Shown piece by piece: positions 1-64,000 of a stretch of DNA of 64,000 bases. Source of the DNA: Erwinia persicina (GTDB lineage: Bacteria > Pseudomonadota > Gammaproteobacteria > Enterobacterales > Enterobacteriaceae); assembly GCF_014838825.1 (NCBI RefSeq), contig NZ_JACYMO010000003.1, forward strand, positions 248,001 through 312,000, in the 5' to 3' direction. Each line of letters begins with the position of its first letter. The first letter of the stretch is position 1. The notes beneath the pieces are model-generated. The model made no database searches, had not been told where the DNA came from, and saw nothing but the letters and a program-made list of their open reading frames with translations. Both the position numbers and the translations under genes were made by a program.

Positions 1-94
1 ACCGGCACTGTTACAGACCGGCAGCCAGCAGGGAATGCAGACGTTTGAGCAGAGTCTGGCGGAGTGGAAGAGAAAGGGAGTACTGGCTGACTGA
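1..94 (+). CDS. yggR: YggR, PilT-type ATPase, C-terminal end (partial)
   Basis: Only the last 30 codons lie in the window. They are read in the frame starting at base 2 and end at TGA 92-94. The tail contains QTGSQQGMQTFEQSLAEW, which matches the C-terminal helix of PilT/YggR twitching-motility retraction ATPases (typical form: GMQTLDQSL). In E. coli yggR lies next to and opposite yqgF (ruvX), exactly the arrangement seen here. The nucleotide-binding core is outside the window, so activity cannot be judged. The identification rests on the tail motif plus gene order. Confidence 0.8.
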   Translation, partial: PALLQTGSQQGMQTFEQSLAEWKRKGVLAD

Positions 95-114
95 CCGAAA
101 AAAGAAGGTCAGCC
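89..114. repeat. Short intergenic palindrome, copy 1
   Basis: GACTGACC (89-96) and GGTCAGCC (107-114) form a near-perfect inverted repeat around a 10-base A-rich loop. It overlaps the end of yggR. It is the most divergent of four related elements in the window, the others being at 40936, 52570 and 55982. There is no T-run after it, so it is not an ordinary terminator. Confidence 0.5.
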
Positions 115-180
115 ACTACCGTCCGGTCTGAGCGGGCCGTCCTGTTCACCGTCACCAGCGTTGGTGGGGCTGCGATCTGT

Positions 181-603
181 TTACGTATAATGATTTTCGA
201 ACCAGCTTTCCAGAATAATCACCGCTGAGAGCGAGTCGACGCTACCTTTGCTCAGGGCGCGGAAACCGCCGCGCTCAAACAGTTCAGCACGGGCTTCGAC
301 GGTGCTCAGGCGCTCATCGTGCAGTTCTATCTGTACGCCAAAACGGCCGTGCAGGCGATTGGCGAATTTACGGGCTCGCACCGTTAATGGCTGCTCGGTG
401 CCATCCATATTTAGCGGCAGCCCTACCACGACGCGGTCAGGCTGCCACTCTTTCAGCAGTGCTTCAATCTTGTTCCAGTCCGGCACGCCATCGTTGGCTT
501 TCAGCGCCGTCAGCGGACGGGCGGTGCCGGTCAGCTGCTGGCCGATGGCCACGCCAATGCTTTTCGTCCCAAAATCAAAGGACAACATAGTCATACTGCT
601 CAT
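181..603 (-). CDS. ruvX: RuvX/YqgF, RNase H-fold Holliday junction resolvase-like protein
   Basis: This 140-residue protein matches E. coli YqgF/RuvX (138 residues) along its whole length. It has the RNase H-like core motif FDFGTKSIG at the N-terminus, [14 protein letters not shown] near residue 60, and the acidic DERLST element near 97. Members of the family are putative Holliday junction resolvases and act in 16S rRNA 5' maturation. The start overlaps the yqgE stop by one base (TGATG), which indicates translational coupling. The gene is last in a leftward gshB-yqgE-ruvX group, as in E. coli. Confidence 0.96.
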
Positions 604-1166
604 CAGGCGTGTCCTGCTTCACTGGCAATATTGTGGATATCCACGCCCATGCTTTTTGCCGCTTCGCGCCAGCGCTCGGCAATCGGGGTATGGAACAGAA
701 TATTGCTGTTGGCCGAGGTCGTCAGCCAGGCGTTTTCCAGCAGTTCACTTTCCAGCTGGTCTTTTTCCCAGGCACAGTAGCCCAGGGCCACCAGCACGTT
801 GTCAGGCTGCTCCGGGGTGCCCAGCGTTTCCAGCACGTCACGGGAGGTGGTGATCACCGTGTTGTCAGAAACGCGAATGCTGGAGGTAAATGTCTTCTGC
901 GCGGAGTGCAGAATAAAGCCGCGATCCTCCGCCAGCGGCCCGCCTGAAAATACCGGTTTATCCAGTCTGGCGTCGGGCTCACGCGGCGTCGGTGATATTT
1001 TCAGCTTGGTCAGAATGCCGTCAACCGTCAGATTATCCATCGGTTTATTGACGATCAAACCCATCGCACCGTCACTATTATGTTCGCAGATATAGACCAC
1101 TGAACGTTTGAACAGCGGGTCCTGAAGCGTTGGCATGGCAATCAAAAAATGATGCTGTAAATTCAT
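603..1166 (-). CDS. yqgE: YqgE, UPF0301/AlgH family protein
   Basis: A 187-residue protein of the UPF0301 (DUF179, YqgE/AlgH) family, of typical length. It shows the family's N-terminal [19 protein letters not shown] segment, the [11 protein letters not shown] stretch and the [15 protein letters not shown] core. No biochemical function is established for the family; the P. aeruginosa relative AlgH is linked to regulation. It sits between gshB (90 bp upstream) and ruvX (one-base overlap), the standard enterobacterial order. Confidence 0.95.
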
Positions 1167-1187
1167 ACTTAATGTTCTGTAGTCTGG

Positions 1188-1219
1188 TTAACGCCCGGGC
1201 GGGTAGCCGCGGGCGTTAA
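1188..1219. repeat. Inverted repeat between gshB and yqgE
   Basis: TTAACGCCCG (1188-1197) is exactly complementary to CGGGCGTTAA (1210-1219), with a 12-base GC-rich loop. No T-run follows on either strand. It may be an mRNA-stabilising or processing stem in the gshB-yqgE transcript rather than a rho-independent terminator. Confidence 0.5.
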
Positions 1220-1256
1220 TGGGTGAGCAGGGGGCAGTCCGGCCCCGCCGCAACAA

Positions 1257-2201
1257 TCAGGCCAGGCGTTTTTCGATCGCATCCATCAGCATACCGGTGA
1301 CAGAAATCGGGAATGCGGCTTCGATCTCACGAACGCAGGTTGGACTGGTCACATTAATTTCAGTCAGCTTGTCACCGATAATATCCAGCCCGACAAAGAT
1401 CAGCCCTTTCTCTTTCAGGATCGGGCCGACGCGGCGGGCAATTTCCCAGTCGCTTTCGGTCAGCGGACGGGCTTCGCCACGGCCACCGGCTGCCAGGTTA
1501 CCACGGGTTTCACCTGATTTTGGAATGCGCGCCAGGCAGTAAGGTACCGGCTCGCCGTCCACCACCAGCACGCGTTTGTCACCGTCTTTGATCGCCGGCA
1601 GGTAATTCTGCGCCATGCAGTAGAAGCTGCCGTGCTCGGTCAGGGTTTCAATAATGACCGACAGATTCGGATCTTCCTGCTTAATGCGGAAGATTGACGC
1701 ACCGCCCATGCCGTCCAGCGGCTTAAGGATAATGTCGCCGTGTTCCTGCCAGAATTCACGGATCTGGCTGGCATTGCGGGTGACCAGCGTATCCGGGGTC
1801 AGCTCTGCGAACCAGGCGGTGAACAGCTTTTCGTTACAGTCGCGCAGGCTCTGCGGCTTGTTAACGATCAGCGTGCCTTTCTCTTCCGCGCGCTCAAGAA
1901 TGTAGGTGGCATAGATAAATTCGGTATCAAACGGTGGATCTTTGCGCATCAGCACCACGTTCAGATCGCTGAGAGCAATATCCTGCTCGCTGCCGAACTC
2001 AAACCATTTGTCATAGTTCTGTTCAACACTCAGCTGGCGGGTGCGAGCCCGGCCTTCACCGCCGCGCAGATAGAGATCGTTCATCTCCATATAATGAATT
2101 TCATAACCACGGCGCTGTGCTTCCAGCAGCATAGCGAAGCTACTGTCTTTTTTAATATTAATAGAGGTGATGGGGTCCATCACGATGCCAAGCTTAATCA
2201 T
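1257..2201 (-). CDS. gshB: Glutathione synthetase
   Basis: GshB joins gamma-glutamylcysteine and glycine with ATP to make glutathione. The protein is nearly identical to E. coli GshB (about 315 residues): N-terminal MIKLGIVMDP, the ATP-grasp elements LMRKDPPFDTEF, ILKPLDGMGGASIFR and GNLAAGGRG, and the metal/ATP-binding GLDIIGDKLTEINVTSP. The start is ATG at 2201, because it matches the family N-terminus and has GGAGA six bases upstream. A longer reading to 2243 adds 14 unconserved residues. The gene follows rsmE on the same strand after about 66 bp. Confidence 0.97.
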   Translation of the reverse strand: MIKLGIVMDPITSINIKKDSSFAMLLEAQRRGYEIHYMEMNDLYLRGGEGRARTRQLSVEQNYDKWFEFGSEQDIALSDLNVVLMRKDPPFDTEFIYATYILERAEEKGTLIVNKPQSLRDCNEKLFTAWFAELTPDTLVTRNASQIREFWQEHGDIILKPLDGMGGASIFRIKQEDPNLSVIIETLTEHGSFYCMAQNYLPAIKDGDKRVLVVDGEPVPYCLARIPKSGETRGNLAAGGRGEARPLTESDWEIARRVGPILKEKGLIFVGLDIIGDKLTEINVTSPTCVREIEAAFPISVTGMLMDAIEKRLA

Positions 2202-2267
2202 TGTGTCTCCAAATTGAGCTATATCGTTAGCGATAATGCTCAAGCTATGCGGAATAATGTCTGAAAG

Positions 2268-2999
2268 TTAGCCCAGGTCGCCAAAACGTACCTGCAGGGC
2301 GGTAATTGCCGTCAGTGCCGTTGTTTCTGTCCGCAGTACGCGCGGCCCAAGCAAAATATCGGTAAATCCGAACTGCGCCGTCATACTGATTTCATCAGCC
2401 GTCAGTCCCCCTTCGGGACCAATCAGCAGTCTGATCCGCTCTACCGGCAACGGCAGCGTGTTGATGCTGTGTTCAGCCCGGGGATGAAGATTTAATCTTA
2501 ACCCGCGATCCGCTTCGGCACACCAGGCGTCAAGTGCCATAACGGGACGAATTTCCGGAATGACATTACGTCCGCACTGTTCGCAGGCGGCAATGGCGAT
2601 TTTTTGCCACTGCTGCATTTTTTTTAACAGACGTTCTGCATCCAGCTTTACGCCACAGCGTTCAGAAAACAAGGGGGTAACGACATTTACCCCCAGTTCA
2701 ACGGCTTTCTGGATGGTGAACTCCATCTTTTCACCGCGCGACATGACCTGTCCCAGATGCAGATGAAGCGGAGACTCACGGCTGTCGGCGCGGCTTGCGG
2801 TGATTTTCACGCGCACATTTTTTTTATCGGCCTGAGTAATCTCGGCGGCAAAAGTCAGATTTGTGCCATCGAACAATTCCAGGGGCTGGCCTGGCACCAT
2901 GCGCAGTACGCGACCAACGTGATTGGCGGCGTCTTCGCACAGGGCCGTTTCGCGGCCTGTCTCTAACGGTTCAGGGTGATAAATGCGGGGTATACGCAT
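2268..2999 (-). CDS. rsmE: 16S rRNA (uracil1498-N3)-methyltransferase RsmE
   Basis: A SPOUT-class methyltransferase that modifies U1498 of 16S rRNA. The 243 residues equal the E. coli length. The N-terminal PUA-like RNA-binding part starts [12 protein letters not shown]. The C-terminal trefoil knot has the AdoMet-binding signatures LLIGPEGGL and [16 protein letters not shown] 2999 is chosen by homology and an AGGAT upstream; an in-frame extension to 3065 would run into endA and is not conserved. It lies between endA and gshB as in E. coli. Confidence 0.97.
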
Positions 3000-3052
3000 G
3001 GCGATCCTGTCAAATGTAGTGCACGAATGCTGTGCAGTGTAGGTCAGTGATT

Positions 3053-3766
3053 TTACCGCTGGCAAGCCTGCTGTACATAGGGGTTATGATTCCCCTGCAC
3101 GCGGGCAATACGCCGATCGCGTTCGCACTCCCAGGGCGTGGCCGGATATTGCTTGCTCCATGCGGTCATCAGCTGGGTCTGCTGTCTGGACATTTGCAGC
3201 TGGTACTGGTCGCGCATATAGAACCAGGTACGGGCAATGGCCCCACGGGCGCGAACCGGCGGCTCAGCCAGCTTGCTTTTGAAGTCGACTTTCATCGCGC
3301 ACTGGCCATACTGGGGTTCGCCGCCGTTCCACTGGCTGTACATAAAGTTACCCCGGTCACCGTTCACTTCTCCGATGGACGGCTGCAGGTTGTGCAGGTC
3401 GGTTTCCATGCGGCGGTAGTCATCATCCTTCGCACAGTTTTTACGTCCGCCGTTTTGCCAGCACTGACGCTGATGGCCGAAACTCCAGGCCGGAACCACG
3501 TGCTCCCACTCAATGCGGCTGGCACGATTGGCATTTTTACGCACCTGATAACCGCACGAGGCAAGGTCAGGAACCCCTTTTTTTCCCTGCCAGTGAATTT
3601 TGCAGCCACAGTAGAACGTGCCGGGCGCGCCATTGTTAATCTGCGCGGCATAGGCTTTCGCCTGGCTGAAACTGTTCTGGTGATAGTTATCCAGGCTGAG
3701 GGCGTGGCTGAAAAAGGCGGGTAACAGCAGGGCAAGGGCCACAGTGGCCAAAATTTTGCGAGACAT
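3053..3766 (-). CDS. endA: Periplasmic endonuclease I (EndA)
   Basis: EndA is a periplasmic, sequence-nonspecific DNA endonuclease. The 237-residue product has a cleavable signal peptide of about 22 residues ([19 protein letters not shown]). The catalytic region includes [15 protein letters not shown] and [20 protein letters not shown], typical of the His-Me finger EndA/NucM family. Conserved cysteines (YCGCKI, SCGY, CAKDD, QCAMK) fit a disulfide-stabilised periplasmic enzyme. Length and order (sprT-endA-rsmE) match E. coli. Confidence 0.95.
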
Positions 3767-3889
3767 ATTCCAGAAAATCTGTAATCCATGAAAGAGGCGT
3801 GGGAGAGTAACAGATATCGTGGATATTACGAATCACTGGCAGAGATCGATGGCTTAAATCGCCTGCTTTTCAGCCACTTTGCCGGTTTT

Positions 3890-4402
3890 TTAAGACTCCA
3901 GGAAGTCCCCGGCCCGAAGGATATCGCCGCAGTGCAGGCAGCGGTATTCGCTTTCACCGCGAACCACCCGGTTATGACGCCTGACGGTCAGCTGATGCTG
4001 CTGGCAGCGGCAGAAATAGGGGAAGGCCCGGCTGCGCACCGAGGCGATTTCAAACTGGTGAGTGCGGCGGGCCGGCACGTCCAGCACATTCTCCATCATC
4101 CATTTCCACTCTTTACCGTGCGGGGCGACGCGGCCGAAATGTTTCCATACCAGCAGGTGTGCCAGCTCGTGAGGAACAACCTCATCGATAAAGGCCTGCT
4201 GATTTTCCAGCAGCAGCACCGGATTCAGCCGGATTTCCCAGCGCTGAAGCCAGGCGGTGCCTGCTGCGGTGCCACGCTGCTGATAAATCAGGGCCGGTTC
4301 AGGATAGTCGCGCTTCAGCCGCTGGTTGGCCTGCTGCAATTTTTCACGCAGCTGACGCATGACGGCCTGTTGCAGGGCGATAGGAAGTCTGAGGGATTTC
4401 AT
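3890..4402 (-). CDS. sprT: SprT family zinc metalloprotease-like protein
   Basis: A 170-residue SprT (YggI) homologue. It carries the zinc-metalloprotease motif HELAH followed by [18 protein letters not shown], and a C-terminal zinc ribbon with Cys pairs CRCQ and CLHCG. The bacterial protein has no well-defined substrate; eukaryotic Spartan relatives digest DNA-protein crosslinks. ATG 4402 is chosen because [15 protein letters not shown] matches the family start, although its ribosome site is weak. A TTG at 4438 would add 12 unconserved residues. Confidence 0.92.
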
Positions 4403-4540
4403 GCTGGCAAGAATACGGGGCGACAGCGGGCAATTCAAGGGGCAGGCGCATCACGCAGCGTGCCTTTTGCGTCACAGTTGCAGGCAGTCCGCTTACGCGT
4501 TTCAGGGATGACGACGAAGGCAGGGGAGTGACGGGGGCCT

Positions 4541-4574
4541 GAAGAACGTCGGTACGGTGAGCCCCGTACCGACG
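4541..4574 (-). terminator. Probable galP terminator
   Basis: A perfect 11-bp stem, CGTCGGTACGG (4547-4557) with CCGTACCGACG (4564-4574), has a six-base loop. It begins 13 bases past the galP stop. Read leftward it is followed by TTCTTC, a weak uridine tract. It probably ends galP transcription before sprT. Confidence 0.6.
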
Positions 4575-4586
4575 AGTGGTCATTAC

Positions 4587-5984
4587 TTAGTTACGCTGAC
4601 CGATGTTACGCAGTTTTTTACCGGCTAGCAGGTTACGCTCGATGTGCTCCAGCGAAACATTTTTGGTTTCCGGGATCAGCCACAGCGTCAGCACGATGAA
4701 GAACAGGTTCAGTGCGCCGTACACCCAGAAGGTGTTGGCATTGCCCAGGTTGTTCAACATGGTCAGGAAGGTTGCCCCGACAATCATATTCGCGATCCAG
4801 TTGGTGGCTGTAGAAACGGTAATACCGAAATCGCGTCCTTTCAGCGGCTGGATCTCTGAGCACAGTACCCAGATCAGCGGGCCGGCGCTCATGGCAAAGC
4901 CTACGATAAACATCAGCAGCATGGCTACCGCGAAGTACTGCGCGCTCTGAGAATGAATACCCACATGGAGCATGGTACCCAGAATGCCCATACCCGCAGC
5001 CATCACAATAAAGCCTAAGATCAGCGTTGGCTTACGGCCCCAGCGGTCCACCAGACCGATGGCGATAAAGGTCGCCAGCACGTTGATCAGACCAACAATT
5101 ACCGTTCCCCACATCTGCTGAGTGGTGTTAGTGAAACCGGCAATCTCGAAGATTTTAGGCGCGTAATACATGATGACGTTCATCCCGGTGAACTGCTGCA
5201 TCACCTGCAACAATACGCCCAGATAGACGGCACGACGGAAGTTGCTGTTGTCTTTAAACAGCGACCAGCCGGACTGTTTGATCTTCAGGCTTTCACGAAT
5301 CTCATCCAGTTCACGCTTTGCCTGTTCACTGGTATCACGCAGACGATCCAGCACGCGCTGTGCGCTGCGGAAGTCGCCTTTCGCCGCCAGCCAGCGGGGG
5401 CTGTTCGGCAGGAAGAAGACGCCGACCAGCAGCAGCAAGGCAGGGATGGTGATCACGCCCAGCATCCAGCGCCACTCGCCGGTATAGCTGAAGGCCGTAT
5501 CTGACAGGTAAGCCCCGAGAATACCGATGGTAATCATCAGCTGATACAGCGAGATCATGCTGCCACGGATTTTCTCCGGGGCAATCTCGGACAGATAAAG
5601 TGGGGCCGTATAAGAGGCGACACCGACCGCCAGGCCCAGCAGGACGCGGGCAACGATCAGCATTTCCGGGTTAGGCGCAAAGGCTGACCACAAGGAACCG
5701 ATAACGAACAGCACGGCCCCGATCATCAGGCTTTTTTTACGTCCGAGATAGGATGACATCCAGCCGCTGCCGACGGCACCAATTGCCGCACCAAACATCA
5801 TTGAGCTGACAATCCACTCCTGCTGGTGCGGTGTCACATTGAAGTCTTTGGCGATGAAGGGCAGTGCGCCGGCGATCACGCCGATATCGAGACCGAACAG
5901 CAGTCCCGCCAGTGCTGCGAGGAAACAGACAAACAGGGTCATAGCCTTGTTAGATGTCCGGCTCCGTTTTTTATTTTCAGGCAT
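4587..5984 (-). CDS. galP: Galactose:H+ symporter GalP
   Basis: A major facilitator superfamily sugar porter of 465 residues that imports galactose (and glucose) with protons across the inner membrane. It is close to E. coli GalP throughout. Twelve hydrophobic segments are visible, with the sugar-porter signatures GRKKS (TM2-3 loop), [26 protein letters not shown] (TM7), DRWGRKPT and a C-terminal [12 protein letters not shown] 5984 is preferred: GGAGGC lies five bases upstream and the start MPENKK resembles E. coli MPDAKK. CRP- and GalR-like sites lie upstream. Confidence 0.95.
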
Positions 5985-6051
5985 AGTTGCCTCCATTAAG
6001 TAGTCCCACTTGTTGTTGTTATAGATGTTAGGTAACCCTGGCGCAGCAGAC

Positions 6052-6067
6052 TGTGCTTCAGATCACA
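6052..6067 (-). promoter_or_regulatory. CRP-like site upstream of galP
   Basis: TGTGC-TTCAGA-TCACA fits the CRP consensus TGTGA-N6-TCACA with one mismatch. It lies about 70 bases upstream of the galP start and four bases from a GalR/S operator. This agrees with the known cAMP-CRP plus GalR/GalS control of galP in E. coli. Confidence 0.6.
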
Positions 6068-6070
6068 TTG

Positions 6071-6086
6071 GTGTAATCGCTTACAC
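6071..6086 (-). promoter_or_regulatory. GalR/GalS operator for galP
   Basis: GTGTAATCGCTTACAC is a 16-bp near-perfect dyad and matches the GalR/GalS operator consensus GTGNAANCGNTTNCAC. Its place just upstream of galP makes galactose-responsive repression very likely. Confidence 0.8.
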
Positions 6087-6319
6087 GCCTGAAATCGCAG
6101 AAAAACACTTTTTATCATGCTGTAACGCTTTGTAACCAGTAACTCATAGCAGTTTATAGCTTTAACTATTTTCCCCCTGAACCACTATCAGACAACGCTG
6201 AAAATAGCGCATTTTAGGAATAAGTTGATAAAGAGGGTTATCATAATAGAATGAAATATAAAGATTTATTTAATGTAATCGTTATCATTCCCGGCCAGTT
6301 AGCACGTTGTTACACGCGT

Positions 6320-6343
6320 AAAAAAGGGCACCCGAAGGTGCCC
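6320..6343 (-). terminator. Rho-independent terminator of metK
   Basis: GGGCACC (6326-6332), a CGAA loop and GGTGCCC (6337-6343) form a perfect 7-bp stem. On the minus strand it is followed by a T-run (A-run 6320-6325 on the plus strand). It starts 20 bases after the metK stop. Confidence 0.9.
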
Positions 6344-6362
6344 TGATGCAACCGGCTGAAAA

Positions 6363-7517
6363 TTACTTCAGGCCGGCGGCGTCACGCAGCAGTGCCGCTT
6401 TGTCGGTTTTTTCCCACGGGAAATGTTCGCGACCAAAGTGACCGTAAGCGGCGGTTTCGCGGTAGATCGGATGCAGCAGATCCAGCATCTGGATCAGGCC
6501 GTAAGGGCGCAGGTCAAAGAACTCGCGCACCAGTAGCGTCAGCTGTTCAGTAGAGATTTTTTCCGTACCGAAGGTTTCCACCATGATGGAGGTCGGTTCA
6601 GCCACACCGATGGCGTAGGAGACCTGAATTTCACAGCGGTCAGCCAGGCCGGCAGCCACGATGTTCTTCGCCACATAGCGTGCCGCATAGGCCGCTGAAC
6701 GGTCGACTTTTGATGGATCTTTACCTGAGAACGCCCCGCCGCCGTGACGGGCCATGCCGCCGTAGGTATCGACGATAATTTTACGTCCGGTCAGGCCGCA
6801 GTCGCCCATCGGGCCGCCGATGACAAAACGACCGGTCGGGTTGATGTGATATTTGGTGCTGGCGTTGATCCACTCTGTCGGCAGAACCGGCTTGATGATC
6901 TCTTCCATCACCGCTTCCTGCAGATCTTTCTGCGAGATATCTTCCGAGTGCTGAGTCGACAGCACCACCGCGTCAATACCGACGATTTTACCGTTGTCGT
7001 ACTGGAAGGTGATCTGGCTTTTCGCATCCGGGCGCAGCCATGGCAGGCTGCCACTTTTACGCACTTCAGCCTGACGCTGTACCAGACGGTGTGCGTAAGT
7101 GATTGGCGCAGGCATCAGCACGTCGGTTTCATTGGTAGCATAGCCAAACATCAGGCCCTGGTCGCCTGCGCCCTGTTCCAGCGGATCGGTGCGGTCAACG
7201 CCCTGATTGATGTCAGGGGACTGCTTGCCGATGGCACTCAGTACGGCGCAGGAATTGGCATCAAAGCCCATATCGGAATGAACATAACCGATATCACGCA
7301 CGGTCTGACGAGTGATCTCTTCGATATCAACCCATGCGCTGGTGGTGATTTCACCGCCGACCAGCACCATACCGGTCTTCACATAGGTTTCACAGGCCAC
7401 ACGCGCTTTCGGATCCTGCTCGAGGATGGCATCGAGCACAGCATCAGAAATCTGGTCGGCGATTTTATCAGGATGTCCTTCTGATACGGACTCGGATGTA
7501 AAAAGGTGTTTAGCCAT
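6363..7517 (-). CDS. metK: S-adenosylmethionine synthetase
   Basis: MetK makes S-adenosylmethionine from ATP and methionine in the cytoplasm. The protein is 384 residues, the same length as in E. coli, and nearly identical across all three domains. Signatures seen are [20 protein letters not shown] at the N-terminus, [12 protein letters not shown] near residue 115 and the catalytic-loop [16 protein letters not shown] near 260. It is divergent from speA, as in E. coli. Tandem Met boxes upstream indicate MetJ repression. Confidence 0.98.
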
Positions 7518-7660
7518 TTTATTCTTTACCTTGACTCTAACGGGTTGAAAATCGACTGCATAGCGTGAAGACTGGGAACCAGCCTGGAAACTCAGACTTG
7601 ACGCCCCCCACAGGCAAAGCCATGAGCAGTAATACAGGACGCTTGGAAGTTAACCAGTAT

Positions 7661-7684
7661 AGACGGATTAACTTCTGGACGTCT
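7661..7684 (-). promoter_or_regulatory. Tandem MetJ boxes (metK operator)
   Basis: Three adjacent 8-mers, AGACGGAT, TAACTTCT and GGACGTCT, approximate the Met box AGACGTCT. The third matches at 7 of 8 positions. MetJ binds at least two adjacent boxes cooperatively, so this array 144 bases upstream of metK should be its operator. Confidence 0.75.
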
Positions 7685-8196
7685 ATTTTAGGTTACTCAA
7701 TAAGCGGATTGCCAGCGTTTTTTGCTCAATAAAGTTTTAAGTAATGTAAAGAGTGGCAAATTATCCTGACAGAGAGCCCATTCAGCACATTTAGATTTTG
7801 CATTTACCCCTTCCGGGCTGTATAAAACGCCGCTGCCCGTTGTTGTTCTCTCCCGGTGCAGCAGATGCCTGTCAGTGACGAACCCTTTCGTGCTGGCCTT
7901 CACCCTCAGTCTCAGGTTTTCCATACGCCACTGCGGTGTGTGTGGAGGTGATAGCAGTAATGAACCATGATGTCGTTTCATCCGGTCAGTTACGCCATTC
8001 GGGCGTGTTCAGTTTCCCCTCATTTATCACGACTCCTTGCCCTTTGAGCCGAAGCGATTGCTGCGTTGGTCATAATCCCGACACCTGCGGCGGTTAAGCT
8101 TTCTATACTCACAGCGGTGCTCTCAGATTATCCTGAGAGTGGTCCTTATTACTTCTCTGACCCGTTACCCGGAGTCCGCGACGTGTCTTACAATGT

Positions 8197-8202
8197 TATA
8201 CT
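8197..8202 (+). promoter_or_regulatory. Candidate -10 element of speA
   Basis: TATACT is close to the sigma-70 -10 consensus and lies 126 bases upstream of speA. No good -35 is seen at the right distance, so the call is tentative. The surrounding 7518-8327 region is about 810 bases with no confident gene apart from the Met boxes and a possible YqgB-like reading frame. Confidence 0.35.
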
Positions 8203-8218
8203 TAAGAATCCGCGCTTA

Positions 8219-8335
8219 ATGGCCTTTCAAGCTCCAGGGCTGAAAATACCGGCGGGGAATGGGTTATTGCTGCAGGGGACGCCTGTAGCGGATTGCTGTT
8301 TTGCATCATTACAACTTGAGGTTCGCGATGTCTGA
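8219..8335 (+). CDS. Possible YqgB-like leader peptide upstream of speA
   Basis: A 38-codon frame, ATG 8219 to TGA 8335, overlaps the speA start by eight bases. Its tail contains [19 protein letters not shown], which faintly resembles E. coli YqgB (GLLSQ...VNCFTL), a small acid-linked protein encoded just upstream of speA. The ribosome site is poor and the similarity is short, so this may be a chance frame. If real, its translation would be coupled to speA. Confidence 0.35.
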
Positions 8336-10304
8336 CGACATGAAGACAATTAAGGGTTCGTCAGCAGGCGAACAGGGTGTACTACGCTCCATGCAGGAGG
8401 TCGCCATGAGCGATCAGGATGCCAGCAAAATGCTGCGTACCTATAACATCGCCTGGTGGGGTAATAACTACTATGACGTCAACGAGCTGGGCCACATCAG
8501 TGTCTGCCCCGATCCGGATGTACCGGAAGCCCGCGTTGACCTCGCCAAACTGGTTAAAGAGCGCGAGGCCGAAGGCCAGCGTCTGCCAGCCCTGTTCTGC
8601 TTCCCACAGATTTTACAGCACCGCCTGCGCTCGATTAACGCCGCCTTTAAACGCGCGCGTGAATCCTATGGCTATCGCGGTGATTACTTCCTGGTTTACC
8701 CGATTAAGGTTAACCAGCATAAGCGCGTGATCGAGTCGCTGATTAACTCCGGCGAACCGCTGGGCCTGGAGGCGGGCTCTAAAGCCGAGCTGATGGCCGT
8801 ACTGGCTCACGCAGGTATGACCCGCTCGGTGATTGTCTGTAACGGCTATAAAGACCGTGAATATATCCGCCTTGCGCTGATTGGCGAGAAGATGGGCCAC
8901 AAGGTCTATCTGGTGCTGGAAAAAATGACCGAAGTGAAGCTGGTACTTGAAGAAGCGGAGCGCCTGAATGTGGTGCCGCGTCTGGGTATTCGCGCGCGTC
9001 TGGCCTCCCAGGGTTCCGGCAAATGGCAGTCAAGCGGCGGTGAAAAGTCGAAGTTTGGTCTGTCAGCCACTCAGGTGCTGAAGCTGGTGGAGATCATGCG
9101 TGAAGCAGGCCGGATGGAAAGCCTGCAGCTGCTGCATTTTCACCTGGGTTCACAGATGGCTAACATTCGCGATATCGCCACCGGCGTACGCGAATCGGCG
9201 CGGTTCTATGTTGAACTGGCGAAGCTGGGCGTAAATATTCAGTGCTTCGACGTGGGCGGTGGGCTTGGCGTTGACTACGAAGGCACGCGCTCGCAGAGCG
9301 ACTGCTCGGTCAACTACGGGCTTAACGAGTACGCCAACAACGTCATCTGGGCGATTGGTGATGCCTGCGATGAGCACGATCTGCCGCACCCGACGGTGAT
9401 TACTGAGTCGGGCCGGGCCGTTACTGCGCACCATACGGTGCTGGTGTCCAATATTATCGGGGTGGAGCGCAATGAGTTCAGCGAGCCTCAGCCGCCGCTG
9501 GAAGACTCCCCGCGTCCGATTGTCAGCATGTGGGACACCTGGCAGGAAATGCACGAACCGAGCAACCGACGTTCGCTGCGCGAATGGCTGCATGACAGCC
9601 AGATGGACCTGTTTGATATTCACACCGGCTACTCGCAGGGTACCTATGACCTGACGCAGCGTGCGTGGGCAGAACAGCTTTATCTGAGTATCTGTCACTA
9701 TATTCAGCAGCACCTTGACCCGAGCAATCGCGCACACCGCCCGATCATCGACGAACTGCAGGAGCGCATGGCGGATAAGATTTACGTCAACTTCTCGCTG
9801 TTCCAGTCGATGCCGGATGCGTGGGGTATCGATCAGCTGTTCCCGGTGATGCCGCTGGAAGGCCTGAATCAGGTGCCGGAGCGTCGTGCGGTACTGCTGG
9901 ATATTACCTGTGATTCTGACGGCACTATCGACCACTATATTGACGGTGACGGCATTGCCACCACCATGCCGATGCCTGAATACGATATCGATAACCCACC
10001 GATGCTCGGCTTCTTTATGGTGGGGGCGTACCAGGAGATCCTGGGTAACATGCATAACCTGTTCGGCGATACCGAAGCGGTTGACGTGTTTGCCTTCCCT
10101 GACGGCAGCGTGGAAGTCCAGCTTTCTGATGAAGGCGATACCGTCGCCGATATGCTGGAGTACGTGCAGCTGAATCCGGCAGAGTTGCTGACCCACTTCC
10201 GTAACCAGATCAAACAGAGCGATCTGGATGAAGAGCTGCGCGCGCAGTTCCTGGAAGAGTTTGAAGCAGGCCTGTATGGCTACACTTATCTGGAAGACGA
10301 ATAA
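8328..10304 (+). CDS. speA: Biosynthetic arginine decarboxylase SpeA
   Basis: SpeA is a PLP-dependent arginine decarboxylase that makes agmatine, the first step of putrescine synthesis completed by SpeB. The 658 residues equal the E. coli length with very high identity. The PLP-lysine segment [13 protein letters not shown] lies near residue 125, followed by the alanine-racemase-fold barrel ([42 protein letters not shown]). The late active-site region has [20 protein letters not shown] 8328 is preceded by GAGG at seven bases; a TTG at 8301 would add nine unconserved residues. Confidence 0.98.
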
Positions 10305-10319
10305 TCTTCCGGTGATAAC

Positions 10320-10335
10320 GGGGCCATCCGGCCCC
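10320..10335 (+). repeat. Short hairpin 3' of speA
   Basis: GGGGCC-ATCC-GGCCCC forms a six-bp stem 15 bases after the speA stop, without a T-run. Just downstream TCATCAGGCAT is repeated at 10337 and 10351. This may mark a rearranged junction or an mRNA-stabilising stem. Confidence 0.4.
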
Positions 10336-10389
10336 ATCATCAGGCATTCTTCATCAGGCATCGTTTGCCTGAACGTTGAGGAATCAGAT

Positions 10390-10569
10390 ATGGGTTTACT
10401 GGATGGGGTGCTCAAGAGTGCGCTGGCCGGCAAACTGGGCACCGATACTCAGCAGGCTTCTGACCTGCTGGCCCAGTTCCTGCGGCAGTTTGTGGATGGC
10501 ATTTCACCGCAGGGTGAAGTGAAAAAAGACCTCCCGGCCAGCTCAGCGGATCTGGGTAAGCTTTGTTGA
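10390..10569 (+). CDS. Short YidB/DUF937-like protein, probable internally deleted remnant
   Basis: A 59-residue frame with a good ribosome site (GAGGA, seven bases upstream). Residues 1-11 (MGLLDGVLKSA) resemble the YidB N-terminus. The next segment, KLGTDTQQASDLLAQF then VDGISPQGEV, resembles the YidB C-terminal third (E. coli: KLGVDTSTASSLLAE, LSPQGEV). E. coli YidB has about 130 residues, so the middle appears to be missing in frame, and the extreme C-terminus has decayed. It may be a remnant or a small functional derivative. It lies exactly where E. coli speB would follow speA. Confidence 0.55.
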   Translation: MGLLDGVLKSALAGKLGTDTQQASDLLAQFLRQFVDGISPQGEVKKDLPASSADLGKLC

Positions 10570-10611
10570 CGGTATTTTTAAACGTTAACTCAGCCTGAGC
10601 CATTACGACTG

Positions 10612-10650
10612 AATCCCCCTTGTTGGTTTAGCCGCAAAGGGGATTTTTTT
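10612..10650 (+). terminator. Rho-independent terminator
   Basis: AATCCCCCTTG and CAAAGGGGATT pair with one mismatch around a 12-17 base loop and run into seven T residues. It would end transcription of speA and the short YidB-like gene, and separates them from the convergent FKBP gene. Confidence 0.75.
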
Positions 10651-10692
10651 CGAGATGAAAAGGGCTTTAGCGTGTTATCCCTCTTTATCTTT

Positions 10693-12060
10693 TTAGGGTT
10701 TATCAGCCAACTTTTTACTGTCCGGAAACATCTCTGCAATGCGCAATGTATAAACCATGGTGGCATTGGGCGGCACGTTGGGCGGGTAGCCTTTATCGCC
10801 GTATGCCAGATGCGGGGGAACCACCAGGGTCATTGAGCCATGATTATGAAGTTTTGTAATCGCTTCCTTAAATACTGGTGGGAATGCGGCAACCGGCTGG
10901 GACAGCGTCGCTCCGCTGGCTTCCATATCCTGAATAACGGTGCCATCGGTCAGCATCTCTTTTACCACTACGTCAACGCTTGCCCCCTCCACCAGTGGCG
11001 TATCACCGGCATAATCAATGCGGTACCAGAAGCCGCTATCAGCCTGTTTCGCGTTTTTCAGCGTTTTAAAATGTTGCAGATAGTCGGTACCGCTTTTGCT
11101 CTCACGGGTGATGGTCGCTGCACGGGCCTGGGTGACTTCATTCTCGGCTTCGCTCAGGGCGGTATTGAGTACTTCTTCGCTCAGTCGACTTTTACCGGCA
11201 AAGGTATCGACGATGCCGCTCAGGATCAGCTGCTTATCTGTCTCAACCCCCCAGCGCTGGCGCTCCGCCTGCATTTGTAATATCTCTTCCCCTAAGGATA
11301 TCCCTGCGGCGTAATCCTGTTTTGATTTTTCGCTGTTCAGACTTTCAGGCGTTATTTCCGCCAGTTGCTTTGAGCGTGAAGTCTCCAGTGCGGCTTGTAA
11401 CCCGGCAATCTGTTTCGCATGTTCGGCCTGCAGCGCAGATTTTTGCTGTTCCGACTCGCGCAGAGACTGGGATTTCATGTCGGTCAGCTGTAACTTCAGC
11501 TGACTGTTTTGCGCTTGCAGCAGGGTCATCTGTTCACCCAGTTGTTTCGCTCGTTGCAACAACATGGCCTTTTCCTGGTTGGCCTGCTTGATTCTGTTCA
11601 CCGCTTCTGTTTCGTCCGCAGTTCTGCCCAGCGCATGGCGGATATTTTTCGCAAAGAGACTTAATGCCGTCAAATCAACAGGAGCCAATTTTTTATCCGC
11701 CTGCATCGCTTCAAACTGTTTAATCTTTCCTTGCAGAGCGGCAATAGTCGATTTCAGGTCGGCGATGGTCGCCCGTTGCTGCATCAACTCCGTATCTTTT
11801 ATCTTCCATGCTCCCGGCCGGGCCGGGGGGAGTTTACCCGCCGGCGCCACAGCAGATTTTGCAGGAGAGGTCGTGCTATTTTCTGCCCTGCCGGGCCGTT
11901 TTTCTGAATGGTTACCGTCAGGAACCTCACGTTCCTGATATTGTTGGGCAAACTGTAACAGGGCCGGAATGTGATTATCCGGCTCAGCATGCGCCTGAAC
12001 GATCGACAGCGGCAGACTGCTTAATCCCAGTGAAGCGATGATCAATGAAGTCAGCTTCAT
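10693..12060 (-). CDS. Periplasmic coiled-coil protein with C-terminal FKBP domain
   Basis: A 455-residue protein with a signal peptide (about 1-25) and a Pro/Ser-rich low-complexity stretch (about 45-85). A long Gln/Lys/Leu-rich segment (about 90-235) looks like coiled coil. An FKBP N-terminal dimerisation-like region (YAAGISLGEEILQM onward) and a C-terminal FKBP fold (about 350-445) follow. The C-terminus keeps VPPHLAYGDKGYPPNVPPNA. Active-site positions look altered: the usual FDNS is IQDM, and VIPGW reads AFPPVF, so isomerase activity may be weak. It overlaps the upstream lipoprotein gene by four bases. A periplasmic folding or scaffold role for the adjacent surface system is inferred, not shown. 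Confidence 0.8.
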   Translation of the reverse strand: MKLTSLIIASLGLSSLPLSIVQAHAEPDNHIPALLQFAQQYQEREVPDGNHSEKRPGRAENSTTSPAKSAVAPAGKLPPARPGAWKIKDTELMQQRATIADLKSTIAALQGKIKQFEAMQADKKLAPVDLTALSLFAKNIRHALGRTADETEAVNRIKQANQEKAMLLQRAKQLGEQMTLLQAQNSQLKLQLTDMKSQSLRESEQQKSALQAEHAKQIAGLQAALETSRSKQLAEITPESLNSEKSKQDYAAGISLGEEILQMQAERQRWGVETDKQLILSGIVDTFAGKSRLSEEVLNTALSEAENEVTQARAATITRESKSGTDYLQHFKTLKNAKQADSGFWYRIDYAGDTPLVEGASVDVVVKEMLTDGTVIQDMEASGATLSQPVAAFPPVFKEAITKLHNHGSMTLVVPPHLAYGDKGYPPNVPPNATMVYTLRIAEMFPDSKKLADKP

Positions 12061-12449
12061 TTAACCGACTCTCCCTGTGCCGCCAGCGCCACCATCACTG
12101 CCTGATCGACCTGAGAACAGAGTTTGTTGACCTTGTAGCGATACAACGCATCGACGGTATCCCGCGTCTCCGTTTTAATTTTTGCGCGAACGTCGGAATA
12201 TTGTGCGGCACCTTTCATCAGCAGATCAAAGTTCTGTTTATAATTATCAAACTGTTTCTGCTCAACATTGTGCAGAGCGCTCAGGGTCTGCTGGCACTGT
12301 TTCAGGTGCAGAGTTTCGACTTCTGCCGCAGTAGCCGCAGCTTTTTCTTTAACTTGCGTTGTATTTTCCGCGTCTACCCTGTTCTGGCAACCGGATAAAA
12401 CCATTGCCAGAGCCATCAAGTTTAACCCTGTGATCCTGTATAAATTCAT
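12057..12449 (-). CDS. Small lipoprotein of unknown function
   Basis: A 130-residue protein beginning MNLYRITGLNLMALAMVLSGC, a type II signal peptide with lipobox LSGC. The mature part, about 110 residues, is mostly predicted helix, rich in Gln, Lys and Glu, with two cysteines (LKQCQQ and KLCSQ) that could form a disulfide. I recognise no domain. It ends in a four-base overlap with the coiled-coil FKBP gene, so the two products are probably made together and may act together at a membrane. Confidence 0.8.
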   Translation of the reverse strand: MNLYRITGLNLMALAMVLSGCQNRVDAENTTQVKEKAAATAAEVETLHLKQCQQTLSALHNVEQKQFDNYKQNFDLLMKGAAQYSDVRAKIKTETRDTVDALYRYKVNKLCSQVDQAVMVALAAQGESVK

Positions 12450-12510
12450 TATTACCCTATCCTTGTTTAATTGTTTTTCGGCTAATTTATGCGATGTGGA
12501 TGCAGATGAC

Positions 12511-13095
12511 TTACTGCGCCTCGGCCATGGAATTACCGATAAACCATTCGTAAAGCTCAGTGCTTTTTGTCATGTTAAGAATGTTCATTGCGTTACGTTT
12601 ATGGCAGCTGACCGTTTTATTGCTGATATGAAGGATATCCGCAACTTTCTTTGAGCACATACCGCAGGAAAGCAAATAGAGCACCTGTTCCTGGCGCAAG
12701 GTCAGGGCTTTTTCACACATTGCAATACTGTCTTCCGGGTGCTTGTCATAATTATTATTTAAAGCGTCTTCAATGATTTTTTGCAGAATTTTCTGGTCCT
12801 GATGGCGATAAAAAATAAACGGAAAATTTTGTAATGCCAGCCAGTGTTTTTGCTGAGACATAATTAAAATCAGCTTGCCTCTGTACAACGAACCCTTCAT
12901 TAATGCTGAAGGTAAGGGGCACTCTGAAGAGTTAGATGCCCAAAATATCAGATCTGCCAGAGGATAATCTTGCGGAGAAGACAGAATAGCAATCGGTATT
13001 TCCCTCTCGCTGAAATAGCGTTCAATACAGGTTTTCAGCCCCATAGAGAACAGGTTGTTTGAGTCAACAATCAGTATCTTAATTACGCCATCCAT
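12511..13095 (-). CDS. LuxR/FixJ-type transcriptional regulator with degenerate receiver
   Basis: A 194-residue protein. Residues about 130-190 form a LuxR-type helix-turn-helix: LTLRQEQVLYLLSCG, then KKVADILHISNKTVSCHKRN. The N-terminal half resembles a receiver (IKILIVDSNNLFSMG), but the usual phosphoacceptor Asp region reads LIFWASN, so phosphorylation is unlikely. This layout resembles RcsA/FimW-type fimbrial regulators. It sits 20 bp after the PglL-like gene and 61 bp before the lipoprotein on the same strand, so it may regulate its own operon or the divergent fimbrial genes. Confidence 0.85.
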   Translation of the reverse strand: MDGVIKILIVDSNNLFSMGLKTCIERYFSEREIPIAILSSPQDYPLADLIFWASNSSECPLPSALMKGSLYRGKLILIMSQQKHWLALQNFPFIFYRHQDQKILQKIIEDALNNNYDKHPEDSIAMCEKALTLRQEQVLYLLSCGMCSKKVADILHISNKTVSCHKRNAMNILNMTKSTELYEWFIGNSMAEAQ

Positions 13096-13115
13096 TTTTT
13101 ACTGCCTCCTGTTAT

Positions 13116-14954
13116 TTAATGCTTTACCTGAAATCGTGGGTCGTCAGGGAACAGGGTGTCAGCCTCTTCCCGTAATTGTTTAAACTTTTCATCCTGGCGG
13201 AAAGCCAGGATCGACACCAGCGTTCCATAGACATTGCGATCTATTCTGGTCAACAGATAATTTTCTGCCCAGTGTTGATATTCATCTAAAATTTTCTGGT
13301 CGCGGGTTTGATTGAAAAGTAATAACTGGTGCTGCTGCTTATCGTAATGCCAGCGCTGCTGATTAACCCACCGGTCGTAATACATCGCCCGCTCAGCCGG
13401 GCTAATCGCCGAAAACTGGCTGCGCTCAAACTGTGTGAGCGCGAAATTTCCATACAGGCCAAAGAAGAAAGCAACCAGAGCCGCCAGCGAAAGAATCACC
13501 ATAATGCTTTTCACTGCGATAGCGGTGATACGTGCGCAGCAAGAGGCGCGTCTTCCCTGGTTCAAATGACAACCCAACAGGGCTGATAATATTAAAAACA
13601 GCATCCAGTGAGGGGTTGAAGAGATAAAAGGATATTCCGTCTGAGTGTGTAGCAGGATTGGCAGCAAGCTGGCCATTAACCCCAGACTGATAAATCCCCG
13701 TTCCCGGCTAATGCCCCGTGTGCCGTTGTACTCTCGCCATACGCGCCTGAAAACGGTGGCTCCGGCACCAATAAGCACCAGCAGGCCCAGCAGTGCTGGC
13801 ACACCGCCTTCTGCCCACCACAGTAAAATCTCATTATGTGGATGGCGGACAACCCCCAGGCCCAGCGTTGATAGCTGCTGTGCAGCGCGAAAATGCTGGA
13901 AACTGTACTCAAATCCGCCATAGCCCCAGCCAGAAAGCGGCTTCTGGCCGATCATACTGAGTGTTTCCTGCAGCATGATCCGGCGTGCATGGTTGGACTC
14001 GGTATGTGCGACCGGCTGAACCGTGCCGCTGACCTGCAGCATAATGGCCCAGGCGATGCCCGCAGCAATCAGTGTGGCTGCCAGCCAGACGCGCTTTTTC
14101 GCCAGCGGGAAACCCATAATCAGTAACAGCAGACAGGTGATGCCGCCGCCCAGCCAGCCAATCCGCGACTGGAGTAGAACCAGTACCAGGCTGAATAACA
14201 TCAGCAGAGTGGCTGACAACAGATCCCCTGTTTTTGAGCCGATTTTTGCCTTGTTTTCTTCACTCAGTAAAAACCGCATTAAGGTTAAAGCCAGCCCGGT
14301 GGCGATAAAACTCGCCAGCAGATTAACCTGCTGAAAGACACCATAAGGGCGATGGCCGGATATCGGATAATTAAAAATAGCCGGGATCCACTGCGGGGCG
14401 AATAGCTGACATAACGCAATCCCCGCCTGAAGTGCAGTCGCAAAAATGATGGCAGTGACCACCCATCGCCAATAGTCAAAGAACGGACGGTAGCGCATCA
14501 GCGAAATGCAAAATATCACCCCTGCCAGTAATCCAGCCCAGCGGGATAAACCGACTTCCAGCCACGGATCGCGCGTGTAAAACAGCGGAACCGCCAGCAT
14601 ACATACACCCAGTAAAATCAGGCGTGTGGTGGGGCCTGGGTGTGCCATGCTTCCGGCGGAAAGCACGATCCCTGTTATGGCAGTGATTGCCGCCAGCATA
14701 GCCCAGCTCACAATATTCATGGGTAGTTTCAATCCCGTGCCCCCCATATTGGGTAAGTAAACGGGCAGCACGGCGACCAGCCATAAGATGATAAGCATTA
14801 TGGGAAAATAACAGATGAAAGAAGAGAGATGACGCAACGGTTTTTTTACACGTTGGGTTATGCACTTACTGGAAAAATATGTGATTACCATCTTCGTAAG
14901 ACATCCTGCCTCTGTTCTCAACTCACCCTTCCATTGATCACGAAAAGCGCTCAT
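13116..14954 (-). CDS. PglL/Wzy_C-type O-oligosaccharyltransferase-like membrane protein
   Basis: A polytopic protein of up to 612 residues with about a dozen hydrophobic segments and a long C-terminal soluble tail (about 485-612). It has the features that separate PglL O-oligosaccharyltransferases from plain O-antigen ligases: GHRPYGVFQQVNLLASF near residue 207, and the Wzy_C motif VRHPHNEILLWWAEGG in the large periplasmic loop. PglL enzymes transfer lipid-linked glycans to proteins such as pilins. No glycan-synthesis genes lie in the window. The start is uncertain: ATG 14954 has no ribosome site and ATG 14891 is an alternative. It heads a four-gene leftward operon divergent from the fimbrial operon. 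Confidence 0.82.
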   Translation of the reverse strand: MSAFRDQWKGELRTEAGCLTKMVITYFSSKCITQRVKKPLRHLSSFICYFPIMLIILWLVAVLPVYLPNMGGTGLKLPMNIVSWAMLAAITAITGIVLSAGSMAHPGPTTRLILLGVCMLAVPLFYTRDPWLEVGLSRWAGLLAGVIFCISLMRYRPFFDYWRWVVTAIIFATALQAGIALCQLFAPQWIPAIFNYPISGHRPYGVFQQVNLLASFIATGLALTLMRFLLSEENKAKIGSKTGDLLSATLLMLFSLVLVLLQSRIGWLGGGITCLLLLIMGFPLAKKRVWLAATLIAAGIAWAIMLQVSGTVQPVAHTESNHARRIMLQETLSMIGQKPLSGWGYGGFEYSFQHFRAAQQLSTLGLGVVRHPHNEILLWWAEGGVPALLGLLVLIGAGATVFRRVWREYNGTRGISRERGFISLGLMASLLPILLHTQTEYPFISSTPHWMLFLILSALLGCHLNQGRRASCCARITAIAVKSIMVILSLAALVAFFFGLYGNFALTQFERSQFSAISPAERAMYYDRWVNQQRWHYDKQQHQLLLFNQTRDQKILDEYQHWAENYLLTRIDRNVYGTLVSILAFRQDEKFKQLREEADTLFPDDPRFQVKH

Positions 14955-15348
14955 TAGTTAAGCAAAAAAAAGTAATATTTGAATTATTGTATCGCAATAG
15001 GTCTTGTTTGTGGTGTAAAAATTACATATATGAAAAATAACAGCATGTTAGTCTGTGGTGTTGTCATTTTTGTGTGTTTTGCTCTGTTGCTGTTACATTT
15101 TCCCTGGTTGCTCAATTAAATATTGCGAAGTTATTCTTCTATTATATTTTGGCTTTGAATTAGTTGGTTAGTTTGCAATAATGTTTTCCGACGAAATGTG
15201 TTGAGAGTATTCTTATTGGTAATAATTTGATAAGAATTAAACATGTTTTCTCCTTACGGCGTTTAATGCGTTTTTATAGTGTTGATGCAGGAAGTTATTT
15301 CTTCTTCATCGGAAAGCTTTTATACAAAGTCATTTAAAGGAATATAGA
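14955..15348. promoter_or_regulatory. Divergent AT-rich control region of the fimbrial and PglL-like operons
   Basis: A 394-base AT-rich intergenic region between divergent operons. A possible sigma-70 promoter toward the pilin gene is TTGAGA (15201-15206), a 16-base gap and TAATTT (15223-15228). I looked for fimS-like terminal inverted repeats that would signal phase inversion and found none. The composition suggests H-NS control (inference). Confidence 0.5.
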
Positions 15349-15891
15349 ATGAAACTGAACAAAATTGTTCTGGGTTTAACCTTAGCTATGGGTATTACTT
15401 CTTTCGCTCATGCAGCTGACGTGGTTGACCAGGGGCACGGTACTGTAACCTTCACCGGTTCTATCGTGGATGCGCCTTGTTCAATTGACCCGGAAAGTAT
15501 TGATCAGACCGTTAATCTGGGCCAGGTGTCCAATGTAGCATTAACGGCAAATGGTAATAAAGGGATCTCTACTCCGAAGAATTTTGAAATTAAGCTGGAA
15601 AAATGCAACATCGCTGATAAGGGCAAAGCAGTTACCGCGACCTTTACCGGCGCTGAAGGTAACACCGCAGGTATGCTGGGCATGACCGGTACCGCTAAGG
15701 GTGCCAGCATCGCCATGACCGACGGTTCTGGTAAAGTGCTGGAACTGGGCAAAGCCACGACCGCTCAGTCACTGCAGAACGGTAACAACACTCTGTCATT
15801 CGCCGCTTACCTGCAGGGTGACGGTGCTTCAAGCGGTATTGTCCCGGGTGATTTCAAAAGCGTGACCAACTTTACCCTGTCTTACCAGTAA
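15349..15891 (+). CDS. Major fimbrial subunit (type 1/MR/P-like pilin)
   Basis: A 180-residue chaperone-usher pilin with a signal peptide cleaved after SFAHA (about 22). The mature protein starts ADVVDQGHGTVTFTGSIVDAPC and has the pilin Cys pair (DAPCSI and LEKCNI). The C-terminus FTLSYQ has the alternating hydrophobic pattern and penultimate Tyr recognised by the chaperone. It is first in the operon and followed by a terminator, as expected for the most abundant subunit. Ribosome site AAAGGAATATAG precedes ATG 15349. Confidence 0.93.
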   Translation: MKLNKIVLGLTLAMGITSFAHAADVVDQGHGTVTFTGSIVDAPCSIDPESIDQTVNLGQVSNVALTANGNKGISTPKNFEIKLEKCNIADKGKAVTATFTGAEGNTAGMLGMTGTAKGASIAMTDGSGKVLELGKATTAQSLQNGNNTLSFAAYLQGDGASSGIVPGDFKSVTNFTLSYQ

Positions 15892-15905
15892 TTAAGTTAT
15901 TACGC

Positions 15906-15935
15906 ATGCATGTGGTTTATCCACATGCATTTTTT
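15906..15935 (+). terminator. Terminator/attenuator after the major pilin
   Basis: A perfect 10-bp stem, ATGCATGTGG (15906-15915) and CCACATGCAT (15921-15930), with a TTTAT loop and five T residues. Partial read-through would give high major pilin and lower usher, chaperone and minor pilin levels. Confidence 0.88.
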
Positions 15936-15961
15936 ACCCGCAATCAGCGTTGAGCCGAACG

Positions 15962-16501
15962 ATGTGCAGAAAAATAACCGCCTGCATTTTGCTCCAGGCA
16001 ATGAGCCTTGCTGCTGCCAGTTCTGTCGCCGCCAGCCAGCCACAGGGATGGGGCCGTGTCGGGATGTTCGGGGCGATTATTGAAACGGCCTGTGCGATAG
16101 ACACTCTCAGCCGCGATCAGACTATTGATATGGGGCTGTTACCCGTCAGTCAGATTGCCCGAAATGGACAAAGCGTTAACCACCCGTTTTCAATTCAACT
16201 GGTGAACTGCATTTTGAGCAAAAACGATAAGAATTTGCCTCAATGGCAGCATTTTCAGATCACCTTTGACGGTCATCGCGATGACCAGGCTTTTAGCATA
16301 GCAGGTGATGCGCAGGGGATTGCCCTGCAAATAGCTGACAGCAGTGGCAATATTGCCACCCCGGGGAAGCCATTACCGTTGGCCGAACTGACGACAAATA
16401 ATATGTTATTAAATTACTCTCTACGCTTAGTGAGTAATAACCGGTTACTACGCGCCGGGGAATACTATTCCACGGTGAAGTTCAAAATGGATTATTACTA
16501 A
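15962..16501 (+). CDS. Minor fimbrial subunit (PapH/MrpB-like position)
   Basis: A 179-residue pilin-like protein with a signal peptide (ILLQAMSLAAASSVAA). It has a pilin core with Cys pair ETACAID and LVNCILS, and a C-terminal beta strand ending KFKMDYY. It lies between the major pilin and usher, the position of the anchor/terminator pilins PapH and MrpB, which stop fibre growth at the outer membrane. That role is inferred from position. ATG 15962 is preferred over TTG 15950. A 126-bp gap separates it from the usher. Confidence 0.8.
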   Translation: MCRKITACILLQAMSLAAASSVAASQPQGWGRVGMFGAIIETACAIDTLSRDQTIDMGLLPVSQIARNGQSVNHPFSIQLVNCILSKNDKNLPQWQHFQITFDGHRDDQAFSIAGDAQGIALQIADSSGNIATPGKPLPLAELTTNNMLLNYSLRLVSNNRLLRAGEYYSTVKFKMDYY

Positions 16502-16627
16502 TCTGTACCAGTCGTCTAATCAAAGTTAGATTAAGTGCTCTGCTGGATTTTAAATAACTTAGCGCGTATTCATTATTGAAATAATGGAAGTGGCACCTGA
16601 CGGAATATTATAAAAGGTCTGAAGATA

Positions 16628-19147
16628 ATGGCGTTATCTTACTTTAAGGCATTGCCTTCGCGTCCGCGCGTTTTGGGATTAATCATCAGTTATCTTATCA
16701 GCGGGGCGGCCATTGACGTTCATGCTGAGGAGTTTTCTTTTAATACCGACGTACTGGACGTAAACGACCGTAGCAATTTCGATTTAAATCAGTTCTCGCG
16801 CAGCGGCTATATCATGCCGGGCGATTACGTGATGTCTATCCATATTAATAAGCAAGAGCTGCAAGAGCAGCCTGTGACCTATGTTGTTCCGGAAAACGAT
16901 CCGAAAGGAAGTGAACCCTGTATCACCCGCGAGATGGTCGAACAGTTTGGCCTGAAAGACGAGATGAACAGCAAGCTCAGCTGGTGGCATGACCATCAGT
17001 GTCTGTTGCTTAACAGCCTGCCGGGAATGAGCGCCAAAGGTGATTTGGGTGCGGCGGTGCTGAACCTCGGCATCCCGCAGGCGTATCTGGAATACAGCTC
17101 CGGCGACTGGGATCCGCCTTCACGCTGGGATAACGGTATCCCGGGGATCCTGCTGGATTACAACCTGAATGCTCAGACTCAGCGGCAGATGAAAAATGGC
17201 GGCCAGAACGCCAGCCTGAGTGGCAATGGCACCCTGGGGGCGAATATGGGGGCGTGGCGTCTGCGTGCCGACTGGCAGACCCGCTATGACCGTCAGAGTC
17301 AGGGGGTTAAAAACAACTGGGAGTGGAGCCGCTATTACGCTTACCGGGCGATCCCGCGCTGGGGGGCCTCACTGACCGTGGGTGAAAACTACCTCAACTC
17401 GGATATTTTCGACAGCTTCCGCTTTATCGGGGCCAGCCTGGCTAGTGATGACAGCATGTTGCCGCCTAACCTGCGCGGCTATGCGCCCGAAGTGACCGGG
17501 GTGGCGAGAACCAACGCTAAAGTGATTATCAGCCAGCAGGGGCGGGTTATCCAGGAAACCCAGGTCGCGTCCGGGCCATTCCGCATTCAGGATCTGAACG
17601 ATGCGGTTACCGGCCAGCTTGACGTGCGGGTAGAAGAGCAGGATGGCAGCGTACAGGAATTCAAAATTGATACCGCCAGCGTGCCCTATCTGACCCGCCC
17701 TGGCATGGTGCGTTACAAGGTGGCCACCGGGCGTCCGAATGACTGGCAGCACCGCACTAATGGCCCGCTGTTCACTACCGGTGAGTTCTCCTGGGGGATC
17801 AGTAACGGCTGGTCGCTGTACGGTGGCGGCGTAGCGGGTGGGGATTATAACGCCCTGGCCGTGGGGCTGGGCCGTGACCTGTTGATGCTCGGGGCGCTGT
17901 CACTGGATGCCACCCAGTCGCGCGCCCGCCTGCCGGATGAGGATAACACTCTGTCGGGCGGGTCGTATCGTCTGAGCTATTCAAAACGCTTTGATGACTA
18001 CGACAGCCAGGTGACTTTCGCCGGTTATCGCTTCTCGCAGCAGAACTATATGAGCATGAGCGAGTATCTGGATGCGCGAACATACGGTACCCGTTCGCAG
18101 AACAGTAAGGAGATGTACACCATCACCTTCAGCCAGCAACTGCGCCAGCTGGACCTCAGTGCTTATCTGAACTACAGCCATCAGACCTACTGGGATCGCC
18201 CGGCTAACGATCGCTACAACCTGACCCTGTCACGCTATTTCGATATGGGGCGCTTTAAAAACATCAGTCTGTCGCTGACCGGCTATCGCAATAAATATAA
18301 CGGCACTAACGATGACGGCATGTATCTGTCGCTGTCGCTGCCGTGGGGCAGTACCGGGTCGATTGGTTACAGCAACAGCTACAGCCGTAACCAGAATTCG
18401 CATCAGGTGAACTATTTCGATCGTATCGGCAACAGCGATAGCTATCAGATCAGTAGCGGCGTTACTAATAGCGGCGCCAGCGCCAGCGGCAGTTACACCC
18501 ATCAGGGAGATCTTGCCCAGATCAATACCAACGCCAGCTATCAGGAAGGTCGTTACTCCTCCGTCAGTCTGGGGCTGCAGGGCGGCGCCACCGCCACGAT
18601 GAAAGGCGCGGCGCTGCACCGCAGCGGCAGCTCAGGCGGTACCCGCATGATGATTGATACCGACGGTGTGGCGGAGATTCCGCTGCAGGGCTACGGCGCC
18701 AATACCCGCTCGAACCACTTTGGCAAAGCGGTGGTCACCGATGTGGGCAGCTATTACCGCAACCGCATCAGCATCGACCTTAATCATCTGCCGGATAACG
18801 CCGAAGCGGTGAGTTCGGTGGTGCAGGCCACCCTGACCGAAGGGGCGATTGGCTACCGGCGCTTTGAGGTTATTTCCGGCGAGAAAGCGATGGCGGTGAT
18901 CCGCCTGGCGGATGGTTCGGTGCCGCCGTTTGGGGCCACGGTGCTGAACAGCAAGAAGCAGAATGTCGGCATCGTCGGTGACGAAGGCAGCGTTTACCTC
19001 AGCGGTATCAGGCCCGATGAGCGGATGAAGGTGAACTGGGGCGGCAAAGCGCAGTGCCAGTTAGAGCTACCCAAAACGTTAGCCATTAATGACCAGGCCA
19101 ATTTACTGCTTCCCTGCCACGCGCTGAGCGAAGCAAACCCCGAATAG
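16628..19147 (+). CDS. Fimbrial outer-membrane usher (FimD/PapC family)
   Basis: An 839-residue usher, the family's normal size. It has a signal peptide, the N-terminal chaperone-binding domain (FSFNTDVLDVNDRSNFDLNQF), a large beta-barrel region rich in aromatic-terminated strands, and a plug-like segment near APEVTGVARTNAKV. The C-terminal domains end with a Cys pair (AQCQLELP and LLLPCHAL). It secretes and assembles the pilins delivered by the downstream chaperone. No break or frameshift is visible. Confidence 0.96.
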   Translation: MALSYFKALPSRPRVLGLIISYLISGAAIDVHAEEFSFNTDVLDVNDRSNFDLNQFSRSGYIMPGDYVMSIHINKQELQEQPVTYVVPENDPKGSEPCITREMVEQFGLKDEMNSKLSWWHDHQCLLLNSLPGMSAKGDLGAAVLNLGIPQAYLEYSSGDWDPPSRWDNGIPGILLDYNLNAQTQRQMKNGGQNASLSGNGTLGANMGAWRLRADWQTRYDRQSQGVKNNWEWSRYYAYRAIPRWGASLTVGENYLNSDIFDSFRFIGASLASDDSMLPPNLRGYAPEVTGVARTNAKVIISQQGRVIQETQVASGPFRIQDLNDAVTGQLDVRVEEQDGSVQEFKIDTASVPYLTRPGMVRYKVATGRPNDWQHRTNGPLFTTGEFSWGISNGWSLYGGGVAGGDYNALAVGLGRDLLMLGALSLDATQSRARLPDEDNTLSGGSYRLSYSKRFDDYDSQVTFAGYRFSQQNYMSMSEYLDARTYGTRSQNSKEMYTITFSQQLRQLDLSAYLNYSHQTYWDRPANDRYNLTLSRYFDMGRFKNISLSLTGYRNKYNGTNDDGMYLSLSLPWGSTGSIGYSNSYSRNQNSHQVNYFDRIGNSDSYQISSGVTNSGASASGSYTHQGDLAQINTNASYQEGRYSSVSLGLQGGATATMKGAALHRSGSSGGTRMMIDTDGVAEIPLQGYGANTRSNHFGKAVVTDVGSYYRNRISIDLNHLPDNAEAVSSVVQATLTEGAIGYRRFEVISGEKAMAVIRLADGSVPPFGATVLNSKKQNVGIVGDEGSVYLSGIRPDERMKVNWGGKAQCQLELPKTLAINDQANLLLPCHALSEANPE

Positions 19148-19210
19148 TGAGTCGGGACGCGCAGGTCAGCGCGCGGCCCGCTAAAACAGACCTTTAACGA
19201 GACACAGACC

Positions 19211-19963
19211 ATGAAAATGAAATTTAACGCCCCGATACTGACCGGCAGCCTGCTGCTGGCACTAAGCACTCAGTCGGCATTCGCCGCCATCGCCCTCGAT
19301 CGCACCCGGGTGATTTACGACGGCAGCCAGAAATCCATCAGCCTGAACGTCAGTAACGAGAACAAGCAGTTGCCCTATCTGGCCCAGGGCTGGATTGAAG
19401 ATGCCAGTGGTAAAAAAATCTCCAGCCCGCTGACCGTGCTGCCGCCGGTGCAGCGCATTGAGCCGGGTGCAAAAAGTCAGGTGAAAGTGCAGGGACTGCC
19501 GGCAGTCAACGCGCTGCCGCAGGACCGTGAGTCGCTGTTCTACTTCAATATGCGTGAAATTCCGCCGCGCACCGATAAGCCCAACACGCTGCAAATTGCG
19601 CTGCAAACGCGTATCAAGCTGTTCTACCGTCCGGCATCCCTGATGAATACCGCGGGTGCCATGACCACGCCGTGGCAGGAAAAGATCACCCTGCACAAAC
19701 AGGGCGACCGTTACGAGGTGAATAACCCCACCCCTTACTACGTCACCCTGGTGGACGGCAGCAGCACGGTGAAAGGCGAATCAGCCAAAGGTTTTGAACC
19801 GGTGATGGTGGAGCCCAATGGCAAAGCCAGCCTGACCGTCGGCTCCGGCGTGCTGGGCAGCAGCCCGGTACTGACCTATATCAACGATTACGGTGGCCGC
19901 CCGCAGCTGAAGTTCACTTGCAGTGGAAGCAGTTGCAAGGCCGAGGCGGTTAAGGACCGTTAA
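19211..19963 (+). CDS. Periplasmic fimbrial chaperone (PapD/FimC family)
   Basis: A 250-residue PapD-type chaperone with signal peptide ending QSAFA. It has the conserved Arg near the mature N-terminus (ALDRTRVIYDG) and the Lys of the subunit-binding cleft (RIKLFYRP). The signature LFYFNMREIPP is present. The C-terminal extension contains two cysteines (FTCSGSSCKA), which probably form a disulfide, as in some FGS-type chaperones. It follows the usher by 63 bp and should deliver the pilins encoded on both sides. Confidence 0.95.
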   Translation: MKMKFNAPILTGSLLLALSTQSAFAAIALDRTRVIYDGSQKSISLNVSNENKQLPYLAQGWIEDASGKKISSPLTVLPPVQRIEPGAKSQVKVQGLPAVNALPQDRESLFYFNMREIPPRTDKPNTLQIALQTRIKLFYRPASLMNTAGAMTTPWQEKITLHKQGDRYEVNNPTPYYVTLVDGSSTVKGESAKGFEPVMVEPNGKASLTVGSGVLGSSPVLTYINDYGGRPQLKFTCSGSSCKAEAVKDR

Positions 19964-19998
19964 TTCAGAGACGTAACCGTTAATGCCGGGGGGGATGC

Positions 19999-20655
19999 AT
20001 GCAACAGAGAAAACGGATGAAGAACATAGCAGGATTTTTACTGGCCGACTGGCGAGGACTGATCGTGACGCTGATTACCACCTTTGGTGCTTCGGCATTA
20101 ATCATCGCCGGAGTGGTGGTGATAACGCAGGCACGTGCCGCCGATAACTGGAATGTGGATGGTGCTAACGGGGTTTTACAGGTACACGGAGCGCTAACTG
20201 AGAGCGCCTGCCGCCTGGATATGGCTTCCGACCGCCAGGATTTTTCATTAGGGGAGATCGGCACCGGGCGGTTACGTCATCTTGGTGACCAGGGAACCCC
20301 GGTAGAGGTGCAGATAAAATTGCGCGACTGTCTGGCAGAGTCCACCGGCAGCGTCTATGACCATATCGGCAACCGGCTGTGGAGCCGCGAGCAGCCCGTG
20401 GTGACGGTCAGCTTTCTCGGCCCGGCAGATGACAATAACGCGCAGCTGTTGAAAGTGGTCGGTGCCGGAGGGATTGGCCTGCGTATCACCGACCTTCAGG
20501 GGCGTGATGTTCGTCTCGGGAGCAGCGGCGAACCGCTGCTGCTGACGCCGGGTCAGAACCAGCTGAATTATACCATCACCCCCGAGCGCACCCGGGCACC
20601 CTTAAAGGCCGGGGCTTATCAGGCACAGGTTAACTTTGGGCTGAGTTATGACTAG
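19999..20655 (+). CDS. Minor fimbrial subunit with unusually long signal region
   Basis: A 218-residue pilin-like protein. The N-terminus is long for a signal peptide, with about 20 polar residues before the hydrophobic stretch VTLITTFGASALIIAGVVV and a likely cleavage after QARA near 47. The mature region has pilin features: VHGALTESACRLDM, a second Cys in KLRDCLAE, and C-terminal VNFGLSYD. It overlaps the next pilin gene by eight bases. Its role, tip adaptor or anchor, is not clear. Confidence 0.82.
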   Translation: MQQRKRMKNIAGFLLADWRGLIVTLITTFGASALIIAGVVVITQARAADNWNVDGANGVLQVHGALTESACRLDMASDRQDFSLGEIGTGRLRHLGDQGTPVEVQIKLRDCLAESTGSVYDHIGNRLWSREQPVVTVSFLGPADDNNAQLLKVVGAGGIGLRITDLQGRDVRLGSSGEPLLLTPGQNQLNYTITPERTRAPLKAGAYQAQVNFGLSYD

Positions 20656-21145
20656 GTTATTGCGCTGGATTATCAGTTTTTCAGCCAGCATCTGCCCATT
20701 ATTGCTACTCAGTGACTATGCTGCCGCTAACACCAATGTGACGGTGCGAGTGACGGTATTAGCGCCGTTATCCTGCGTGATAAATGGCAATAAGCCGATC
20801 ATGGTTGATTTTGGCAATGCGGTGCAGACGGGAAAGGTGAATGGCAGCAATTATATGCAGACGGTGAATTATGATATGACCTGTGAAAGTACCAAGACCA
20901 ATGCTTTGAAAATGAAAATAAACGCCCAGGCGGCAAGTTTTGATGGTAAGGCGGTTCTCACCAGTAACGGCAATTTAGGCATCGCCTTATATAACGGTAA
21001 TACCCGGCTGGGCGTCAATGAATGGTTTAACTTTACCTGGCCAAATAAACCCGTATTAAAAGCCGTTCCTGTAAAAAACGCAGGCGCTACCCTTAAAAGC
21101 GGAGCATTCTCCGGTGCAGCAGTAATGATGGTGGACTATCAATGA
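20648..21145 (+). CDS. Minor fimbrial subunit, tandem paralogue 1
   Basis: A 165-residue pilin-like protein and the first of four consecutive paralogues. Shared landmarks are an early Cys (PLSCVINGNKP), VDFGNAV, NYMQTVNYDMTC, SFDGKAVLTSN, GVNEWFNFTW and VLKAVPVKNAGATL, ending VDYQ. The family resembles MrpF/StfE-type minor pilins, which link the shaft to the tip. It overlaps the preceding gene by eight bases and the next by four. Confidence 0.85.
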   Translation: MTRLLRWIISFSASICPLLLLSDYAAANTNVTVRVTVLAPLSCVINGNKPIMVDFGNAVQTGKVNGSNYMQTVNYDMTCESTKTNALKMKINAQAASFDGKAVLTSNGNLGIALYNGNTRLGVNEWFNFTWPNKPVLKAVPVKNAGATLKSGAFSGAAVMMVDYQ

Positions 21146-21648
21146 GTGAAAAATATATCAGGCTGCTACAGGCAGGGGCTTTTTGCCAGCTGACCGTCAT
21201 CCTACTCTACAGCGCCCTTTCCCATGCCGCGCCGGGAGATATGACGTTTAAAGGGACACTGATAGACCAACCGGCCTGTACCATCAGCCAGGGGACTGAC
21301 CCTTACGTAAATTTTGGCAAGGATATACTGACGACTAAAATTGACGGGGTGAACTACAAGAAAGAAGCAAACTATACCATTGTCTGTAGTAATAATGTCA
21401 ATAATTCACTGAGGATGCGCCTTGAAGGACAGGGGAGCAGTTTTGACAGCAAAGCGGTGTTGACCAGTAATAAGGATGTTGGCGTGGCAATCTATATAGG
21501 CAGCACCCGGGTTGGTGTCAATGAATGGTTTAATTTTACCTATCCTACAAAGCCGGTAATCAACCTGGTTCCGGTTAAAAAAACAAATGTGATATTAAAA
21601 GGCGGAAGTTTCTCAGGCGCCGTGCAATTTAAGGTGGACTACCAGTGA
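21142..21648 (+). CDS. Minor fimbrial subunit, tandem paralogue 2
   Basis: A 168-residue signal-peptide-bearing pilin with the shared core: VNFGKDI, KIDGVNYKKEANYTIVC, SFDSKAVLTSNKDVGVAI, GVNEWFNFTYPTKPV, and C-terminal FKVDYQ. Its spacing and sequence show it arose by tandem duplication with its neighbours, paralogue 1 being especially close in the NEWFNFT region. Its start ATGA overlaps the preceding stop. Confidence 0.85.
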   Translation: MSEKYIRLLQAGAFCQLTVILLYSALSHAAPGDMTFKGTLIDQPACTISQGTDPYVNFGKDILTTKIDGVNYKKEANYTIVCSNNVNNSLRMRLEGQGSSFDSKAVLTSNKDVGVAIYIGSTRVGVNEWFNFTYPTKPVINLVPVKKTNVILKGGSFSGAVQFKVDYQ

Positions 21649-22151
21649 ATAGCCAAAAAAAAACTGCGTCAGCAGCAGGAATAATCGCTCAGCTCTCTTT
21701 TTTTATCCTGTTCAGTCCGGCAGGGTTCGCCGCAGAACCCAGCCTGCGTTTTGATGGCACGATGATTGAACCGCCGCCCTGCGTGATTAATGGTGGCACG
21801 CCAATCAGCGTTGATTTCGGCAATGCGGTAATGACCACGCGGGTAGACGGGGTTAACTATATCAAGGAAGTCACCTATGGCCTCAGCTGTACCGAAGCGA
21901 CCTCTAAAACCCTGCGTTTGCAGATAAAGGGGAGTGCAGCCAGCTTTGACAGCACCCGGCTGGCAACCGATAAGGGGGATCTGGCGATTGCGCTGACCGC
22001 CAACGGTAAAGCCCTCCCTGTCAATCAGTGGCTTAACTATACCGACCCGTCAAAACCCGTGCTTAAGGCGGTGCCGGTGAAAAAGACCGGCGCCACCCTG
22101 GCCGGGGGCGCTTTTAAAGCCACAGCCACCATGATGATCGACTATCAGTAA
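21645..22151 (+). CDS. Minor fimbrial subunit, tandem paralogue 3
   Basis: A 168-residue pilin with GTG start overlapping the preceding stop (GTGA). The shared core is PPCVINGGTPISVDFGNAV, RVDGVNYIKEVTYGLSC, VNQWLNYTDPSKPVLKAV, PVKKTGATL, ending MIDYQ. It is the most GC-rich of the four copies and closest to paralogue 1 around VDFGNAV and VLKAVPVK. Confidence 0.85.
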   Translation: MNSQKKTASAAGIIAQLSFFILFSPAGFAAEPSLRFDGTMIEPPPCVINGGTPISVDFGNAVMTTRVDGVNYIKEVTYGLSCTEATSKTLRLQIKGSAASFDSTRLATDKGDLAIALTANGKALPVNQWLNYTDPSKPVLKAVPVKKTGATLAGGAFKATATMMIDYQ

Positions 22152-22170
22152 TTGATAAAGACACGGACAG

Positions 22171-22653
22171 ATGCTTAAAAAAATAGTGTGGACACTGCTG
22201 GCGGGGATGTTTATGGCTCATCCCGGCAGGGCAGAGGATAATTTCACCCTGAAAGGGATCTTACTTGAACCGCCAAAATGTGGTTTCAACGGCGGGTTAA
22301 CGGCGCTGGTAAAATTTGGCGAGCGGGTGGGGGTCAATAAAGTAGACGGTAGTAACTACAAACAAAAATTACCTTATCTGATGTATTGCGAAGAGCAGTC
22401 TAAACCCTGGGACATGGCCCTGGTTCTTACCGGTAGCGTCACCAGCTATGACAACGCCGCAATACAGACCAATATTAAGGATCTGGGTATTCGGCTGTTG
22501 ATTAACGGCCAGCCCTTTGCCGTTGATCAACCAGTGCCGATGGTCTTCAGTAAACCGCCGCTGATTGAAGCCGTTCCGGTTAAAAAGCCCGGCAGCACCC
22601 TGAGCACCGGTGCATTTGAGGCAACAGCAACGATAGGGATAAATTATCAGTGA
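22171..22653 (+). CDS. Minor fimbrial subunit, tandem paralogue 4 (divergent)
   Basis: A 160-residue pilin with signal peptide ending GRAED. It keeps PPKCGFNGG, VDGSNYKQKLPYLMYC and the C-terminal EAVPVKKPGSTLSTGAF, but its central NEWFNF-like segment is replaced by VDQPVPMVFSKPP. It is the most divergent of the four and is separated by a 19-bp gap rather than an overlap. Confidence 0.83.
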   Translation: MLKKIVWTLLAGMFMAHPGRAEDNFTLKGILLEPPKCGFNGGLTALVKFGERVGVNKVDGSNYKQKLPYLMYCEEQSKPWDMALVLTGSVTSYDNAAIQTNIKDLGIRLLINGQPFAVDQPVPMVFSKPPLIEAVPVKKPGSTLSTGAFEATATIGINYQ

Positions 22654-23210
22654 TGAACCACCACAGTAAAAGTTATTATCCGCTTACCGGCTCAGTCTGG
22701 AAGATCCTCGGCTTGCTGCCGCTGTTATTCTGCTCGTGGGTATATGCTCAGGATAACGTGATCATGCGTGGAGCACTGGTCACTGAGCCCTGTATTATTG
22801 CGCCGGGTGATGAAAGTATTCAGCTGGATTTTGGCGCAGTGGTGGATAACTACCTTTATATACATCAGCGGACCCTCGGGCAACGGTTTCAAATCAACCT
22901 TACTGACTGCGATCTTACTCTGGGCACCATCGTTAAAGTGGCCTTAAGCGGTACGGAAAACACCCGTTTACCCGGTCTGCTGGCAATCAGCGCCGCCAGC
23001 AAATCTGCGGGGATAGCCATTGGCCTGGAAACACCGGAAGGCAAGCCGTTACCGTTCAATGAGCAGGGCGGGGCGCGCGGTCTTTTTACGGGCAGGAACA
23101 GAATACCACTGAAAGCCTATATCCAGGCGGAACCGCAGGCGATAGCCAATCGCAGTATTCAATTCGGACCGTTTAGCGCGGTAGCGACATTCAGCCTGGA
23201 ATATCAGTAA
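22653..23210 (+). CDS. Minor fimbrial subunit
   Basis: A 185-residue pilin with a signal peptide (KILGLLPLLFCSWVYA), a Cys pair (TEPCIIAPGD and LTDCDL) and C-terminal FSLEYQ. It differs from the four-paralogue family and looks more like a PapE/FimF- or MrpG-type adaptor. ATG 22653 overlaps the preceding stop (TGATG); a GTG three bases earlier is possible. Confidence 0.82.
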   Translation: MNHHSKSYYPLTGSVWKILGLLPLLFCSWVYAQDNVIMRGALVTEPCIIAPGDESIQLDFGAVVDNYLYIHQRTLGQRFQINLTDCDLTLGTIVKVALSGTENTRLPGLLAISAASKSAGIAIGLETPEGKPLPFNEQGGARGLFTGRNRIPLKAYIQAEPQAIANRSIQFGPFSAVATFSLEYQ

Positions 23211-23313
23211 AAGTCTCTCTCTGATGAGGAAACTCTATTCGGTAGAGTTGAATTATCTGTTGGTTAATGAGTCATGCTGATACCCATTTACTTAGGAAGA
23301 AAGTGAATCTATT

Positions 23314-24087
23314 ATGCATTCAAAAATAGTGTTTATTATTTTCGTTCTGTTTTCAATGCAGTCGTATGCGGGGAAGTGGCCAATTGCCACCAGTGTTACT
23401 ATTAAGGAAAAAGGCCGACTTGAACTTAACGCTGAAATGGTGGAGATTGGTGCGGCAGCCGATACTAAATTAGGTGATAATAACTATTGGGGTTATGCAG
23501 GGATTGTAACAAGACAGGGGAGGATGCCTGGTGTGCTTGGGTCGATGATGGGAAGTTGCATAATAATAATCCCGAAATCATTTCAAACTCAAGGTAAAAC
23601 ATATGAGGAAACAATTGCCTATGCATATAGAGCATGTAGTAAAAGAATCCAGGTATATGATGAATATAGCTCTTGTATAGGATATGCTTTATTTAGTCCC
23701 TATCAACTTGATTGGGACCAGGTGTACAGCCCGATTGGTACCTGTTTTCAACTTGCTGATGTTAATCAATGGTGTTCACTCACCACACCAGAGTTGAACA
23801 TCAATCATGGGGTGATATCGGTCAAAGAAGCCGCCGGAAATCGGGCAAAACAGACGATGAATATTAACTGCACTATACCGTCCAAAGTTACCTTAACTCT
23901 GCTTGGTGGTAAGGACACTATCCCCATCGGCGGGGGAACCTCATACCTGACCTCCTCTTTGGGTGTATTAGGTAAAGAGATATCCCTTCAGGCAGGTAAC
24001 AACTCTGTGGATATTATCTCTGAACTTAATAACGTGAAGGAAGGCGAGTGGAACGCCAGTGCGGTGATGATGATGGAACTTAACTAA
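23314..24087 (+). CDS. Two-domain fimbrial tip-adhesin-like protein
   Basis: A 257-residue secreted protein with signal peptide ending QSYAG. The C-terminal half (about 150-257) looks like a pilin domain (WCSLTTPELNINHGVISVKE, INCTIPS, ending MMMELN). The N-terminal half is unrelated to pilins, Tyr/Cys-rich (MGSCIIII, YRACSKR, SSCIGYA, GTCFQLA) and visibly AT-richer than the operon. This domain layout and last position match tip adhesins such as MrpH. The ligand cannot be told from sequence. It is 103 bp after the last pilin and just before a strong terminator. Confidence 0.75.
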   Translation: MHSKIVFIIFVLFSMQSYAGKWPIATSVTIKEKGRLELNAEMVEIGAAADTKLGDNNYWGYAGIVTRQGRMPGVLGSMMGSCIIIIPKSFQTQGKTYEETIAYAYRACSKRIQVYDEYSSCIGYALFSPYQLDWDQVYSPIGTCFQLADVNQWCSLTTPELNINHGVISVKEAAGNRAKQTMNINCTIPSKVTLTLLGGKDTIPIGGGTSYLTSSLGVLGKEISLQAGNNSVDIISELNNVKEGEWNASAVMMMELN

Positions 24088-24117
24088 CGTTGCATTATTT
24101 TAGCGGCGATAACCGTG

Positions 24118-24155
24118 TGCGACTGCTGCTTCAGAAGCATCAGTCGCATTTTTTT
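24118..24155 (+). terminator. Terminator of the fimbrial operon
   Basis: TGCGACTG (24118-24125) pairs with CAGTCGCA (24141-24148), with an inner TGCTT/AAGCA stem, then seven T residues. It ends the rightward fimbrial transcript 30 bases after the adhesin-like gene and overlaps the stop of the convergent regulator. Confidence 0.9.
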
Positions 24156-24531
24156 ATCCTAAGCACGAGTGGTCATTATACATTTTGGTGGGTATTTCTG
24201 AATTAGCCGCTGCCCGCTTAATATAGTTCTGATTAATGCATACGCCATAACGTGGCAGGGTAATGATAAAGTCATCGGGCAGGCCGTTGGCGCTTAACAG
24301 GGCGCGGGTGCGACAAATAAGCTGGTTGTAGCTGCTTTCTCTGGCTTCGTAGTCTTCACTGTGCCATATCCGCTTAACAATCTCCTCCCGCTGATTGATC
24401 CCTTTAACCAGGTAATCAATTAAACGGGTTTGGTTTTTACTAAGCTTTATTTTTTTATTCTTTGGTTTTAATACCAGTTTTTGAACGTCAATAACCAGTA
24501 TGTCATTTTCAAAGTACGATATTTTTTCCAT
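24154..24531 (-). CDS. Orphan winged-helix (Trans_reg_C type) regulator
   Basis: A 125-residue protein consisting almost wholly of an OmpR/CadC-type winged-helix DNA-binding domain. Seen are LSKNQTRLIDYLVKG, EEIVKRIWHSEDYEARESS, a recognition-helix region YNQLICRTRALL and the wing ITLPRYGVCIN. There is no receiver domain and no membrane segment, unlike CadC/ToxR. It is convergent with the fimbrial operon and divergent from the membrane-bound regulator, so it is a likely local regulator. The target is inferred from position. Confidence 0.8.
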   Translation of the reverse strand: MEKISYFENDILVIDVQKLVLKPKNKKIKLSKNQTRLIDYLVKGINQREEIVKRIWHSEDYEARESSYNQLICRTRALLSANGLPDDFIITLPRYGVCINQNYIKRAAANSEIPTKMYNDHSCLG

Positions 24532-24959
24532 TTTCAGACGTGACTCTCCGGTGGCTTAAATTAATCCATTAAAGTGAAGCGTTGTGTTCAATCCCGGCGC
24601 CTGGGTTTTCTCTCTGTTTTGCGTTTAACTTCCTGCATGAACTTAAGCGGCTTTTACAGTTGAGAAGGTCATTTTTTGACGAAGCCACTTTAGCAAAAAC
24701 TAATGATTTGTGGATGTATATAATGCATTATCGAGTTACAATAGATTTTGAGCATTGTTTTTTTATTGTAAATAGATTTTTATTCTGATTGTTACTATAG
24801 TCGTACATCTACGATAAAATCAGTCAGCACAGGATGGATTCAGCAGTACCTGAACTGATGCTGTGACAGGACGTTCCACTGGCTGATGGATTAACGGTGA
24901 TGAGAAAATGAAGCGAACGAAACAAGATTGAGCTGTTGATATATCCCGGGGGAATAAAA
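24532..24959. promoter_or_regulatory. AT-rich region between divergent winged-helix regulators
   Basis: A 428-base region with no convincing gene. A possible rightward sigma-70 promoter is TTGTTA (24789-24794), an 18-base gap and GATAAA (24813-24818). A 68-codon rightward frame inside it has no ribosome site or recognisable product and was not called. Confidence 0.4.
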
Positions 24960-25814
24960 ATGGAGTACCTGATTAACCATAGTGTGAAGTTCAATCCTGT
25001 GGACTGCACGCTGTTCAGTCCGGGATTTACGGTTGATATGATCACCATCACTCGCTTAAGCAGCGACCTGTTGGTTTTATTTGTAGAAAACAATCAGGTG
25101 CCGCTCAGCAGAGAGACGATCCTAAATAAACTGTGGGAAAATCGTGGATTAAGTGCATCCAGTAATAATCTTAATAACTATGTTTCAATTCTACGCAAGG
25201 TGATGAAGCAGTGCGGCAGTCCCGGCGTTATAACCACTATTCCCAAATATGGTTTTTTATTTAATGCTGAGGTTGTGCGGTTAGATGAAACTGAGGTGGT
25301 TCCGGCAGACCGGCCTGTCGAAAGTGCGATAAAAGAGCAGGAAAGTTACCATGATGAAATTAAGCCAGAAACAACGCTAAAAGTCGTACCTGAGGCGGGC
25401 GATGTTGACATTAAAAAAAGGAATGTGAATCCTGTCTTGTATTTAATGCTGCCTTTAATGATAGTGAGTTTAGCTATTACAGGACTGTTTCCTGAGGTTT
25501 ATAACTATTTCAGGCTGAGCTCGATCAGAAGTGAAATACTTCGTATTGATCATTGCCGTGTTTATCTGATTGATGATGTTACCCGCAGAATGGACAGTGA
25601 TTGGGTAACTGCTGAGATTAACGTTATTTTAAGTCGTGAGGGGATAAGCTGCCACGCCAATACGAATATCTATTTTTCAGGCAGAAGAATTCTCGATGAA
25701 AAAAAGGACCCTGCTGTTGGTGCTGTATTGAGCTATTGCCCATTTGCAAGTCAGGCACCTTGCGACAACTACAATTATTACCGTTATGAAGGTGCCCATG
25801 ACCAGAAAAAATAA
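24960..25814 (+). CDS. Membrane-anchored winged-helix regulator (ToxR/CadC/PsaE-like)
   Basis: A 284-residue protein with three parts. Residues about 1-105 form a winged helix (LSRETILNKLWENRG, NNLNNYVSILRKVMKQCG, TTIPKYGFLFNAEV). A polar linker and one transmembrane helix follow near 158-178 (LMLPLMIVSLAITGLF). The remaining about 105 residues are periplasmic with four cysteines. This is the layout of ToxR and of PsaE/MyfE, which control Yersinia fimbriae. ATG 24960 has GGGGGA upstream. The next gene overlaps by 17 bases and encodes a likely partner. Confidence 0.85.
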   Translation: MEYLINHSVKFNPVDCTLFSPGFTVDMITITRLSSDLLVLFVENNQVPLSRETILNKLWENRGLSASSNNLNNYVSILRKVMKQCGSPGVITTIPKYGFLFNAEVVRLDETEVVPADRPVESAIKEQESYHDEIKPETTLKVVPEAGDVDIKKRNVNPVLYLMLPLMIVSLAITGLFPEVYNYFRLSSIRSEILRIDHCRVYLIDDVTRRMDSDWVTAEINVILSREGISCHANTNIYFSGRRILDEKKDPAVGAVLSYCPFASQAPCDNYNYYRYEGAHDQKK

Positions 25815-26253
25815 GGGCTTTCTGTTTTATTTTTTGCTGCTAATCCTGCTGGCAATCGCCAGTTGGTGGCGATGGGATAATATGAAAAATCCCGAGCAGT
25901 TTGACTGCTGGGGGCGTTTACATATTCGCAATAGCCTTGTCAGTTGTGTAAGGGAAACTAACGCGGATATCTTTCTGTCGATGCGAAAAAAAGAACAGGG
26001 TTATCTGCTAATCTCTGGTAGTTGGGCCTGTAAGGATCTGCCCTTAAACCCATTAAATGGGTTAGTGCATTTCAGTTATGAGAAGGATGGCAGCTATTAC
26101 TCTCTTCATATGAAGGAGAGAAATGCCCAGTTAGAAGAGATCTTTGGTATGCTGAAATATCCTCAAATTAAGCTAAAGGTGACCCAGCTGAATTCGGGTG
26201 ACAATATCCTGTCATTGCGCAATGAGATCCTGATGCTGTGCACTAATGATTAG
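25798..26253 (+). CDS. Small membrane-anchored periplasmic partner (ToxS/PsaF-like)
   Basis: A 151-residue protein with a short basic N-terminus, one hydrophobic segment (FLFYFLLLILLAIASWW) and a periplasmic domain with four cysteines (FDCWG, VSCVRE, WACKDL, MLCTND). Size, topology and overlap with a ToxR-type regulator match ToxS, PsaF and MyfF, which stabilise their regulator's periplasmic domain. ATG 25798 is preferred because AAGG lies six bases upstream. The sequence alone is too divergent for a firm family call. Confidence 0.7.
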   Translation: MTRKNKGFLFYFLLLILLAIASWWRWDNMKNPEQFDCWGRLHIRNSLVSCVRETNADIFLSMRKKEQGYLLISGSWACKDLPLNPLNGLVHFSYEKDGSYYSLHMKERNAQLEEIFGMLKYPQIKLKVTQLNSGDNILSLRNEILMLCTND

Positions 26254-26406
26254 CCGCGGGTGAGGGGGCGTTCCTTTACGGATACTCAGGTGCCCGGCAC
26301 AGGCTCCATTAACATTTGCAGTTCACTCGCTACAGCTTCTCCCTTTACCTGCCACTCATGCTAAAATCACTCTGTTTGCATGACCGGGCATCTGCCCCTG
26401 AATCCT

Positions 26407-26450
26407 AATCCCTTCCTCGTCGGGCTTAACGACGCGGCGGGGATTTTTTT
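26407..26450 (+). terminator. Strong hairpin terminator just upstream of speB
   Basis: Bases 26407-26422 pair with 26429-26444 in an imperfect 16-bp stem (two mismatches, one G-T) with a seven-base loop, then seven T residues. It ends 55 bases before speB. It either ends the upstream regulator transcript or attenuates a speB leader. Confidence 0.8.
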
Positions 26451-26505
26451 CATCTATTGTTTGTTGCGGGTTTTCCCCCGCGCCACCGTTTTGAAAGGAG
26501 TTGCT

Positions 26506-27426
26506 ATGAATAACACCCTGGGTAACCAGTACGATAACTCGCTGGTGTCTAACGCCTTCGGTTTTATGCGTTTTCCGGTCAATTTTCAGCCTTACGACAG
26601 TGATGCCGAGTGGGTGATTACCGGTATTCCGTTTGATGCAGCCACCTCCGGTCGTCCGGGAAGCCGTCTTGGTCCAGGCGCTATTCGTCAGATTTCCACC
26701 AATCTGGCCTGGGAAGGTTGCCGCTGGCCGTGGGAGTTCAACCTGCGTGAACGCCTGAACGTGATTGACTGCGGCGATTTGGTTTATGCTTTTGGTGATT
26801 CTCAGGATCTGAGCGATAAACTCCAGGCGCACGCCGAGAAATTGCTGGCCAGCGGCAAGCGGATGCTGACCTTCGGCGGGGATCACTACATCACGCTGCC
26901 GCTGCTGCGCGCCCATGCCAAAACTTTTGGTAAAATGGCGCTGGTTCACTTCGATGCGCATACCGATACCTATTCAAATGGCCCGACCTTCGATCATGGC
27001 ACCATGTTCTATACGGCGCCAAAAGAGGGTCTGATCTCGCCTGAGCACTCGGTGCAGATCGGTATCCGTACCGAGTTTGATAAGTCGCTGGGCTTCAACG
27101 TGCTGGATGCTGCGCAGGTCAACGACCGCAGCGTGGAGGACATCCTCGCTCAGGTGAAGCAGATTGTGGGTGACCTGCCTGTCTACCTGACCTTTGATAT
27201 CGACTGCCTCGATCCGGCCCATGCGCCGGGAACCGGTACGCCGGTGATCGGCGGCCTGACCAGCGACAAAGCCAGCAAGCTGGTACGTGGCCTGCAGGGC
27301 ATGAACATTGTCGGGATGGATCTGGTGGAAGTAGCTCCGGGTTACGACCAGTCTGATATTACCGCGCTGGCGGCTGCCAGTCTGGCGCTGGACATGCTGC
27401 ATGTTCAGGCAGCCAATAAGGGCTGA
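26506..27426 (+). CDS. speB: Agmatinase SpeB
   Basis: SpeB hydrolyses agmatine to putrescine and urea, completing the route begun by SpeA. The 306 residues equal the E. coli length with high identity. The binuclear Mn2+ ligands are in [18 protein letters not shown] and [20 protein letters not shown] 26506 has AAGGAG six bases upstream; an in-frame extension to 26380 crosses the terminator hairpin and is rejected. In E. coli speB follows speA directly; here about 16 kb intervene. Confidence 0.97.
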
Positions 27427-27438
27427 TGAGCTGACATT

Positions 27439-27463
27439 CCGACGCTGCTACCGACGGCGTCGG
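27439..27463 (+). terminator. Possible speB terminator
   Basis: CCGACGC and GCGTCGG form a perfect seven-bp stem 12 bases after speB, followed by the weakly T-rich GATATTTC. It may be a leaky terminator or an mRNA-stabilising stem. Confidence 0.5.
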
Positions 27464-28202
27464 GATATTTCCCGGTGTGAGCCTTGCCTCTCACCTGACG
27501 TACTTCGCAAGATAAATGTTTACCGTCACATCTAGTAATTAACTTCCAGAAATCATCTAAATATAATCAATAAAAAATAACAGACATGACGTTATCGCCT
27601 GTCCGCTACAGATAACATCACGTAATATAAGAATAATCCCGTCAATCATGAAGCCTGATACTTCCCCTTCTTCATAAAGCCAAACTGAATCTAATGCCAA
27701 TAAAAAACCAAAAAAGCCACTGGTGATCATTTAATGAGCAATGTGAGTGTTAGTTTTATGGGTGAAACTTTTTTAATTTTTTTTAGTATTATTTACAGTT
27801 TTTTTTAAATTATTTTTTAATCTTGATGATTTGTTTTTTGTTTTAAGTAATTGATTTTAATAATTTTATTATTGGGTTTTATTCGATTATTACATCTCAT
27901 AACACATTATCCCTATTGTTTTTTAATTGTTATTTGTGGTGCGTCAGTTTTTCTCTGTTGTTCTGGTGGAGTCTGAATTCAATCTGAGAGGATATTCTTT
28001 GTTTTTCTTGCAAAAGGATTCTTATCAAATTTATAGTAAATTTTATTTTTCGTGATCGTCTGCACACTTACCCTAAATAAAATGATATGCAAATCCATTT
28101 CGCCAATATCGCCTATTGACGCATTGATTATCACTTCTATATTGAGCGTATTAGATAAGGAACAAAGTTTCATATTTGAAACAAATGGCAGGAGTAATGT
28201 GA
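27464..28202 (+). promoter_or_regulatory. Very AT-rich control region upstream of the aromatic-oxygenase operon
   Basis: About 740 bases without a convincing gene. Bases 27760-27960 are extremely T-rich with long homopolymer runs, the usual signature of H-NS-bound, horizontally acquired DNA. The promoter of the 14-gene operon and the IclR operator probably lie in the last 200 bases, but no clear dyad was found. A 64-codon leftward frame near 27979-28173 is AT-driven and was not called. Confidence 0.5.
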
Positions 28203-28526
28203 ATGAGCTGGAATAATGTCTGTAATATTTCGCAGATACAGGCTGACTTTCCTTTCGCCGCTAATATCGAAGGCCGTGAAATAGGGGTTTATCTGGTCGA
28301 CGGAGAGTATTACGCGCTGGAAGATGTCTGCCCGCATGCGTACGCCCTGCTGAGTCAGGGTTTTGTTGAGGATGGCAAGGTGGAATGCCCGCTGCATGAG
28401 GCGGTCTTTGATATTAAAACAGGTCGCTGTCTTCGTGAACCTGGCGAACGAGATTTGACGCGTTATCCCCTCCGGGTGGTGGCCGGGCAGATTCAAATCA
28501 ATGTGGTGACAGAGGACCAACCGTAA
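28203..28526 (+). CDS. Rieske-type [2Fe-2S] ferredoxin
   Basis: A 107-residue ferredoxin with the Rieske ligands CPH near residue 43 and CPLH near 62 (Cys-X-His and Cys-X2-His), the typical size of electron carriers in three-component aromatic oxygenases. It should pass electrons from the FAD reductase at 32437-33636 to the oxygenase at 28849-29874. It is first in the operon; its stop overlaps the next start by one base (TAATG). Confidence 0.92.
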   Translation: MSWNNVCNISQIQADFPFAANIEGREIGVYLVDGEYYALEDVCPHAYALLSQGFVEDGKVECPLHEAVFDIKTGRCLREPGERDLTRYPLRVVAGQIQINVVTEDQP

Positions 28527-28834
28527 TGAGCAATCAATCCGCGTTTAATCCGCAGCTGCCTGAAAGCCGCCAGTTTACACCGCCCAAAGAGGGCGGGAAT
28601 GGGGCCATCCATGTCCCGGGCCAGTACCAGAATATTATCTGGCAGACGCGCCGCCGGGAGCCGGAACCTTTTGAAGTGACGTTAATTACTGAGCTGGAAG
28701 CGCTGTTCAGCCAGGGCATCGCCACGCTGGCACAGCTGGTGCCAGCGCTTAATCAGCAGCGGGTCTTTGACCGCAGCGGCACGCCATGGACGGAAGAGAG
28801 CTTCCGGGATTTCCTCCGGGTCAACGGCTACTGA
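28526..28834 (+). CDS. 102-residue protein of unknown role (recombinase-like HTH type)
   Basis: A small soluble protein with no signal peptide. The N-terminal half is Pro/Gly-rich (FTPPKEGGNGAIHVPGQYQ). The C-terminal part is helical, with LAQLVPALNQQRVFDRSGTPW and EESFRDFLRVNGY, like the helix-turn-helix that senses new-site context in recombinase-like domains. Proteins of this size and pattern accompany ring-hydroxylating oxygenase genes, but I know no assigned function. It is translationally coupled to the ferredoxin and lies 14 bp before the oxygenase, so an accessory role is plausible. Confidence 0.75.
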   Translation: MSNQSAFNPQLPESRQFTPPKEGGNGAIHVPGQYQNIIWQTRRREPEPFEVTLITELEALFSQGIATLAQLVPALNQQRVFDRSGTPWTEESFRDFLRVNGY

Positions 28835-28848
28835 ACAGGGAGTGAATA

Positions 28849-29874
28849 ATGAATGTAAAACAGTATCTTGATGAAGGTCTGCGCGGGCTGTGGTATCCGG
28901 TTTTGGCCAGCTGGGAGGTGCATTCCGCCCCGGTAGGTATTACCCGACTGGGGCAGCAGATTGTGGTATGGCGTGATGCACAAGGTCGCCTGCAGGCGCT
29001 GGAAGACCGCTGTCCGCATCGCGGTGCACGACTGTCGATGGGCTGGAATCTGGGGGACCGCATTGCCTGCTGGTATCACGGAGTCGAAGTCGCAGGAAGC
29101 GGAACGGTGACCGATGTTCCGGCGGTGGATCGCTGCCCACTGGTCGGCCAGAAATGCGTCCGCACCTATAGCGTGCAGGAAGCGCATGGGGCGATTTTTA
29201 TCTGGTTTGGGGTGACCCATGACGAGGCTGCTTCCGAGCTGGTGTTCCCGCAGGAGCTGGCTGACAGCGAGCACTACAGCCATTTCCTCTGCACGGCCGC
29301 ATGGAACTGCAACTATCAGTATGCGCTGGAAAATGTGATGGACCCGATGCACGGTACCTATCTGCATTCGTCGTCACACTCGATGGCCGAAGGCGATCGG
29401 AAAGCGGATATGGTCCTGGCGCTGACCGACACGGGGTTCCTGTTCCAGAAAGAGGGACAGAAAGGCGTCAACTTTGACTGGGTGGAGTTTGGCGAAAGTG
29501 GTGCCCAGTGGATGAGGCTGTCCATTCCCTATCAGAAGCGTTTTGGGCCGGGTGGCCCGTTCTGGATTGTAGGGATGGTGGTGCCGGAAGACACTGACCA
29601 CTGTCGGGTATTCTTCTGGCGTATTCGTCAGGTTGACGGCTGGCAGCGTGATATGTGGCGCTTCTTCTACCGCAACCGCCTGGAGGGTCTGCACTGGGAC
29701 GTGCTGGAGCAGGACAGAGTGATCCTCGAGTCGATGGCTCCGGCAGCCCGCGATCATGAGTATCTCTACCAGCACGATGTCGGGCTGTCGCGCCTGCGCC
29801 GTCTGATGCAAAAGGCGGCGAAACAGCAGATGGCGACGCTGGCAGAGAACGCTGCCGCACCGGAGCCGCGCTGA
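28849..29874 (+). CDS. Rieske non-heme iron oxygenase, alpha-type subunit
   Basis: A 341-residue oxygenase component. The Rieske centre is CPHRGARL (near 47) and CWYH (near 67). The mononuclear iron motif is NVMDPMHGTYLHSSSHS near 162-178. It is short and no beta-subunit gene follows, so it belongs with the alpha3-type oxygenases (VanA, DdmC, CarAa class) and not with the alpha3beta3 naphthalene/biphenyl type. It would hydroxylate or demethylate an aromatic substrate; the substrate is not deducible. Its stop overlaps the next gene by one base. Confidence 0.92.
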   Translation: MNVKQYLDEGLRGLWYPVLASWEVHSAPVGITRLGQQIVVWRDAQGRLQALEDRCPHRGARLSMGWNLGDRIACWYHGVEVAGSGTVTDVPAVDRCPLVGQKCVRTYSVQEAHGAIFIWFGVTHDEAASELVFPQELADSEHYSHFLCTAAWNCNYQYALENVMDPMHGTYLHSSSHSMAEGDRKADMVLALTDTGFLFQKEGQKGVNFDWVEFGESGAQWMRLSIPYQKRFGPGGPFWIVGMVVPEDTDHCRVFFWRIRQVDGWQRDMWRFFYRNRLEGLHWDVLEQDRVILESMAPAARDHEYLYQHDVGLSRLRRLMQKAAKQQMATLAENAAAPEPR

Positions 29875-30623
29875 TGGCCGGGCTGTTGGCCGGCCGGCGT
29901 ATCGTGGTGACCGGTGCTGCGCGTGGACTGGGCTGGCAGTTTGCCCGGGATATGGCTGCGCAGGATGCACGAGTGGTCATGCTGGATATCCTCGCGGATG
30001 AGCTTGAGCAGTGCGCCACCCAGCTGCGTGAGACCGGTGCGCAGGTGGAGCACCGGGTACTGGATATTGCCGATCCGCAGGCGATTGAACGCACCTTTAC
30101 CGCACTGGGTCAGAGCGGGCCCATTGATGGATTAGTCAATAACGCCGCCCTCGCCACCGGTGTGGGTGGCAAAAATATGCTGGAGTACGACATTGATCTC
30201 TGGGATCGCGTGATGCAGGTCAACGTGCGCGGCAGCTGGCTGGTGTCAAAAGCCGCCGTGCCGCTGATGCCCCCGGGGGGGAAAATCGTCAACGTGGCAT
30301 CCGATACTGCCCTGTGGGGCGCGCCGAATCTGATGGCCTACGTGGCCAGTAAGGGGGCCATTATCGCGATGACGCGCTCAATGGCGCGTGAGCTGGGCGA
30401 GCGGGGACTTTGTGTCAACGCTATTGCGCCCGGGCTGACGCGGGTGGCGGCGACAGAGTATGTGCCGGCCGCCCGCCATCAGCTTTATGAGCAGGGACGG
30501 GCGCTGCGCGGAGCACAGCATCCTCAGGATGTCAGCGGTAGCGTGATCTGGCTGCTGTCCCCGCTGGCGGACTTCGTTACCGGGCAGCTGTTGCCGGTCA
30601 ACGGTGGTTTTATTTTTAACTGA
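29874..30623 (+). CDS. SDR-family dehydrogenase (candidate dihydrodiol dehydrogenase)
   Basis: A classical 249-residue short-chain dehydrogenase. It has the cofactor motif TGAARGLG (13-20), Asp after beta-2 (MLDIL) favouring NAD+, NNAA, catalytic Ser (VNVASD) and YVASK. Directly following a Rieske oxygenase, the simplest inference is oxidation of its cis-dihydrodiol product to a catechol. Start and stop are tightly coupled to neighbours. Confidence 0.9.
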   Translation: MAGLLAGRRIVVTGAARGLGWQFARDMAAQDARVVMLDILADELEQCATQLRETGAQVEHRVLDIADPQAIERTFTALGQSGPIDGLVNNAALATGVGGKNMLEYDIDLWDRVMQVNVRGSWLVSKAAVPLMPPGGKIVNVASDTALWGAPNLMAYVASKGAIIAMTRSMARELGERGLCVNAIAPGLTRVAATEYVPAARHQLYEQGRALRGAQHPQDVSGSVIWLLSPLADFVTGQLLPVNGGFIFN

Positions 30624-30638
30624 TGTTCGGGAGTGAGT

Positions 30639-31427
30639 ATGTCTGACGAAACCGGCTGCCGTTACCTGATCCCTGGACTGGATCGCGGTTTACAACTGCT
30701 GTTGGCGTTTGGGCAGCAGCAGCGAGAAATGACGTTTACCGAACTGCACCGCCTGGTTTCGATGCCTAAGGCGACGGCTTACCGGGTGGTTCAAACACTG
30801 GAATATCTGGGCTTCCTGGAGCGTAACCCCCGGACGAATACCTTCAGTCTCGGCATGATGGTACTGAGGCTGGGATTTGAATATCTTGCCTCGTTGGATG
30901 TGGCACGCGCCGGTCAGCCGGTGATTGAGCAGCTTCGTGATGCCAGCCTTTGTAGCAGCCATCTTGCGATTCGCGACGGGTCCGATCTGGTCTACATCGC
31001 CCGTGTCAGTGCGGCGGGAACGCAGATCAATCAGGTGAGTATCGGTACGCGACTGCCCGCGCACTGCACGTCGCTGGGCAGAATGTTGCTGACCGACCTC
31101 AACCGTAGCGAGTTTGAGCAACTTTATCCTGACCCCATACTGCCGGGCAGTGAGCAGGGGACCTTACAGGATCGTGATGCACTGTGGGAGATGGTCCAGC
31201 TTGACAGGCAACGCGGCTACGTGGTGGGTGAATCCTTTTTCCGCTGGGGGATCTCCTCGATTGTCTATCCCGTTTTCGACCGCAACCGACGCGTTTGCGC
31301 CGTTGTCAGCATCCTGGTTCCTGCAGGAGAGATCCCTGACGCTGACCGTAAGCGACTACAGCAAATGGTGGCTGATGCAGCAGCAAAAATCTCCGGTTAT
31401 TTAGGGCACCGTTTAAAAGCGGGCTAA
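30639..31427 (+). CDS. IclR-family transcriptional regulator
   Basis: A 262-residue IclR-type protein. The N-terminal winged helix includes FTELHRLVSMPKATAYRVVQTL. The effector-binding domain contains GTRLPAHCTSLGRMLL and RGYVVGESFFRWGISSIVYPVFD. Such regulators control aromatic catabolic operons (PcaR, PobR). It lies inside the operon on the same strand, so autoregulation is likely. ATG 30639 has GGGAG five bases upstream; GTG 30633 is an alternative. Confidence 0.92.
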   Translation: MSDETGCRYLIPGLDRGLQLLLAFGQQQREMTFTELHRLVSMPKATAYRVVQTLEYLGFLERNPRTNTFSLGMMVLRLGFEYLASLDVARAGQPVIEQLRDASLCSSHLAIRDGSDLVYIARVSAAGTQINQVSIGTRLPAHCTSLGRMLLTDLNRSEFEQLYPDPILPGSEQGTLQDRDALWEMVQLDRQRGYVVGESFFRWGISSIVYPVFDRNRRVCAVVSILVPAGEIPDADRKRLQQMVADAAAKISGYLGHRLKAG

Positions 31428-31519
31428 TGCGTAAAACAGGTAAGGGTGACGCCGCGACCGTTGCGGTGGGGCATCTGCACGCCAAAATTCAGAAAATTGA
31501 CCAAAAAAGAGGCAGGATC

Positions 31520-32440
31520 ATGAGCGTATGCGGAATTGAGAAGCTGGAGTTTGGCGTGGAGGATCTGGCGCTGTGCAGCAAGTTTATGGTGGATTTCGGG
31601 CTTTCCGCGCGTGATGCCAGCCATTTTCAGACGCTGAGCGGGGCAGAGGTGGTGCTGCACCCTGTCGATTGTCAGGATCTGCCGCCCCCCTTTGAACCCG
31701 GTTCTACGCTGCGGCGTGTCACCTGGGGCGTCAGCGATCGTGCTGCACTGGAGGCTATCGCGGATAAGCTGAGTGGCCGGGTGCCCTTTGAAGAAAAGCA
31801 CGGCGCGTTGCACTGCACTGACCCAAACGGTATGGCGTTATGTATCGCCATCAGCCAGCAGCAGGCGGTCACGCTGGACGTTCCTCCGATGAATCAGTGG
31901 GGCGATATACGCCGGGTCGATTGCCCCAGCCCTGTCTACAGCCAGGCGACCCCGATTAACATCGGTCATGTGGTGTTCTTTGTAAATGACCTTGCCGAAA
32001 CCGAGCGCTTCTATCGTGAGGTGCTCGGTTTCCAGGTATCAGACCGTTACATCAACCGTGCAGTATTTTTGCGCACGCAGCCGTGCGGAGGCCATCACAA
32101 CCTGTTCCTGCTGCAATTACCCACCGGTAAGCGTGGCCTGAATCACGTGGCTTTCAACGTTCGTGATATTCACGAGGTGGCTGGCGGTGGGCTGGCGATG
32201 AACAAGCAGCAGTGGAGCACCTTTATTGGCCCAGGCCGCCATCCGGTTTCCTCCGCTTATTTTTGGTACGTCAACAGTCCGACCGGCGGTGCTTTTGAGT
32301 ATTACACCAATGATGACTGGCTGACAGAGAACTGGCAGCCGCGTGAACTCGAGCACTCGCTGGTTTCGTTCACCGAATGGGCCGTGGAGGGTGGCATCGA
32401 CTACACCACCCGCCGTCAGCAAAAGCAGGGGGCAGTATGA
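31520..32440 (+). CDS. VOC-family extradiol dioxygenase
   Basis: A 306-residue, two-module vicinal-oxygen-chelate protein, the size of type I extradiol catechol dioxygenases. The C-terminal module has the three metal-ligand positions: His in NIGHVVFFVND, His in LNHVAFNVRD and Glu in GGAFEYYTNDDW. It would open a catecholic ring at a meta position. ATG 31520 is preceded by AGGCAGGA; an upstream in-frame start at 31427 has no support. The four-base overlap with the reductase supports a single transcript. Confidence 0.88.
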   Translation: MSVCGIEKLEFGVEDLALCSKFMVDFGLSARDASHFQTLSGAEVVLHPVDCQDLPPPFEPGSTLRRVTWGVSDRAALEAIADKLSGRVPFEEKHGALHCTDPNGMALCIAISQQQAVTLDVPPMNQWGDIRRVDCPSPVYSQATPINIGHVVFFVNDLAETERFYREVLGFQVSDRYINRAVFLRTQPCGGHHNLFLLQLPTGKRGLNHVAFNVRDIHEVAGGGLAMNKQQWSTFIGPGRHPVSSAYFWYVNSPTGGAFEYYTNDDWLTENWQPRELEHSLVSFTEWAVEGGIDYTTRRQQKQGAV

Positions 32441-33636
32441 GCGCCGGAATTGTCATTATTGGCAGTGGCCAGGCCGCAGGCTGGGCGGCGAAAACGCTGC
32501 GTGAGGGCGGATACGATCGGCGTATCAGTATCGTGGCAGATGAACCCTGGGATTTTTACGAACGTCCGCCGCTGTCGAAAAGTGTGCTGCTGGACAATGA
32601 CCCCTCACTGACCCGCCTGTTTAGCGAGGTATCGCAGGCGGCGCTGGATCTGACCTGGTATCGACCGCTGCGGGCAGAAATGATCGCGCGGTCAGAGCAG
32701 CGCGTGATGCTCAGTAACGGGCAAACCCTGCCTTACGATCAGTTGCTGATTGCGACCGGCAGCCGCCCACGTATGCCAGGCCGTGAATGGCAAAACCATC
32801 CGCGTATTCATACGCTGCGGAGCTGGCAGGATGCACTGACACTGAGGGCCGGCCTCAGCGACTGCCGGCGGCTGGCTGTCGTCGGTGGGGGATGGATTGG
32901 ACTGGAGATTGCGGCATCCGCACGTCAGAAAGGCATCGACGTGACGATTTTTGAGCGCCAGCCCGCATTGTGTCAGCGCAGTGTCGACCCGGGGGTCTCT
33001 GCCGCCCTGCTGGCGCTACATCAGCAGCATGGCGTTGAGCTGCACACCGGCTGCGGTGAGATCCAGCTCTCTTACCGGCAGAGTCTGCCGCAGATCAGCA
33101 GTACGCGCACGGCGGTGCAGATATTTGATCGCGTTGTGGTGGGCATCGGCGTTGAGCTGAATCTTGAACTGGCCCTGCAGGCCGGGCTGAACGTCGATAA
33201 CGGCATTGTCGTGGACGGGCAGGGACGAACCAGCGATCCGCTCATCTTTGCGGCGGGCGACGTGGCACGTCATCCCCAGCTTGGCATTTCTCTTCAGTCC
33301 TGGGCCTTTGCCCAAAATCAGGCCATAGCCACCGCACGGGCAATGCTTGACCCGCAGTCCCCGCCTTATCAGGCGATCCCGTGGCTGTGGTCGGATCAAT
33401 ATGACGTCAATATCCAGATCCTCGGTCTGCCCGCCGAGACGGGAACCCCCGTCACCCGTTCACAGGGGGACAGTACGCTGTGGTTCCGACTGGGAGCGGA
33501 CTGCTGTCTGCAACAGCTGGTGGCATTTAATGACGCGCGCAGTATCAAACTGGCCAAGCGCTGGATGGCGGCGGGAACCCGGCTGGAGGCTGAACGGCTC
33601 GCCGACCCTGATTTCCCGCTGATGTCGCTGCGCTGA
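32437..33636 (+). CDS. FAD-dependent ferredoxin reductase of the oxygenase system
   Basis: A 399-residue reductase of the HcaD/BphA4/CarAd type. It has FAD-binding IVIIGSGQAAGWAAKTL at the N-terminus, ATGSRPR, an NAD(P)H Rossmann motif VVGGGWIGLEIAAS, and the second FAD motif IFAAGDVARH. It should transfer electrons from NADH to the Rieske ferredoxin at 28203. ATG 32437 overlaps the upstream stop (ATGA). Confidence 0.93.
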   Translation: MSAGIVIIGSGQAAGWAAKTLREGGYDRRISIVADEPWDFYERPPLSKSVLLDNDPSLTRLFSEVSQAALDLTWYRPLRAEMIARSEQRVMLSNGQTLPYDQLLIATGSRPRMPGREWQNHPRIHTLRSWQDALTLRAGLSDCRRLAVVGGGWIGLEIAASARQKGIDVTIFERQPALCQRSVDPGVSAALLALHQQHGVELHTGCGEIQLSYRQSLPQISSTRTAVQIFDRVVVGIGVELNLELALQAGLNVDNGIVVDGQGRTSDPLIFAAGDVARHPQLGISLQSWAFAQNQAIATARAMLDPQSPPYQAIPWLWSDQYDVNIQILGLPAETGTPVTRSQGDSTLWFRLGADCCLQQLVAFNDARSIKLAKRWMAAGTRLEAERLADPDFPLMSLR

Positions 33637-33651
33637 CCGGAGGCGATACTG

Positions 33652-34890
33652 ATGAGCATATCTGAATATCAGCCTGCCACGGCGGCCGTGGATGCGCAGT
33701 GCAGCGGGGAGGTTCGCTGGTCGATCCCGCTGGCCCTGTTTGCCTGCGTACTGCTGGCCTTTTTTGACAAGGTGAGCATTGCTGCGCTGTTTTCTGACCC
33801 GATCTTCCAGCAGGCGCTGGGGATTGATTTTGATACCACCCGACTCGGGCTGCTAATGAGCGCCTTTCTGCTCAGTTATGGCTGCTCGTCGGTGCTGTTA
33901 AGTGGGCTGGGCGACAGGATTAATCCGCTGCGCTTACTGACCATCATGATGCTGTCGTGGTGTCTGCTGATGATCGCGATGGGCTTTTGTCATTCCTACA
34001 GCATGATGCTGGTGCTGCGCGTGGCACTGGGTGTGGCAGAAGGCCCCCTGTTCCCGCTGGCTTTTGCCGTGGTTCGCCTGAACTTTCCGCAACATCTACA
34101 GGCACGGGCCACCATGCTGTGGCTGCTGGGTACCCCCATCGGGGCGGCCATCGGTTTTCCACTTTCCCTTTTTCTACTGACGCGTTTTGGCTGGCAGAGC
34201 ACCTTCTGGTTTATGGCGTTGCTGACGGTGCCGGTCATGGTCTGGGTCTGGCTGGCGCTGCGAAATCTGCGTCAGATGCCTGCGGGATCGCGTCAGGTCA
34301 GTCTGCCGCGTAAAGCGGCGCGCAGGCGTCTGTTCCGCAGCGTTCATTTCTGGATTATTTGCGTGACGAACATCGCTTTCTTGACCTACCTCTGGGGGGT
34401 TAACGGCTGGCTGCCGAGCTATCTGGTGGAAGGCCGTGGCATCCATCTCAGTGATGTGGGCTGGCTGTCGTCACTGCCCTTTATCGCCATGCTGTTAGGG
34501 GAAGGGGCAGGCGCATGGCTTTCCGATCGCTTCGATCGCCGTGCGCTGGTCTGCTTTATCTCCCTGGGCGGCGCGGCGGCTGGCCTGCTGGCGGTACTGC
34601 ATCTGCAACAGACCTGGATGGTGATCGCCGCCATGAGCGTCAGCACGTTTATGTGGGGGGCGGGAGCACCCAACATGTTTGCGTTACTGGCAAAGGTTAC
34701 GCCGTCCAGTGTGACGGCAACCGCCGGGGGAATTTTCAACGGTCTGGGTAATTTTGCCGGGGCGCTGGCACCTGTGCTGATGGGGGCGCTGATTGCCTCT
34801 ACGCACAGCATGGACAGTGGCCTGCTTTTTCTGGTGGTGATGGCCGTGCTGGGTTGCATGCTGTTACTTCCGATGCTGAAACGTTACTGA
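33652..34890 (+). CDS. MFS transporter, ACS (aromatic/organic anion) type
   Basis: A 412-residue twelve-helix permease. It has the MFS loop LGDRINPLR between TM2 and TM3, RVALGVAEGPLFPLAFA in TM4 and a second SDRFDRRAL loop. The RxxLGxxEGP pattern is typical of the anion:cation symporter family, which includes uptake carriers for aromatic acids. It probably imports the pathway substrate. Ribosome site GGAGG lies upstream of ATG 33652. Confidence 0.9.
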   Translation: MSISEYQPATAAVDAQCSGEVRWSIPLALFACVLLAFFDKVSIAALFSDPIFQQALGIDFDTTRLGLLMSAFLLSYGCSSVLLSGLGDRINPLRLLTIMMLSWCLLMIAMGFCHSYSMMLVLRVALGVAEGPLFPLAFAVVRLNFPQHLQARATMLWLLGTPIGAAIGFPLSLFLLTRFGWQSTFWFMALLTVPVMVWVWLALRNLRQMPAGSRQVSLPRKAARRRLFRSVHFWIICVTNIAFLTYLWGVNGWLPSYLVEGRGIHLSDVGWLSSLPFIAMLLGEGAGAWLSDRFDRRALVCFISLGGAAAGLLAVLHLQQTWMVIAAMSVSTFMWGAGAPNMFALLAKVTPSSVTATAGGIFNGLGNFAGALAPVLMGALIASTHSMDSGLLFLVVMAVLGCMLLLPMLKRY

Positions 34891-34903
34891 GGAGAGTTAA
34901 ACC

Positions 34904-35440
34904 ATGTCAAATACTGGAGAAAAAGCGGCTGTCAAACCTGCCAGCCTGCCCATGGATCAGTGGATTGAGTCCCGCATTGCTCGTTTTTCCGGGCGTAAAT
35001 ATGACTGGGAGGCGCTGAAGTTTCAGGCCGATTTTGACCCCAAATACCGACGGGCACAGATGCGCTATATCGGTACGGGGGCGACCGGGGTTGCCGCCGA
35101 TGGTAATACCGTCCCTGCGGAGAATTTTACCTTCTCGACAATGGTGTTACCGGCAAAATGTGAAGGCCCGCTTCATCTGCATGACGATGTGGAAGAGGTG
35201 TTTTTTATGCTGAAAGGGTGCATCACGCTGATGGTGCAGGACGGCGACGGCTATTACGAAACCGTGCTGAACGAGCGCGATCTGATATCCGTTCCGGCGG
35301 GCATTTATCGCGGCCTGTTTAACCACGGCGAGGAAGAGGCGCTGATGTGCGTGATGCTGGGCACGGCGAAACCGCATATTCCGACCTACCCCGCCGGACA
35401 CCCCCTGTCACGAGTTAAGCGCCAGCCGGTATCGTCATGA
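34904..35440 (+). CDS. Cupin-domain protein
   Basis: A 178-residue single-cupin protein. Motif 1 is HLHDDVEEVFFMLKG, giving two His and one Glu as metal ligands. Motif 2 reads PAGIYRGLFN, where the usual His ligand is Arg. It may be a two-His/one-Glu oxygenase-like or isomerase-like cupin, or a non-catalytic sensor; substrate unknown. It lies between the carrier and the hydrolase, with a four-base overlap to the latter. Confidence 0.82.
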   Translation: MSNTGEKAAVKPASLPMDQWIESRIARFSGRKYDWEALKFQADFDPKYRRAQMRYIGTGATGVAADGNTVPAENFTFSTMVLPAKCEGPLHLHDDVEEVFFMLKGCITLMVQDGDGYYETVLNERDLISVPAGIYRGLFNHGEEEALMCVMLGTAKPHIPTYPAGHPLSRVKRQPVSS

Positions 35441-36219
35441 TTGCGTGGCATGAAGCGGGAAGCGGCCCGGCGCTGGTTCTGCTTCATGGCATCAGTTCAG
35501 GCAGCAGTAGCTGGCATAAACAGCTGAACGATCCGCGGTTGCAGGGCTGCTGTCGTATCCTGGCCTGGGACGCGCCAGGCTACGGAAAGAGCCTTGCCCT
35601 GACGGAGGCGGAACCCGCCGCCGAACGGTATGCCGGGGCGCTGGCACAGATGCTGGATGATGCCGGAGAGCAACAGGTGGTGCTGGTGGGGCATTCGCTG
35701 GGGGCATTGATCGCCAGCGCCTTTGCCGTGAGCTATCCGCAGCGGGTTAAGCATCTGGTGCTGGCCGACCCTGCGCAGGGCTATGGGCGGGCGACGGTGG
35801 AAAAACAGCAGCAGGTGCTCATCCAGCGTCAGCAGCAGCTGGCAGGAGGTCTGGAGAAACTGGCTGCCACCCGGGCGGTCAGGTTGTTGCGGCCCGATGC
35901 TGATGAACGCGATGTGGCTACCGTTGCCGCCGGGATGCGGCGGCTTAACCCATCGGGTTTTCTGCAGGCGGTATCCCTGCTGGTGCATGAGGATATCCAT
36001 GGCTGGCTGGCGAAAAACTCCCGCCCGACCGAAGTGTGGTGTGGTGAGATGGATACGATAACGCCGCCGGTTCAGGCTCAGGATCTTGCCCGCGGTCAGG
36101 GCTTCCCCTACCTGCCGATCCCCGGGGCCGGCCATGCCAGTTATCTCGACAATGCGGCCTTTTTTAACCGCCAGCTGCGGCGGGTGATCACCGGAGAGGA
36201 AAATGGATCTTCACATTAG
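35437..36219 (+). CDS. Alpha/beta-hydrolase (candidate meta-cleavage product hydrolase)
   Basis: A 260-residue alpha/beta-fold hydrolase. It shows the oxyanion HG (LLHGISSGSSSW), nucleophile elbow GHSLG with Ser near 87, Asp in WCGEMDTITPP and His in GAGHASYLDN, so the triad is complete. Next to an extradiol dioxygenase, a C-C bond hydrolase acting on the ring-fission product is the natural role (BphD/CarC class). It overlaps the next gene by 17 bases. Confidence 0.85.
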   Translation: MIAWHEAGSGPALVLLHGISSGSSSWHKQLNDPRLQGCCRILAWDAPGYGKSLALTEAEPAAERYAGALAQMLDDAGEQQVVLVGHSLGALIASAFAVSYPQRVKHLVLADPAQGYGRATVEKQQQVLIQRQQQLAGGLEKLAATRAVRLLRPDADERDVATVAAGMRRLNPSGFLQAVSLLVHEDIHGWLAKNSRPTEVWCGEMDTITPPVQAQDLARGQGFPYLPIPGAGHASYLDNAAFFNRQLRRVITGEENGSSH

Positions 36220-36997
36220 AGGGCGGGTCGCGGTAGTGACGGGCGGGTCGTCGGGCATCGGATTCGCCACGCTCAAACTGTTGCTGGCGGAGGGGGCCCG
36301 AGTCGCGTTCTGCGGCCGCAATACCACCCGACTGGCCAGTGCTCACGCCGCACTGCGCGAGGCCTACCCCGAAGCCGACATGCTGGCACAGCACTGTGAT
36401 GTGCTGGATCAACAGGCAGTAGAGCGGTTTGCTCAGGCGGTCAGTCAGCGATTTGGGGCTGCAGACATGCTGATCAACAACGCCGGGCAGGGCTATGTGG
36501 CTAATTTTAGTGATACGCCACGTTCCGCCTGGTTACAGGAGGCGGAACTGAAGCTGTTTGGCGTGATTAATCCGCTTGAGGCGTTTTTACCGGCGCTGGA
36601 GCGTTCGGATATTGCGTCAGTGACCTGCGTTAATTCACTGCTGGCCCGTCAGCCGGAAGAGCACATGATCGCCACCTCGGCGGCCCGTGCGGCCCTGCTC
36701 AACCTGACGCTGTCGCTGTCGAAGGCGCTGGTCCACAAGGGCATCCGTGTTAATGCGATTTTGCTGGGCATGGTGGAGTCCGGCCAGTGGCGACGGCGTT
36801 TTGAACAGCGAGAAGACCAGCAGCAGAGCTGGGAGCAGTGGGCCACGGCCCTGGCGGAAAGACGCGGTATTCCCCTCGGGCGTTTAGGTAAACCGGAGGA
36901 AGCGGCGCGGGCATTACTTTTCCTTGCGTCTCCCCTGGCCTCTTTTACCACCGGTGCGGCACTGGATGTTTCCGGCGGATTCTCGCGGCAGCTATAA
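36203..36997 (+). CDS. SDR-family protein lacking the YxxxK catalytic pair
   Basis: A 264-residue short-chain dehydrogenase fold with intact cofactor motif TGGSSGIGFATL and NNAGQG. The active-site segment reads MIATSAARAALLNL: where classical SDRs have Tyr-x3-Lys, this has Thr and Arg. The preceding Ser (CVNSLLARQ) is kept. It may use another residue, act on an unusual substrate, or be non-catalytic. GGAGAGG lies upstream of ATG 36203. Confidence 0.87.
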   Translation: MDLHIRGRVAVVTGGSSGIGFATLKLLLAEGARVAFCGRNTTRLASAHAALREAYPEADMLAQHCDVLDQQAVERFAQAVSQRFGAADMLINNAGQGYVANFSDTPRSAWLQEAELKLFGVINPLEAFLPALERSDIASVTCVNSLLARQPEEHMIATSAARAALLNLTLSLSKALVHKGIRVNAILLGMVESGQWRRRFEQREDQQQSWEQWATALAERRGIPLGRLGKPEEAARALLFLASPLASFTTGAALDVSGGFSRQL

Positions 36998-37005
36998 GGA
37001 TACCC

Positions 37006-37785
37006 ATGAAAAAAATTATGTTGATCGGCTTTGGTGTCATGGCGCAGGAGGTGCTTGCGCGCCTGCCGGCAGGCGTCACTCCCGGCTGGATCCTCGCACG
37101 CGAACATCATCATCCCGCTATTCTTTCCCGTTTTGACGGGCAGGTTAAGGCTATCGTTTCTCCTGAACAGTGCGACGGGGAGCCTGACCTGGTGCTGGAG
37201 TGTGCCAGCCAGCAGGCCGTTGGGGAGTATGCAGAGGCGATCCTGCTGCGTGGCTGGCGGCTGGCCATCGTCTCAACGGGGGCGCTGGCGAATGAGGTGC
37301 TGCATCAGCGTCTCCGGCGCGCCTGCAGTCAGGGCGGGCAGCTGATCCCGCTTTCCGGGGCCGTGGCCGGACTGGACGGGCTGGCAGCCGCAAAGGTCGG
37401 TGGGCTGTTGAGCGTGATGTACCAGGCCTGTAAAAGTCCGGAAAGCTGGCGCGGCAGCCGGGCGGAAACGCTGCTCGACCTCAATACCATTACTACCCGG
37501 CAGGTGTTTTTTCGCGGCAGCGCCCGGGAAGCTGCACAGCAGTTCCCGGCCAATGCCAACGTGGCGGCCACGATTGCGCTGGCGGGGATGGGGATGGATC
37601 TGACTCGCGTTGAGCTGGTGGTGGACCCTGACACGTTGCGCAATACGCATACTCTTCATGCCGCCGGCAGTTTTGGTGAGCTGTATCTGGAACTTCGGGG
37701 GTGCCCGTTAGCCCGCAATCCGAAAACCTCGTTACTGGCGGCGCTCAGTGCCGTGCAGATCTGCCGTCAGCTGATTGACGCGTGA
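37006..37785 (+). CDS. L-aspartate-dehydrogenase-like NAD(P) oxidoreductase
   Basis: A 259-residue protein with N-terminal Rossmann motif MLIGFGVMAQEVL and the aspartate dehydrogenase (NadX) domain: VLECASQQAVGEYA, IPLSGAVAGLDGLAAA, NANVAATIALAGMG and the C-terminal NTHTLHAAGSFGELYLEL. Known members oxidise L-aspartate to iminoaspartate. In a degradation operon a related amino-acid or imine substrate is possible. It is eight bp after the SDR and 11 bp before the aldehyde dehydrogenase. Confidence 0.85.
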   Translation: MKKIMLIGFGVMAQEVLARLPAGVTPGWILAREHHHPAILSRFDGQVKAIVSPEQCDGEPDLVLECASQQAVGEYAEAILLRGWRLAIVSTGALANEVLHQRLRRACSQGGQLIPLSGAVAGLDGLAAAKVGGLLSVMYQACKSPESWRGSRAETLLDLNTITTRQVFFRGSAREAAQQFPANANVAATIALAGMGMDLTRVELVVDPDTLRNTHTLHAAGSFGELYLELRGCPLARNPKTSLLAALSAVQICRQLIDA

Positions 37786-37796
37786 AGGAAAAAGAG

Positions 37797-39266
37797 ATGG
37801 AAACAGTAAAGCTGTACCTTGCCGGAGAGTGGCGGGAAGGGCGCGGGGAACGCTTTTGCAGTACTTTCCCCGCTGACGGGACGGTGAATGCCTGGCTGAA
37901 TGCAGCCAGTCTTGACGACGTAGAGCTCGCCGTCAGCGCGGCTGAATGTGCCTGGCGTCAGCCTGAATGGCGCTACATGCTGCCGCACCAGCGTGCGGCG
38001 ATCCTGCACCGCGTCGGCGATCTGATCCTTGCCCGACTGGAATCACTGGCAGTATTACAAACGCGGGATAACGGTAAGCCGCTGGCGGAAACGCGTGGGC
38101 TGGTGGCCAGTGCAGCGGCCACTGCCCACTACTTTGCGGCCGCCTGTGAGGTAATGGAAGGTGAACTGCCGCCGCCGCGCAGCGCTGATTTCATCACCTT
38201 AAGCCATTACGAACCGATCGGCGTGGTCGCCGCCATCACCCCGTGGAACTCCCCGATTGCCAGTGAAATGCAGAAGGTCGCTCCGGCACTGGCAGCGGGT
38301 AATGCTGTCGTGCTGAAACCGGCTGAAGCCACGCCGTTAATGGCACTGCAGCTGGCTTCGCTGTTTGAAGAGGCCGGTCTGCCGCCCGGCCTGTTAAGCG
38401 TGCTGCCGGGGAAAGGGTCGGTAGTGGGAGAGGCGCTGGCACGACATCCGCTGGTGAAAAAGATCTCGTTCACCGGCGGCACCCGCACCGGACGTCTGCT
38501 GGCACACGTGGCGGCTGACAGGCTGATCGCCACCTCGCTGGAATTGGGGGGGAAGTCGCCGACCATCGTGCTGGAGGACGCTGATATTGAGCAGGCCGCG
38601 CGCGGCATCTGTTATGGCATCTTCAGCTCTGCCGGGCAGGCCTGCATCGCCGGAGCGCGCCTTTTCGTTCACCGTTCGCTGTATCAGCCACTGCTTGACC
38701 GGCTGCTGACCCTGACGAGGGGATTATCTCTTGGCGATCCGTTACAGCCCGGTACGCATATAGGCCCGCTGATCAGCGCTGCACACCGTCAGTCAGTGGC
38801 GGAATATGTGGCACTCGCACGGGCAGAAGGGGGGGAGATCCTCTGCGGCGGCAGGGCTCCGGACGATGCAGCTTTCGCGCAGGGAAACTGGTTCGAACCG
38901 ACGATTATTGCCGGACTCAATAACCAGGCGCGGGTGTGTCAGGAGGAGATCTTTGGGCCGGTGCTGGTCGTGATGCCCTTTGATGATGAGGCCGGATTGA
39001 TCGCCCAGGCGAATGATTCGATCTATGGCCTGGCGGCAGGGATCTGGACGCGGGACATCACCCGTGCGCTGCGGCTGGCCGGGCAGCTGGAGACCGGAAC
39101 GGTATGGATCAATACCTACAAAGTGTTCTCGGTGGCGACCCCCTTTGGCGGCGTAAAACAGAGCGGTCTGGGACGTGAAAAAGGACTCCAGGGGCTCAAA
39201 GCCTGGATGCAGCAGAAGAGTATCTATCTGGCGACGACCCCGGCCATTAATGGCTGGAGCGACTAA
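37797..39266 (+). CDS. Aldehyde dehydrogenase
   Basis: A 489-residue NAD(P)-dependent aldehyde dehydrogenase with all core motifs: ITPWNSPIASEM, FTGGTRTGR, the general base in LELGGKSP, the nucleophile in SAGQACIAGAR (Cys near 285), and EEIFGPVL. It would oxidise an aldehyde, probably the product of the ThDP enzyme encoded next. ATG 37797 with AAGGA upstream is preferred to GTG 37782. Confidence 0.93.
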   Translation: METVKLYLAGEWREGRGERFCSTFPADGTVNAWLNAASLDDVELAVSAAECAWRQPEWRYMLPHQRAAILHRVGDLILARLESLAVLQTRDNGKPLAETRGLVASAAATAHYFAAACEVMEGELPPPRSADFITLSHYEPIGVVAAITPWNSPIASEMQKVAPALAAGNAVVLKPAEATPLMALQLASLFEEAGLPPGLLSVLPGKGSVVGEALARHPLVKKISFTGGTRTGRLLAHVAADRLIATSLELGGKSPTIVLEDADIEQAARGICYGIFSSAGQACIAGARLFVHRSLYQPLLDRLLTLTRGLSLGDPLQPGTHIGPLISAAHRQSVAEYVALARAEGGEILCGGRAPDDAAFAQGNWFEPTIIAGLNNQARVCQEEIFGPVLVVMPFDDEAGLIAQANDSIYGLAAGIWTRDITRALRLAGQLETGTVWINTYKVFSVATPFGGVKQSGLGREKGLQGLKAWMQQKSIYLATTPAINGWSD

Positions 39267-39285
39267 CTTCGGACGGAAGAGCATT

Positions 39286-40920
39286 ATGAGTGAGACGATA
39301 ACGGTAGGGGAAGCTCTGGCGCGTACGCTGGAACAGTATGGCGTAACCACGCTGTATGGCATTATTTCTATTCATAATTTACCGATTGCTGATGCGATCG
39401 GCCAGCGGGGTAAGCTGCACTTTGTTCCGGCACGCGGCGAGGCGGGGGCGGTCACCATGGCCGATGCTCACGGTCGTTTTAGCGGGCTGGGTGTTGCATT
39501 AACCAGTACTGGTGCCGGGGCAGGGAATGCGGTGGGCGCACTGCTGGAAGCGATGAATGCCGGCACGCCGCTGCTGCATCTGACCGGCCAGGTGGAGAAA
39601 GTCTGGCTTGACGCTGACAGCGGGTTTATTCATGAGGCCCGCGATCAGCTGGGTTTCCTGCGTGCCAGCAGTAAAGCTGCGCTACGGGTGCATTCCCCGC
39701 AGCAGGCGGTGGCGGTAGTCCATCGTGCTATTCAACTGGCACAAACCCCACCCTGTGGACCGGTCTCTGTGGAGATCCCGATTGATATTCAGAATAGCCA
39801 GATACCCGTAACGCTGGTCACGGCTGCGGTGGGGCCATTATCACCTCCGGCTGCGCCAGACAGGGTGATCAACGACCTGGCAGAGAGGATCAGAGGCGCA
39901 CGCCGTCCGCTGTTGTGGGTGGGCGGCGGGGCACTGGGCTGTGAGGCGGCGGTTTCGAGGCTGGCCGATGCGGGCGTGATGGTGATTTCCAGCGCGCACG
40001 GGCGTGGTATTTTGCCCGATGCACATCCGCGCAGTCTGCGGGCCTTCCATAATTCTCCCCCGGTCGAGGCGCTGATGGCGCAGAGCGATCTGACGCTGAT
40101 TGCAGGATCGCGCCTGCGCAGTAATGAGACCCGCAGCTGGACGCTGACGCTGCCGCAGCCGAGAATTCAGATCGACCTCGATCCCGCCGCCGCCAGCCGT
40201 AATTATCAGGCGGATGCGGTGCTTAACTATGACTGCCGCTCGCTGCTGAATGCGGTGGCGGAGCGGCTGTCGCCACGGGTGGATCCGGCGCTGGATAGCG
40301 CTATTGCTGATGCGGTAGCCCGGTCAGAGCAGAGGCTGCGTCAGGAGTGCGGCGTGTATGCCGCGCTGAATGATGCCGTGGCAGCGGCATTACCGGCCGA
40401 CGGTATTCTGGTGCGTGATATCACCGTTTCCGGCAGCCTGTGGGGCAGCCGTCTGCTGCCTGCCAGCGGACCGCTGCAGAATATTCACTCCCTGGCCGGT
40501 GCCATTGGTATGGGGCTGGCGATGGCCATCGGCACGGCGCTGGCGAATCCGCAGCGCAAAGTGGTGGGGCTGGTCGGCGACGGGGGACTGGCACTGGGCC
40601 TGGGGGAACTGGCGACGCTGGTGCAGGAGCGGGCTAATGTCACGCTGCTGGTGATGAACGACGGGGGCTACGGAGTGATGCGGGGGATTCAGGATAAATA
40701 CTTCGCCGGACGGCAGTATTATAACCAGCTGCACACCCCGGACTTTACCCTGCTGGCCCGGTCGATGGGGCTGCGGGCGTGGAGCGTCGATGCTGCCACT
40801 GACTTTGCCGGTGTGCTGGCAGAAGCGGTCGCCCTGCCGGGGCCGTCGTTAGTCGTGGTCAATATGAAGGCGATCGGGCCGCTGCACTTTGCCGGGCCAC
40901 CGCAGAAAACACTGTATTGA
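39286..40920 (+). CDS. Thiamine-diphosphate-dependent enzyme (2-oxo-acid decarboxylase/ALS-like)
   Basis: A 544-residue ThDP enzyme of the acetolactate synthase/benzoylformate decarboxylase group. It has the cofactor-activating Glu in PARGEAGAVTMADAHGR near residue 50, a central Rossmann-like domain, and the ThDP/Mg motif GDGGLALGLGELATL ending LLVMNDGGYG. With an aldehyde dehydrogenase beside it, decarboxylation of an aryl-2-oxo acid to an aldehyde is the best guess; carboligation is also possible. Last gene of the operon. ATG 39286 is chosen; an extension to 39175 overlaps the previous gene. Confidence 0.88.
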   Translation: MSETITVGEALARTLEQYGVTTLYGIISIHNLPIADAIGQRGKLHFVPARGEAGAVTMADAHGRFSGLGVALTSTGAGAGNAVGALLEAMNAGTPLLHLTGQVEKVWLDADSGFIHEARDQLGFLRASSKAALRVHSPQQAVAVVHRAIQLAQTPPCGPVSVEIPIDIQNSQIPVTLVTAAVGPLSPPAAPDRVINDLAERIRGARRPLLWVGGGALGCEAAVSRLADAGVMVISSAHGRGILPDAHPRSLRAFHNSPPVEALMAQSDLTLIAGSRLRSNETRSWTLTLPQPRIQIDLDPAAASRNYQADAVLNYDCRSLLNAVAERLSPRVDPALDSAIADAVARSEQRLRQECGVYAALNDAVAAALPADGILVRDITVSGSLWGSRLLPASGPLQNIHSLAGAIGMGLAMAIGTALANPQRKVVGLVGDGGLALGLGELATLVQERANVTLLVMNDGGYGVMRGIQDKYFAGRQYYNQLHTPDFTLLARSMGLRAWSVDAATDFAGVLAEAVALPGPSLVVVNMKAIGPLHFAGPPQKTLY

Positions 40921-40935
40921 TACGGCGGGTGGGAG

Positions 40936-40964
40936 GGGGCTGACCAGAACAGAAGGTCAGCCCC
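40936..40964. repeat. Short intergenic palindrome, copy 2
   Basis: GGGGCTGACC and GGTCAGCCCC form a perfect 10-bp inverted repeat around AGAACAGAA, 16 bases after the ThDP gene. It is the best preserved of four related copies. There is no T-run. Confidence 0.7.
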
Positions 40965-40973
40965 TACAGACCG

Positions 40974-40997
40974 GGGCGACCTGCGTTTCAGTCGCCC
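40974..40997. repeat. Hairpin between convergent operon end and loiP
   Basis: GGGCGAC (40974-40980) and GTCGCCC (40991-40997) form a seven-bp stem with a 10-base loop. A similar GGGGCGACT/AGTCGCCCC stem follows palindrome copy 4 at 56026. It lies between convergent genes and may stop both transcripts weakly. Confidence 0.5.
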
Positions 40998-41015
40998 TGT
41001 GTCACCGGTCAGGCA

Positions 41016-41768
41016 TTATTTACCGGCGGCAATACGCTGTTTGATATGGTCAGCACGCGCCTGGGAAGCCGGGTGTGAATCAAACATGCTGCTTTCATGC
41101 GTCCCTTCCAGTTTGGCTAACTTCTCAAAGCTGGTCACCAGCCCCTGCGGGTTGATGTTACGTTTCTTCAGCAGATCGAAGGAGTAGTCATCCGCCTGGG
41201 ACTCCTGGCTCTGAGAGAACTGGGCATTGACCAGCTTCTCACCGATATCGCCGAGCTGTGACTGCGACAGCGAGGCCGCCACGCCACCGGCTGACGCAGC
41301 GGCAGTACGGATTGCCGTGGTGGAGTAAGCCAGCTGCATCGCTTTACGGGAGTGGCCCAGCGCCACGTGACCCATTTCATGGCCCAGTACGCCTTCAACT
41401 TCATTATCGGTCATCAGATCCATCAGGCCGCTGTAAACGCGGATACAGCCGTTTGCCATGGCCCAGGCGTTGACGTCTTTGGTCAGGTAAACTTTATAGT
41501 TCGCCGGGGTGCCGTTGATATTGTCGCCGAGTGCGGCTGAGATTTTGCTCAGGCGTTTGGCATAAGTGCTGCTGGCCGGGGCGATCTGCGCTTCGCTGTC
41601 CATCTGCTGACAGGATTTATCACTTAACTCTTTAACCTGTGCATCGCTCAGTGTGGCGGCCTGCCAGGCCTGCGTACCCGACTGCATCAGCGTGTTTGCA
41701 TCAAAATTCTGACACCCGGTCAGGGCAGTCGCCAGCGCCAGCGCGGCAAAAGAAAAACGTTTGTTCAT
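41016..41768 (-). CDS. loiP: LoiP (YggG), outer-membrane lipoprotein metalloprotease
   Basis: A 250-residue M48-family zinc protease with a lipoprotein signal (LATALTGC). It has the zinc site HEMGHVALGH and third ligand region ESQADDYSF. E. coli LoiP is an outer-membrane protease induced at low osmolarity, acting with BepA/YcaL-type quality control. Length and neighbourhood (next to tktA, divergent) are as in E. coli. Confidence 0.94.
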   Translation of the reverse strand: MNKRFSFAALALATALTGCQNFDANTLMQSGTQAWQAATLSDAQVKELSDKSCQQMDSEAQIAPASSTYAKRLSKISAALGDNINGTPANYKVYLTKDVNAWAMANGCIRVYSGLMDLMTDNEVEGVLGHEMGHVALGHSRKAMQLAYSTTAIRTAAASAGGVAASLSQSQLGDIGEKLVNAQFSQSQESQADDYSFDLLKKRNINPQGLVTSFEKLAKLEGTHESSMFDSHPASQARADHIKQRIAAGK

Positions 41769-41934
41769 TCCAGTTCATCCATTAAGGTAACAAGGTATTT
41801 AAAATCAGAAAGTTGCAAAATTACGCCGGGCGAAAAATCGCCGGCGCGAGATGTGTTATAGCGCGTGTTCACGTGGTTGCATAGTCACCATCCTCTCAAA
41901 CGGCAACATATGTGATTCTTTTTACATCCCGCGC

Positions 41935-41965
41935 CATGTACATGTTACCCGTATTTCATGTACAT
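41935..41965 (+). promoter_or_regulatory. Two ATGTACAT palindromes upstream of tktA
   Basis: CATGTACAT occurs at 41935-41943 and again at 41957-41965, 22 bases apart, or two helical turns. ATGTACAT is itself a perfect palindrome. They lie about 95-120 bases before tktA in the loiP-tktA divergent region. A dimeric regulator binding on one DNA face is plausible, but the factor is not known. Confidence 0.45.
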
Positions 41966-42057
41966 TGATGGTCGACTTTCCTTCGGCTTTGCCTGATAAC
42001 TCATTCATTACAATAGGTTAAGGACGGCGAAGCGTTAAATCCGACCTGGAGTAGAAA

Positions 42058-44049
42058 ATGTCTTCTCGTAAAGAGCTTGCCAACGCCATTCGCGCATTAA
42101 GTATGGATGCGGTGCAAAAAGCCAAATCCGGCCACCCGGGTGCCCCGATGGGGATGGCCGATATCGCCGAAGTTCTGTGGCGTGACTTCCTCAACCACAA
42201 CCCAGAAAACCCACTTTGGGCCGATCGTGACCGCTTCGTGCTGTCTAACGGTCACGGCTCAATGCTGATCTACAGCCTGCTGCACCTCAGCGGATACGAT
42301 CTGCCCATCAGTGAACTGGCTAACTTCCGTCAGCTGCATTCCAAAACCCCAGGTCACCCGGAATACGGCTACACCGTCGGTGTGGAAACCACCACCGGTC
42401 CACTGGGCCAGGGCATCGCCAACGCAGTGGGCTTTGCCATTGCTGAACGCACGCTGGCCGCGCAGTTCAACCGTCCCGGCCACGATGTGGTTGACCATAA
42501 CACCTACGTGTTTATGGGCGACGGCTGCATGATGGAAGGCATCTCCCACGAAGTCTGCTCGCTGGCTGGTACGCTGAAGCTGGGCAAACTGGTGGCGTTC
42601 TATGATGACAACGGCATCTCTATCGACGGCCACATTGACGGCTGGTTCACCGACGATACGGCGACACGCTTTGAGTCTTACGGCTGGTACGTCGTGCGCG
42701 GCGTGGACGGACACGATGCAGACGCCATCAAAAAAGCGGTGGAAGAAGCCAAAGCGGTGAGCGATAAGCCTTCTCTGCTGATGTGCAAAACCGTGATCGG
42801 TTTCGGTTCACCGAACAAAGCCGGTACGCACGATTCCCACGGTGCACCGCTGGGTGATGACGAAATCGCCCTGACCCGTAAACAGCTGGGCTGGAACCAC
42901 GCGCCGTTTGAGATCCCTGCCGATATTTATGCACAGTGGGATGCGAAAGAAGCTGGCCGTGCAAAAGAAGCGTCATGGAACGAGAAGTTTGCCGCTTACG
43001 CCAAAGCCTTCCCGGAGCTGGCGGAAGAGTTCTCCCGCCGCGTGAAGAACGAACTGCCGGCCAACTGGGAAGCCGAGTCGCAGAAGTTCATTGAACAGCT
43101 GCAGGTTAATCCGTCTAAAATTGCCAGCCGTAAAGCGTCGCAGAATGCCATCGAAGCCTTCGGCAAACTGCTGCCGGAGTATCTGGGCGGTTCCGCTGAC
43201 CTGGCACCCAGCAACCTGACGATGTGGTCCGGTTCTAAGCCGATCAACGAAGATGCGGCGGGTAACTACATCCATTATGGCGTGCGTGAATTCGGTATGA
43301 CTGCCATCGCGAACGGTATCACCCTGCACGGCGGTTTCCTGCCGTACACGGCGACCTTCCTGATGTTTGTCGAATATGCCCGTAACGCGGTGCGTATGGC
43401 CGCGCTGATGAAAATCCGCCAGGTCATGGTCTACACCCATGACTCCATCGGTCTGGGTGAAGATGGCCCGACTCACCAGCCGGTCGAGCAGATGGCCAGC
43501 CTGCGTGTGACGCCAAATATGAGCCTGTGGCGTCCGTGTGACCAGGTGGAGTCAGCCATTGCGTGGAAATACGCGGTTGAACGTCAGGACGGCCCTACGG
43601 CCCTGATCCTGTCCCGTCAGAACCTGGCCCAGCAGGACCGTACGGCAGAACAGCTGGCAAACGTCGCCCGCGGTGCTTACGTGCTGAAAGATTGCGCCGG
43701 TACGCCTGAGGTGATCCTGATCGCCACCGGTTCAGAAGTTGAACTGGCCGTCGGTGCGTATGACCAGCTGACTGCGGAAGGCCGTAAGGTTCGCGTGGTG
43801 TCTATGCCATCGACTGATGCGTTCGACAAGCAGGATGCGGCTTATCGTGAGGCTGTGCTGCCAAAAGCGGTCAGCGCACGCGTCGCGATTGAAGCCGGTA
43901 TTGCGGATTACTGGTACAAATACGTCGGCCTGAACGGCGCTATCGTCGGCATGACCAGCTTCGGTGAGTCTGCTCCGGCTGAGAAGCTGTTCGATCTGTT
44001 TGGCTTCACGGTAGAAAACGTGGTGGCCAGGGCGAAAGGCCTGCTGTAA
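42058..44049 (+). CDS. tktA: Transketolase 1
   Basis: A 663-residue transketolase, the same size as E. coli TktA. It moves two-carbon units between sugar phosphates, linking glycolysis with the pentose phosphate pathway and supplying erythrose-4-phosphate, the substrate of Epd encoded downstream. The ThDP motif is [18 protein letters not shown] ending [11 protein letters not shown]. Phosphate-binding [11 protein letters not shown] near residue 25 and [17 protein letters not shown] near 465 are intact. Confidence 0.97.
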
Positions 44050-44084
44050 CCGTCCGGCATCGCCCTTCGGGGCAGTAAGCTGCC

Positions 44085-44115
44085 AAAAAGGCATCGCATT
44101 GCGATGCCTTTTTTT
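44085..44115. terminator. Bidirectional terminator between tktA and the sulfatase gene
   Basis: GGCATCGC (44090-44097) and GCGATGCC (44101-44108) form a perfect stem with a three-base loop. Five A residues on the left and seven T on the right let it work in both directions, ending tktA rightward and the sulfatase gene leftward. Confidence 0.92.
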
Positions 44116-44125
44116 ATGGCGGCAG

Positions 44126-45994
44126 TCAGTCCCGCACGATGTCAGCCAACTGCGCTGCATCCAGATCCCAGCCTGCGGTGCCTTCCTGCGGCAGGAAATG
44201 ACCGTCATCCGTGCCAATTTCCTGCTGATACAGGGTATTCAGTTTCTGATTAAGCCACATGATTAACGGACGTGATGCCTGCGGATCGCGGGCGAGGTTA
44301 TTCATTTCCTGCGGATCGTTTTCCAGGTCATACAATTCCAGATCGTTCAGCGCCAGCAGCTGATCCCAGGTCTGGGGCATATTGTGCTGGCGCAGAGAGA
44401 AGTAGCGGGCAAATTTGTACCGCCCGTCAAAAATCATCCGTATGCCCGTGCGTCGCCTGAAATCAGGGGAGAGGGCTTTCATTGCAAAATGCTTTTCATC
44501 CGGGGTCAGCGCCTTATCGTCGCGCAGGCGAAACATCTTACGCAGATACTCGCGGTCGATATACAGCATCATGTCGTAACAGTAGAGGGTGGCGTTGCGT
44601 ATCTGGTGCAGTGTTGCCTGCTCAGGCTGGCGGATCAGCGGGCTGAAATCCACACCCTTGCGGTCCTGCAGCAGTGAGGCGCGCTGCGCCTGGGGCCGCC
44701 CGGTCAGCCCCAGCAGGGTGGGAACCAGATCCAGGTGGCTGGTCAGTGCCTGACAGCGTTTACCGCCAGGATAGTCCGGATGGCTGACGATCATCGGCAC
44801 GTGCACCTGCTGGTTGTAAACGCAGGTGCCCTTACCGTGCATCTGATGATAACCCTGCAGCTCCCCGTGATCGGAGGTGAATACCACAATGGTTTTCTGC
44901 CGCAGGCCCAGCGCGTCCAGTTCTTCCAGCAGGCGAACCAGGTGGCTGTCATGATCGCGGATGCAGTTAAAATAGTAGTCGCGCAACTTCTTCCAGCGGC
45001 GATCCTCATCAGGGAACTGTCCGACCAGCATGGCTCTGGCCTGCTGATAGTCCCACTGGGCAGCGGGTCTGCCGGCCTGATCAAAAGGCTGATGACGGCT
45101 GTCGGGCAGGGGGCTGGTATCCCAGCGGGCAGCATAGAGGGTATTTTCCGGCGGTTGCGCCGGACTCATCGGCTGATTCTCATTCAGCGCCTGATGCCAC
45201 TGCACCCTTTCCCCCGGGGCATCGGTATCGATAAACATGACATCGTGCGGGTTAACCAGGTTGACGGCGAGCAGCCAGGGCTGCTGCGCATCGGCCATAT
45301 TTCGCCCTTTGCCGCGTAGCCAGCTGACAGCCTGCGCGGTGGTCAGACTGTCATAGACGTAACCGCCCTTGCGCAGGCCAATCAGGTCACCGATGCCGGA
45401 ATAATCGTCAAAGCCATATTTCTGCATCTGCTGATGCAGCGGCGCATGATCCATATCGTCGATGTTGCCGGAAGGAACGCTGTTCAGCGAGTGATCGAGC
45501 AGAGTAGAGAGGTGCCACTTCCCTTTGTAAGCGGCATAGTAGCCTAACGGCTTTATCAGCGAGGCGAGGGTACCCAGTTCCGGGGAGAGACTCCAGGGCA
45601 TCCACGGCATGCCGGCATTATCAAACATCCGCGTCTGTGGCATATGCAGACCGGTATACATCACCGAGCGCGATGAGGTGCAGACGCAGCTGTTGATATA
45701 ATGGCGGGTGAACGTGGTGCCGGTGTTCATCAGGCGCTCACGGCCCGGCACGGGAAAAGGGTAGTGGTCGAAGTAACGTTCCTGATCGGAAGTGACAAAC
45801 AGGATGTTATAACCCTCTGGGAGTTGCTGCGGTGCCCGGGGAGGAGGGGAAGCCGGGACGGGGACGGGGACGGGGGCGTTGGCTGTGCCGGCGGCCAGGG
45901 CCGGGGGAAGTAACTGGCTGCTGGCGAGGACCCCGGCACCTTTCAGCAGGGTCCGGCGCGAAATGCCGGATTTATCTGGATTGTGTTCGGCCAC
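44126..45994 (-). CDS. Tat-exported sulfatase-like hydrolase
   Basis: A 622-residue alkaline-phosphatase-superfamily sulfatase. The N-terminus has a twin-arginine signal (SRRTLLKGAGVL), then a Pro/Val-rich linker of PV repeats. The metal site begins NILFVTSDQERYFDHYP. The catalytic segment reads SCVCTSSRSVMYTGLH: Cys is present, but the Pro of the usual C-x-P-x-R formylglycine motif is Ser. A second metal-site region FTSDHGELQGYHQMHGKG is normal. It uses a GTG start with AGGAG upstream. E. coli has other genes here, so this is an accessory insertion. Substrate unknown. Confidence 0.88.
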   Translation of the reverse strand: MAEHNPDKSGISRRTLLKGAGVLASSQLLPPALAAGTANAPVPVPVPASPPPRAPQQLPEGYNILFVTSDQERYFDHYPFPVPGRERLMNTGTTFTRHYINSCVCTSSRSVMYTGLHMPQTRMFDNAGMPWMPWSLSPELGTLASLIKPLGYYAAYKGKWHLSTLLDHSLNSVPSGNIDDMDHAPLHQQMQKYGFDDYSGIGDLIGLRKGGYVYDSLTTAQAVSWLRGKGRNMADAQQPWLLAVNLVNPHDVMFIDTDAPGERVQWHQALNENQPMSPAQPPENTLYAARWDTSPLPDSRHQPFDQAGRPAAQWDYQQARAMLVGQFPDEDRRWKKLRDYYFNCIRDHDSHLVRLLEELDALGLRQKTIVVFTSDHGELQGYHQMHGKGTCVYNQQVHVPMIVSHPDYPGGKRCQALTSHLDLVPTLLGLTGRPQAQRASLLQDRKGVDFSPLIRQPEQATLHQIRNATLYCYDMMLYIDREYLRKMFRLRDDKALTPDEKHFAMKALSPDFRRRTGIRMIFDGRYKFARYFSLRQHNMPQTWDQLLALNDLELYDLENDPQEMNNLARDPQASRPLIMWLNQKLNTLYQQEIGTDDGHFLPQEGTAGWDLDAAQLADIVRD

Positions 45995-46373
45995 GGGAGG
46001 CTCCTTTCTCTGGTGTGTTAATCAGACGTTAAAAACAGAAAGTAAGCGCTTCCCCAGACCGCAGATAGACATAAGGTGTGATCTGACTAAAAAATGGCCA
46101 GTGGGGGTGCCGTGTGGCGGAAAGTCCGGGATTTTTTAACAAGTTTTGTCTGATTTTGTGACGTAGATCGAAAGTTGAGGGGCGTAATTGATCCCGATCA
46201 TTCCTATTATTCCTGACATCAATTATTCTAGCTGAAGCGTTTCAGTTAGCTGTTCCGCCACGACCCGCTTGCCGGCAGACACGGGTAAGGGGGCAAGAAT
46301 GTCCTGTACAAATCGTGGTGGCTGGCTCAGGCTAATCCTCCGATTTCATAGTGAATTCTGATGCAGGAGTGAT
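45995..46373. promoter_or_regulatory. Divergent region between the sulfatase gene and epd
   Basis: A 379-base region without a gene. A partial CRP-like site at 46157 (listed separately) and an AT-rich stretch near 46190-46230 point toward an epd promoter. Nothing else recognisable was seen. Confidence 0.45.
46157..46172 (+). promoter_or_regulatory. CRP-like site upstream of epd
   Basis: TGTGA-CGTAGA-TCGAA has a perfect left half-site and a degenerate right half (TCGAA for TCACA). It is 200 bases upstream of epd. The E. coli epd-pgk promoter is CRP-responsive, so this is plausible but weak. Confidence 0.4.
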
Positions 46374-47393
46374 ATGACGGTTCGCATTGCCATTAACGGA
46401 TTTGGTCGTATAGGGCGCAACGTATTGCGTGCCCTGTATGAAACCGGTCGCCGTGCTGAAATCACGGTGGTGGCCATCAATGAGCTGGCAGAGGCCGCCG
46501 GTATGGCGCATCTGTTAAAATACGACACCAGCCACGGGCGGTTTGCCTGGGAGGTCCGCCAGGAGCGCGATCAGCTGTCCGTCGGTGATGACACCATCCG
46601 TCTGTTACATCATGCTGATATTGACGCGCTGCCCTGGCGTGAGCTGAATGTGGATATTGTGCTGGACTGTACCGGGGTTTACGGCAGCCGTGCGGATGGC
46701 GAAGCTCATCTGCAGGCCGGGGCGAAAAAAGTGCTTTTCTCCCACCCCGGCGGCAACGACCTGGATGCCACCGTGGTGTTTGGCGTGAATGAAAAAGATC
46801 TCCTGCCTGAGCACAGACTGGTGTCTAACGCCTCGTGCACCACGAACTGCATCATTCCCATTATTAAATTGCTGGATGATGCCTGGGGCATTGAATCAGG
46901 AACGGTCACCACCATTCACTCGGCGATGCACGACCAGCAGGTGATTGATGCGTATCACCCGGATTTACGCCGCACGCGTGCCGCCAGCCAGTCGATTATT
47001 CCTGTTGATACGCGACTCGCCGCCGGGATCACGCGTTTCTTCCCAAAATTTAATGACCGCTTCGAAGCGATAGCCGTGCGCGTGCCGACCATTAATGTGA
47101 CGGCCATTGACCTTAGCGTCAGCGTGCGGGATGCCGTCAGTGCCTGCGAGGTTAACGCGCTGTTGCAAAGTGCGTCAGAAGGGGCATTTAGTGGTATAGT
47201 TGACTACACGGAATTGCCGTTAGTCTCCATTGATTTTAACCATGATCCGCACAGTGCCATTGTTGATGGCACCCAAACGCGGGTCAGTGGTCAGCACCTG
47301 ATCAAGACGTTAGTCTGGTGCGATAACGAATGGGGCTTTGCCAACCGTATGATCGATACGACCTTGGCGATGGCCACAAGCGGTTTCAGGTAA
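46374..47393 (+). CDS. epd: D-erythrose-4-phosphate dehydrogenase
   Basis: A 339-residue GAPDH paralogue (Epd/GapB) that oxidises erythrose-4-phosphate to 4-phosphoerythronate, the first step of the DXP-dependent pyridoxal phosphate pathway. It has Rossmann [17 protein letters not shown], catalytic Cys in [12 protein letters not shown], and [12 protein letters not shown], which marks Epd rather than glycolytic GAPDH. Length and operon position before pgk and fbaA match E. coli. Confidence 0.95.
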
Positions 47394-47442
47394 GGCGCGT
47401 ACAGCGTCTGTAAAACTTTGAGAATCAACGAGAGGGTTCACC

Positions 47443-48609
47443 ATGTCTGTAATTAAGATGACCGATCTGGATCTGGCTGGTAAACGTGTTCTGATCCGTG
47501 CGGATCTGAACGTGCCAGTTAAAGAAGGGAAAGTGACGTCAGATGCACGTATTCGCGCTTCACTGCCGACAATTGAAGCGGCGTTGAAGCAGGGCGCAAA
47601 AGTGATGGTTACCTCTCACCTGGGTCGTCCGACCGAAGGTGAATACAACGAAGAGTTTTCTCTGCTGCCGGTAGTCAACTACCTGAAAGACAAGTTGGGC
47701 GCAGACAACGTGACGCTGGCCAAAGATTACCTGGAAGGCGTTGAGCTGACCGCCGGTAAACTGGTGGTGTTGGAAAACGTGCGCTTCAACAAAGGCGAGA
47801 AAAAAGACGACGAAGCCCTCTCTAAAAAATACGCTGCACTGTGCGACATCTTTGTGATGGATGCGTTCGGTACTGCTCACCGTGCGCAGGCCTCTACGCA
47901 CGGCGTGGGTAAGTTCGCGCCGATTGCCTGTGCCGGTCCGCTGCTGGCCAATGAGCTGGAAGCCCTAGGCAAAGCCCTGAAAACCCCGGCGCGTCCGATG
48001 GTTGCCGTAGTGGGTGGCTCTAAGGTCTCCACGAAGTTCGACGTGCTGAACTCGCTGGTGAACATTGCTGATACCGTGATCGTCGGTGGCGGTATCGCCA
48101 ACACTTTCGTGGCTATCGATAACAACGTGGGTAAATCACTGTACGAGCCTGATTTTGTTGAAGCCGCAAAAAAACTGCGTGATGAATACAAAATCCCGGT
48201 GCCGACTGACTCCCGCGTAGGCACGGAATTCTCTGAAACTGCCCCGTCTACCGTGAAGAAAGTGTCTGAAGTTCAGGACAACGAAGAGATCATGGACTTC
48301 GGGGATGAGACTGCGCTGGCCATGGCTAAGTTACTGAAAGAAGCCAAGACTATTCTGTGGAATGGCCCGGTCGGCGTGTTTGAATTCCCGAACTTCCGTA
48401 AAGGCACTGAAATTATTGCCAACGCCATTGCAGACAGCGACGCATTCTCCATTGCAGGCGGCGGTGATACGCTGGCGGCTATCGACCTGTTCGGTATCGA
48501 AGATAAAATCTCCTATATCTCTACCGGTGGCGGTGCGTTCCTTGAGTTCGTGGAAGGCAAAACCTTACCTGCGGTTGCTATGCTGGAAGAGCGTGCGAAG
48601 CAGAAGTAA
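47443..48609 (+). CDS. pgk: Phosphoglycerate kinase
   Basis: Glycolytic kinase that transfers phosphate from 1,3-bisphosphoglycerate to ADP. It is 388 residues, one more than E. coli. The substrate site [13 protein letters not shown] and SHLGRPTEG are in the N-domain. The nucleotide site [23 protein letters not shown] and [11 protein letters not shown] are in the C-domain. It lies 49 bp after epd. Confidence 0.98.
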
Positions 48610-48690
48610 TTAAACCTCAGTGCGGGGTGCATGACGCCCCGCATGAGAACCGAATCCTTTAATACGACCGAAGAAACAGGACAAGCTAAC

Positions 48691-49770
48691 ATGTCTAAAA
48701 TTTTTGATTTCGTAAAACCTGGCGTTGTCACCGGTGATGACGTGCAGAAGATCTTCAAAGTGGCGAAAGAGAACAAATTCGCCCTGCCAGCCGTTAACTG
48801 CGTCGGCACTGACTCCATCAACGCCGTACTGGAAACTGCTGCGAAAGTAAAAGCACCAGTGATCATTCAGTTCTCCAACGGTGGCGCTGGCTTCATCGCG
48901 GGTAAAGGCCTGAAATCAGACAAACCACAGGCTGCTGCCATCTTTGGCGCAATCTCTGGCGCACACCATGTGCACCTGATGGCTGAACATTACGGCGTGC
49001 CGGTGATCCTGCACACCGACCACTGCGCGAAGAAACTGCTGCCGTGGATCGACGGTCTGCTGGACGCGGGCGAAGAGCACTTCGCTAAAACTGGTAAGCC
49101 GCTGTTCTCTTCTCATATGATCGACCTGTCTGAAGAGTCACTGGAAGAGAACATTGAGATCTCCAGCAAATACCTGGCGCGCATGGCGAAAATCGATATG
49201 ACTCTGGAAATCGAACTGGGTTGCACCGGTGGTGAAGAAGACGGTGTGGACAACAGCCACATGGATGCTTCAGCCCTGTACACTCAGCCAGAAGACGTTG
49301 ATTACGCCTACACCAAGCTGAACGCGATCAGTCCACGTTTCACCATCGCTGCCTCTTTCGGTAACGTACACGGCGTGTACAAGCCAGGCAACGTGAAACT
49401 GACGCCGACCATCCTGCGTGATTCTCAGAAATACGTCAGCGAGAAACATGGTCTGCCAGAGAACTCCCTGGACTTCGTGTTCCACGGTGGTTCCGGTTCA
49501 TCTGCCGCTGAAATCGAAGAGTCTATCGGTTACGGCGTGATCAAAATGAACATCGATACTGATACCCAGTGGGCAACATGGGACGGTATTCTGCAGTACT
49601 ACAAAAAGAACGAAGGCTATCTGCAGGCGCAGCTGGGTAACCCGGAAGGCGCTGATAAGCCAAACAAGAAGTTCTACGATCCTCGCGTCTGGCTGCGTGC
49701 TTCACAGTCTTCGATGATCGTTCGCCTGGAGCAGGCATTCAAAGAGCTGAACGCAGTCGACGTACTGTAA
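48691..49770 (+). CDS. fbaA: Class II fructose-1,6-bisphosphate aldolase
   Basis: Zinc-dependent aldolase that cleaves fructose bisphosphate to triose phosphates. The 359 residues equal E. coli FbaA. Zinc ligands are in ILHTDHCAKK, near ELGCTGGEEDGVDNS and in FGNVHGVYKPG; the phosphate site is FHGGSGSSAAEI. ATG 48691 matches the family start MSKIFDFVKPG; an in-frame extension to 48631 is unconserved. Third gene of epd-pgk-fbaA. Confidence 0.98.
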   Translation: MSKIFDFVKPGVVTGDDVQKIFKVAKENKFALPAVNCVGTDSINAVLETAAKVKAPVIIQFSNGGAGFIAGKGLKSDKPQAAAIFGAISGAHHVHLMAEHYGVPVILHTDHCAKKLLPWIDGLLDAGEEHFAKTGKPLFSSHMIDLSEESLEENIEISSKYLARMAKIDMTLEIELGCTGGEEDGVDNSHMDASALYTQPEDVDYAYTKLNAISPRFTIAASFGNVHGVYKPGNVKLTPTILRDSQKYVSEKHGLPENSLDFVFHGGSGSSAAEIEESIGYGVIKMNIDTDTQWATWDGILQYYKKNEGYLQAQLGNPEGADKPNKKFYDPRVWLRASQSSMIVRLEQAFKELNAVDVL

Positions 49771-49784
49771 TCTTCCCTTTGGTT

Positions 49785-49811
49785 AAAAAAGGCCCTGATG
49801 GGCCTTTTTTT
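49785..49811 (+). terminator. Terminator of epd-pgk-fbaA
   Basis: GGCCC-TGAT-GGGCC stem, extended by six A residues on the left pairing with seven T on the right, beginning 15 bases after fbaA. Confidence 0.92.
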
Positions 49812-49952
49812 ATACGCAAAATCCGGAATTTTTAAGTAATTGTGTGACTTGTTTGGCACAACAACAAATGTTGTTTACCCTTAACTCCACCGGTTGTCGT
49901 TACAGCGGCAGTGAATTGAACGCCCGCTCAGGGCAAACAACAGGACAGGGTA

Positions 49953-50828
49953 ATGGACGAGTTAAATGTGGTAAACGGCCTGAATAATGCAGGCGGATGG
50001 CTGGTACGTAACCAGGCATTACTGTTGAGCTATGCAGTCAATATTGTTGCGGCTATTGTCATTGTTATCATCGGGATGATTGCCGCCCGCTTCATTTCAA
50101 ATGCTGTTAATAAACTTCTGGTAACACGAAAAATCGACCCGACCGTGGCGGATTTCCTTTCCGGTCTGGTGCGTTATGGCATCATTGCTTTTACGCTGAT
50201 TGCCGCTATGGGCCGCGTTGGCGTACAGACCGCATCGGTGATTGCCGCGCTCGCTGCCGCAGGCTTTGCCTTTGCGCTGGCACTGCAGGGGTCGCTGTCT
50301 AACCTCGCCGCCGGCGTACTGCTGGTGACCTTCCGTCCCTTCCGTGCGGGTGAGTTTGTCGACCTCGGCGGCGTCATGGGGACCGTGCTCAACGTGCAGA
50401 TTTTCTCCACCACGCTGAGAACGGCAGATGGCAAAATCGTGGTAGTGCCGAACGGCAAAATCATCGCCGGAAACATCATCAACTTTTCGCGTGAGCCGGA
50501 GCGCAGGAACGAATTTATTATCGGCGTGGCTTACGATGCTGACGTGGACCAGGTACTCAAACTGCTGCGTGAGGTGGTCGATGCCGAACCGCGCGTGCTG
50601 CAGGAGCGTGGCGTGCAGATCGGCCTGAATGAGCTGGGCGCATCCTCAGTGAACTTTGTGGTGCGCTGCTGGAGCAAGGCGGGCGATCTGCAGGACGTCT
50701 ACTGGGACCTGATGAAAAACTTTAAGCGCGCGCTGGATGCGAATAATATCGGCATTCCTTATCCGCAGATGGACGTGCATCTGCATCAGGTGAAAACAGC
50801 GGAGCAGGCGACTCACGCTCAGGAGTGA
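49953..50828 (+). CDS. mscS: Small-conductance mechanosensitive channel MscS
   Basis: A 291-residue inner-membrane channel that opens on membrane stretch to release solutes in osmotic downshock. It has three N-terminal transmembrane helices. TM3 has the Gly/Ala-rich pore helix [20 protein letters not shown] near 95-115, followed by the cytoplasmic beta domain ([32 protein letters not shown]). Size and location after fbaA as in E. coli. Confidence 0.95.
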
Positions 50829-50846
50829 ACCCGCACCGTGAAACCG

Positions 50847-50880
50847 GCCCCCTGACTGAGCCAGCCAGGGGGCTTTTTTT
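50847..50880 (+). terminator. Terminator of mscS
   Basis: GCCCCCTG and CAGGGGGC pair around an inner CTG/CAG stem, followed by seven T residues, 18 bases after mscS. Confidence 0.92.
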
Positions 50881-51058
50881 GCCCCAAAATGGTGATGATC
50901 GGGCGGGGATACGAACGCCGGGGCGTGACGTTATTCCTGCAGGCACCGGTTTTGCGCGCATTATTAGCATTATTTATGCAGCATTAAATCTTTCAATTTC
51001 CCCTAATAATTGAGTCGCTATACACTTTGCCGAAATCGTAAAGGGTGAGGTGATTATT

Positions 51059-51673
51059 GTGTTATCCATTTTTTTTCAGGGCGTTGCCATGGGTGCCGCG
51101 CTTATTCTTCCGCTGGGCCCGCAAAACGCGTTTGTGATGAACCAGGGCGTACGCCGTCAGTATCATCTGATGACCGCTGCGCTCTGCACCCTGAGCGATA
51201 TTGTGCTGATCTGTGGTGGCATCTTTGGCGGTAGCGCATTGCTTAATCAGTCTGCGCTGCTGCTGAACGTGGTGACCTGGGGTGGCGTCGCCTTCCTGCT
51301 GTGGTACGGCTGGGGCGCGCTGCGTACCGCATTCAGCGGCGACGTGCAGCTGGCCTCTGCGGCCGCGCTGAAGCAGGGGCGCTGGCGCATTGTGGCCACG
51401 ATGATGGCGGTCACCTGGCTTAACCCGCACGTTTATCTGGATACGTTTGTAGTGCTGGGGAGCCTGGGCGGACAGCTACCGGAAGAGGCCCGCCGCTGGT
51501 TCGCCCTCGGCTCTGCCAGTGCCTCCGTGCTGTGGTTTTTCGGCCTGGCGCTGCTGGCGGCCTGGCTGGCACCGCTGCTCAATACCGCGCGCGCCCAACG
51601 AATAATTAACCTGCTGGTCGGGCTGGTCATGTGGGGGATTGCGCTGAAACTGGCGTTGCAGGCACTCTCCTGA
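51059..51673 (+). CDS. argO: Arginine exporter ArgO
   Basis: A LysE-family exporter of about 204 residues with about six hydrophobic segments. The family signature [15 protein letters not shown] is near the N-terminus, with [20 protein letters not shown] in the middle. It exports arginine, and canavanine in E. coli. GTG 51059 is preferred because it gives MLSIFFQG, matching E. coli MFSYYFQG; GTG 51050 is in frame but overlaps the ribosome site. TATACA at 51019-51024 with no good -35 fits an activator-dependent (ArgP) promoter. Confidence 0.93.
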
Positions 51674-51835
51674 AGTTAACAGGAACTCACTATCAGAATT
51701 GATGTCCTAGTGTGACGCGCCAATGCGCACTAAAATATCTTGTACCGCCAGATTTTGACGGAACAATACGCTACCGGAACCCGCTTTTTACCCGGTGGCG
51801 TTCTCGCTGATGATGATGACCCCATGGAGGATGCT

Positions 51836-52561
51836 TTGAAGCTCACTAAACTGGCTCTGGCCGCAATGATTGGATTGGGCACGTTGCCACTGGCTGTACA
51901 GGCAGATGAACTACCGAATGGCCCACACGTGGTGACCTCCGGTCAGTCCAGCGTGGATGCTGCGCCGGATATCGCCACCCTCGCGATTGAAGTCAGTGTG
52001 TCTGCTAAAGATGCTGGCGAAGCGAAAAAGCAGGCTGACAGCCGCGTACAGCAGTATTTTGACTTCCTGGATAAAAGCGGTATTGAGAAGAAAGATATCA
52101 ATGCGGCTAACCTGCGGACCCAGCCAGAATATGACTACCTGAAAGATGGTAAGTCAGTGCTGAAGGGCTACCGTGCCGTGCGTCAGGTTCAGGTGACGCT
52201 GCGTCATCTGGATAAGCTGAATGAGCTGCTGGACGGCGCGCTGAAATCAGGCCTGAATGAGATCCGTTCGGTGGAACTGGGCGTTGCCAATCCGGAAGAG
52301 TACAAAGCGAAGGCGCGTAAAGCCGCCATTGATGATGCAGTGAAGCAGGCCGGGGATCTGGCGCAGGGCTTCGGCAGCAAGCTGGGGCCGGTATACAGCA
52401 TCCGCTATCATGTTGCTAACTATCAGCCAATGCCGATGGCCCGGATGTACAAGGCCGCTGACGCGGCACCGATGACCTCTGCCGCGCAGACTTACGAACA
52501 GCAGAGTATTCATTTTGACGATCAGGTCGATGTGGTGTTTGAGCTGCAGCGTAACCCTTAA
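51836..52561 (+). CDS. yggE: YggE, periplasmic SIMPL-domain protein
   Basis: A 241-residue SIMPL (DUF541) protein, close to E. coli YggE (246), which is linked to oxidative stress resistance. It has a signal peptide MKLTKLALAAMIGLG with cleavage near VQADE, then GPHVVTSGQSSVDAAPDIAT. The start appears to be TTG 51836: GGAGG at 51827-51830 lies five bases before it, and reading from TTG gives a clean signal peptide starting MKLTK. ATG 51824 lies before that ribosome site. Confidence 0.92.
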   Translation: MKLTKLALAAMIGLGTLPLAVQADELPNGPHVVTSGQSSVDAAPDIATLAIEVSVSAKDAGEAKKQADSRVQQYFDFLDKSGIEKKDINAANLRTQPEYDYLKDGKSVLKGYRAVRQVQVTLRHLDKLNELLDGALKSGLNEIRSVELGVANPEEYKAKARKAAIDDAVKQAGDLAQGFGSKLGPVYSIRYHVANYQPMPMARMYKAADAAPMTSAAQTYEQQSIHFDDQVDVVFELQRNP

Positions 52562-52569
52562 TGCCGGAT

Positions 52570-52596
52570 GGGCTGACCGATACTGACGGTCAGCCC
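52570..52596. repeat. Short intergenic palindrome, copy 3
   Basis: GGGCTGACC and GGTCAGCCC form a perfect nine-bp inverted repeat around a nine-base loop, starting nine bases after yggE. Same family as copies at 89, 40936 and 55982. Confidence 0.65.
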
Positions 52597-52640
52597 CTGA
52601 GCAGAATTCCACCGGGGCCGGGTCCGACCCTGACAGATTG

Positions 52641-53540
52641 TTATTCCGTATCCTGACGCAGTACGCGATGGCCGTGCGCCAGCAGTGCGTCAGTCACCTT
52701 ACGCATCAGGCGGCTTTCCGGAGCAAAGCGGTGCCAGTACAGCATCCGGCGCTGCAACAGGCCCGGGGTTAAATCAATCAGCTCCCCTTCCGCCAGTTCG
52801 CGCTCGATTTGCAGGTGCGGGATCATACAGCAGGTGGTGCCCTGACGGGCCAGCTGGACAAAGGCTTCTGACGAGTTAACGATGTGGCAGGGCACGCTGC
52901 CCGGCGACAGGTCAAAGTTCTGCTGTAAAAATGCCTGATGCATATCATCCAGATGATCGAAGGCCACTGCCGGGGCTTTCAGCAGCGCCGAGCGCGTCAC
53001 ACCGTTCGGGAAGTAGCGGGCGGCAAACTCCTTCGACCCCACAAAAAGATAGTCGAGCGCGCCGAGCTGATCGACCAGACAGCTGGGCAACGGCTGCGGC
53101 TGAATACTCACGGCACCGACCACTTCCCCGCGTCGCAGGCGTTCCTGAGTGCGGGTTTCATCTTCCACCTGAAGATTCAGACGCACCGGGGAATCAGTCA
53201 GTACCGTTTTCAGCGCGGGCAGCAGCCAGGTTGCCAGACTGTCGGCGTTCACTGCCAACGACAGCAGCAGGGGCGTGGTGCCGCTGATATCGTCACCCAG
53301 CCACTCTTCTTCCAGCAGCTCCACCTGGTGCAATAAGGCCAGCAGCTTCTGACCCTGCTCCGTCGGGCGCGGCGGTACGGTCCGCACCAGCAGAGGCTGG
53401 CCGAACATATTCTCAAGCTGCTTGATACGCTGCGAGACCGCTGACTGAGTAATACAGAGCTTTTGCGCGGCACGTTCAAAGCCGCGTTCACGAATCACTG
53501 CATCCAGCGCCTGAAGCGTTCGATAATCCGGGCGTTTCAT
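52641..53540 (-). CDS. argP: LysR-type regulator ArgP (IciA)
   Basis: A 299-residue LysR regulator close to E. coli ArgP (297). It activates argO in response to arginine and lysine and controls dapB, gdhA and others. The N-terminal winged helix reads [38 protein letters not shown]. The effector domain contains [17 protein letters not shown]. It is leftward, divergent from rpiA and two genes from its target argO, the standard arrangement. Confidence 0.95.
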
Positions 53541-53742
53541 TAATCGTTGTACTCTCTTTCAGGTGTGGTTCTGCACTATGCCATATTTTTCGTGTTTTGC
53601 CTTTGGCTGGCATCACTGACCTGTCCGCCACTTTGTGGGGTGGGTTCCATTCCTGTCAATCAAAGACCCTGTTAGGCGGTTTTTTTTCTCAGCCTTGCTT
53701 TATACTACGCGCACACAGTGACTGACAGGTTTTAAACATACC

Positions 53743-54402
53743 ATGACACAGGATGAACTGAAAAAAGCCGTAGGCTGGGCAGCGCTGGATTATGTCACGC
53801 CGGGCACCATCGTTGGGGTGGGAACGGGGTCGACTGCTGCGCATTTTATTGATGCTCTGGCCTCGATCAAACACCAGATTGAAGGGGCTGTCTCCAGTTC
53901 GGAAGCCTCCACGGCTAAGCTGAAAGAGTATGGCATCCACGTTTTTGATCTGAACGAAATCGATGAGCTGTCGGTGTATGTTGACGGCGCAGACGAAATT
54001 AACGGTCAGATGCAGATGATCAAAGGCGGCGGCGCGGCGCTGACGCGCGAAAAAATTATTGCTGCCGTGGCCGATCGCTTTATCTGTATTGCCGATGCCT
54101 CTAAGCAGGTCGATGTGCTGGGGCGCTTCCCGCTGCCGGTCGAAGTGATCCCCATGGCGAGGTCGTATGTCGCCCGTGAGCTGGTCAAGCTGGGTGGGCA
54201 GCCTGAGTACCGTCAGAACGTGGTGACCGACAACGGCAACATTATTCTCGACGTGCATAATCTGAAAATTATCGACCCCGTGCGTCTGGAAACCGCGATT
54301 AACGCGCTGCCTGGTGTGGTCACTGTCGGGTTGTTTGCTGCCCGCTGCGCCGATGTTGCGCTGATCGGTACGGCTGACGGCGTGCAAACCATTCAAAAAT
54401 GA
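53743..54402 (+). CDS. rpiA: Ribose-5-phosphate isomerase A
   Basis: Interconverts ribose-5-phosphate and ribulose-5-phosphate. The 219 residues equal E. coli RpiA with near identity. Substrate loops are [47 protein letters not shown] (general base Glu near 103). Divergent from argP, 335 bp before serA. Confidence 0.98.
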
Positions 54403-54737
54403 TCTGCCCGCTGGCGGTTATTTTTACCTAAAAAACATCTTTTCTTTTGCAGGCAATATTTAGTGACTTATGTCACATTCAGGCTGCCTGAAGCGCGATC
54501 CTCCTGATGGTTCGCGCTGCACCACGATTTTCTATCGCAATGTTCTGGCCGACCGTGTTGCCATGCTGGCAGCCAGGCAATCGTTTGTATTGCTGCGGGC
54601 GTAAATTTTGTTATTTTGACAGAAGGCTATCTTATATCCCCGCTGTTTTTACCCTTTCTGCAGGCTGACGTTACGCCTGTAAACGGGAAAGCCCGGGGGT
54701 GAAGCCACATCTGAAGTCAGCTAAATAGGGTCGGGAA
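54403..54737 (+). promoter_or_regulatory. serA upstream region
   Basis: 335 bases between rpiA and serA. It holds a good CRP-like site (54462-54477) and several AT-rich patches that could bind Lrp, a known serA activator in E. coli. No confident -35/-10 pair and no small gene were seen. Confidence 0.5.
54462..54477 (+). promoter_or_regulatory. CRP-like site upstream of serA
   Basis: AGTGA-CTTATG-TCACA matches TGTGA-N6-TCACA at nine of ten positions. It lies 260 bases upstream of serA and 60 after rpiA, so it most likely serves serA. Confidence 0.6.
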
Positions 54738-55976
54738 ATGGCAAAAGTATCACTGGAGAAAGACAAGATTAAATTCCTGCTGGTGGAAGGCGTTCACCAG
54801 AGTGCAGTTGATAATCTGCGTTCTGCTGGCTACACCAACATTGAATTTCACAAGGGCGCACTGGACAGCGAAGCACTGAAAGAGTCCATCCGCGATGCCC
54901 ACTTCATCGGGCTGCGTTCGCGTACTCACCTCACCGAAGAGATCTTCGCCGCGGCAGAAAAACTGGTCGCAGTTGGCTGTTTCTGCATCGGCACCAACCA
55001 GGTGGATCTCAATGCGGCGGCGAAGCGCGGCATTCCGGTGTTTAACGCACCTTTCTCCAACACCCGATCCGTGGCTGAACTGGTTATCGGTGAACTGCTG
55101 CTGATGCTGCGCGGCGTGCCGGCGGCCAACGCTAAAGCACACCGGGGCCAGTGGCATAAGCTGGCAGTGGGTTCCTATGAAGCTCGCGGCAAAAAGCTGG
55201 GGATCATTGGTTACGGTCACATTGGTATGCAGCTGGGCGTGCTGGCGGAAAGCCTCGGGATGCACGTCTTCTTCTATGATATCGAAAGCAAACTGCCGCT
55301 GGGTAATGCGACCCAGGTGCAACATCTCTCCGACCTGCTGAATATGAGCGATGTGGTGAGCCTGCACGTGCCGGAAACCCCATCTACCCAGAATATGATG
55401 GGGCCGGACGAACTGGCGCTGATGAAGCCGGGTGCGCTGCTGATCAATGCCTCGCGCGGGACCGTGGTCGATATCCCGGCTCTGTGCCACGTCCTGGCCA
55501 CCGGGCACCTGGCCGGTGCGGCGATTGACGTCTTCCCGGAAGAGCCGGCGACCAACAGCGATCCGTTCAACTCGCCGCTGTGTGAGTTTGATAACGTGAT
55601 CCTGACGCCACATATCGGGGGCTCCACGCAGGAAGCACAGGAGAACATTGGTATTGAAGTGGCAGGCAAGCTGGCGAAGTACTCAGACAATGGATCGACG
55701 CTGTCTGCCGTTAACTTCCCGGAAGCCTCACTGCCGATGCACGGCGCAAACGCCAGTCGTCTGATGCACATCCATGAGAACCGTCCCGGCGTGCTGACGG
55801 CGATCAACCTGATCTTTGCCGATCAGGGGATCAACATCTCTGCTCAGTATCTGCAAACCACGCCGCAGATGGGCTATGTGGTGATCGACGTCGATGCACC
55901 GCAGGATGTGGCTGATAAAGCCCTGCAGCTGATGAAGGCTATTCCGGGCACTGTACGCGCACGTTTGTTGTACTGA
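54738..55976 (+). CDS. serA: D-3-phosphoglycerate dehydrogenase
   Basis: First enzyme of serine synthesis, oxidising 3-phosphoglycerate to phosphohydroxypyruvate with NAD. It is 412 residues, about the E. coli length. The NAD motif is GYGHIGMQLGVLAE near 158. Catalytic Arg and Glu lie in INASRGTVVDIPAL and DVFPEEPATN, and His in LTPHIGGSTQEAQ. The C-terminal ACT domain (about 335-412) gives serine feedback inhibition. Confidence 0.98.
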   Translation: MAKVSLEKDKIKFLLVEGVHQSAVDNLRSAGYTNIEFHKGALDSEALKESIRDAHFIGLRSRTHLTEEIFAAAEKLVAVGCFCIGTNQVDLNAAAKRGIPVFNAPFSNTRSVAELVIGELLLMLRGVPAANAKAHRGQWHKLAVGSYEARGKKLGIIGYGHIGMQLGVLAESLGMHVFFYDIESKLPLGNATQVQHLSDLLNMSDVVSLHVPETPSTQNMMGPDELALMKPGALLINASRGTVVDIPALCHVLATGHLAGAAIDVFPEEPATNSDPFNSPLCEFDNVILTPHIGGSTQEAQENIGIEVAGKLAKYSDNGSTLSAVNFPEASLPMHGANASRLMHIHENRPGVLTAINLIFADQGINISAQYLQTTPQMGYVVIDVDAPQDVADKALQLMKAIPGTVRARLLY

Positions 55977-55981
55977 CAGAC

Positions 55982-56006
55982 GGGCTGACCGGATAAGAAG
56001 GTCAGC
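55982..56006. repeat. Short intergenic palindrome, copy 4
   Basis: GCTGACC (55984-55990) and GGTCAGC (56000-56006) pair around GGATAAGAA, within 10 bases of the serA stop. The outer GG is not paired in this copy. A true terminator follows at 56026. Confidence 0.65.
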
Positions 56007-56025
56007 ACCGGTACAATACCTTTGA

Positions 56026-56052
56026 GGGGCGACTTTTTGAGTCGCCCCTTTT
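56026..56052 (+). terminator. Terminator of serA
   Basis: GGGGCGACT and AGTCGCCCC form a perfect nine-bp stem with a TTTTG loop, followed by four T residues. It overlaps the region just before the convergent fau stop. Confidence 0.8.
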
Positions 56053-56056
56053 GCTT

Positions 56057-56644
56057 TCACCACTGCCACAGCCTGGACGGCGTGATCAGCGCCGGTAATG
56101 GGATATCCCACTCCGCGACGGGTAAGCGCTCCACCTGCTGACAGTCATGCGCCAGACCCACCGGCAGAAAGCCGTGCTGCTGCCAGTTCTGCAGTGTTCT
56201 GTCATAAAACCCGCCGCCCATACCCAGACGCTGGCCGCTGGCATCAAACGCCACCAGCGGTACCATCAGCACGTCCAGCTCACTAAGCGGCAGCAAATGA
56301 CGGATATCCAGCGGCGGTTCGGGTATGCGCAGGCGGTTATTGCGCAGTTCGGTATGTTCATCGTAATGCAGGAACAACAGCTGACCGCGAGAGAAAGGGT
56401 GCAGAACCGGAAGATAAACCCGCTGCTTACGCTGCCAGAGTTTGGCAATGAGCGGCCGGGTATTGATTTCACCGTCGACAGAGAGAAACAGCGCGATATT
56501 CTTCGCTTGCTGTACCGGGGCAAAATTCAGGGCATGGTCAGCGACCTGTACGGCAGCAAGCTGCTGCTGTTCATGGCTGAGTTCTCGCCGGAGGTGGCGG
56601 ATATGGGTGCGGATGTCCTGACGGTCGCAAAGAGGGAGGCTCAT
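56057..56644 (-). CDS. fau: 5-formyltetrahydrofolate cyclo-ligase
   Basis: Fau (YgfA) converts 5-formyl-THF to 5,10-methenyl-THF with ATP, recovering folate formed as a side reaction of glycine/serine metabolism. It is 195 residues (E. coli 182) with KRVYLPVLHPFS-like QRVYLPVLHPFSRG, DVLMVPLVAFD and the family signature GQRLGMGGGFYDRTL. ATG 56644 is chosen; a longer in-frame reading runs through the 6S RNA gene and is spurious. It lies downstream of ssrS on the same strand, the conserved enterobacterial order. Confidence 0.94.
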   Translation of the reverse strand: MSLPLCDRQDIRTHIRHLRRELSHEQQQLAAVQVADHALNFAPVQQAKNIALFLSVDGEINTRPLIAKLWQRKQRVYLPVLHPFSRGQLLFLHYDEHTELRNNRLRIPEPPLDIRHLLPLSELDVLMVPLVAFDASGQRLGMGGGFYDRTLQNWQQHGFLPVGLAHDCQQVERLPVAEWDIPLPALITPSRLWQW

Positions 56645-56737
56645 AGCTGGCCACTCCAAAAGCAAAAGGTGTTTTTCAGATTGCCGGGTCTTGCAGAGAG
56701 TATAAATAGCAGAAAAAAACAGTGGAGATAAAACGTG

Positions 56738-56922
56738 GGAATCTCCGAGATGCCGCCGCAGGCTGTAACCCTTGAACCCATGGTTCAAGGTGAGTATGCC
56801 GTCGTAACCATCAGGCTTCTCGGACGAACCGAGCTTGCGCACAGGTTACAGAGCGTCACACTCTGTTTGGTATTAATTATCGGCTCAGGGGACGGGCCCG
56901 CTTGCAAACATCTCAGAGAATT
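56738..56922 (-). ncRNA. ssrS: 6S RNA
   Basis: About 185 bases match E. coli 6S RNA. The 5' end has TTCTCTGAGATGTTTGCAAG and AGCGGGCCCGTCCCCTGAGC. The 3' part has TTGAACC...GGTTCAAGGGTTACA and TGCGGCGGCATCTCGGAGAT. The ends pair in the closing stem (CTCTGAGATG with CATCTCGGAG). 6S RNA binds sigma-70 RNA polymerase as a promoter mimic in stationary phase. It lies upstream of fau as in E. coli. Ends are accurate to a few bases. Confidence 0.95.
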
Positions 56923-56963
56923 TTTTACTTCACCGTCACTGTATCACAGCTAACGTTGAAGTG

Positions 56964-57293
56964 TTATTCGAACTTCGCACCCGTACGTTCAGTTATGCGA
57001 CCTTGCTCAAGCAATGCCTGTTCAATGGTCTGTTGCAGCATCCGAATTCGTTGTTCCATGTTCGACGCATAGTCACGGGTTTTGACTTTTTCCTGCGCCA
57101 GTTCATGGCAAATGTTCAGTGCAGCAATAAATACCAGTTGCTCGGTATTAGTGACTCTAGTGCGAACTTTTAAGTCTTGCAACCGTTGATTGAGGTCTTC
57201 GGCAGCCAGATTCAGCGCATCTTGCTGTTCGGGCGGACAATTTACTCTTAATGAACGGCCAAAAATTTGAATATCTACCGGTTGTGCAGACAT
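56964..57293 (-). CDS. zapA: Cell division protein ZapA
   Basis: A 109-residue FtsZ-ring bundling protein, identical in length to E. coli ZapA. It starts [20 protein letters not shown] and has a long C-terminal coiled coil ([20 protein letters not shown]). ATG 57293 is preferred on this match; an upstream in-frame start at 57329 adds 12 residues not seen in relatives. It is divergent from ygfB. Confidence 0.96.
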
Positions 57294-57462
57294 GCCACCT
57301 TCCTGACTGATTACTGCGCCCGCCATCACCCTTACCGCTCAGGGCTTGGGAGGGGCGCTACTATAACTACCCCTAATATAAGAAACAACCCCTTTCTGGA
57401 ATCGTTGAGGCACCTGGTGGTAGCATACCACGAACTTAACCAGCCAACGACGAACAAAACCC

Positions 57463-58041
57463 ATGTCACTAACGAACATTATGCCGGGCTACAACACGCT
57501 GGCTTCAGTACTGACGCAGCAGGGCGTAGGAATGACCCCTGCCGAGATGCATGGCCTGATCAGCGGATTGATCTGCGGCGGCAACCATGACAGCAGCTGG
57601 CAAACGCTGATGCACGACCTGACTAATGAGGGTATGGCGTTTTCGCAAACGCTGGCGCAACCCCTGCAGGAGATGCACGAAGCGATTGGCAACACGCTGG
57701 AAGATGAAGGCTTCCTGTTCCAGCTTTACCTGCCGGAAGATGACGACATCACCGTTTTTGATCGTGCCGATGCGCTGGCAGGCTGGGTGAACCATTTCCT
57801 GCTTGGCCTGGGCGTTGTACAGCCAAAAATTGGGCAGGTGAAAGGGGAAACCGGAGAAGCCATCGACGATCTGCGCACCATTGCCCAGCTGGGTTATGAT
57901 GAAGATGAAGATCAGGAAGAACTGGAACAGTCGCTGGAAGAGGTGATTGAGTACGTGCGCGTGGCTGCACTGCTGTGTCATGACACCTTTACCCGCGCTG
58001 TTCCGACCAATGTCGTGATGAAAAAGCCGACGCTGCACTAA
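57463..58041 (+). CDS. ygfB: YgfB, UPF0149 family protein
   Basis: A 192-residue protein, the same length as E. coli YgfB. It has [34 protein letters not shown] and a very acidic [18 protein letters not shown] helix. The molecular role in enterics is unknown; in Pseudomonas aeruginosa a homologue affects ampDh3 expression. It begins the ygfB-pepP-ubiH-ubiI group. Confidence 0.95.
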
Positions 58042-58098
58042 CCCGCGGTCAGTCAGGCCGCTCGTGGTGATTTAACGGAACAGCATTCAGGAGGTCAA

Positions 58099-59415
58099 AT
58101 GACCCAGCAGGAGTTTTTGCGCCGTCGTCAGGCGCTGTTAGCGAAGATGGCCCCGGCAAGCGCGGCGGTTATTTTTGCCGCCCCGGAAGCAACGCGCAGT
58201 AATGACAGTGAGTATCCGTATCGGCAGAACAGTGATTTCTGGTATTTCACGGGTTTTAACGAACCCGAGGCGGCGCTGCTGCTGATCAAAAGTGCGGATA
58301 ACCACAGCCACAGCGTCTTGTTTAATCGCGTACGTGATCTTACCGCTGAGATCTGGTTCGGCCGCCGTCTGGGCCAGGATGCTGCGCCAGAAAAGCTGAC
58401 GGTCGACCGGGCGCTCCCCTGGGGAGATATTGGCGAACAGCTGCACCTGCTGCTGAACGGGCTGGATGTGGTTTATCATGCGCAGGGGCAGTATGCCTTC
58501 GCTGACACCATTGTCTTCAACGCGCTGGACGTGCTGCGTCGGGGGTCGCGACAGAACCTGTCTGCGCCCGCGACGCTGACCGACTGGCGTCCGTGGGTCC
58601 ACGAGCTGCGTCTCATTAAATCACCTGAAGAGCAGGCCGTGCTGCGCGAAGCCGGGCGAATCAGTGCGCTGGCACATACCCGCGCCATGCAGAAAGTCCG
58701 TCCCGGAATGTATGAATACCAGCTCGAAGGGGAAATTCATCACGAATTTAACCGTCACGGAGCGCGCTTCCCGTCCTACAACACCATTGTGGGCGCGGGG
58801 GATAACGGCTGTATTCTGCACTACACCGAAAACGAGAGTCAGATGCGTGACGGCCAGCTGGTGCTGATTGATGCCGGGTGCGAACTGCAAGGCTATGCCG
58901 GGGATATAACCCGTACCTTCCCGGTGGGGGGGAAATTTACCGCGCCGCAGCGTGCCCTCTACGATATCGTGCTGGCCGCTCTGCATCGTTCACTGGCGCT
59001 TTACCGTCCGGGTACCAGCATCCGTGAAGTGACGGCGGCAGCGGTGGAAGTGATGGTCACGGGGCTGGTTAAGCTGGGCATTCTGCACGGTGATGTCGAC
59101 GTCCTGATCGCAGAAAATGCGCACCGACAGTTCTTTATGCACGGACTGAGCCACTGGCTGGGGCTGGACGTGCACGATGTCGGCCATTACGGCGTCGACC
59201 GCGATCGTCTGCTCGAACCCGGCATGGTGCTGACCATTGAACCCGGCCTGTATATTGCCCCGGATGCCGATGTGCCTGCTGAGTATCGTGGTATTGGTAT
59301 ACGTATTGAAGATGACATCATTATCACCGCAGAGGGTAACGAAAACCTCACGGATACGGTGGTGAAAGATGCCGATGATATTGAAGCATTAATGGCAGCA
59401 GCGAAACGCTCATGA
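58099..59415 (+). CDS. pepP: Xaa-Pro aminopeptidase PepP
   Basis: A dinuclear Mn2+ aminopeptidase that removes N-terminal residues before proline. It is 438 residues, close to E. coli PepP (441). The pita-bread domain shows metal ligands in IDAGCELQGYAGDITRTF, HGLSHWLGLDVHDVG, LTIEPGLYI and IRIEDDIII. GGAGG precedes ATG 58099. It overlaps ubiH by four bases. Confidence 0.96.
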   Translation: MTQQEFLRRRQALLAKMAPASAAVIFAAPEATRSNDSEYPYRQNSDFWYFTGFNEPEAALLLIKSADNHSHSVLFNRVRDLTAEIWFGRRLGQDAAPEKLTVDRALPWGDIGEQLHLLLNGLDVVYHAQGQYAFADTIVFNALDVLRRGSRQNLSAPATLTDWRPWVHELRLIKSPEEQAVLREAGRISALAHTRAMQKVRPGMYEYQLEGEIHHEFNRHGARFPSYNTIVGAGDNGCILHYTENESQMRDGQLVLIDAGCELQGYAGDITRTFPVGGKFTAPQRALYDIVLAALHRSLALYRPGTSIREVTAAAVEVMVTGLVKLGILHGDVDVLIAENAHRQFFMHGLSHWLGLDVHDVGHYGVDRDRLLEPGMVLTIEPGLYIAPDADVPAEYRGIGIRIEDDIIITAEGNENLTDTVVKDADDIEALMAAAKRS

Positions 59416-60590
59416 GCATAATTATTGCAGGCGGGGGGATGACTGGCGCGACGCTGGCGCTGGCCATCTCACATCTGACACAGGGGCAGCTGGCGGTGAC
59501 GCTGGTGGAAGGAACCGAACCCGCCAGTCGCACACATCCGGGCTTCGATGGCCGGGCAATTGCGCTGGCGGAGGGGACCTGCCAGCAGCTGGCGGCAATT
59601 GGTCTCTGGCCACTGCTGGCCTCCGCCGCGACGGCCATCACCGATGTGCATGTTAGCGATCGCGGTCATGCCAGCTTTGTCTCGCTGACTGCGGCCGATT
59701 ACGGCGTGTCGGCGCTGGGCCAGGTGGTTGAGTTGCATGAAGTGGGCCAGCGGCTGTTTTCCCGCCTGAAAAAAGCCCCGGGAGTGACCCTGCGCTGCCC
59801 GGATAAAGTCGCCAGTGTCGAACGTACCCGGGATCGGGTGAGCGTGATACTGGAAAGTGGTGAGCGGCTGTCGGGCGATCTGCTGGTCGCGGCAGACGGT
59901 TCGCACTCCCGGGTCGCTGCGGCCTGCGGTGTCCAGTGGCAGAGTGAGGACTATCAGCAGGTCGCCGTGATTGCCAATGTGTCGACGCAGGTTGCCCATC
60001 AGGGGCGTGCGTTTGAACGTTTTACTGAATTCGGCCCGCTGGCGCTGTTGCCGATGTCCGCTGGCCGCAGTTCGCTGGTTTGGTGCCATCCTCTGGCACA
60101 AAAAGATGCAGTGGACCGCTGGAGTGACGATCGCTTTATCGCTGAATTGCAGCGTGCCTTCGGCTGGCGGCTGGGCCGCATTACGCAGGTGGGCCAGCGC
60201 GACAGCTATCCGTTACGGCTGCAAACCGCCTCGCAGCATATTGCTCACCGGCTGGCGCTGGTTGGCAATGCCGCACAGACTCTGCACCCGATCGCGGGGC
60301 AGGGGTTTAATCTGGGGATTCGGGATGTCATGTCGCTGGCCGAAACGCTGGCAGCGGCCTGGCGTGCCGGACGCGAAACAGGCGCTTACGCCACCCTGCA
60401 ACACTATCAGCAGCGCCGGCAGCCGGATGCACAGGCAACGATTGGTATTACCGACGGGTTGGTCCGACTGTTTGCTAACCGTTATACGCCGCTGGTCGCA
60501 GGGCGAAATCTGGGACTGATGGCGATGGATCATCTGCCGCCATTACGTAATTTGCTTGCCGAGCGCACGCTGGGCTGGGTTAAGCGTTGA
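59412..60590 (+). CDS. ubiH: 2-octaprenyl-6-methoxyphenol hydroxylase UbiH
   Basis: FAD-dependent monooxygenase of ubiquinone biosynthesis. It is 392 residues as in E. coli. Motifs are N-terminal IIAGGGMTGATLALAIS, DGSHSRVAAACG in the middle and VGNAAQTLHPIAGQGFNLGIRD near 285. Coupled to pepP (ATGA overlap) and 13 bp before ubiI. Confidence 0.95.
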   Translation: MSIIIAGGGMTGATLALAISHLTQGQLAVTLVEGTEPASRTHPGFDGRAIALAEGTCQQLAAIGLWPLLASAATAITDVHVSDRGHASFVSLTAADYGVSALGQVVELHEVGQRLFSRLKKAPGVTLRCPDKVASVERTRDRVSVILESGERLSGDLLVAADGSHSRVAAACGVQWQSEDYQQVAVIANVSTQVAHQGRAFERFTEFGPLALLPMSAGRSSLVWCHPLAQKDAVDRWSDDRFIAELQRAFGWRLGRITQVGQRDSYPLRLQTASQHIAHRLALVGNAAQTLHPIAGQGFNLGIRDVMSLAETLAAAWRAGRETGAYATLQHYQQRRQPDAQATIGITDGLVRLFANRYTPLVAGRNLGLMAMDHLPPLRNLLAERTLGWVKR

Positions 60591-60603
60591 GGAGAAAGCA
60601 GTC

Positions 60604-61806
60604 ATGCAAACCTATGATGTGATCATCGCCGGTGGCGGAATGGTCGGACTGGCAGTGGCCTGTGGCTTACAGGGCAGCGGCCTGCGCATCGCCGTGCTGG
60701 AGCGTGAAGCCCCGCAGGTGCGTGATACCAGCGCGCCCCCGGCGTTACGCGTGTCTGCGATTAACGCCGCCAGCGAACGGCTGTTGCAGCACCTTGGCGT
60801 CTGGGATGCCATCCTCAGCGCACGGGCCAGCGCCTATCACGGCATGGAGGTGTGGGATCGCGACAGCTTCGGGCGCATTGTGTTTGACGATGAGCAGCAG
60901 GGTCTGGCCCATCTCGGGCATATTATCGAAAACGCGGTGATCCATCAGGCGCTGTGGCAGCGGGCAGAGAGCCTGAGCGATATCACGCTGATAGCGCCTG
61001 CGGAACTGCAGCAGGTGGCATTCGGTGATAATGAAGCCTTTGTGACGCTGCAGGATGGCAGCATGATGACGGCCCGCCTGCTGGTGGCGGCAGACGGTGC
61101 CAACTCCTGGCTGCGTAACAAAGCCGATATCCCGCTGACTTTCTGGGACTACCAGCATCATGCGCTGGTGGCGAATGTTCGTACGGAACAGCCGCATGAG
61201 TCGGTGGCCCGTCAGGTGTTTCATGGTGACGGTATTCTGGCGTTCTTACCCCTGAGCGACCCGCATCTCAGCTCTATCGTCTGGTCGCTCCCGCCGCAGG
61301 AGGCAACTCGTCTGCAGGCGATGCCGGAAGCGGTATTTAACCAGCAGCTGTCGGTGGCTTTCGACCTGCGCCTGGGGCTGTGTGCGGCAGAAAGTGAACG
61401 TAAAGCTTTCCCGCTGATGGGCCGCTATGCGCGTAATTTTGCCGCGCATCGTCTGGCGCTGGTGGGGGATGCTGCACATACCATTCATCCGCTGGCCGGG
61501 CAGGGCGTTAACCTCGGCTTTATGGATGCGGCAGAGCTGATCGGTGAAGTGAAGCGCCTGCAGCAGCAGGGTAAAGACATTGGTCAGCACCTGTATCTGC
61601 GGCGCTACGAGCGCAGCCGTAAACACAGTGCCGCAGTGATGCTGGCCAGTATGCAGGGGTTCCGCGAGCTGTTTAACGGTAACAATCCGGCGAAGAAACT
61701 GCTGCGAGATGTGGGGCTGGCGCTGGCCGATACCCTGCCCGGCGTGAAGCCACGGCTGTTAAAGCAGGCGATGGGACTGCACGATCTGCCTGCATGGCTG
61801 CGGTAA
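60604..61806 (+). CDS. ubiI: 2-octaprenylphenol hydroxylase UbiI (VisC)
   Basis: FAD monooxygenase that performs the C5 hydroxylation of ubiquinone synthesis. It is 400 residues, equal to E. coli UbiI. Motifs are VIIAGGGMVGLAVACGLQG, ADGANSWLRNKADIPLTFWD and VGDAAHTIHPLAGQGVNLGF. ATG 60604 is preferred on homology and the GAGGAGAAA ribosome site; an in-frame extension to 60556 lies inside ubiH. Confidence 0.96.
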   Translation: MQTYDVIIAGGGMVGLAVACGLQGSGLRIAVLEREAPQVRDTSAPPALRVSAINAASERLLQHLGVWDAILSARASAYHGMEVWDRDSFGRIVFDDEQQGLAHLGHIIENAVIHQALWQRAESLSDITLIAPAELQQVAFGDNEAFVTLQDGSMMTARLLVAADGANSWLRNKADIPLTFWDYQHHALVANVRTEQPHESVARQVFHGDGILAFLPLSDPHLSSIVWSLPPQEATRLQAMPEAVFNQQLSVAFDLRLGLCAAESERKAFPLMGRYARNFAAHRLALVGDAAHTIHPLAGQGVNLGFMDAAELIGEVKRLQQQGKDIGQHLYLRRYERSRKHSAAVMLASMQGFRELFNGNNPAKKLLRDVGLALADTLPGVKPRLLKQAMGLHDLPAWLR

Positions 61807-61820
61807 GCCACCACAGGAAA

Positions 61821-61849
61821 GGGGGAGCGCTTCGCTCCCCCTTTTTTTT
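61821..61849 (+). terminator. Terminator of the ygfB-pepP-ubiH-ubiI operon
   Basis: GGGGGAGCG and CGCTCCCCC form a perfect nine-bp stem with a three-base loop, followed by eight T residues, 15 bases after ubiI. Confidence 0.95.
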
Positions 61850-62255
61850 AACCAGGCGGCCTGTCGGCGACGCTGCGCGTCTCTGGTGCAATCGCTGCCT
61901 CTTTTTTGCCCGTCGTTTGAAAAATTCTAATCTTACCCTCTCCTTCGCATTACTTTTTATAATGTTACCTGCTGCTGGTCTTAGCCTTTTTACGTCGGGT
62001 GCCTGTTTGAGCTGTATGTTTAAACCAGGTTTGCGGCAATGAATTGCCATTTCTGTGTGTAATAACGCATTTTTTTAGTGAAAAAAACCAGAAAATCAAC
62101 GGTGCCCCATTTTGATGCGGGGCAGATTCGACCTCGTTTATCTTATGGTTAAATGACGAGTTCGGTGGTAAGTTCATAGTGAAGGTAACGATTGCGTCGG
62201 CCGTCCCGGGCGGTAAAAGACGCGCGTCAGCAACCGACTCAGGCACAGGAAAACT
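61850..62255 (+). promoter_or_regulatory. gcvTHP control region
   Basis: 406 bases without a gene. A CTAAT motif at 61927-61931 resembles the core of GcvA sites, and GGTAACGATTGCGTCG (62184-62199) weakly resembles a PurR site; E. coli gcvTHP is controlled by GcvA, Lrp and PurR. No glycine-riboswitch-like structure could be identified by eye. The region is AT-rich between 61925 and 62110. Confidence 0.5.
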
Positions 62256-63368
62256 ATGGTTCAGCAAAGCGAGATTCAGCAAACCCCGTTGTTTGAACAG
62301 CACCAGGCCAGTGGTGCCCGTATGGTCGATTTTCATGGCTGGATGATGCCGCTTCACTACGGCTCTCAGATGGATGAACATCACGCGGTGCGCAAGGATG
62401 CCGGGATGTTTGATGTTTCCCACATGACCATTGTTGATCTGCACGGTGTCCGCACCCGCGAGTTTCTGCGCTATCTGCTGGCCAATGATGTCGCCCGCCT
62501 GACCCAGCCAGGCAAAGCGCTCTACACCGCCATGCTCAACGCTTCTGCCGGGGTGATAGACGATCTGATTGTTTACTTTATGAACGAAGAGTTTTTCCGA
62601 CTGGTGGTCAACTCTGCCACCCGAGAAAAGGATCTGGCGTGGATAGGTGAGCATGCGGTGGCGTTCGGCGTTGAGCTGATCGAGCGTGACGATTTGGCGC
62701 TGGTGGCAGTGCAGGGCCCCAATGCCCAGCAAAAAGCGCAGACACTGTTTAATGACCAGCAGCGTCAGGACGTCAGCGGCATGAAGCCGTTCTTTGGCGT
62801 GCAGTCAGGGGATCTCTTTATTGCCACGACCGGTTATACCGGGGAGGCAGGCTACGAAATCGCCCTGCCCAACGAACAGGTCGCCGGGTTCTGGCAGCAA
62901 CTGCAGGCCGCCGGGGTGAAACCCGCCGGACTGGGCGCACGCGATACGCTGCGTCTGGAGGCCGGTATGAATCTGTATGGCCAGGAAATGGATGAGAGCA
63001 TCTCACCTCTGGCAGCCAATATGGGCTGGACCATCGGCTGGGAACCCGCAGATCGTGAATTTATTGGCCGTGAAGCGCTGGCGTTTCAGCGTGAAAAAGG
63101 CACCGATCAGCTGGTGGGGCTGATCATGACCGAAAAAGGCGTACTGCGTAACGAACAGCCGGTTCACTTCAGCGATGCCGCAGGCAACCAGCTGGCAGGC
63201 GTCATTACCAGCGGTTCATTCTCGCCGACGCTCGGGTGCAGCATTGCTCTGGCACGCGTCCCCGCCGGAATTGGCGAACACGCCGTGGTGCAAATCCGCA
63301 ACCGTGAAATGCCGGTTCGCGTCACCAGGCCCGTTTTTGTCCGCGCCGGAAAACCGGTAACGAAGTAA
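62256..63368 (+). CDS. gcvT: Glycine cleavage T protein (aminomethyltransferase)
   Basis: GcvT releases ammonia from the aminomethyl-lipoyl arm of GcvH and gives 5,10-methylene-THF. It is 370 residues (E. coli 364), with folate/substrate motifs [47 protein letters not shown] and [26 protein letters not shown] precedes ATG 62256. First gene of gcvT-gcvH-gcvP. Confidence 0.97.
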
Positions 63369-63387
63369 TCTTTTGGAGAGCAATTTA

Positions 63388-63771
63388 ATGAGCAATGTAC
63401 CAGCCGAATTGAAATACCGTGACAGCCATGAGTGGGTGCGCAAAGAAGCTGACGGCACCTATACCGTGGGCATTACCGAACATGCGCAGGAGCTGCTGGG
63501 AGACATGGTCTTTGTTGACCTGCCGGACGTAGGCAACACCTACAGCCAGGGCGAAGACTGCGCAGTAGCGGAGTCCGTCAAAGCCGCATCGGATATTTAT
63601 GCGCCCCTGAGTGGCGAGATCGTGGAAGTGAACAGCGGGCTGGATGCTGAGCCTGAACTGGTTAACAGCTCTCCGTATACCGATGGCTGGCTGTTCCGCA
63701 TTAAAGCCACGGATGAGACCGAATTTGAGACGTTGTTAGATGCCGCAGGCTACCAGGGAACAATTGAATAA
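63388..63771 (+). CDS. gcvH: Glycine cleavage H protein (lipoyl carrier)
   Basis: A 127-residue shuttle protein. The lipoylated Lys is in [17 protein letters not shown] near residue 65. The start [16 protein letters not shown] matches E. coli and GGAGAG lies upstream of ATG 63388; an in-frame ATG at 63373 is less likely. 19 bp after gcvT, 78 bp before gcvP. Confidence 0.97.
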
Positions 63772-63849
63772 CAGCCCGCTCACTTGTCATTTCGGGACTG
63801 GCTCTCTGCCTGTCCCGCCTCTTTGTGCCTGATGCAGGATTGACCACCC

Positions 63850-64000
63850 ATGACCCAGAAACTCAGCCAGCTTGAACACCACGGTGCATTTATTGAGCGC
63901 CATATCGGCCCTTCGCAGGAACAGCAGGATGCCATGCTCAACGCCATCGGCGCGACGTCGCTGGCCGAACTGATTGCCTCGATTGTGCCTGCCGACATCC
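63850..64000 (+). CDS. gcvP: Glycine decarboxylase P protein, N-terminal end (partial)
   Basis: The first 50 codons are present and run off the window. [20 protein letters not shown] then [15 protein letters not shown] matches the E. coli GcvP start ([16 protein letters not shown]). GcvP is the PLP enzyme that decarboxylates glycine and loads GcvH. The PLP site is outside the window. Confidence 0.95.

Follow-up and report, generated by a model that had tools for sequence, protein, structure and literature searches.

A PglL-class enzyme encoded beside a chaperone-usher fimbria in Erwinia persicina and its predicted acceptor serine in the major pilin

Introduction

Few bacterial adhesion fibres have been studied as thoroughly as chaperone-usher fimbriae, and the PglL family comprises enzymes known to attach sugars to proteins. 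In Erwinia persicina, whose relatives are plant- and gut-dwelling species, genes of both kinds adjoin each other in a stretch of 64,000 nucleotides (contig NZ_JACYMO010000003.1, positions 248,001 to 312,000), from now on referred to as the window. This raises the question of whether the enzyme serves the fimbria and, if so, which residue would carry the sugar.

Organization of the locus

The four leftward genes of the initial annotation, separated by small gaps or overlaps, are real open reading frames on the minus strand. They encode a periplasmic FKBP (10693..12060; 455 amino acids, FKBP_N and FKBP_C by Pfam), a small lipoprotein belonging to no known family (12057..12449; 130 amino acids, lipobox Cys21), a LuxR-type (GerE) regulator (12511..13095; 194 amino acids, GerE E 3.7e-13) and a PglL-class O-oligosaccharyltransferase (13116..14954; a 612-amino-acid reading frame). 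A 4-bp overlap joins the FKBP gene to the lipoprotein gene, and the next two spacings are 61 and 20 bp. Reading frames and family models likewise bear out the divergent chaperone-usher operon on the plus strand (15349-24087). Its components are a major pilin with a FimA fold (15349..15891; NCBIfam fimbrial models and an AlphaFold model), a second pilin (15950..16501; Fimbrial PF00419), a Stf-type usher (16628..19147; NF011812 at 1158 bits, above the cut-off), a chaperone closest to StfD (19211..19963; below the cut-off of the StfD model), six pilin-like subunits (19999-20655, 20648-21145, 21142-21648, 21645-22151, 22171-22653 and 22650-23210; PF00419 in the first two, which are the two scanned, and the remaining four assigned by reading frame) and a tip adhesin-like protein (23314..24087; PapG_C above and MrpH_C below the cut-off, both weak). 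The major pilin model aligns to E. coli FimA (5nkt) with a Z-score of 20.1 over 144 residues (rmsd 1.7), in keeping with the FimA fold; its score against the Pfam FimA sequence model lies below the cut-off.

Both transcription units have a common divergent control region (14955..15348, read from the sequence), as initially proposed, but its length of 394 bp holds only if the ATG at 14954 is the start of the enzyme gene. No ribosome site is evident at this ATG, a TTG at 14921 is preceded by GGAAGG, and residues 1-40 of the enzyme are modelled at low confidence. The TTG at 14921 or an ATG at 14891 is the likelier start, and the control region is thus probably 427-457 bp long. The earlier remark that glycan genes are lacking nearby agrees with a survey by eye of the reading frames from 4000 to 32000 of the window, in which none were noticed. 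No close DNA was found in complete E. coli genomes, and none of six loci showed template or variable repeats, as in a diversity-generating retroelement, near reverse transcriptases.

The enzyme belongs to the PglL class

The product of 13116-14954 matches Wzy_C, Wzy_C_2 and PglL_A in Pfam, each above its own gathering score, contrary to the refuting outcome named at the outset, namely matches to ligases or polymerases without PglL domains; both PglL-type motifs named at the outset are present in its translation. All three domains are found in 40/40 aligned members, including the window's and those from Vibrio. Over these 40 rows Q209-N211, R324, G342/G344, H373, H436 and E440 are invariant and P442 nearly so. 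The conserved positions listed for PglL in PMC3643930 (Arg, His, Q-x-N, G-x-G and H-x3-E-x-P) all recur in the window protein, the matching being by spacing rather than via an alignment with the Neisseria protein. The AlphaFold model (pLDDT 89.1) has WaaL ligase 7TPG as its sole PDB match at E < 0.001. The same genome encodes WzyE and a separate WaaL-like Wzy_C protein of 386-388 amino acids, located in another cluster that, by its gene names, resembles LPS-core genes. This separate protein indicates that 13116-14954 does not encode the cell's LPS ligase and, together with PglL_A and Wzy_C_2, argues against a WaaL or Wzy assignment. Identity with the pilin oligosaccharyltransferases TfpO and TfpM, which are recognized by the absence of PglL_A and Wzy_C_2, was rejected as well, since both domains are present. 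The domain assignment as a PglL-class enzyme is thus well supported, with transfer of a glycan from undecaprenyl-pyrophosphate to Ser/Thr as its predicted reaction.

PglL genes recur beside chaperone-usher operons

A set of 198 related genomes contained 36 PglL genes in 29 genomes, 33 of them near chaperone-usher genes. In genomes added later 27 of 33 further PglL genes were linked in the same way, the six loci without an usher being L217, L219, L220, L226 (a 5.8-kb contig), L237 and L238. Gene order and orientation differ between loci, and PglL lies inside the operon in two cases. Among the named loci, in the best 80 of 370, linkage was seen in 31/38 from Enterobacterales, 1/1 from Pseudomonas and 0/41 from Vibrionaceae. 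PglL and usher distances are strongly correlated (Mantel r 0.77 for 45 loci, maximum in 2000 permutations 0.25). The usher tree implies 14 changes of PglL presence, at least 10 of them on well-supported branches, for a sample partly picked for PglL (present at 50/72 ushers); the 48 unlinked-usher loci (21 + 27) are a hand-picked subset, mostly of higher identities. In S. proteamaculans (G170) there are four paralogous PglL genes, and every one of them is accompanied by a separate usher operon. The Serratia marcescens group and S. silvae carry orphan PglLs, and some PglLs may therefore have other substrates.

The proposed pairing of a PglL-type enzyme with a chaperone-usher fimbria, as a means to glycosylate surface proteins, is thereby well supported at the sequence level by linkage, usher co-inheritance and the pilin serine described below. 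Its link to the fimbria, initially inferred from position only, has outgrown that basis because the linkage recurs, the usher is co-inherited and the serine tracks the enzyme. As for co-occurrence, PglL with fimbrial genes is conserved, but the set of all four leftward genes is not general.

A loop serine of the major pilin tracks the enzyme

The predicted acceptor is Ser161 (codon 15829..15831, plus strand), located in the loop (residues 158-168) that connects the last two strands of the pilin model as assigned by DSSP. In an aligned-column test selected after the data were seen, Ser161 was present in 55/55 PglL-linked versus 10/44 unlinked non-redundant pilins (p 6e-18) and ranked first of 173 columns for PglL linkage. 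This count covers pilins scoring at least 95 bits to the window pilin and less than 97% identical to one already counted. Below 95 bits fall, among others, the linked L082, L185 and L247 and the unlinked L273, all carrying the motif, as well as the distant pilins of the PglL-linked fimbriae L179, L216, L229 and L233, from which it is absent; the linked loci L041, L042, L043, L051, L073, L092, L178 and L183 and the unlinked L208 have no pilA1-type pilin in the stretch. The new genomes alone gave 17/17 linked versus 3/24 unlinked. Grouped by genome, Ser161 is found in 55/55 pilins with PglL in cis, 8/15 with PglL elsewhere in the genome and 2/29, that is two pilins, from genomes in which none was found. 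The latter two labels rest on E 1e-10 for the first genomes and on E 1e-20 with three candidates scored per genome for later ones, so that weak PglLs of later genomes would be missed.

Phylogenetically independent pairs on the usher tree, 13 in all, came out at 9.2 for and 0.0 against (median p 0.004, spread 0.001-0.016). A lean in the same direction was also seen at one control position, Ser171 (4.8 for, 0.8 against; median p 0.125). Loci L071 and L193 form a minimal pair, with pilins differing by one Gly/Ala change and the loop only, which reads GAS-AA with PglL and TKDAE without; no significant PglL remnant was detected at L193. Linked pilins have Ala at -1 in 50/55 and at +1 in 33/55 cases, and such an Ala-flanked Ser agrees with the PglL sites published in PMC8423747 and PMC4850263. 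A motif expression set before the test separated the two groups more weakly than the column did (20/24 linked versus 10/26 unlinked, p 0.0016). Removal of near-copies of the discovery set gave 16/20 versus 9/25 (p 0.006) and removal of pilins at least 90% identical to it 8/12 versus 9/24 (p 0.16). Linked major pilins differ from unlinked ones neither in length nor in Ser/Thr content (0.194 versus 0.193). As judged from these alignments, Ser161 is tightly coupled to the presence of the enzyme.

FKBP, lipoprotein and regulator

FKBP genes are found at 12/36 PglL loci, and lipoprotein-FKBP pairs also exist without PglL (L190, L191 and L192); independent pairs for FKBP and PglL ran in a consistent direction (3.0 for and 0 against) but were few. 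The window FKBP has the FKBP_N and FKBP_C domains of the FkpA/Mip type and a long N-terminal part predicted to be coiled, the coiled coil being assigned by visual inspection, and scores 108 bits against the 215-bit cut-off of the NCBI equivalog PRK10902. Where the genome's own FkpA has NYKG, GTEFDNS and VIPGW, it has VVVKE, GTVIQDM and FPPVF, and it does not retain the equivalents of the FKBP active-site residues Tyr26/Phe36/Asp37/Ile56/Trp59 (FKBP12 numbering). These replacements are largely conserved among 11 aligned members, so that the pocket, by this alignment, is degenerate. An Asp one residue further on, D378, is invariant, which makes a shifted active site possible. The initial view of the FKBP as a dedicated folding factor is doubtful because the protein is optional and its pocket degenerate. 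The lipoprotein has no significant Pfam match and, besides Cys21, conserved Cys 52 and 111 in 11 aligned homologues. Together the two form an optional periplasmic accessory, which may serve the pilins as a holdase or scaffold and not as a proline isomerase. The N-terminal half of the LuxR-type regulator matches no Pfam family, and the FimZ, CsgD and EcpR models match its DNA-binding part only, far below their cut-offs; the gene probably sets the expression of the divergent units.

Proposed function and alternatives

We propose, with a probability of about 0.78, that the product of 13116-14954 is a PglL-class O-oligosaccharyltransferase of the inner membrane which serves the adjoining chaperone-usher fimbria as a dedicated enzyme and glycosylates the major pilin at Ser161. 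Enzyme class, conserved fimbrial-operon linkage and Ser161 coupling all derive from sequence comparison. The enzyme would take a ready-made glycan, probably made up of units of O antigen or of enterobacterial common antigen, off undecaprenyl-pyrophosphate in the periplasm, and no local glycan genes would therefore be needed. Transfer of the glycan to Ser161 in the hairpin loop would precede chaperone-usher assembly or accompany it. If the loop is exposed in the rod, the outcome would be a sugar-coated fibre.

A general PglL with many periplasmic substrates, the pilin being one of them and the fimbrial location due to chance, is unlikely. It draws on PMC12645811, which treats PglL-class enzymes as general and notes that close linkage is not widely observed for them, on the S. 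marcescens group orphans, which sit at a locus where G025 still has the fimbria, and on the more frequent Ser161 in unlinked pilins with PglL elsewhere than with none found. The four G170 paralogues with their own usher operons, the correlation of PglL and usher distances and the unlinked L193 pilin, also from G170 and without the site, argue against it. We consider it less probable still that Ser161 follows the operon otherwise, for example through a rod variant whose loop packs against a part co-inherited with PglL, the true acceptor then being elsewhere, in a minor subunit or in the tip adhesin. The Ser161 tests are correlational and further subunits contain Ser/Thr too, but no comparable Ser/Thr column exists in four of them (pil2, pil3, pil7 and pil8; best p 0.007), the site resembles known PglL acceptors, and it is altered in the otherwise near-identical pilin of L193, a locus lacking PglL. 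Least credible is that the gene product, as a Wzy polymerase or O-antigen ligase, works on polysaccharide instead of protein and travels with the fimbriae on islands without functional tie, since the WaaL-like fold of the model and plasmid relatives publicly annotated 'Wzy polymerase domain-containing', 'O-antigen ligase family' or 'membrane protein' are outweighed by PglL_A and Wzy_C_2 above their cut-offs, by the WaaL-like protein in its own LPS-core-like cluster and by a serine coupling left unexplained.

Extending the dedicated pilin glycosyltransferase beyond this locus is tentative. These enzymes could form their own class of cis-encoded O-oligosaccharyltransferases for chaperone-usher pili, sugar-coating each subunit of the rod at a single loop serine; they would have been gained and lost repeatedly, and the acceptor serine would have followed. 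In some lineages an FKBP with a coiled coil, catalytically dead and anchored by a lipoprotein, might present the pilin to the enzyme.

Significance and relation to known systems

Within the portion of the open-licence PMC literature covered, no description of a PglL-type enzyme tied to chaperone-usher fimbriae was found, and such fimbriae as PglL-class substrates are apparently new. With a dedicated enzyme and one predicted acceptor residue, the proposal is directly testable by mass spectrometry. If true, it would change the view of how the fimbriae of Serratia, Yersinia, Erwinia, Rahnella and related genera look to hosts and phages, and glycobiology would gain a new set of pilin-specific enzymes.

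Stf/MR/P-type fimbriae are alike in usher, chaperone and subunits, but here an oligosaccharyltransferase is part of the locus, and Stf and MR/P fimbriae are not known to come with one. Yersinia PglLs are listed with the context 'pilin' in Table 1 of Schulz 2013 (PMC3643930), where pilin denotes homologues of type IV pilins and the words 'fimbria' and 'usher' are absent from the text; in our Y. frederiksenii and Y. alsatica loci (L111 and L118), compared with that table at the level of the genus, the neighbor is a chaperone-usher operon. The pilin-dedicated O-oligosaccharyltransferases PglS/ComP, TfpO/PilO and TfpM are similar in that the gene lies beside its single pilin substrate, as predicted here. 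According to PMC12645811 they modify type IV pilins or pilin-like proteins, whereas the fibre here is built by chaperone and usher. TfpO and TfpM lack PglL_A and Wzy_C_2, both present in the window enzyme, and act on the type IV pilin C terminus. The general PglL O-oligosaccharyltransferases of Neisseria and Burkholderia share with the window enzyme Wzy_C, PglL_A and Wzy_C_2, the Q-x-N, P-x2-G-x-G and H-x3-E-x-P spacings and an Ala-flanked Ser, here as the predicted acceptor. A type IV pilin or periplasmic proteins in general serve as their acceptors, whereas the window enzyme adjoins a chaperone-usher operon and its predicted substrate is a chaperone-usher pilin.

Enzyme class of the PglL-like protein

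ORFs, domain scans and a motif check agree with the positions proposed in the initial annotation for four leftward genes, encoding an FKBP (10693-12060), a lipoprotein (12057-12449), a LuxR-type regulator (12511-13095) and a PglL-like protein (13116-14954), and for a divergent chaperone-usher operon (15349-24087, forward strand). The control region between them is indeed shared, its size being likely 427-457 bp and not 394 bp, because start-codon reading places the PglL start probably 33-63 bp inside the annotated ORF. The 612-aa PglL-like protein exceeds the Pfam gathering scores for Wzy_C, Wzy_C_2 and PglL_A, all three of which are matched in 40/40 aligned members. Residues described as PglL marks in the excerpted text of PMC3643930, matched here by spacing, are invariant or nearly so across the 40 sequences. 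An AlphaFold model (pLDDT 89.1, pTM 0.89) yielded WaaL 7TPG as its only PDB match at E <0.001 (E 3.8e-7, TM by target 0.68). Judged from sequence, it therefore belongs among the PglL enzymes.

The genome (4.8 Mb, 60 contigs) has three PglL-like genes. It also encodes the enterobacterial common antigen WzyE and a single, shorter Wzy_C protein, whose neighbors are presumably LPS-core genes, which they resemble. The first 417 bases of two contigs, C3 (L006) and C10 (L005), fall within a pil8-like pilin gene, and PglL follows 4-5 kb on; the shared start is probably a repeat, collapsed in the assembly, that belongs to two additional fimbrial operons. The paralogue at L005:4684-6420 is joined by short branches to an Erwinia persicina PglL (L068:9932-11668), a near-sameness that may reflect recent transfer. 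Vibrio members form a single clade in the same tree. Six plasmid records, from Winslowiella, Serratia and Hafnia, also contain PglL relatives.

Linkage to chaperone-usher operons

The initial annotation had proposed a surface-protein glycosylation module from gene position. Searching 198 genomes of the family (cut-off E 1e-10) identified 36 PglL genes in 29 genomes. Inspection of their neighborhoods, including that of the window copy, revealed at least one gene for an usher, chaperone or pilin no more than roughly 12 kb away in 33 of the 36 cases, two of them being the genome's own paralogues that follow a contig start inside a pilin gene; the usher itself is found near 31. The three without fimbrial neighbors are L038, L176 (at a contig end) and L177. 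In later-added genomes, an usher lies at most 13 kb from PglL in 27/33 genes. Among the best 80 of 370 named loci, an usher is located within 10 kb in 31/38 Enterobacterales, 1/1 Pseudomonas and 0/41 Vibrionaceae, the last being a weak control because chaperone-usher fimbriae of this type are rare there. Of the seven Enterobacterales loci that lack such an usher, L067 stops 3 kb from PglL. PglL can be divergent, downstream or, in L078 and L079, between chaperone and pilins. PglL also adjoins a Stf-type fimbrial operon outside Enterobacterales, in Pseudomonas fontis (L082), whose pilin contains the Ser motif. In a different chaperone-usher operon type, a DsbA/ScsC-like thioredoxin (L179:11247-12221) separates PglL from the operon.

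L064, L065, L066, L081 and L101, the five orphan PglLs from the S. marcescens group, and three found later (L217, L219, L220) all adjoin the same gene, which we take to be iunH-like, and 6/8 also adjoin the same presumably cdh-like gene. Genome G025 carries a full fimbrial operon with PglL between these two genes. PglL and usher distances correlate (Mantel r 0.77, 45 loci), with whole-genome shared descent contributing. PglL presence switches 14 times on a 72-usher tree, at least 10 of these on well-supported branches.

Coupling of PglL to Ser161 of the major pilin

A Ser/Thr column scan of five subunits yielded a single standout position, Ser161 (...LQGDGA-S161-SGIVPGDF) of the major pilin (15349-15891). 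In the discovery set, a loop regex matched 42/43 pilins from operons with PglL in cis (linked) vs 5/20 from operons without PglL nearby (unlinked). Fixed before newly fetched genomes were tested, it matched 20/24 linked vs 10/26 unlinked pilins there (p 0.0016). Removal of pilins 97% like the discovery set left 16/20 vs 9/25 (p 0.006), and removal at 90% left 8/12 vs 9/24 (p 0.16). All four linked pilins missed by the regex are distant, with at most 28% ungapped identity to any discovery pilin.

Aligned columns from both sets pooled (pilins scoring 95 bits or more, made non-redundant at 97%) contain Ser161 in 55/55 linked vs 10/44 unlinked pilins (p 6e-18). Ser161 ranks first of 173 columns, followed by the adjacent Ala160 (4e-7), and the remaining near-invariant residues are about equally conserved in linked and unlinked pilins. 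It is again the top column in the new genomes alone (17/17 vs 3/24). Grouped by genome, Ser161 is present in 55/55 pilins with PglL in cis, 8/15 with PglL found elsewhere and 2/29 with none found. None of the p values above takes relatedness into account. On the usher tree, a mean of 9.2 out of 13 phylogenetically independent pairs supported the association and 0.0 opposed it (median p 0.004, range 0.001-0.016). No control position, among five Ser/Thr positions examined, was significant at the median, with Ser171 leaning the same way (4.8 vs 0.8). With the regex as trait and a tree of 105 rows, pairs were 8.5 for vs 0.3 against (median p 0.008, range 0.001-0.18). The pilins of L071, with PglL, and L193 differ only in the loop (GAS-AA vs TKDAE) and by a single Gly/Ala change; a search of L193 for a PglL remnant gave nothing significant. 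Sequence comparison shows both the class of the enzyme and the coupling of Ser161 to it.

Accessory genes and reverse transcriptases

An FKBP is encoded beside 12/36 PglL genes. Compared with the genome's own FkpA, the window FKBP has replaced pocket residues, and the replacements are largely conserved across 11 aligned members. The PglL-adjacent FKBPs at L178 and L183, which are other fimbrial loci, differ, retaining a GTVFD motif. Two units elsewhere in the genome that contains the window, LuxR-lipoprotein-FKBP (902 aa; L191:3288-7131) and lipoprotein-FKBP (L190:5909-7815), have no PglL or fimbria in their stretches. FKBP matches in other genomes include ORFs of up to 1834 aa. We speculate that FKBP and lipoprotein have a chaperone-like or scaffolding role.

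Several PglL-linked operons carry an often decayed RVT_1 reverse transcriptase gene (E 1e-15 to 1e-21) after the last pilin: L039:18114-19094, L043:13632-14609 (preceding an adhesin-like gene), L183:12675-13847 (adjoining FKBP-PglL) and fragments in L005, L006, L067, L068, L071 and L074. No template/variable repeats were found near them at six loci. In L073, a 180-bp piece of the gene's 3' end (6963-7142) is repeated (89%) about 1 kb on (8100-8279), the copies flanking an adhesin-like gene as if adhesin and reverse transcriptase tail formed a cassette.

Proposed mechanism and comparison with known PglL systems

A glycan on Und-PP would be flipped to the periplasm and moved onto Ser161 of the pilin, either chaperone-held or just before, and the pilin would then be polymerised via the usher. 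Transferase activity, donor glycan, timing and exposure of Ser161 are what we infer here. An AlphaFold model of the pilin (pLDDT 81) has a FimA fold, with residue 161 in a turn (158-168) linking the last two strands. A 2-acetamido reducing sugar would be available from the common antigen or from many O antigens. Such a sugar is typically required by PglLs, according to the accessible part of a 2025 review (PMC12645811).

Among the open-licence PMC papers searched, none on PglL and chaperone-usher fimbriae was listed. The accessible text of Schulz 2013 (PMC3643930) gives Yersinia PglLs a "pilin" context, meaning type IV pilin, and that of the 2025 review describes tight linkage as not widely seen for PglL (PMC12645811); the words fimbria and usher are absent from both excerpts. 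The flanks of Ser161, with Ala at -1 in 50/55 and Ala/Gly/Ser at +1 in 47/55 linked pilins, agree with Burkholderia PglL sites, localised to Ser with a preference for Ala at -1 in the available portion of PMC8423747, and with the Neisseria motif WPAAASAP, as excerpted from PMC4850263. The PglL class is the known part of this system, and the new part is its predicted dedicated chaperone-usher substrate.
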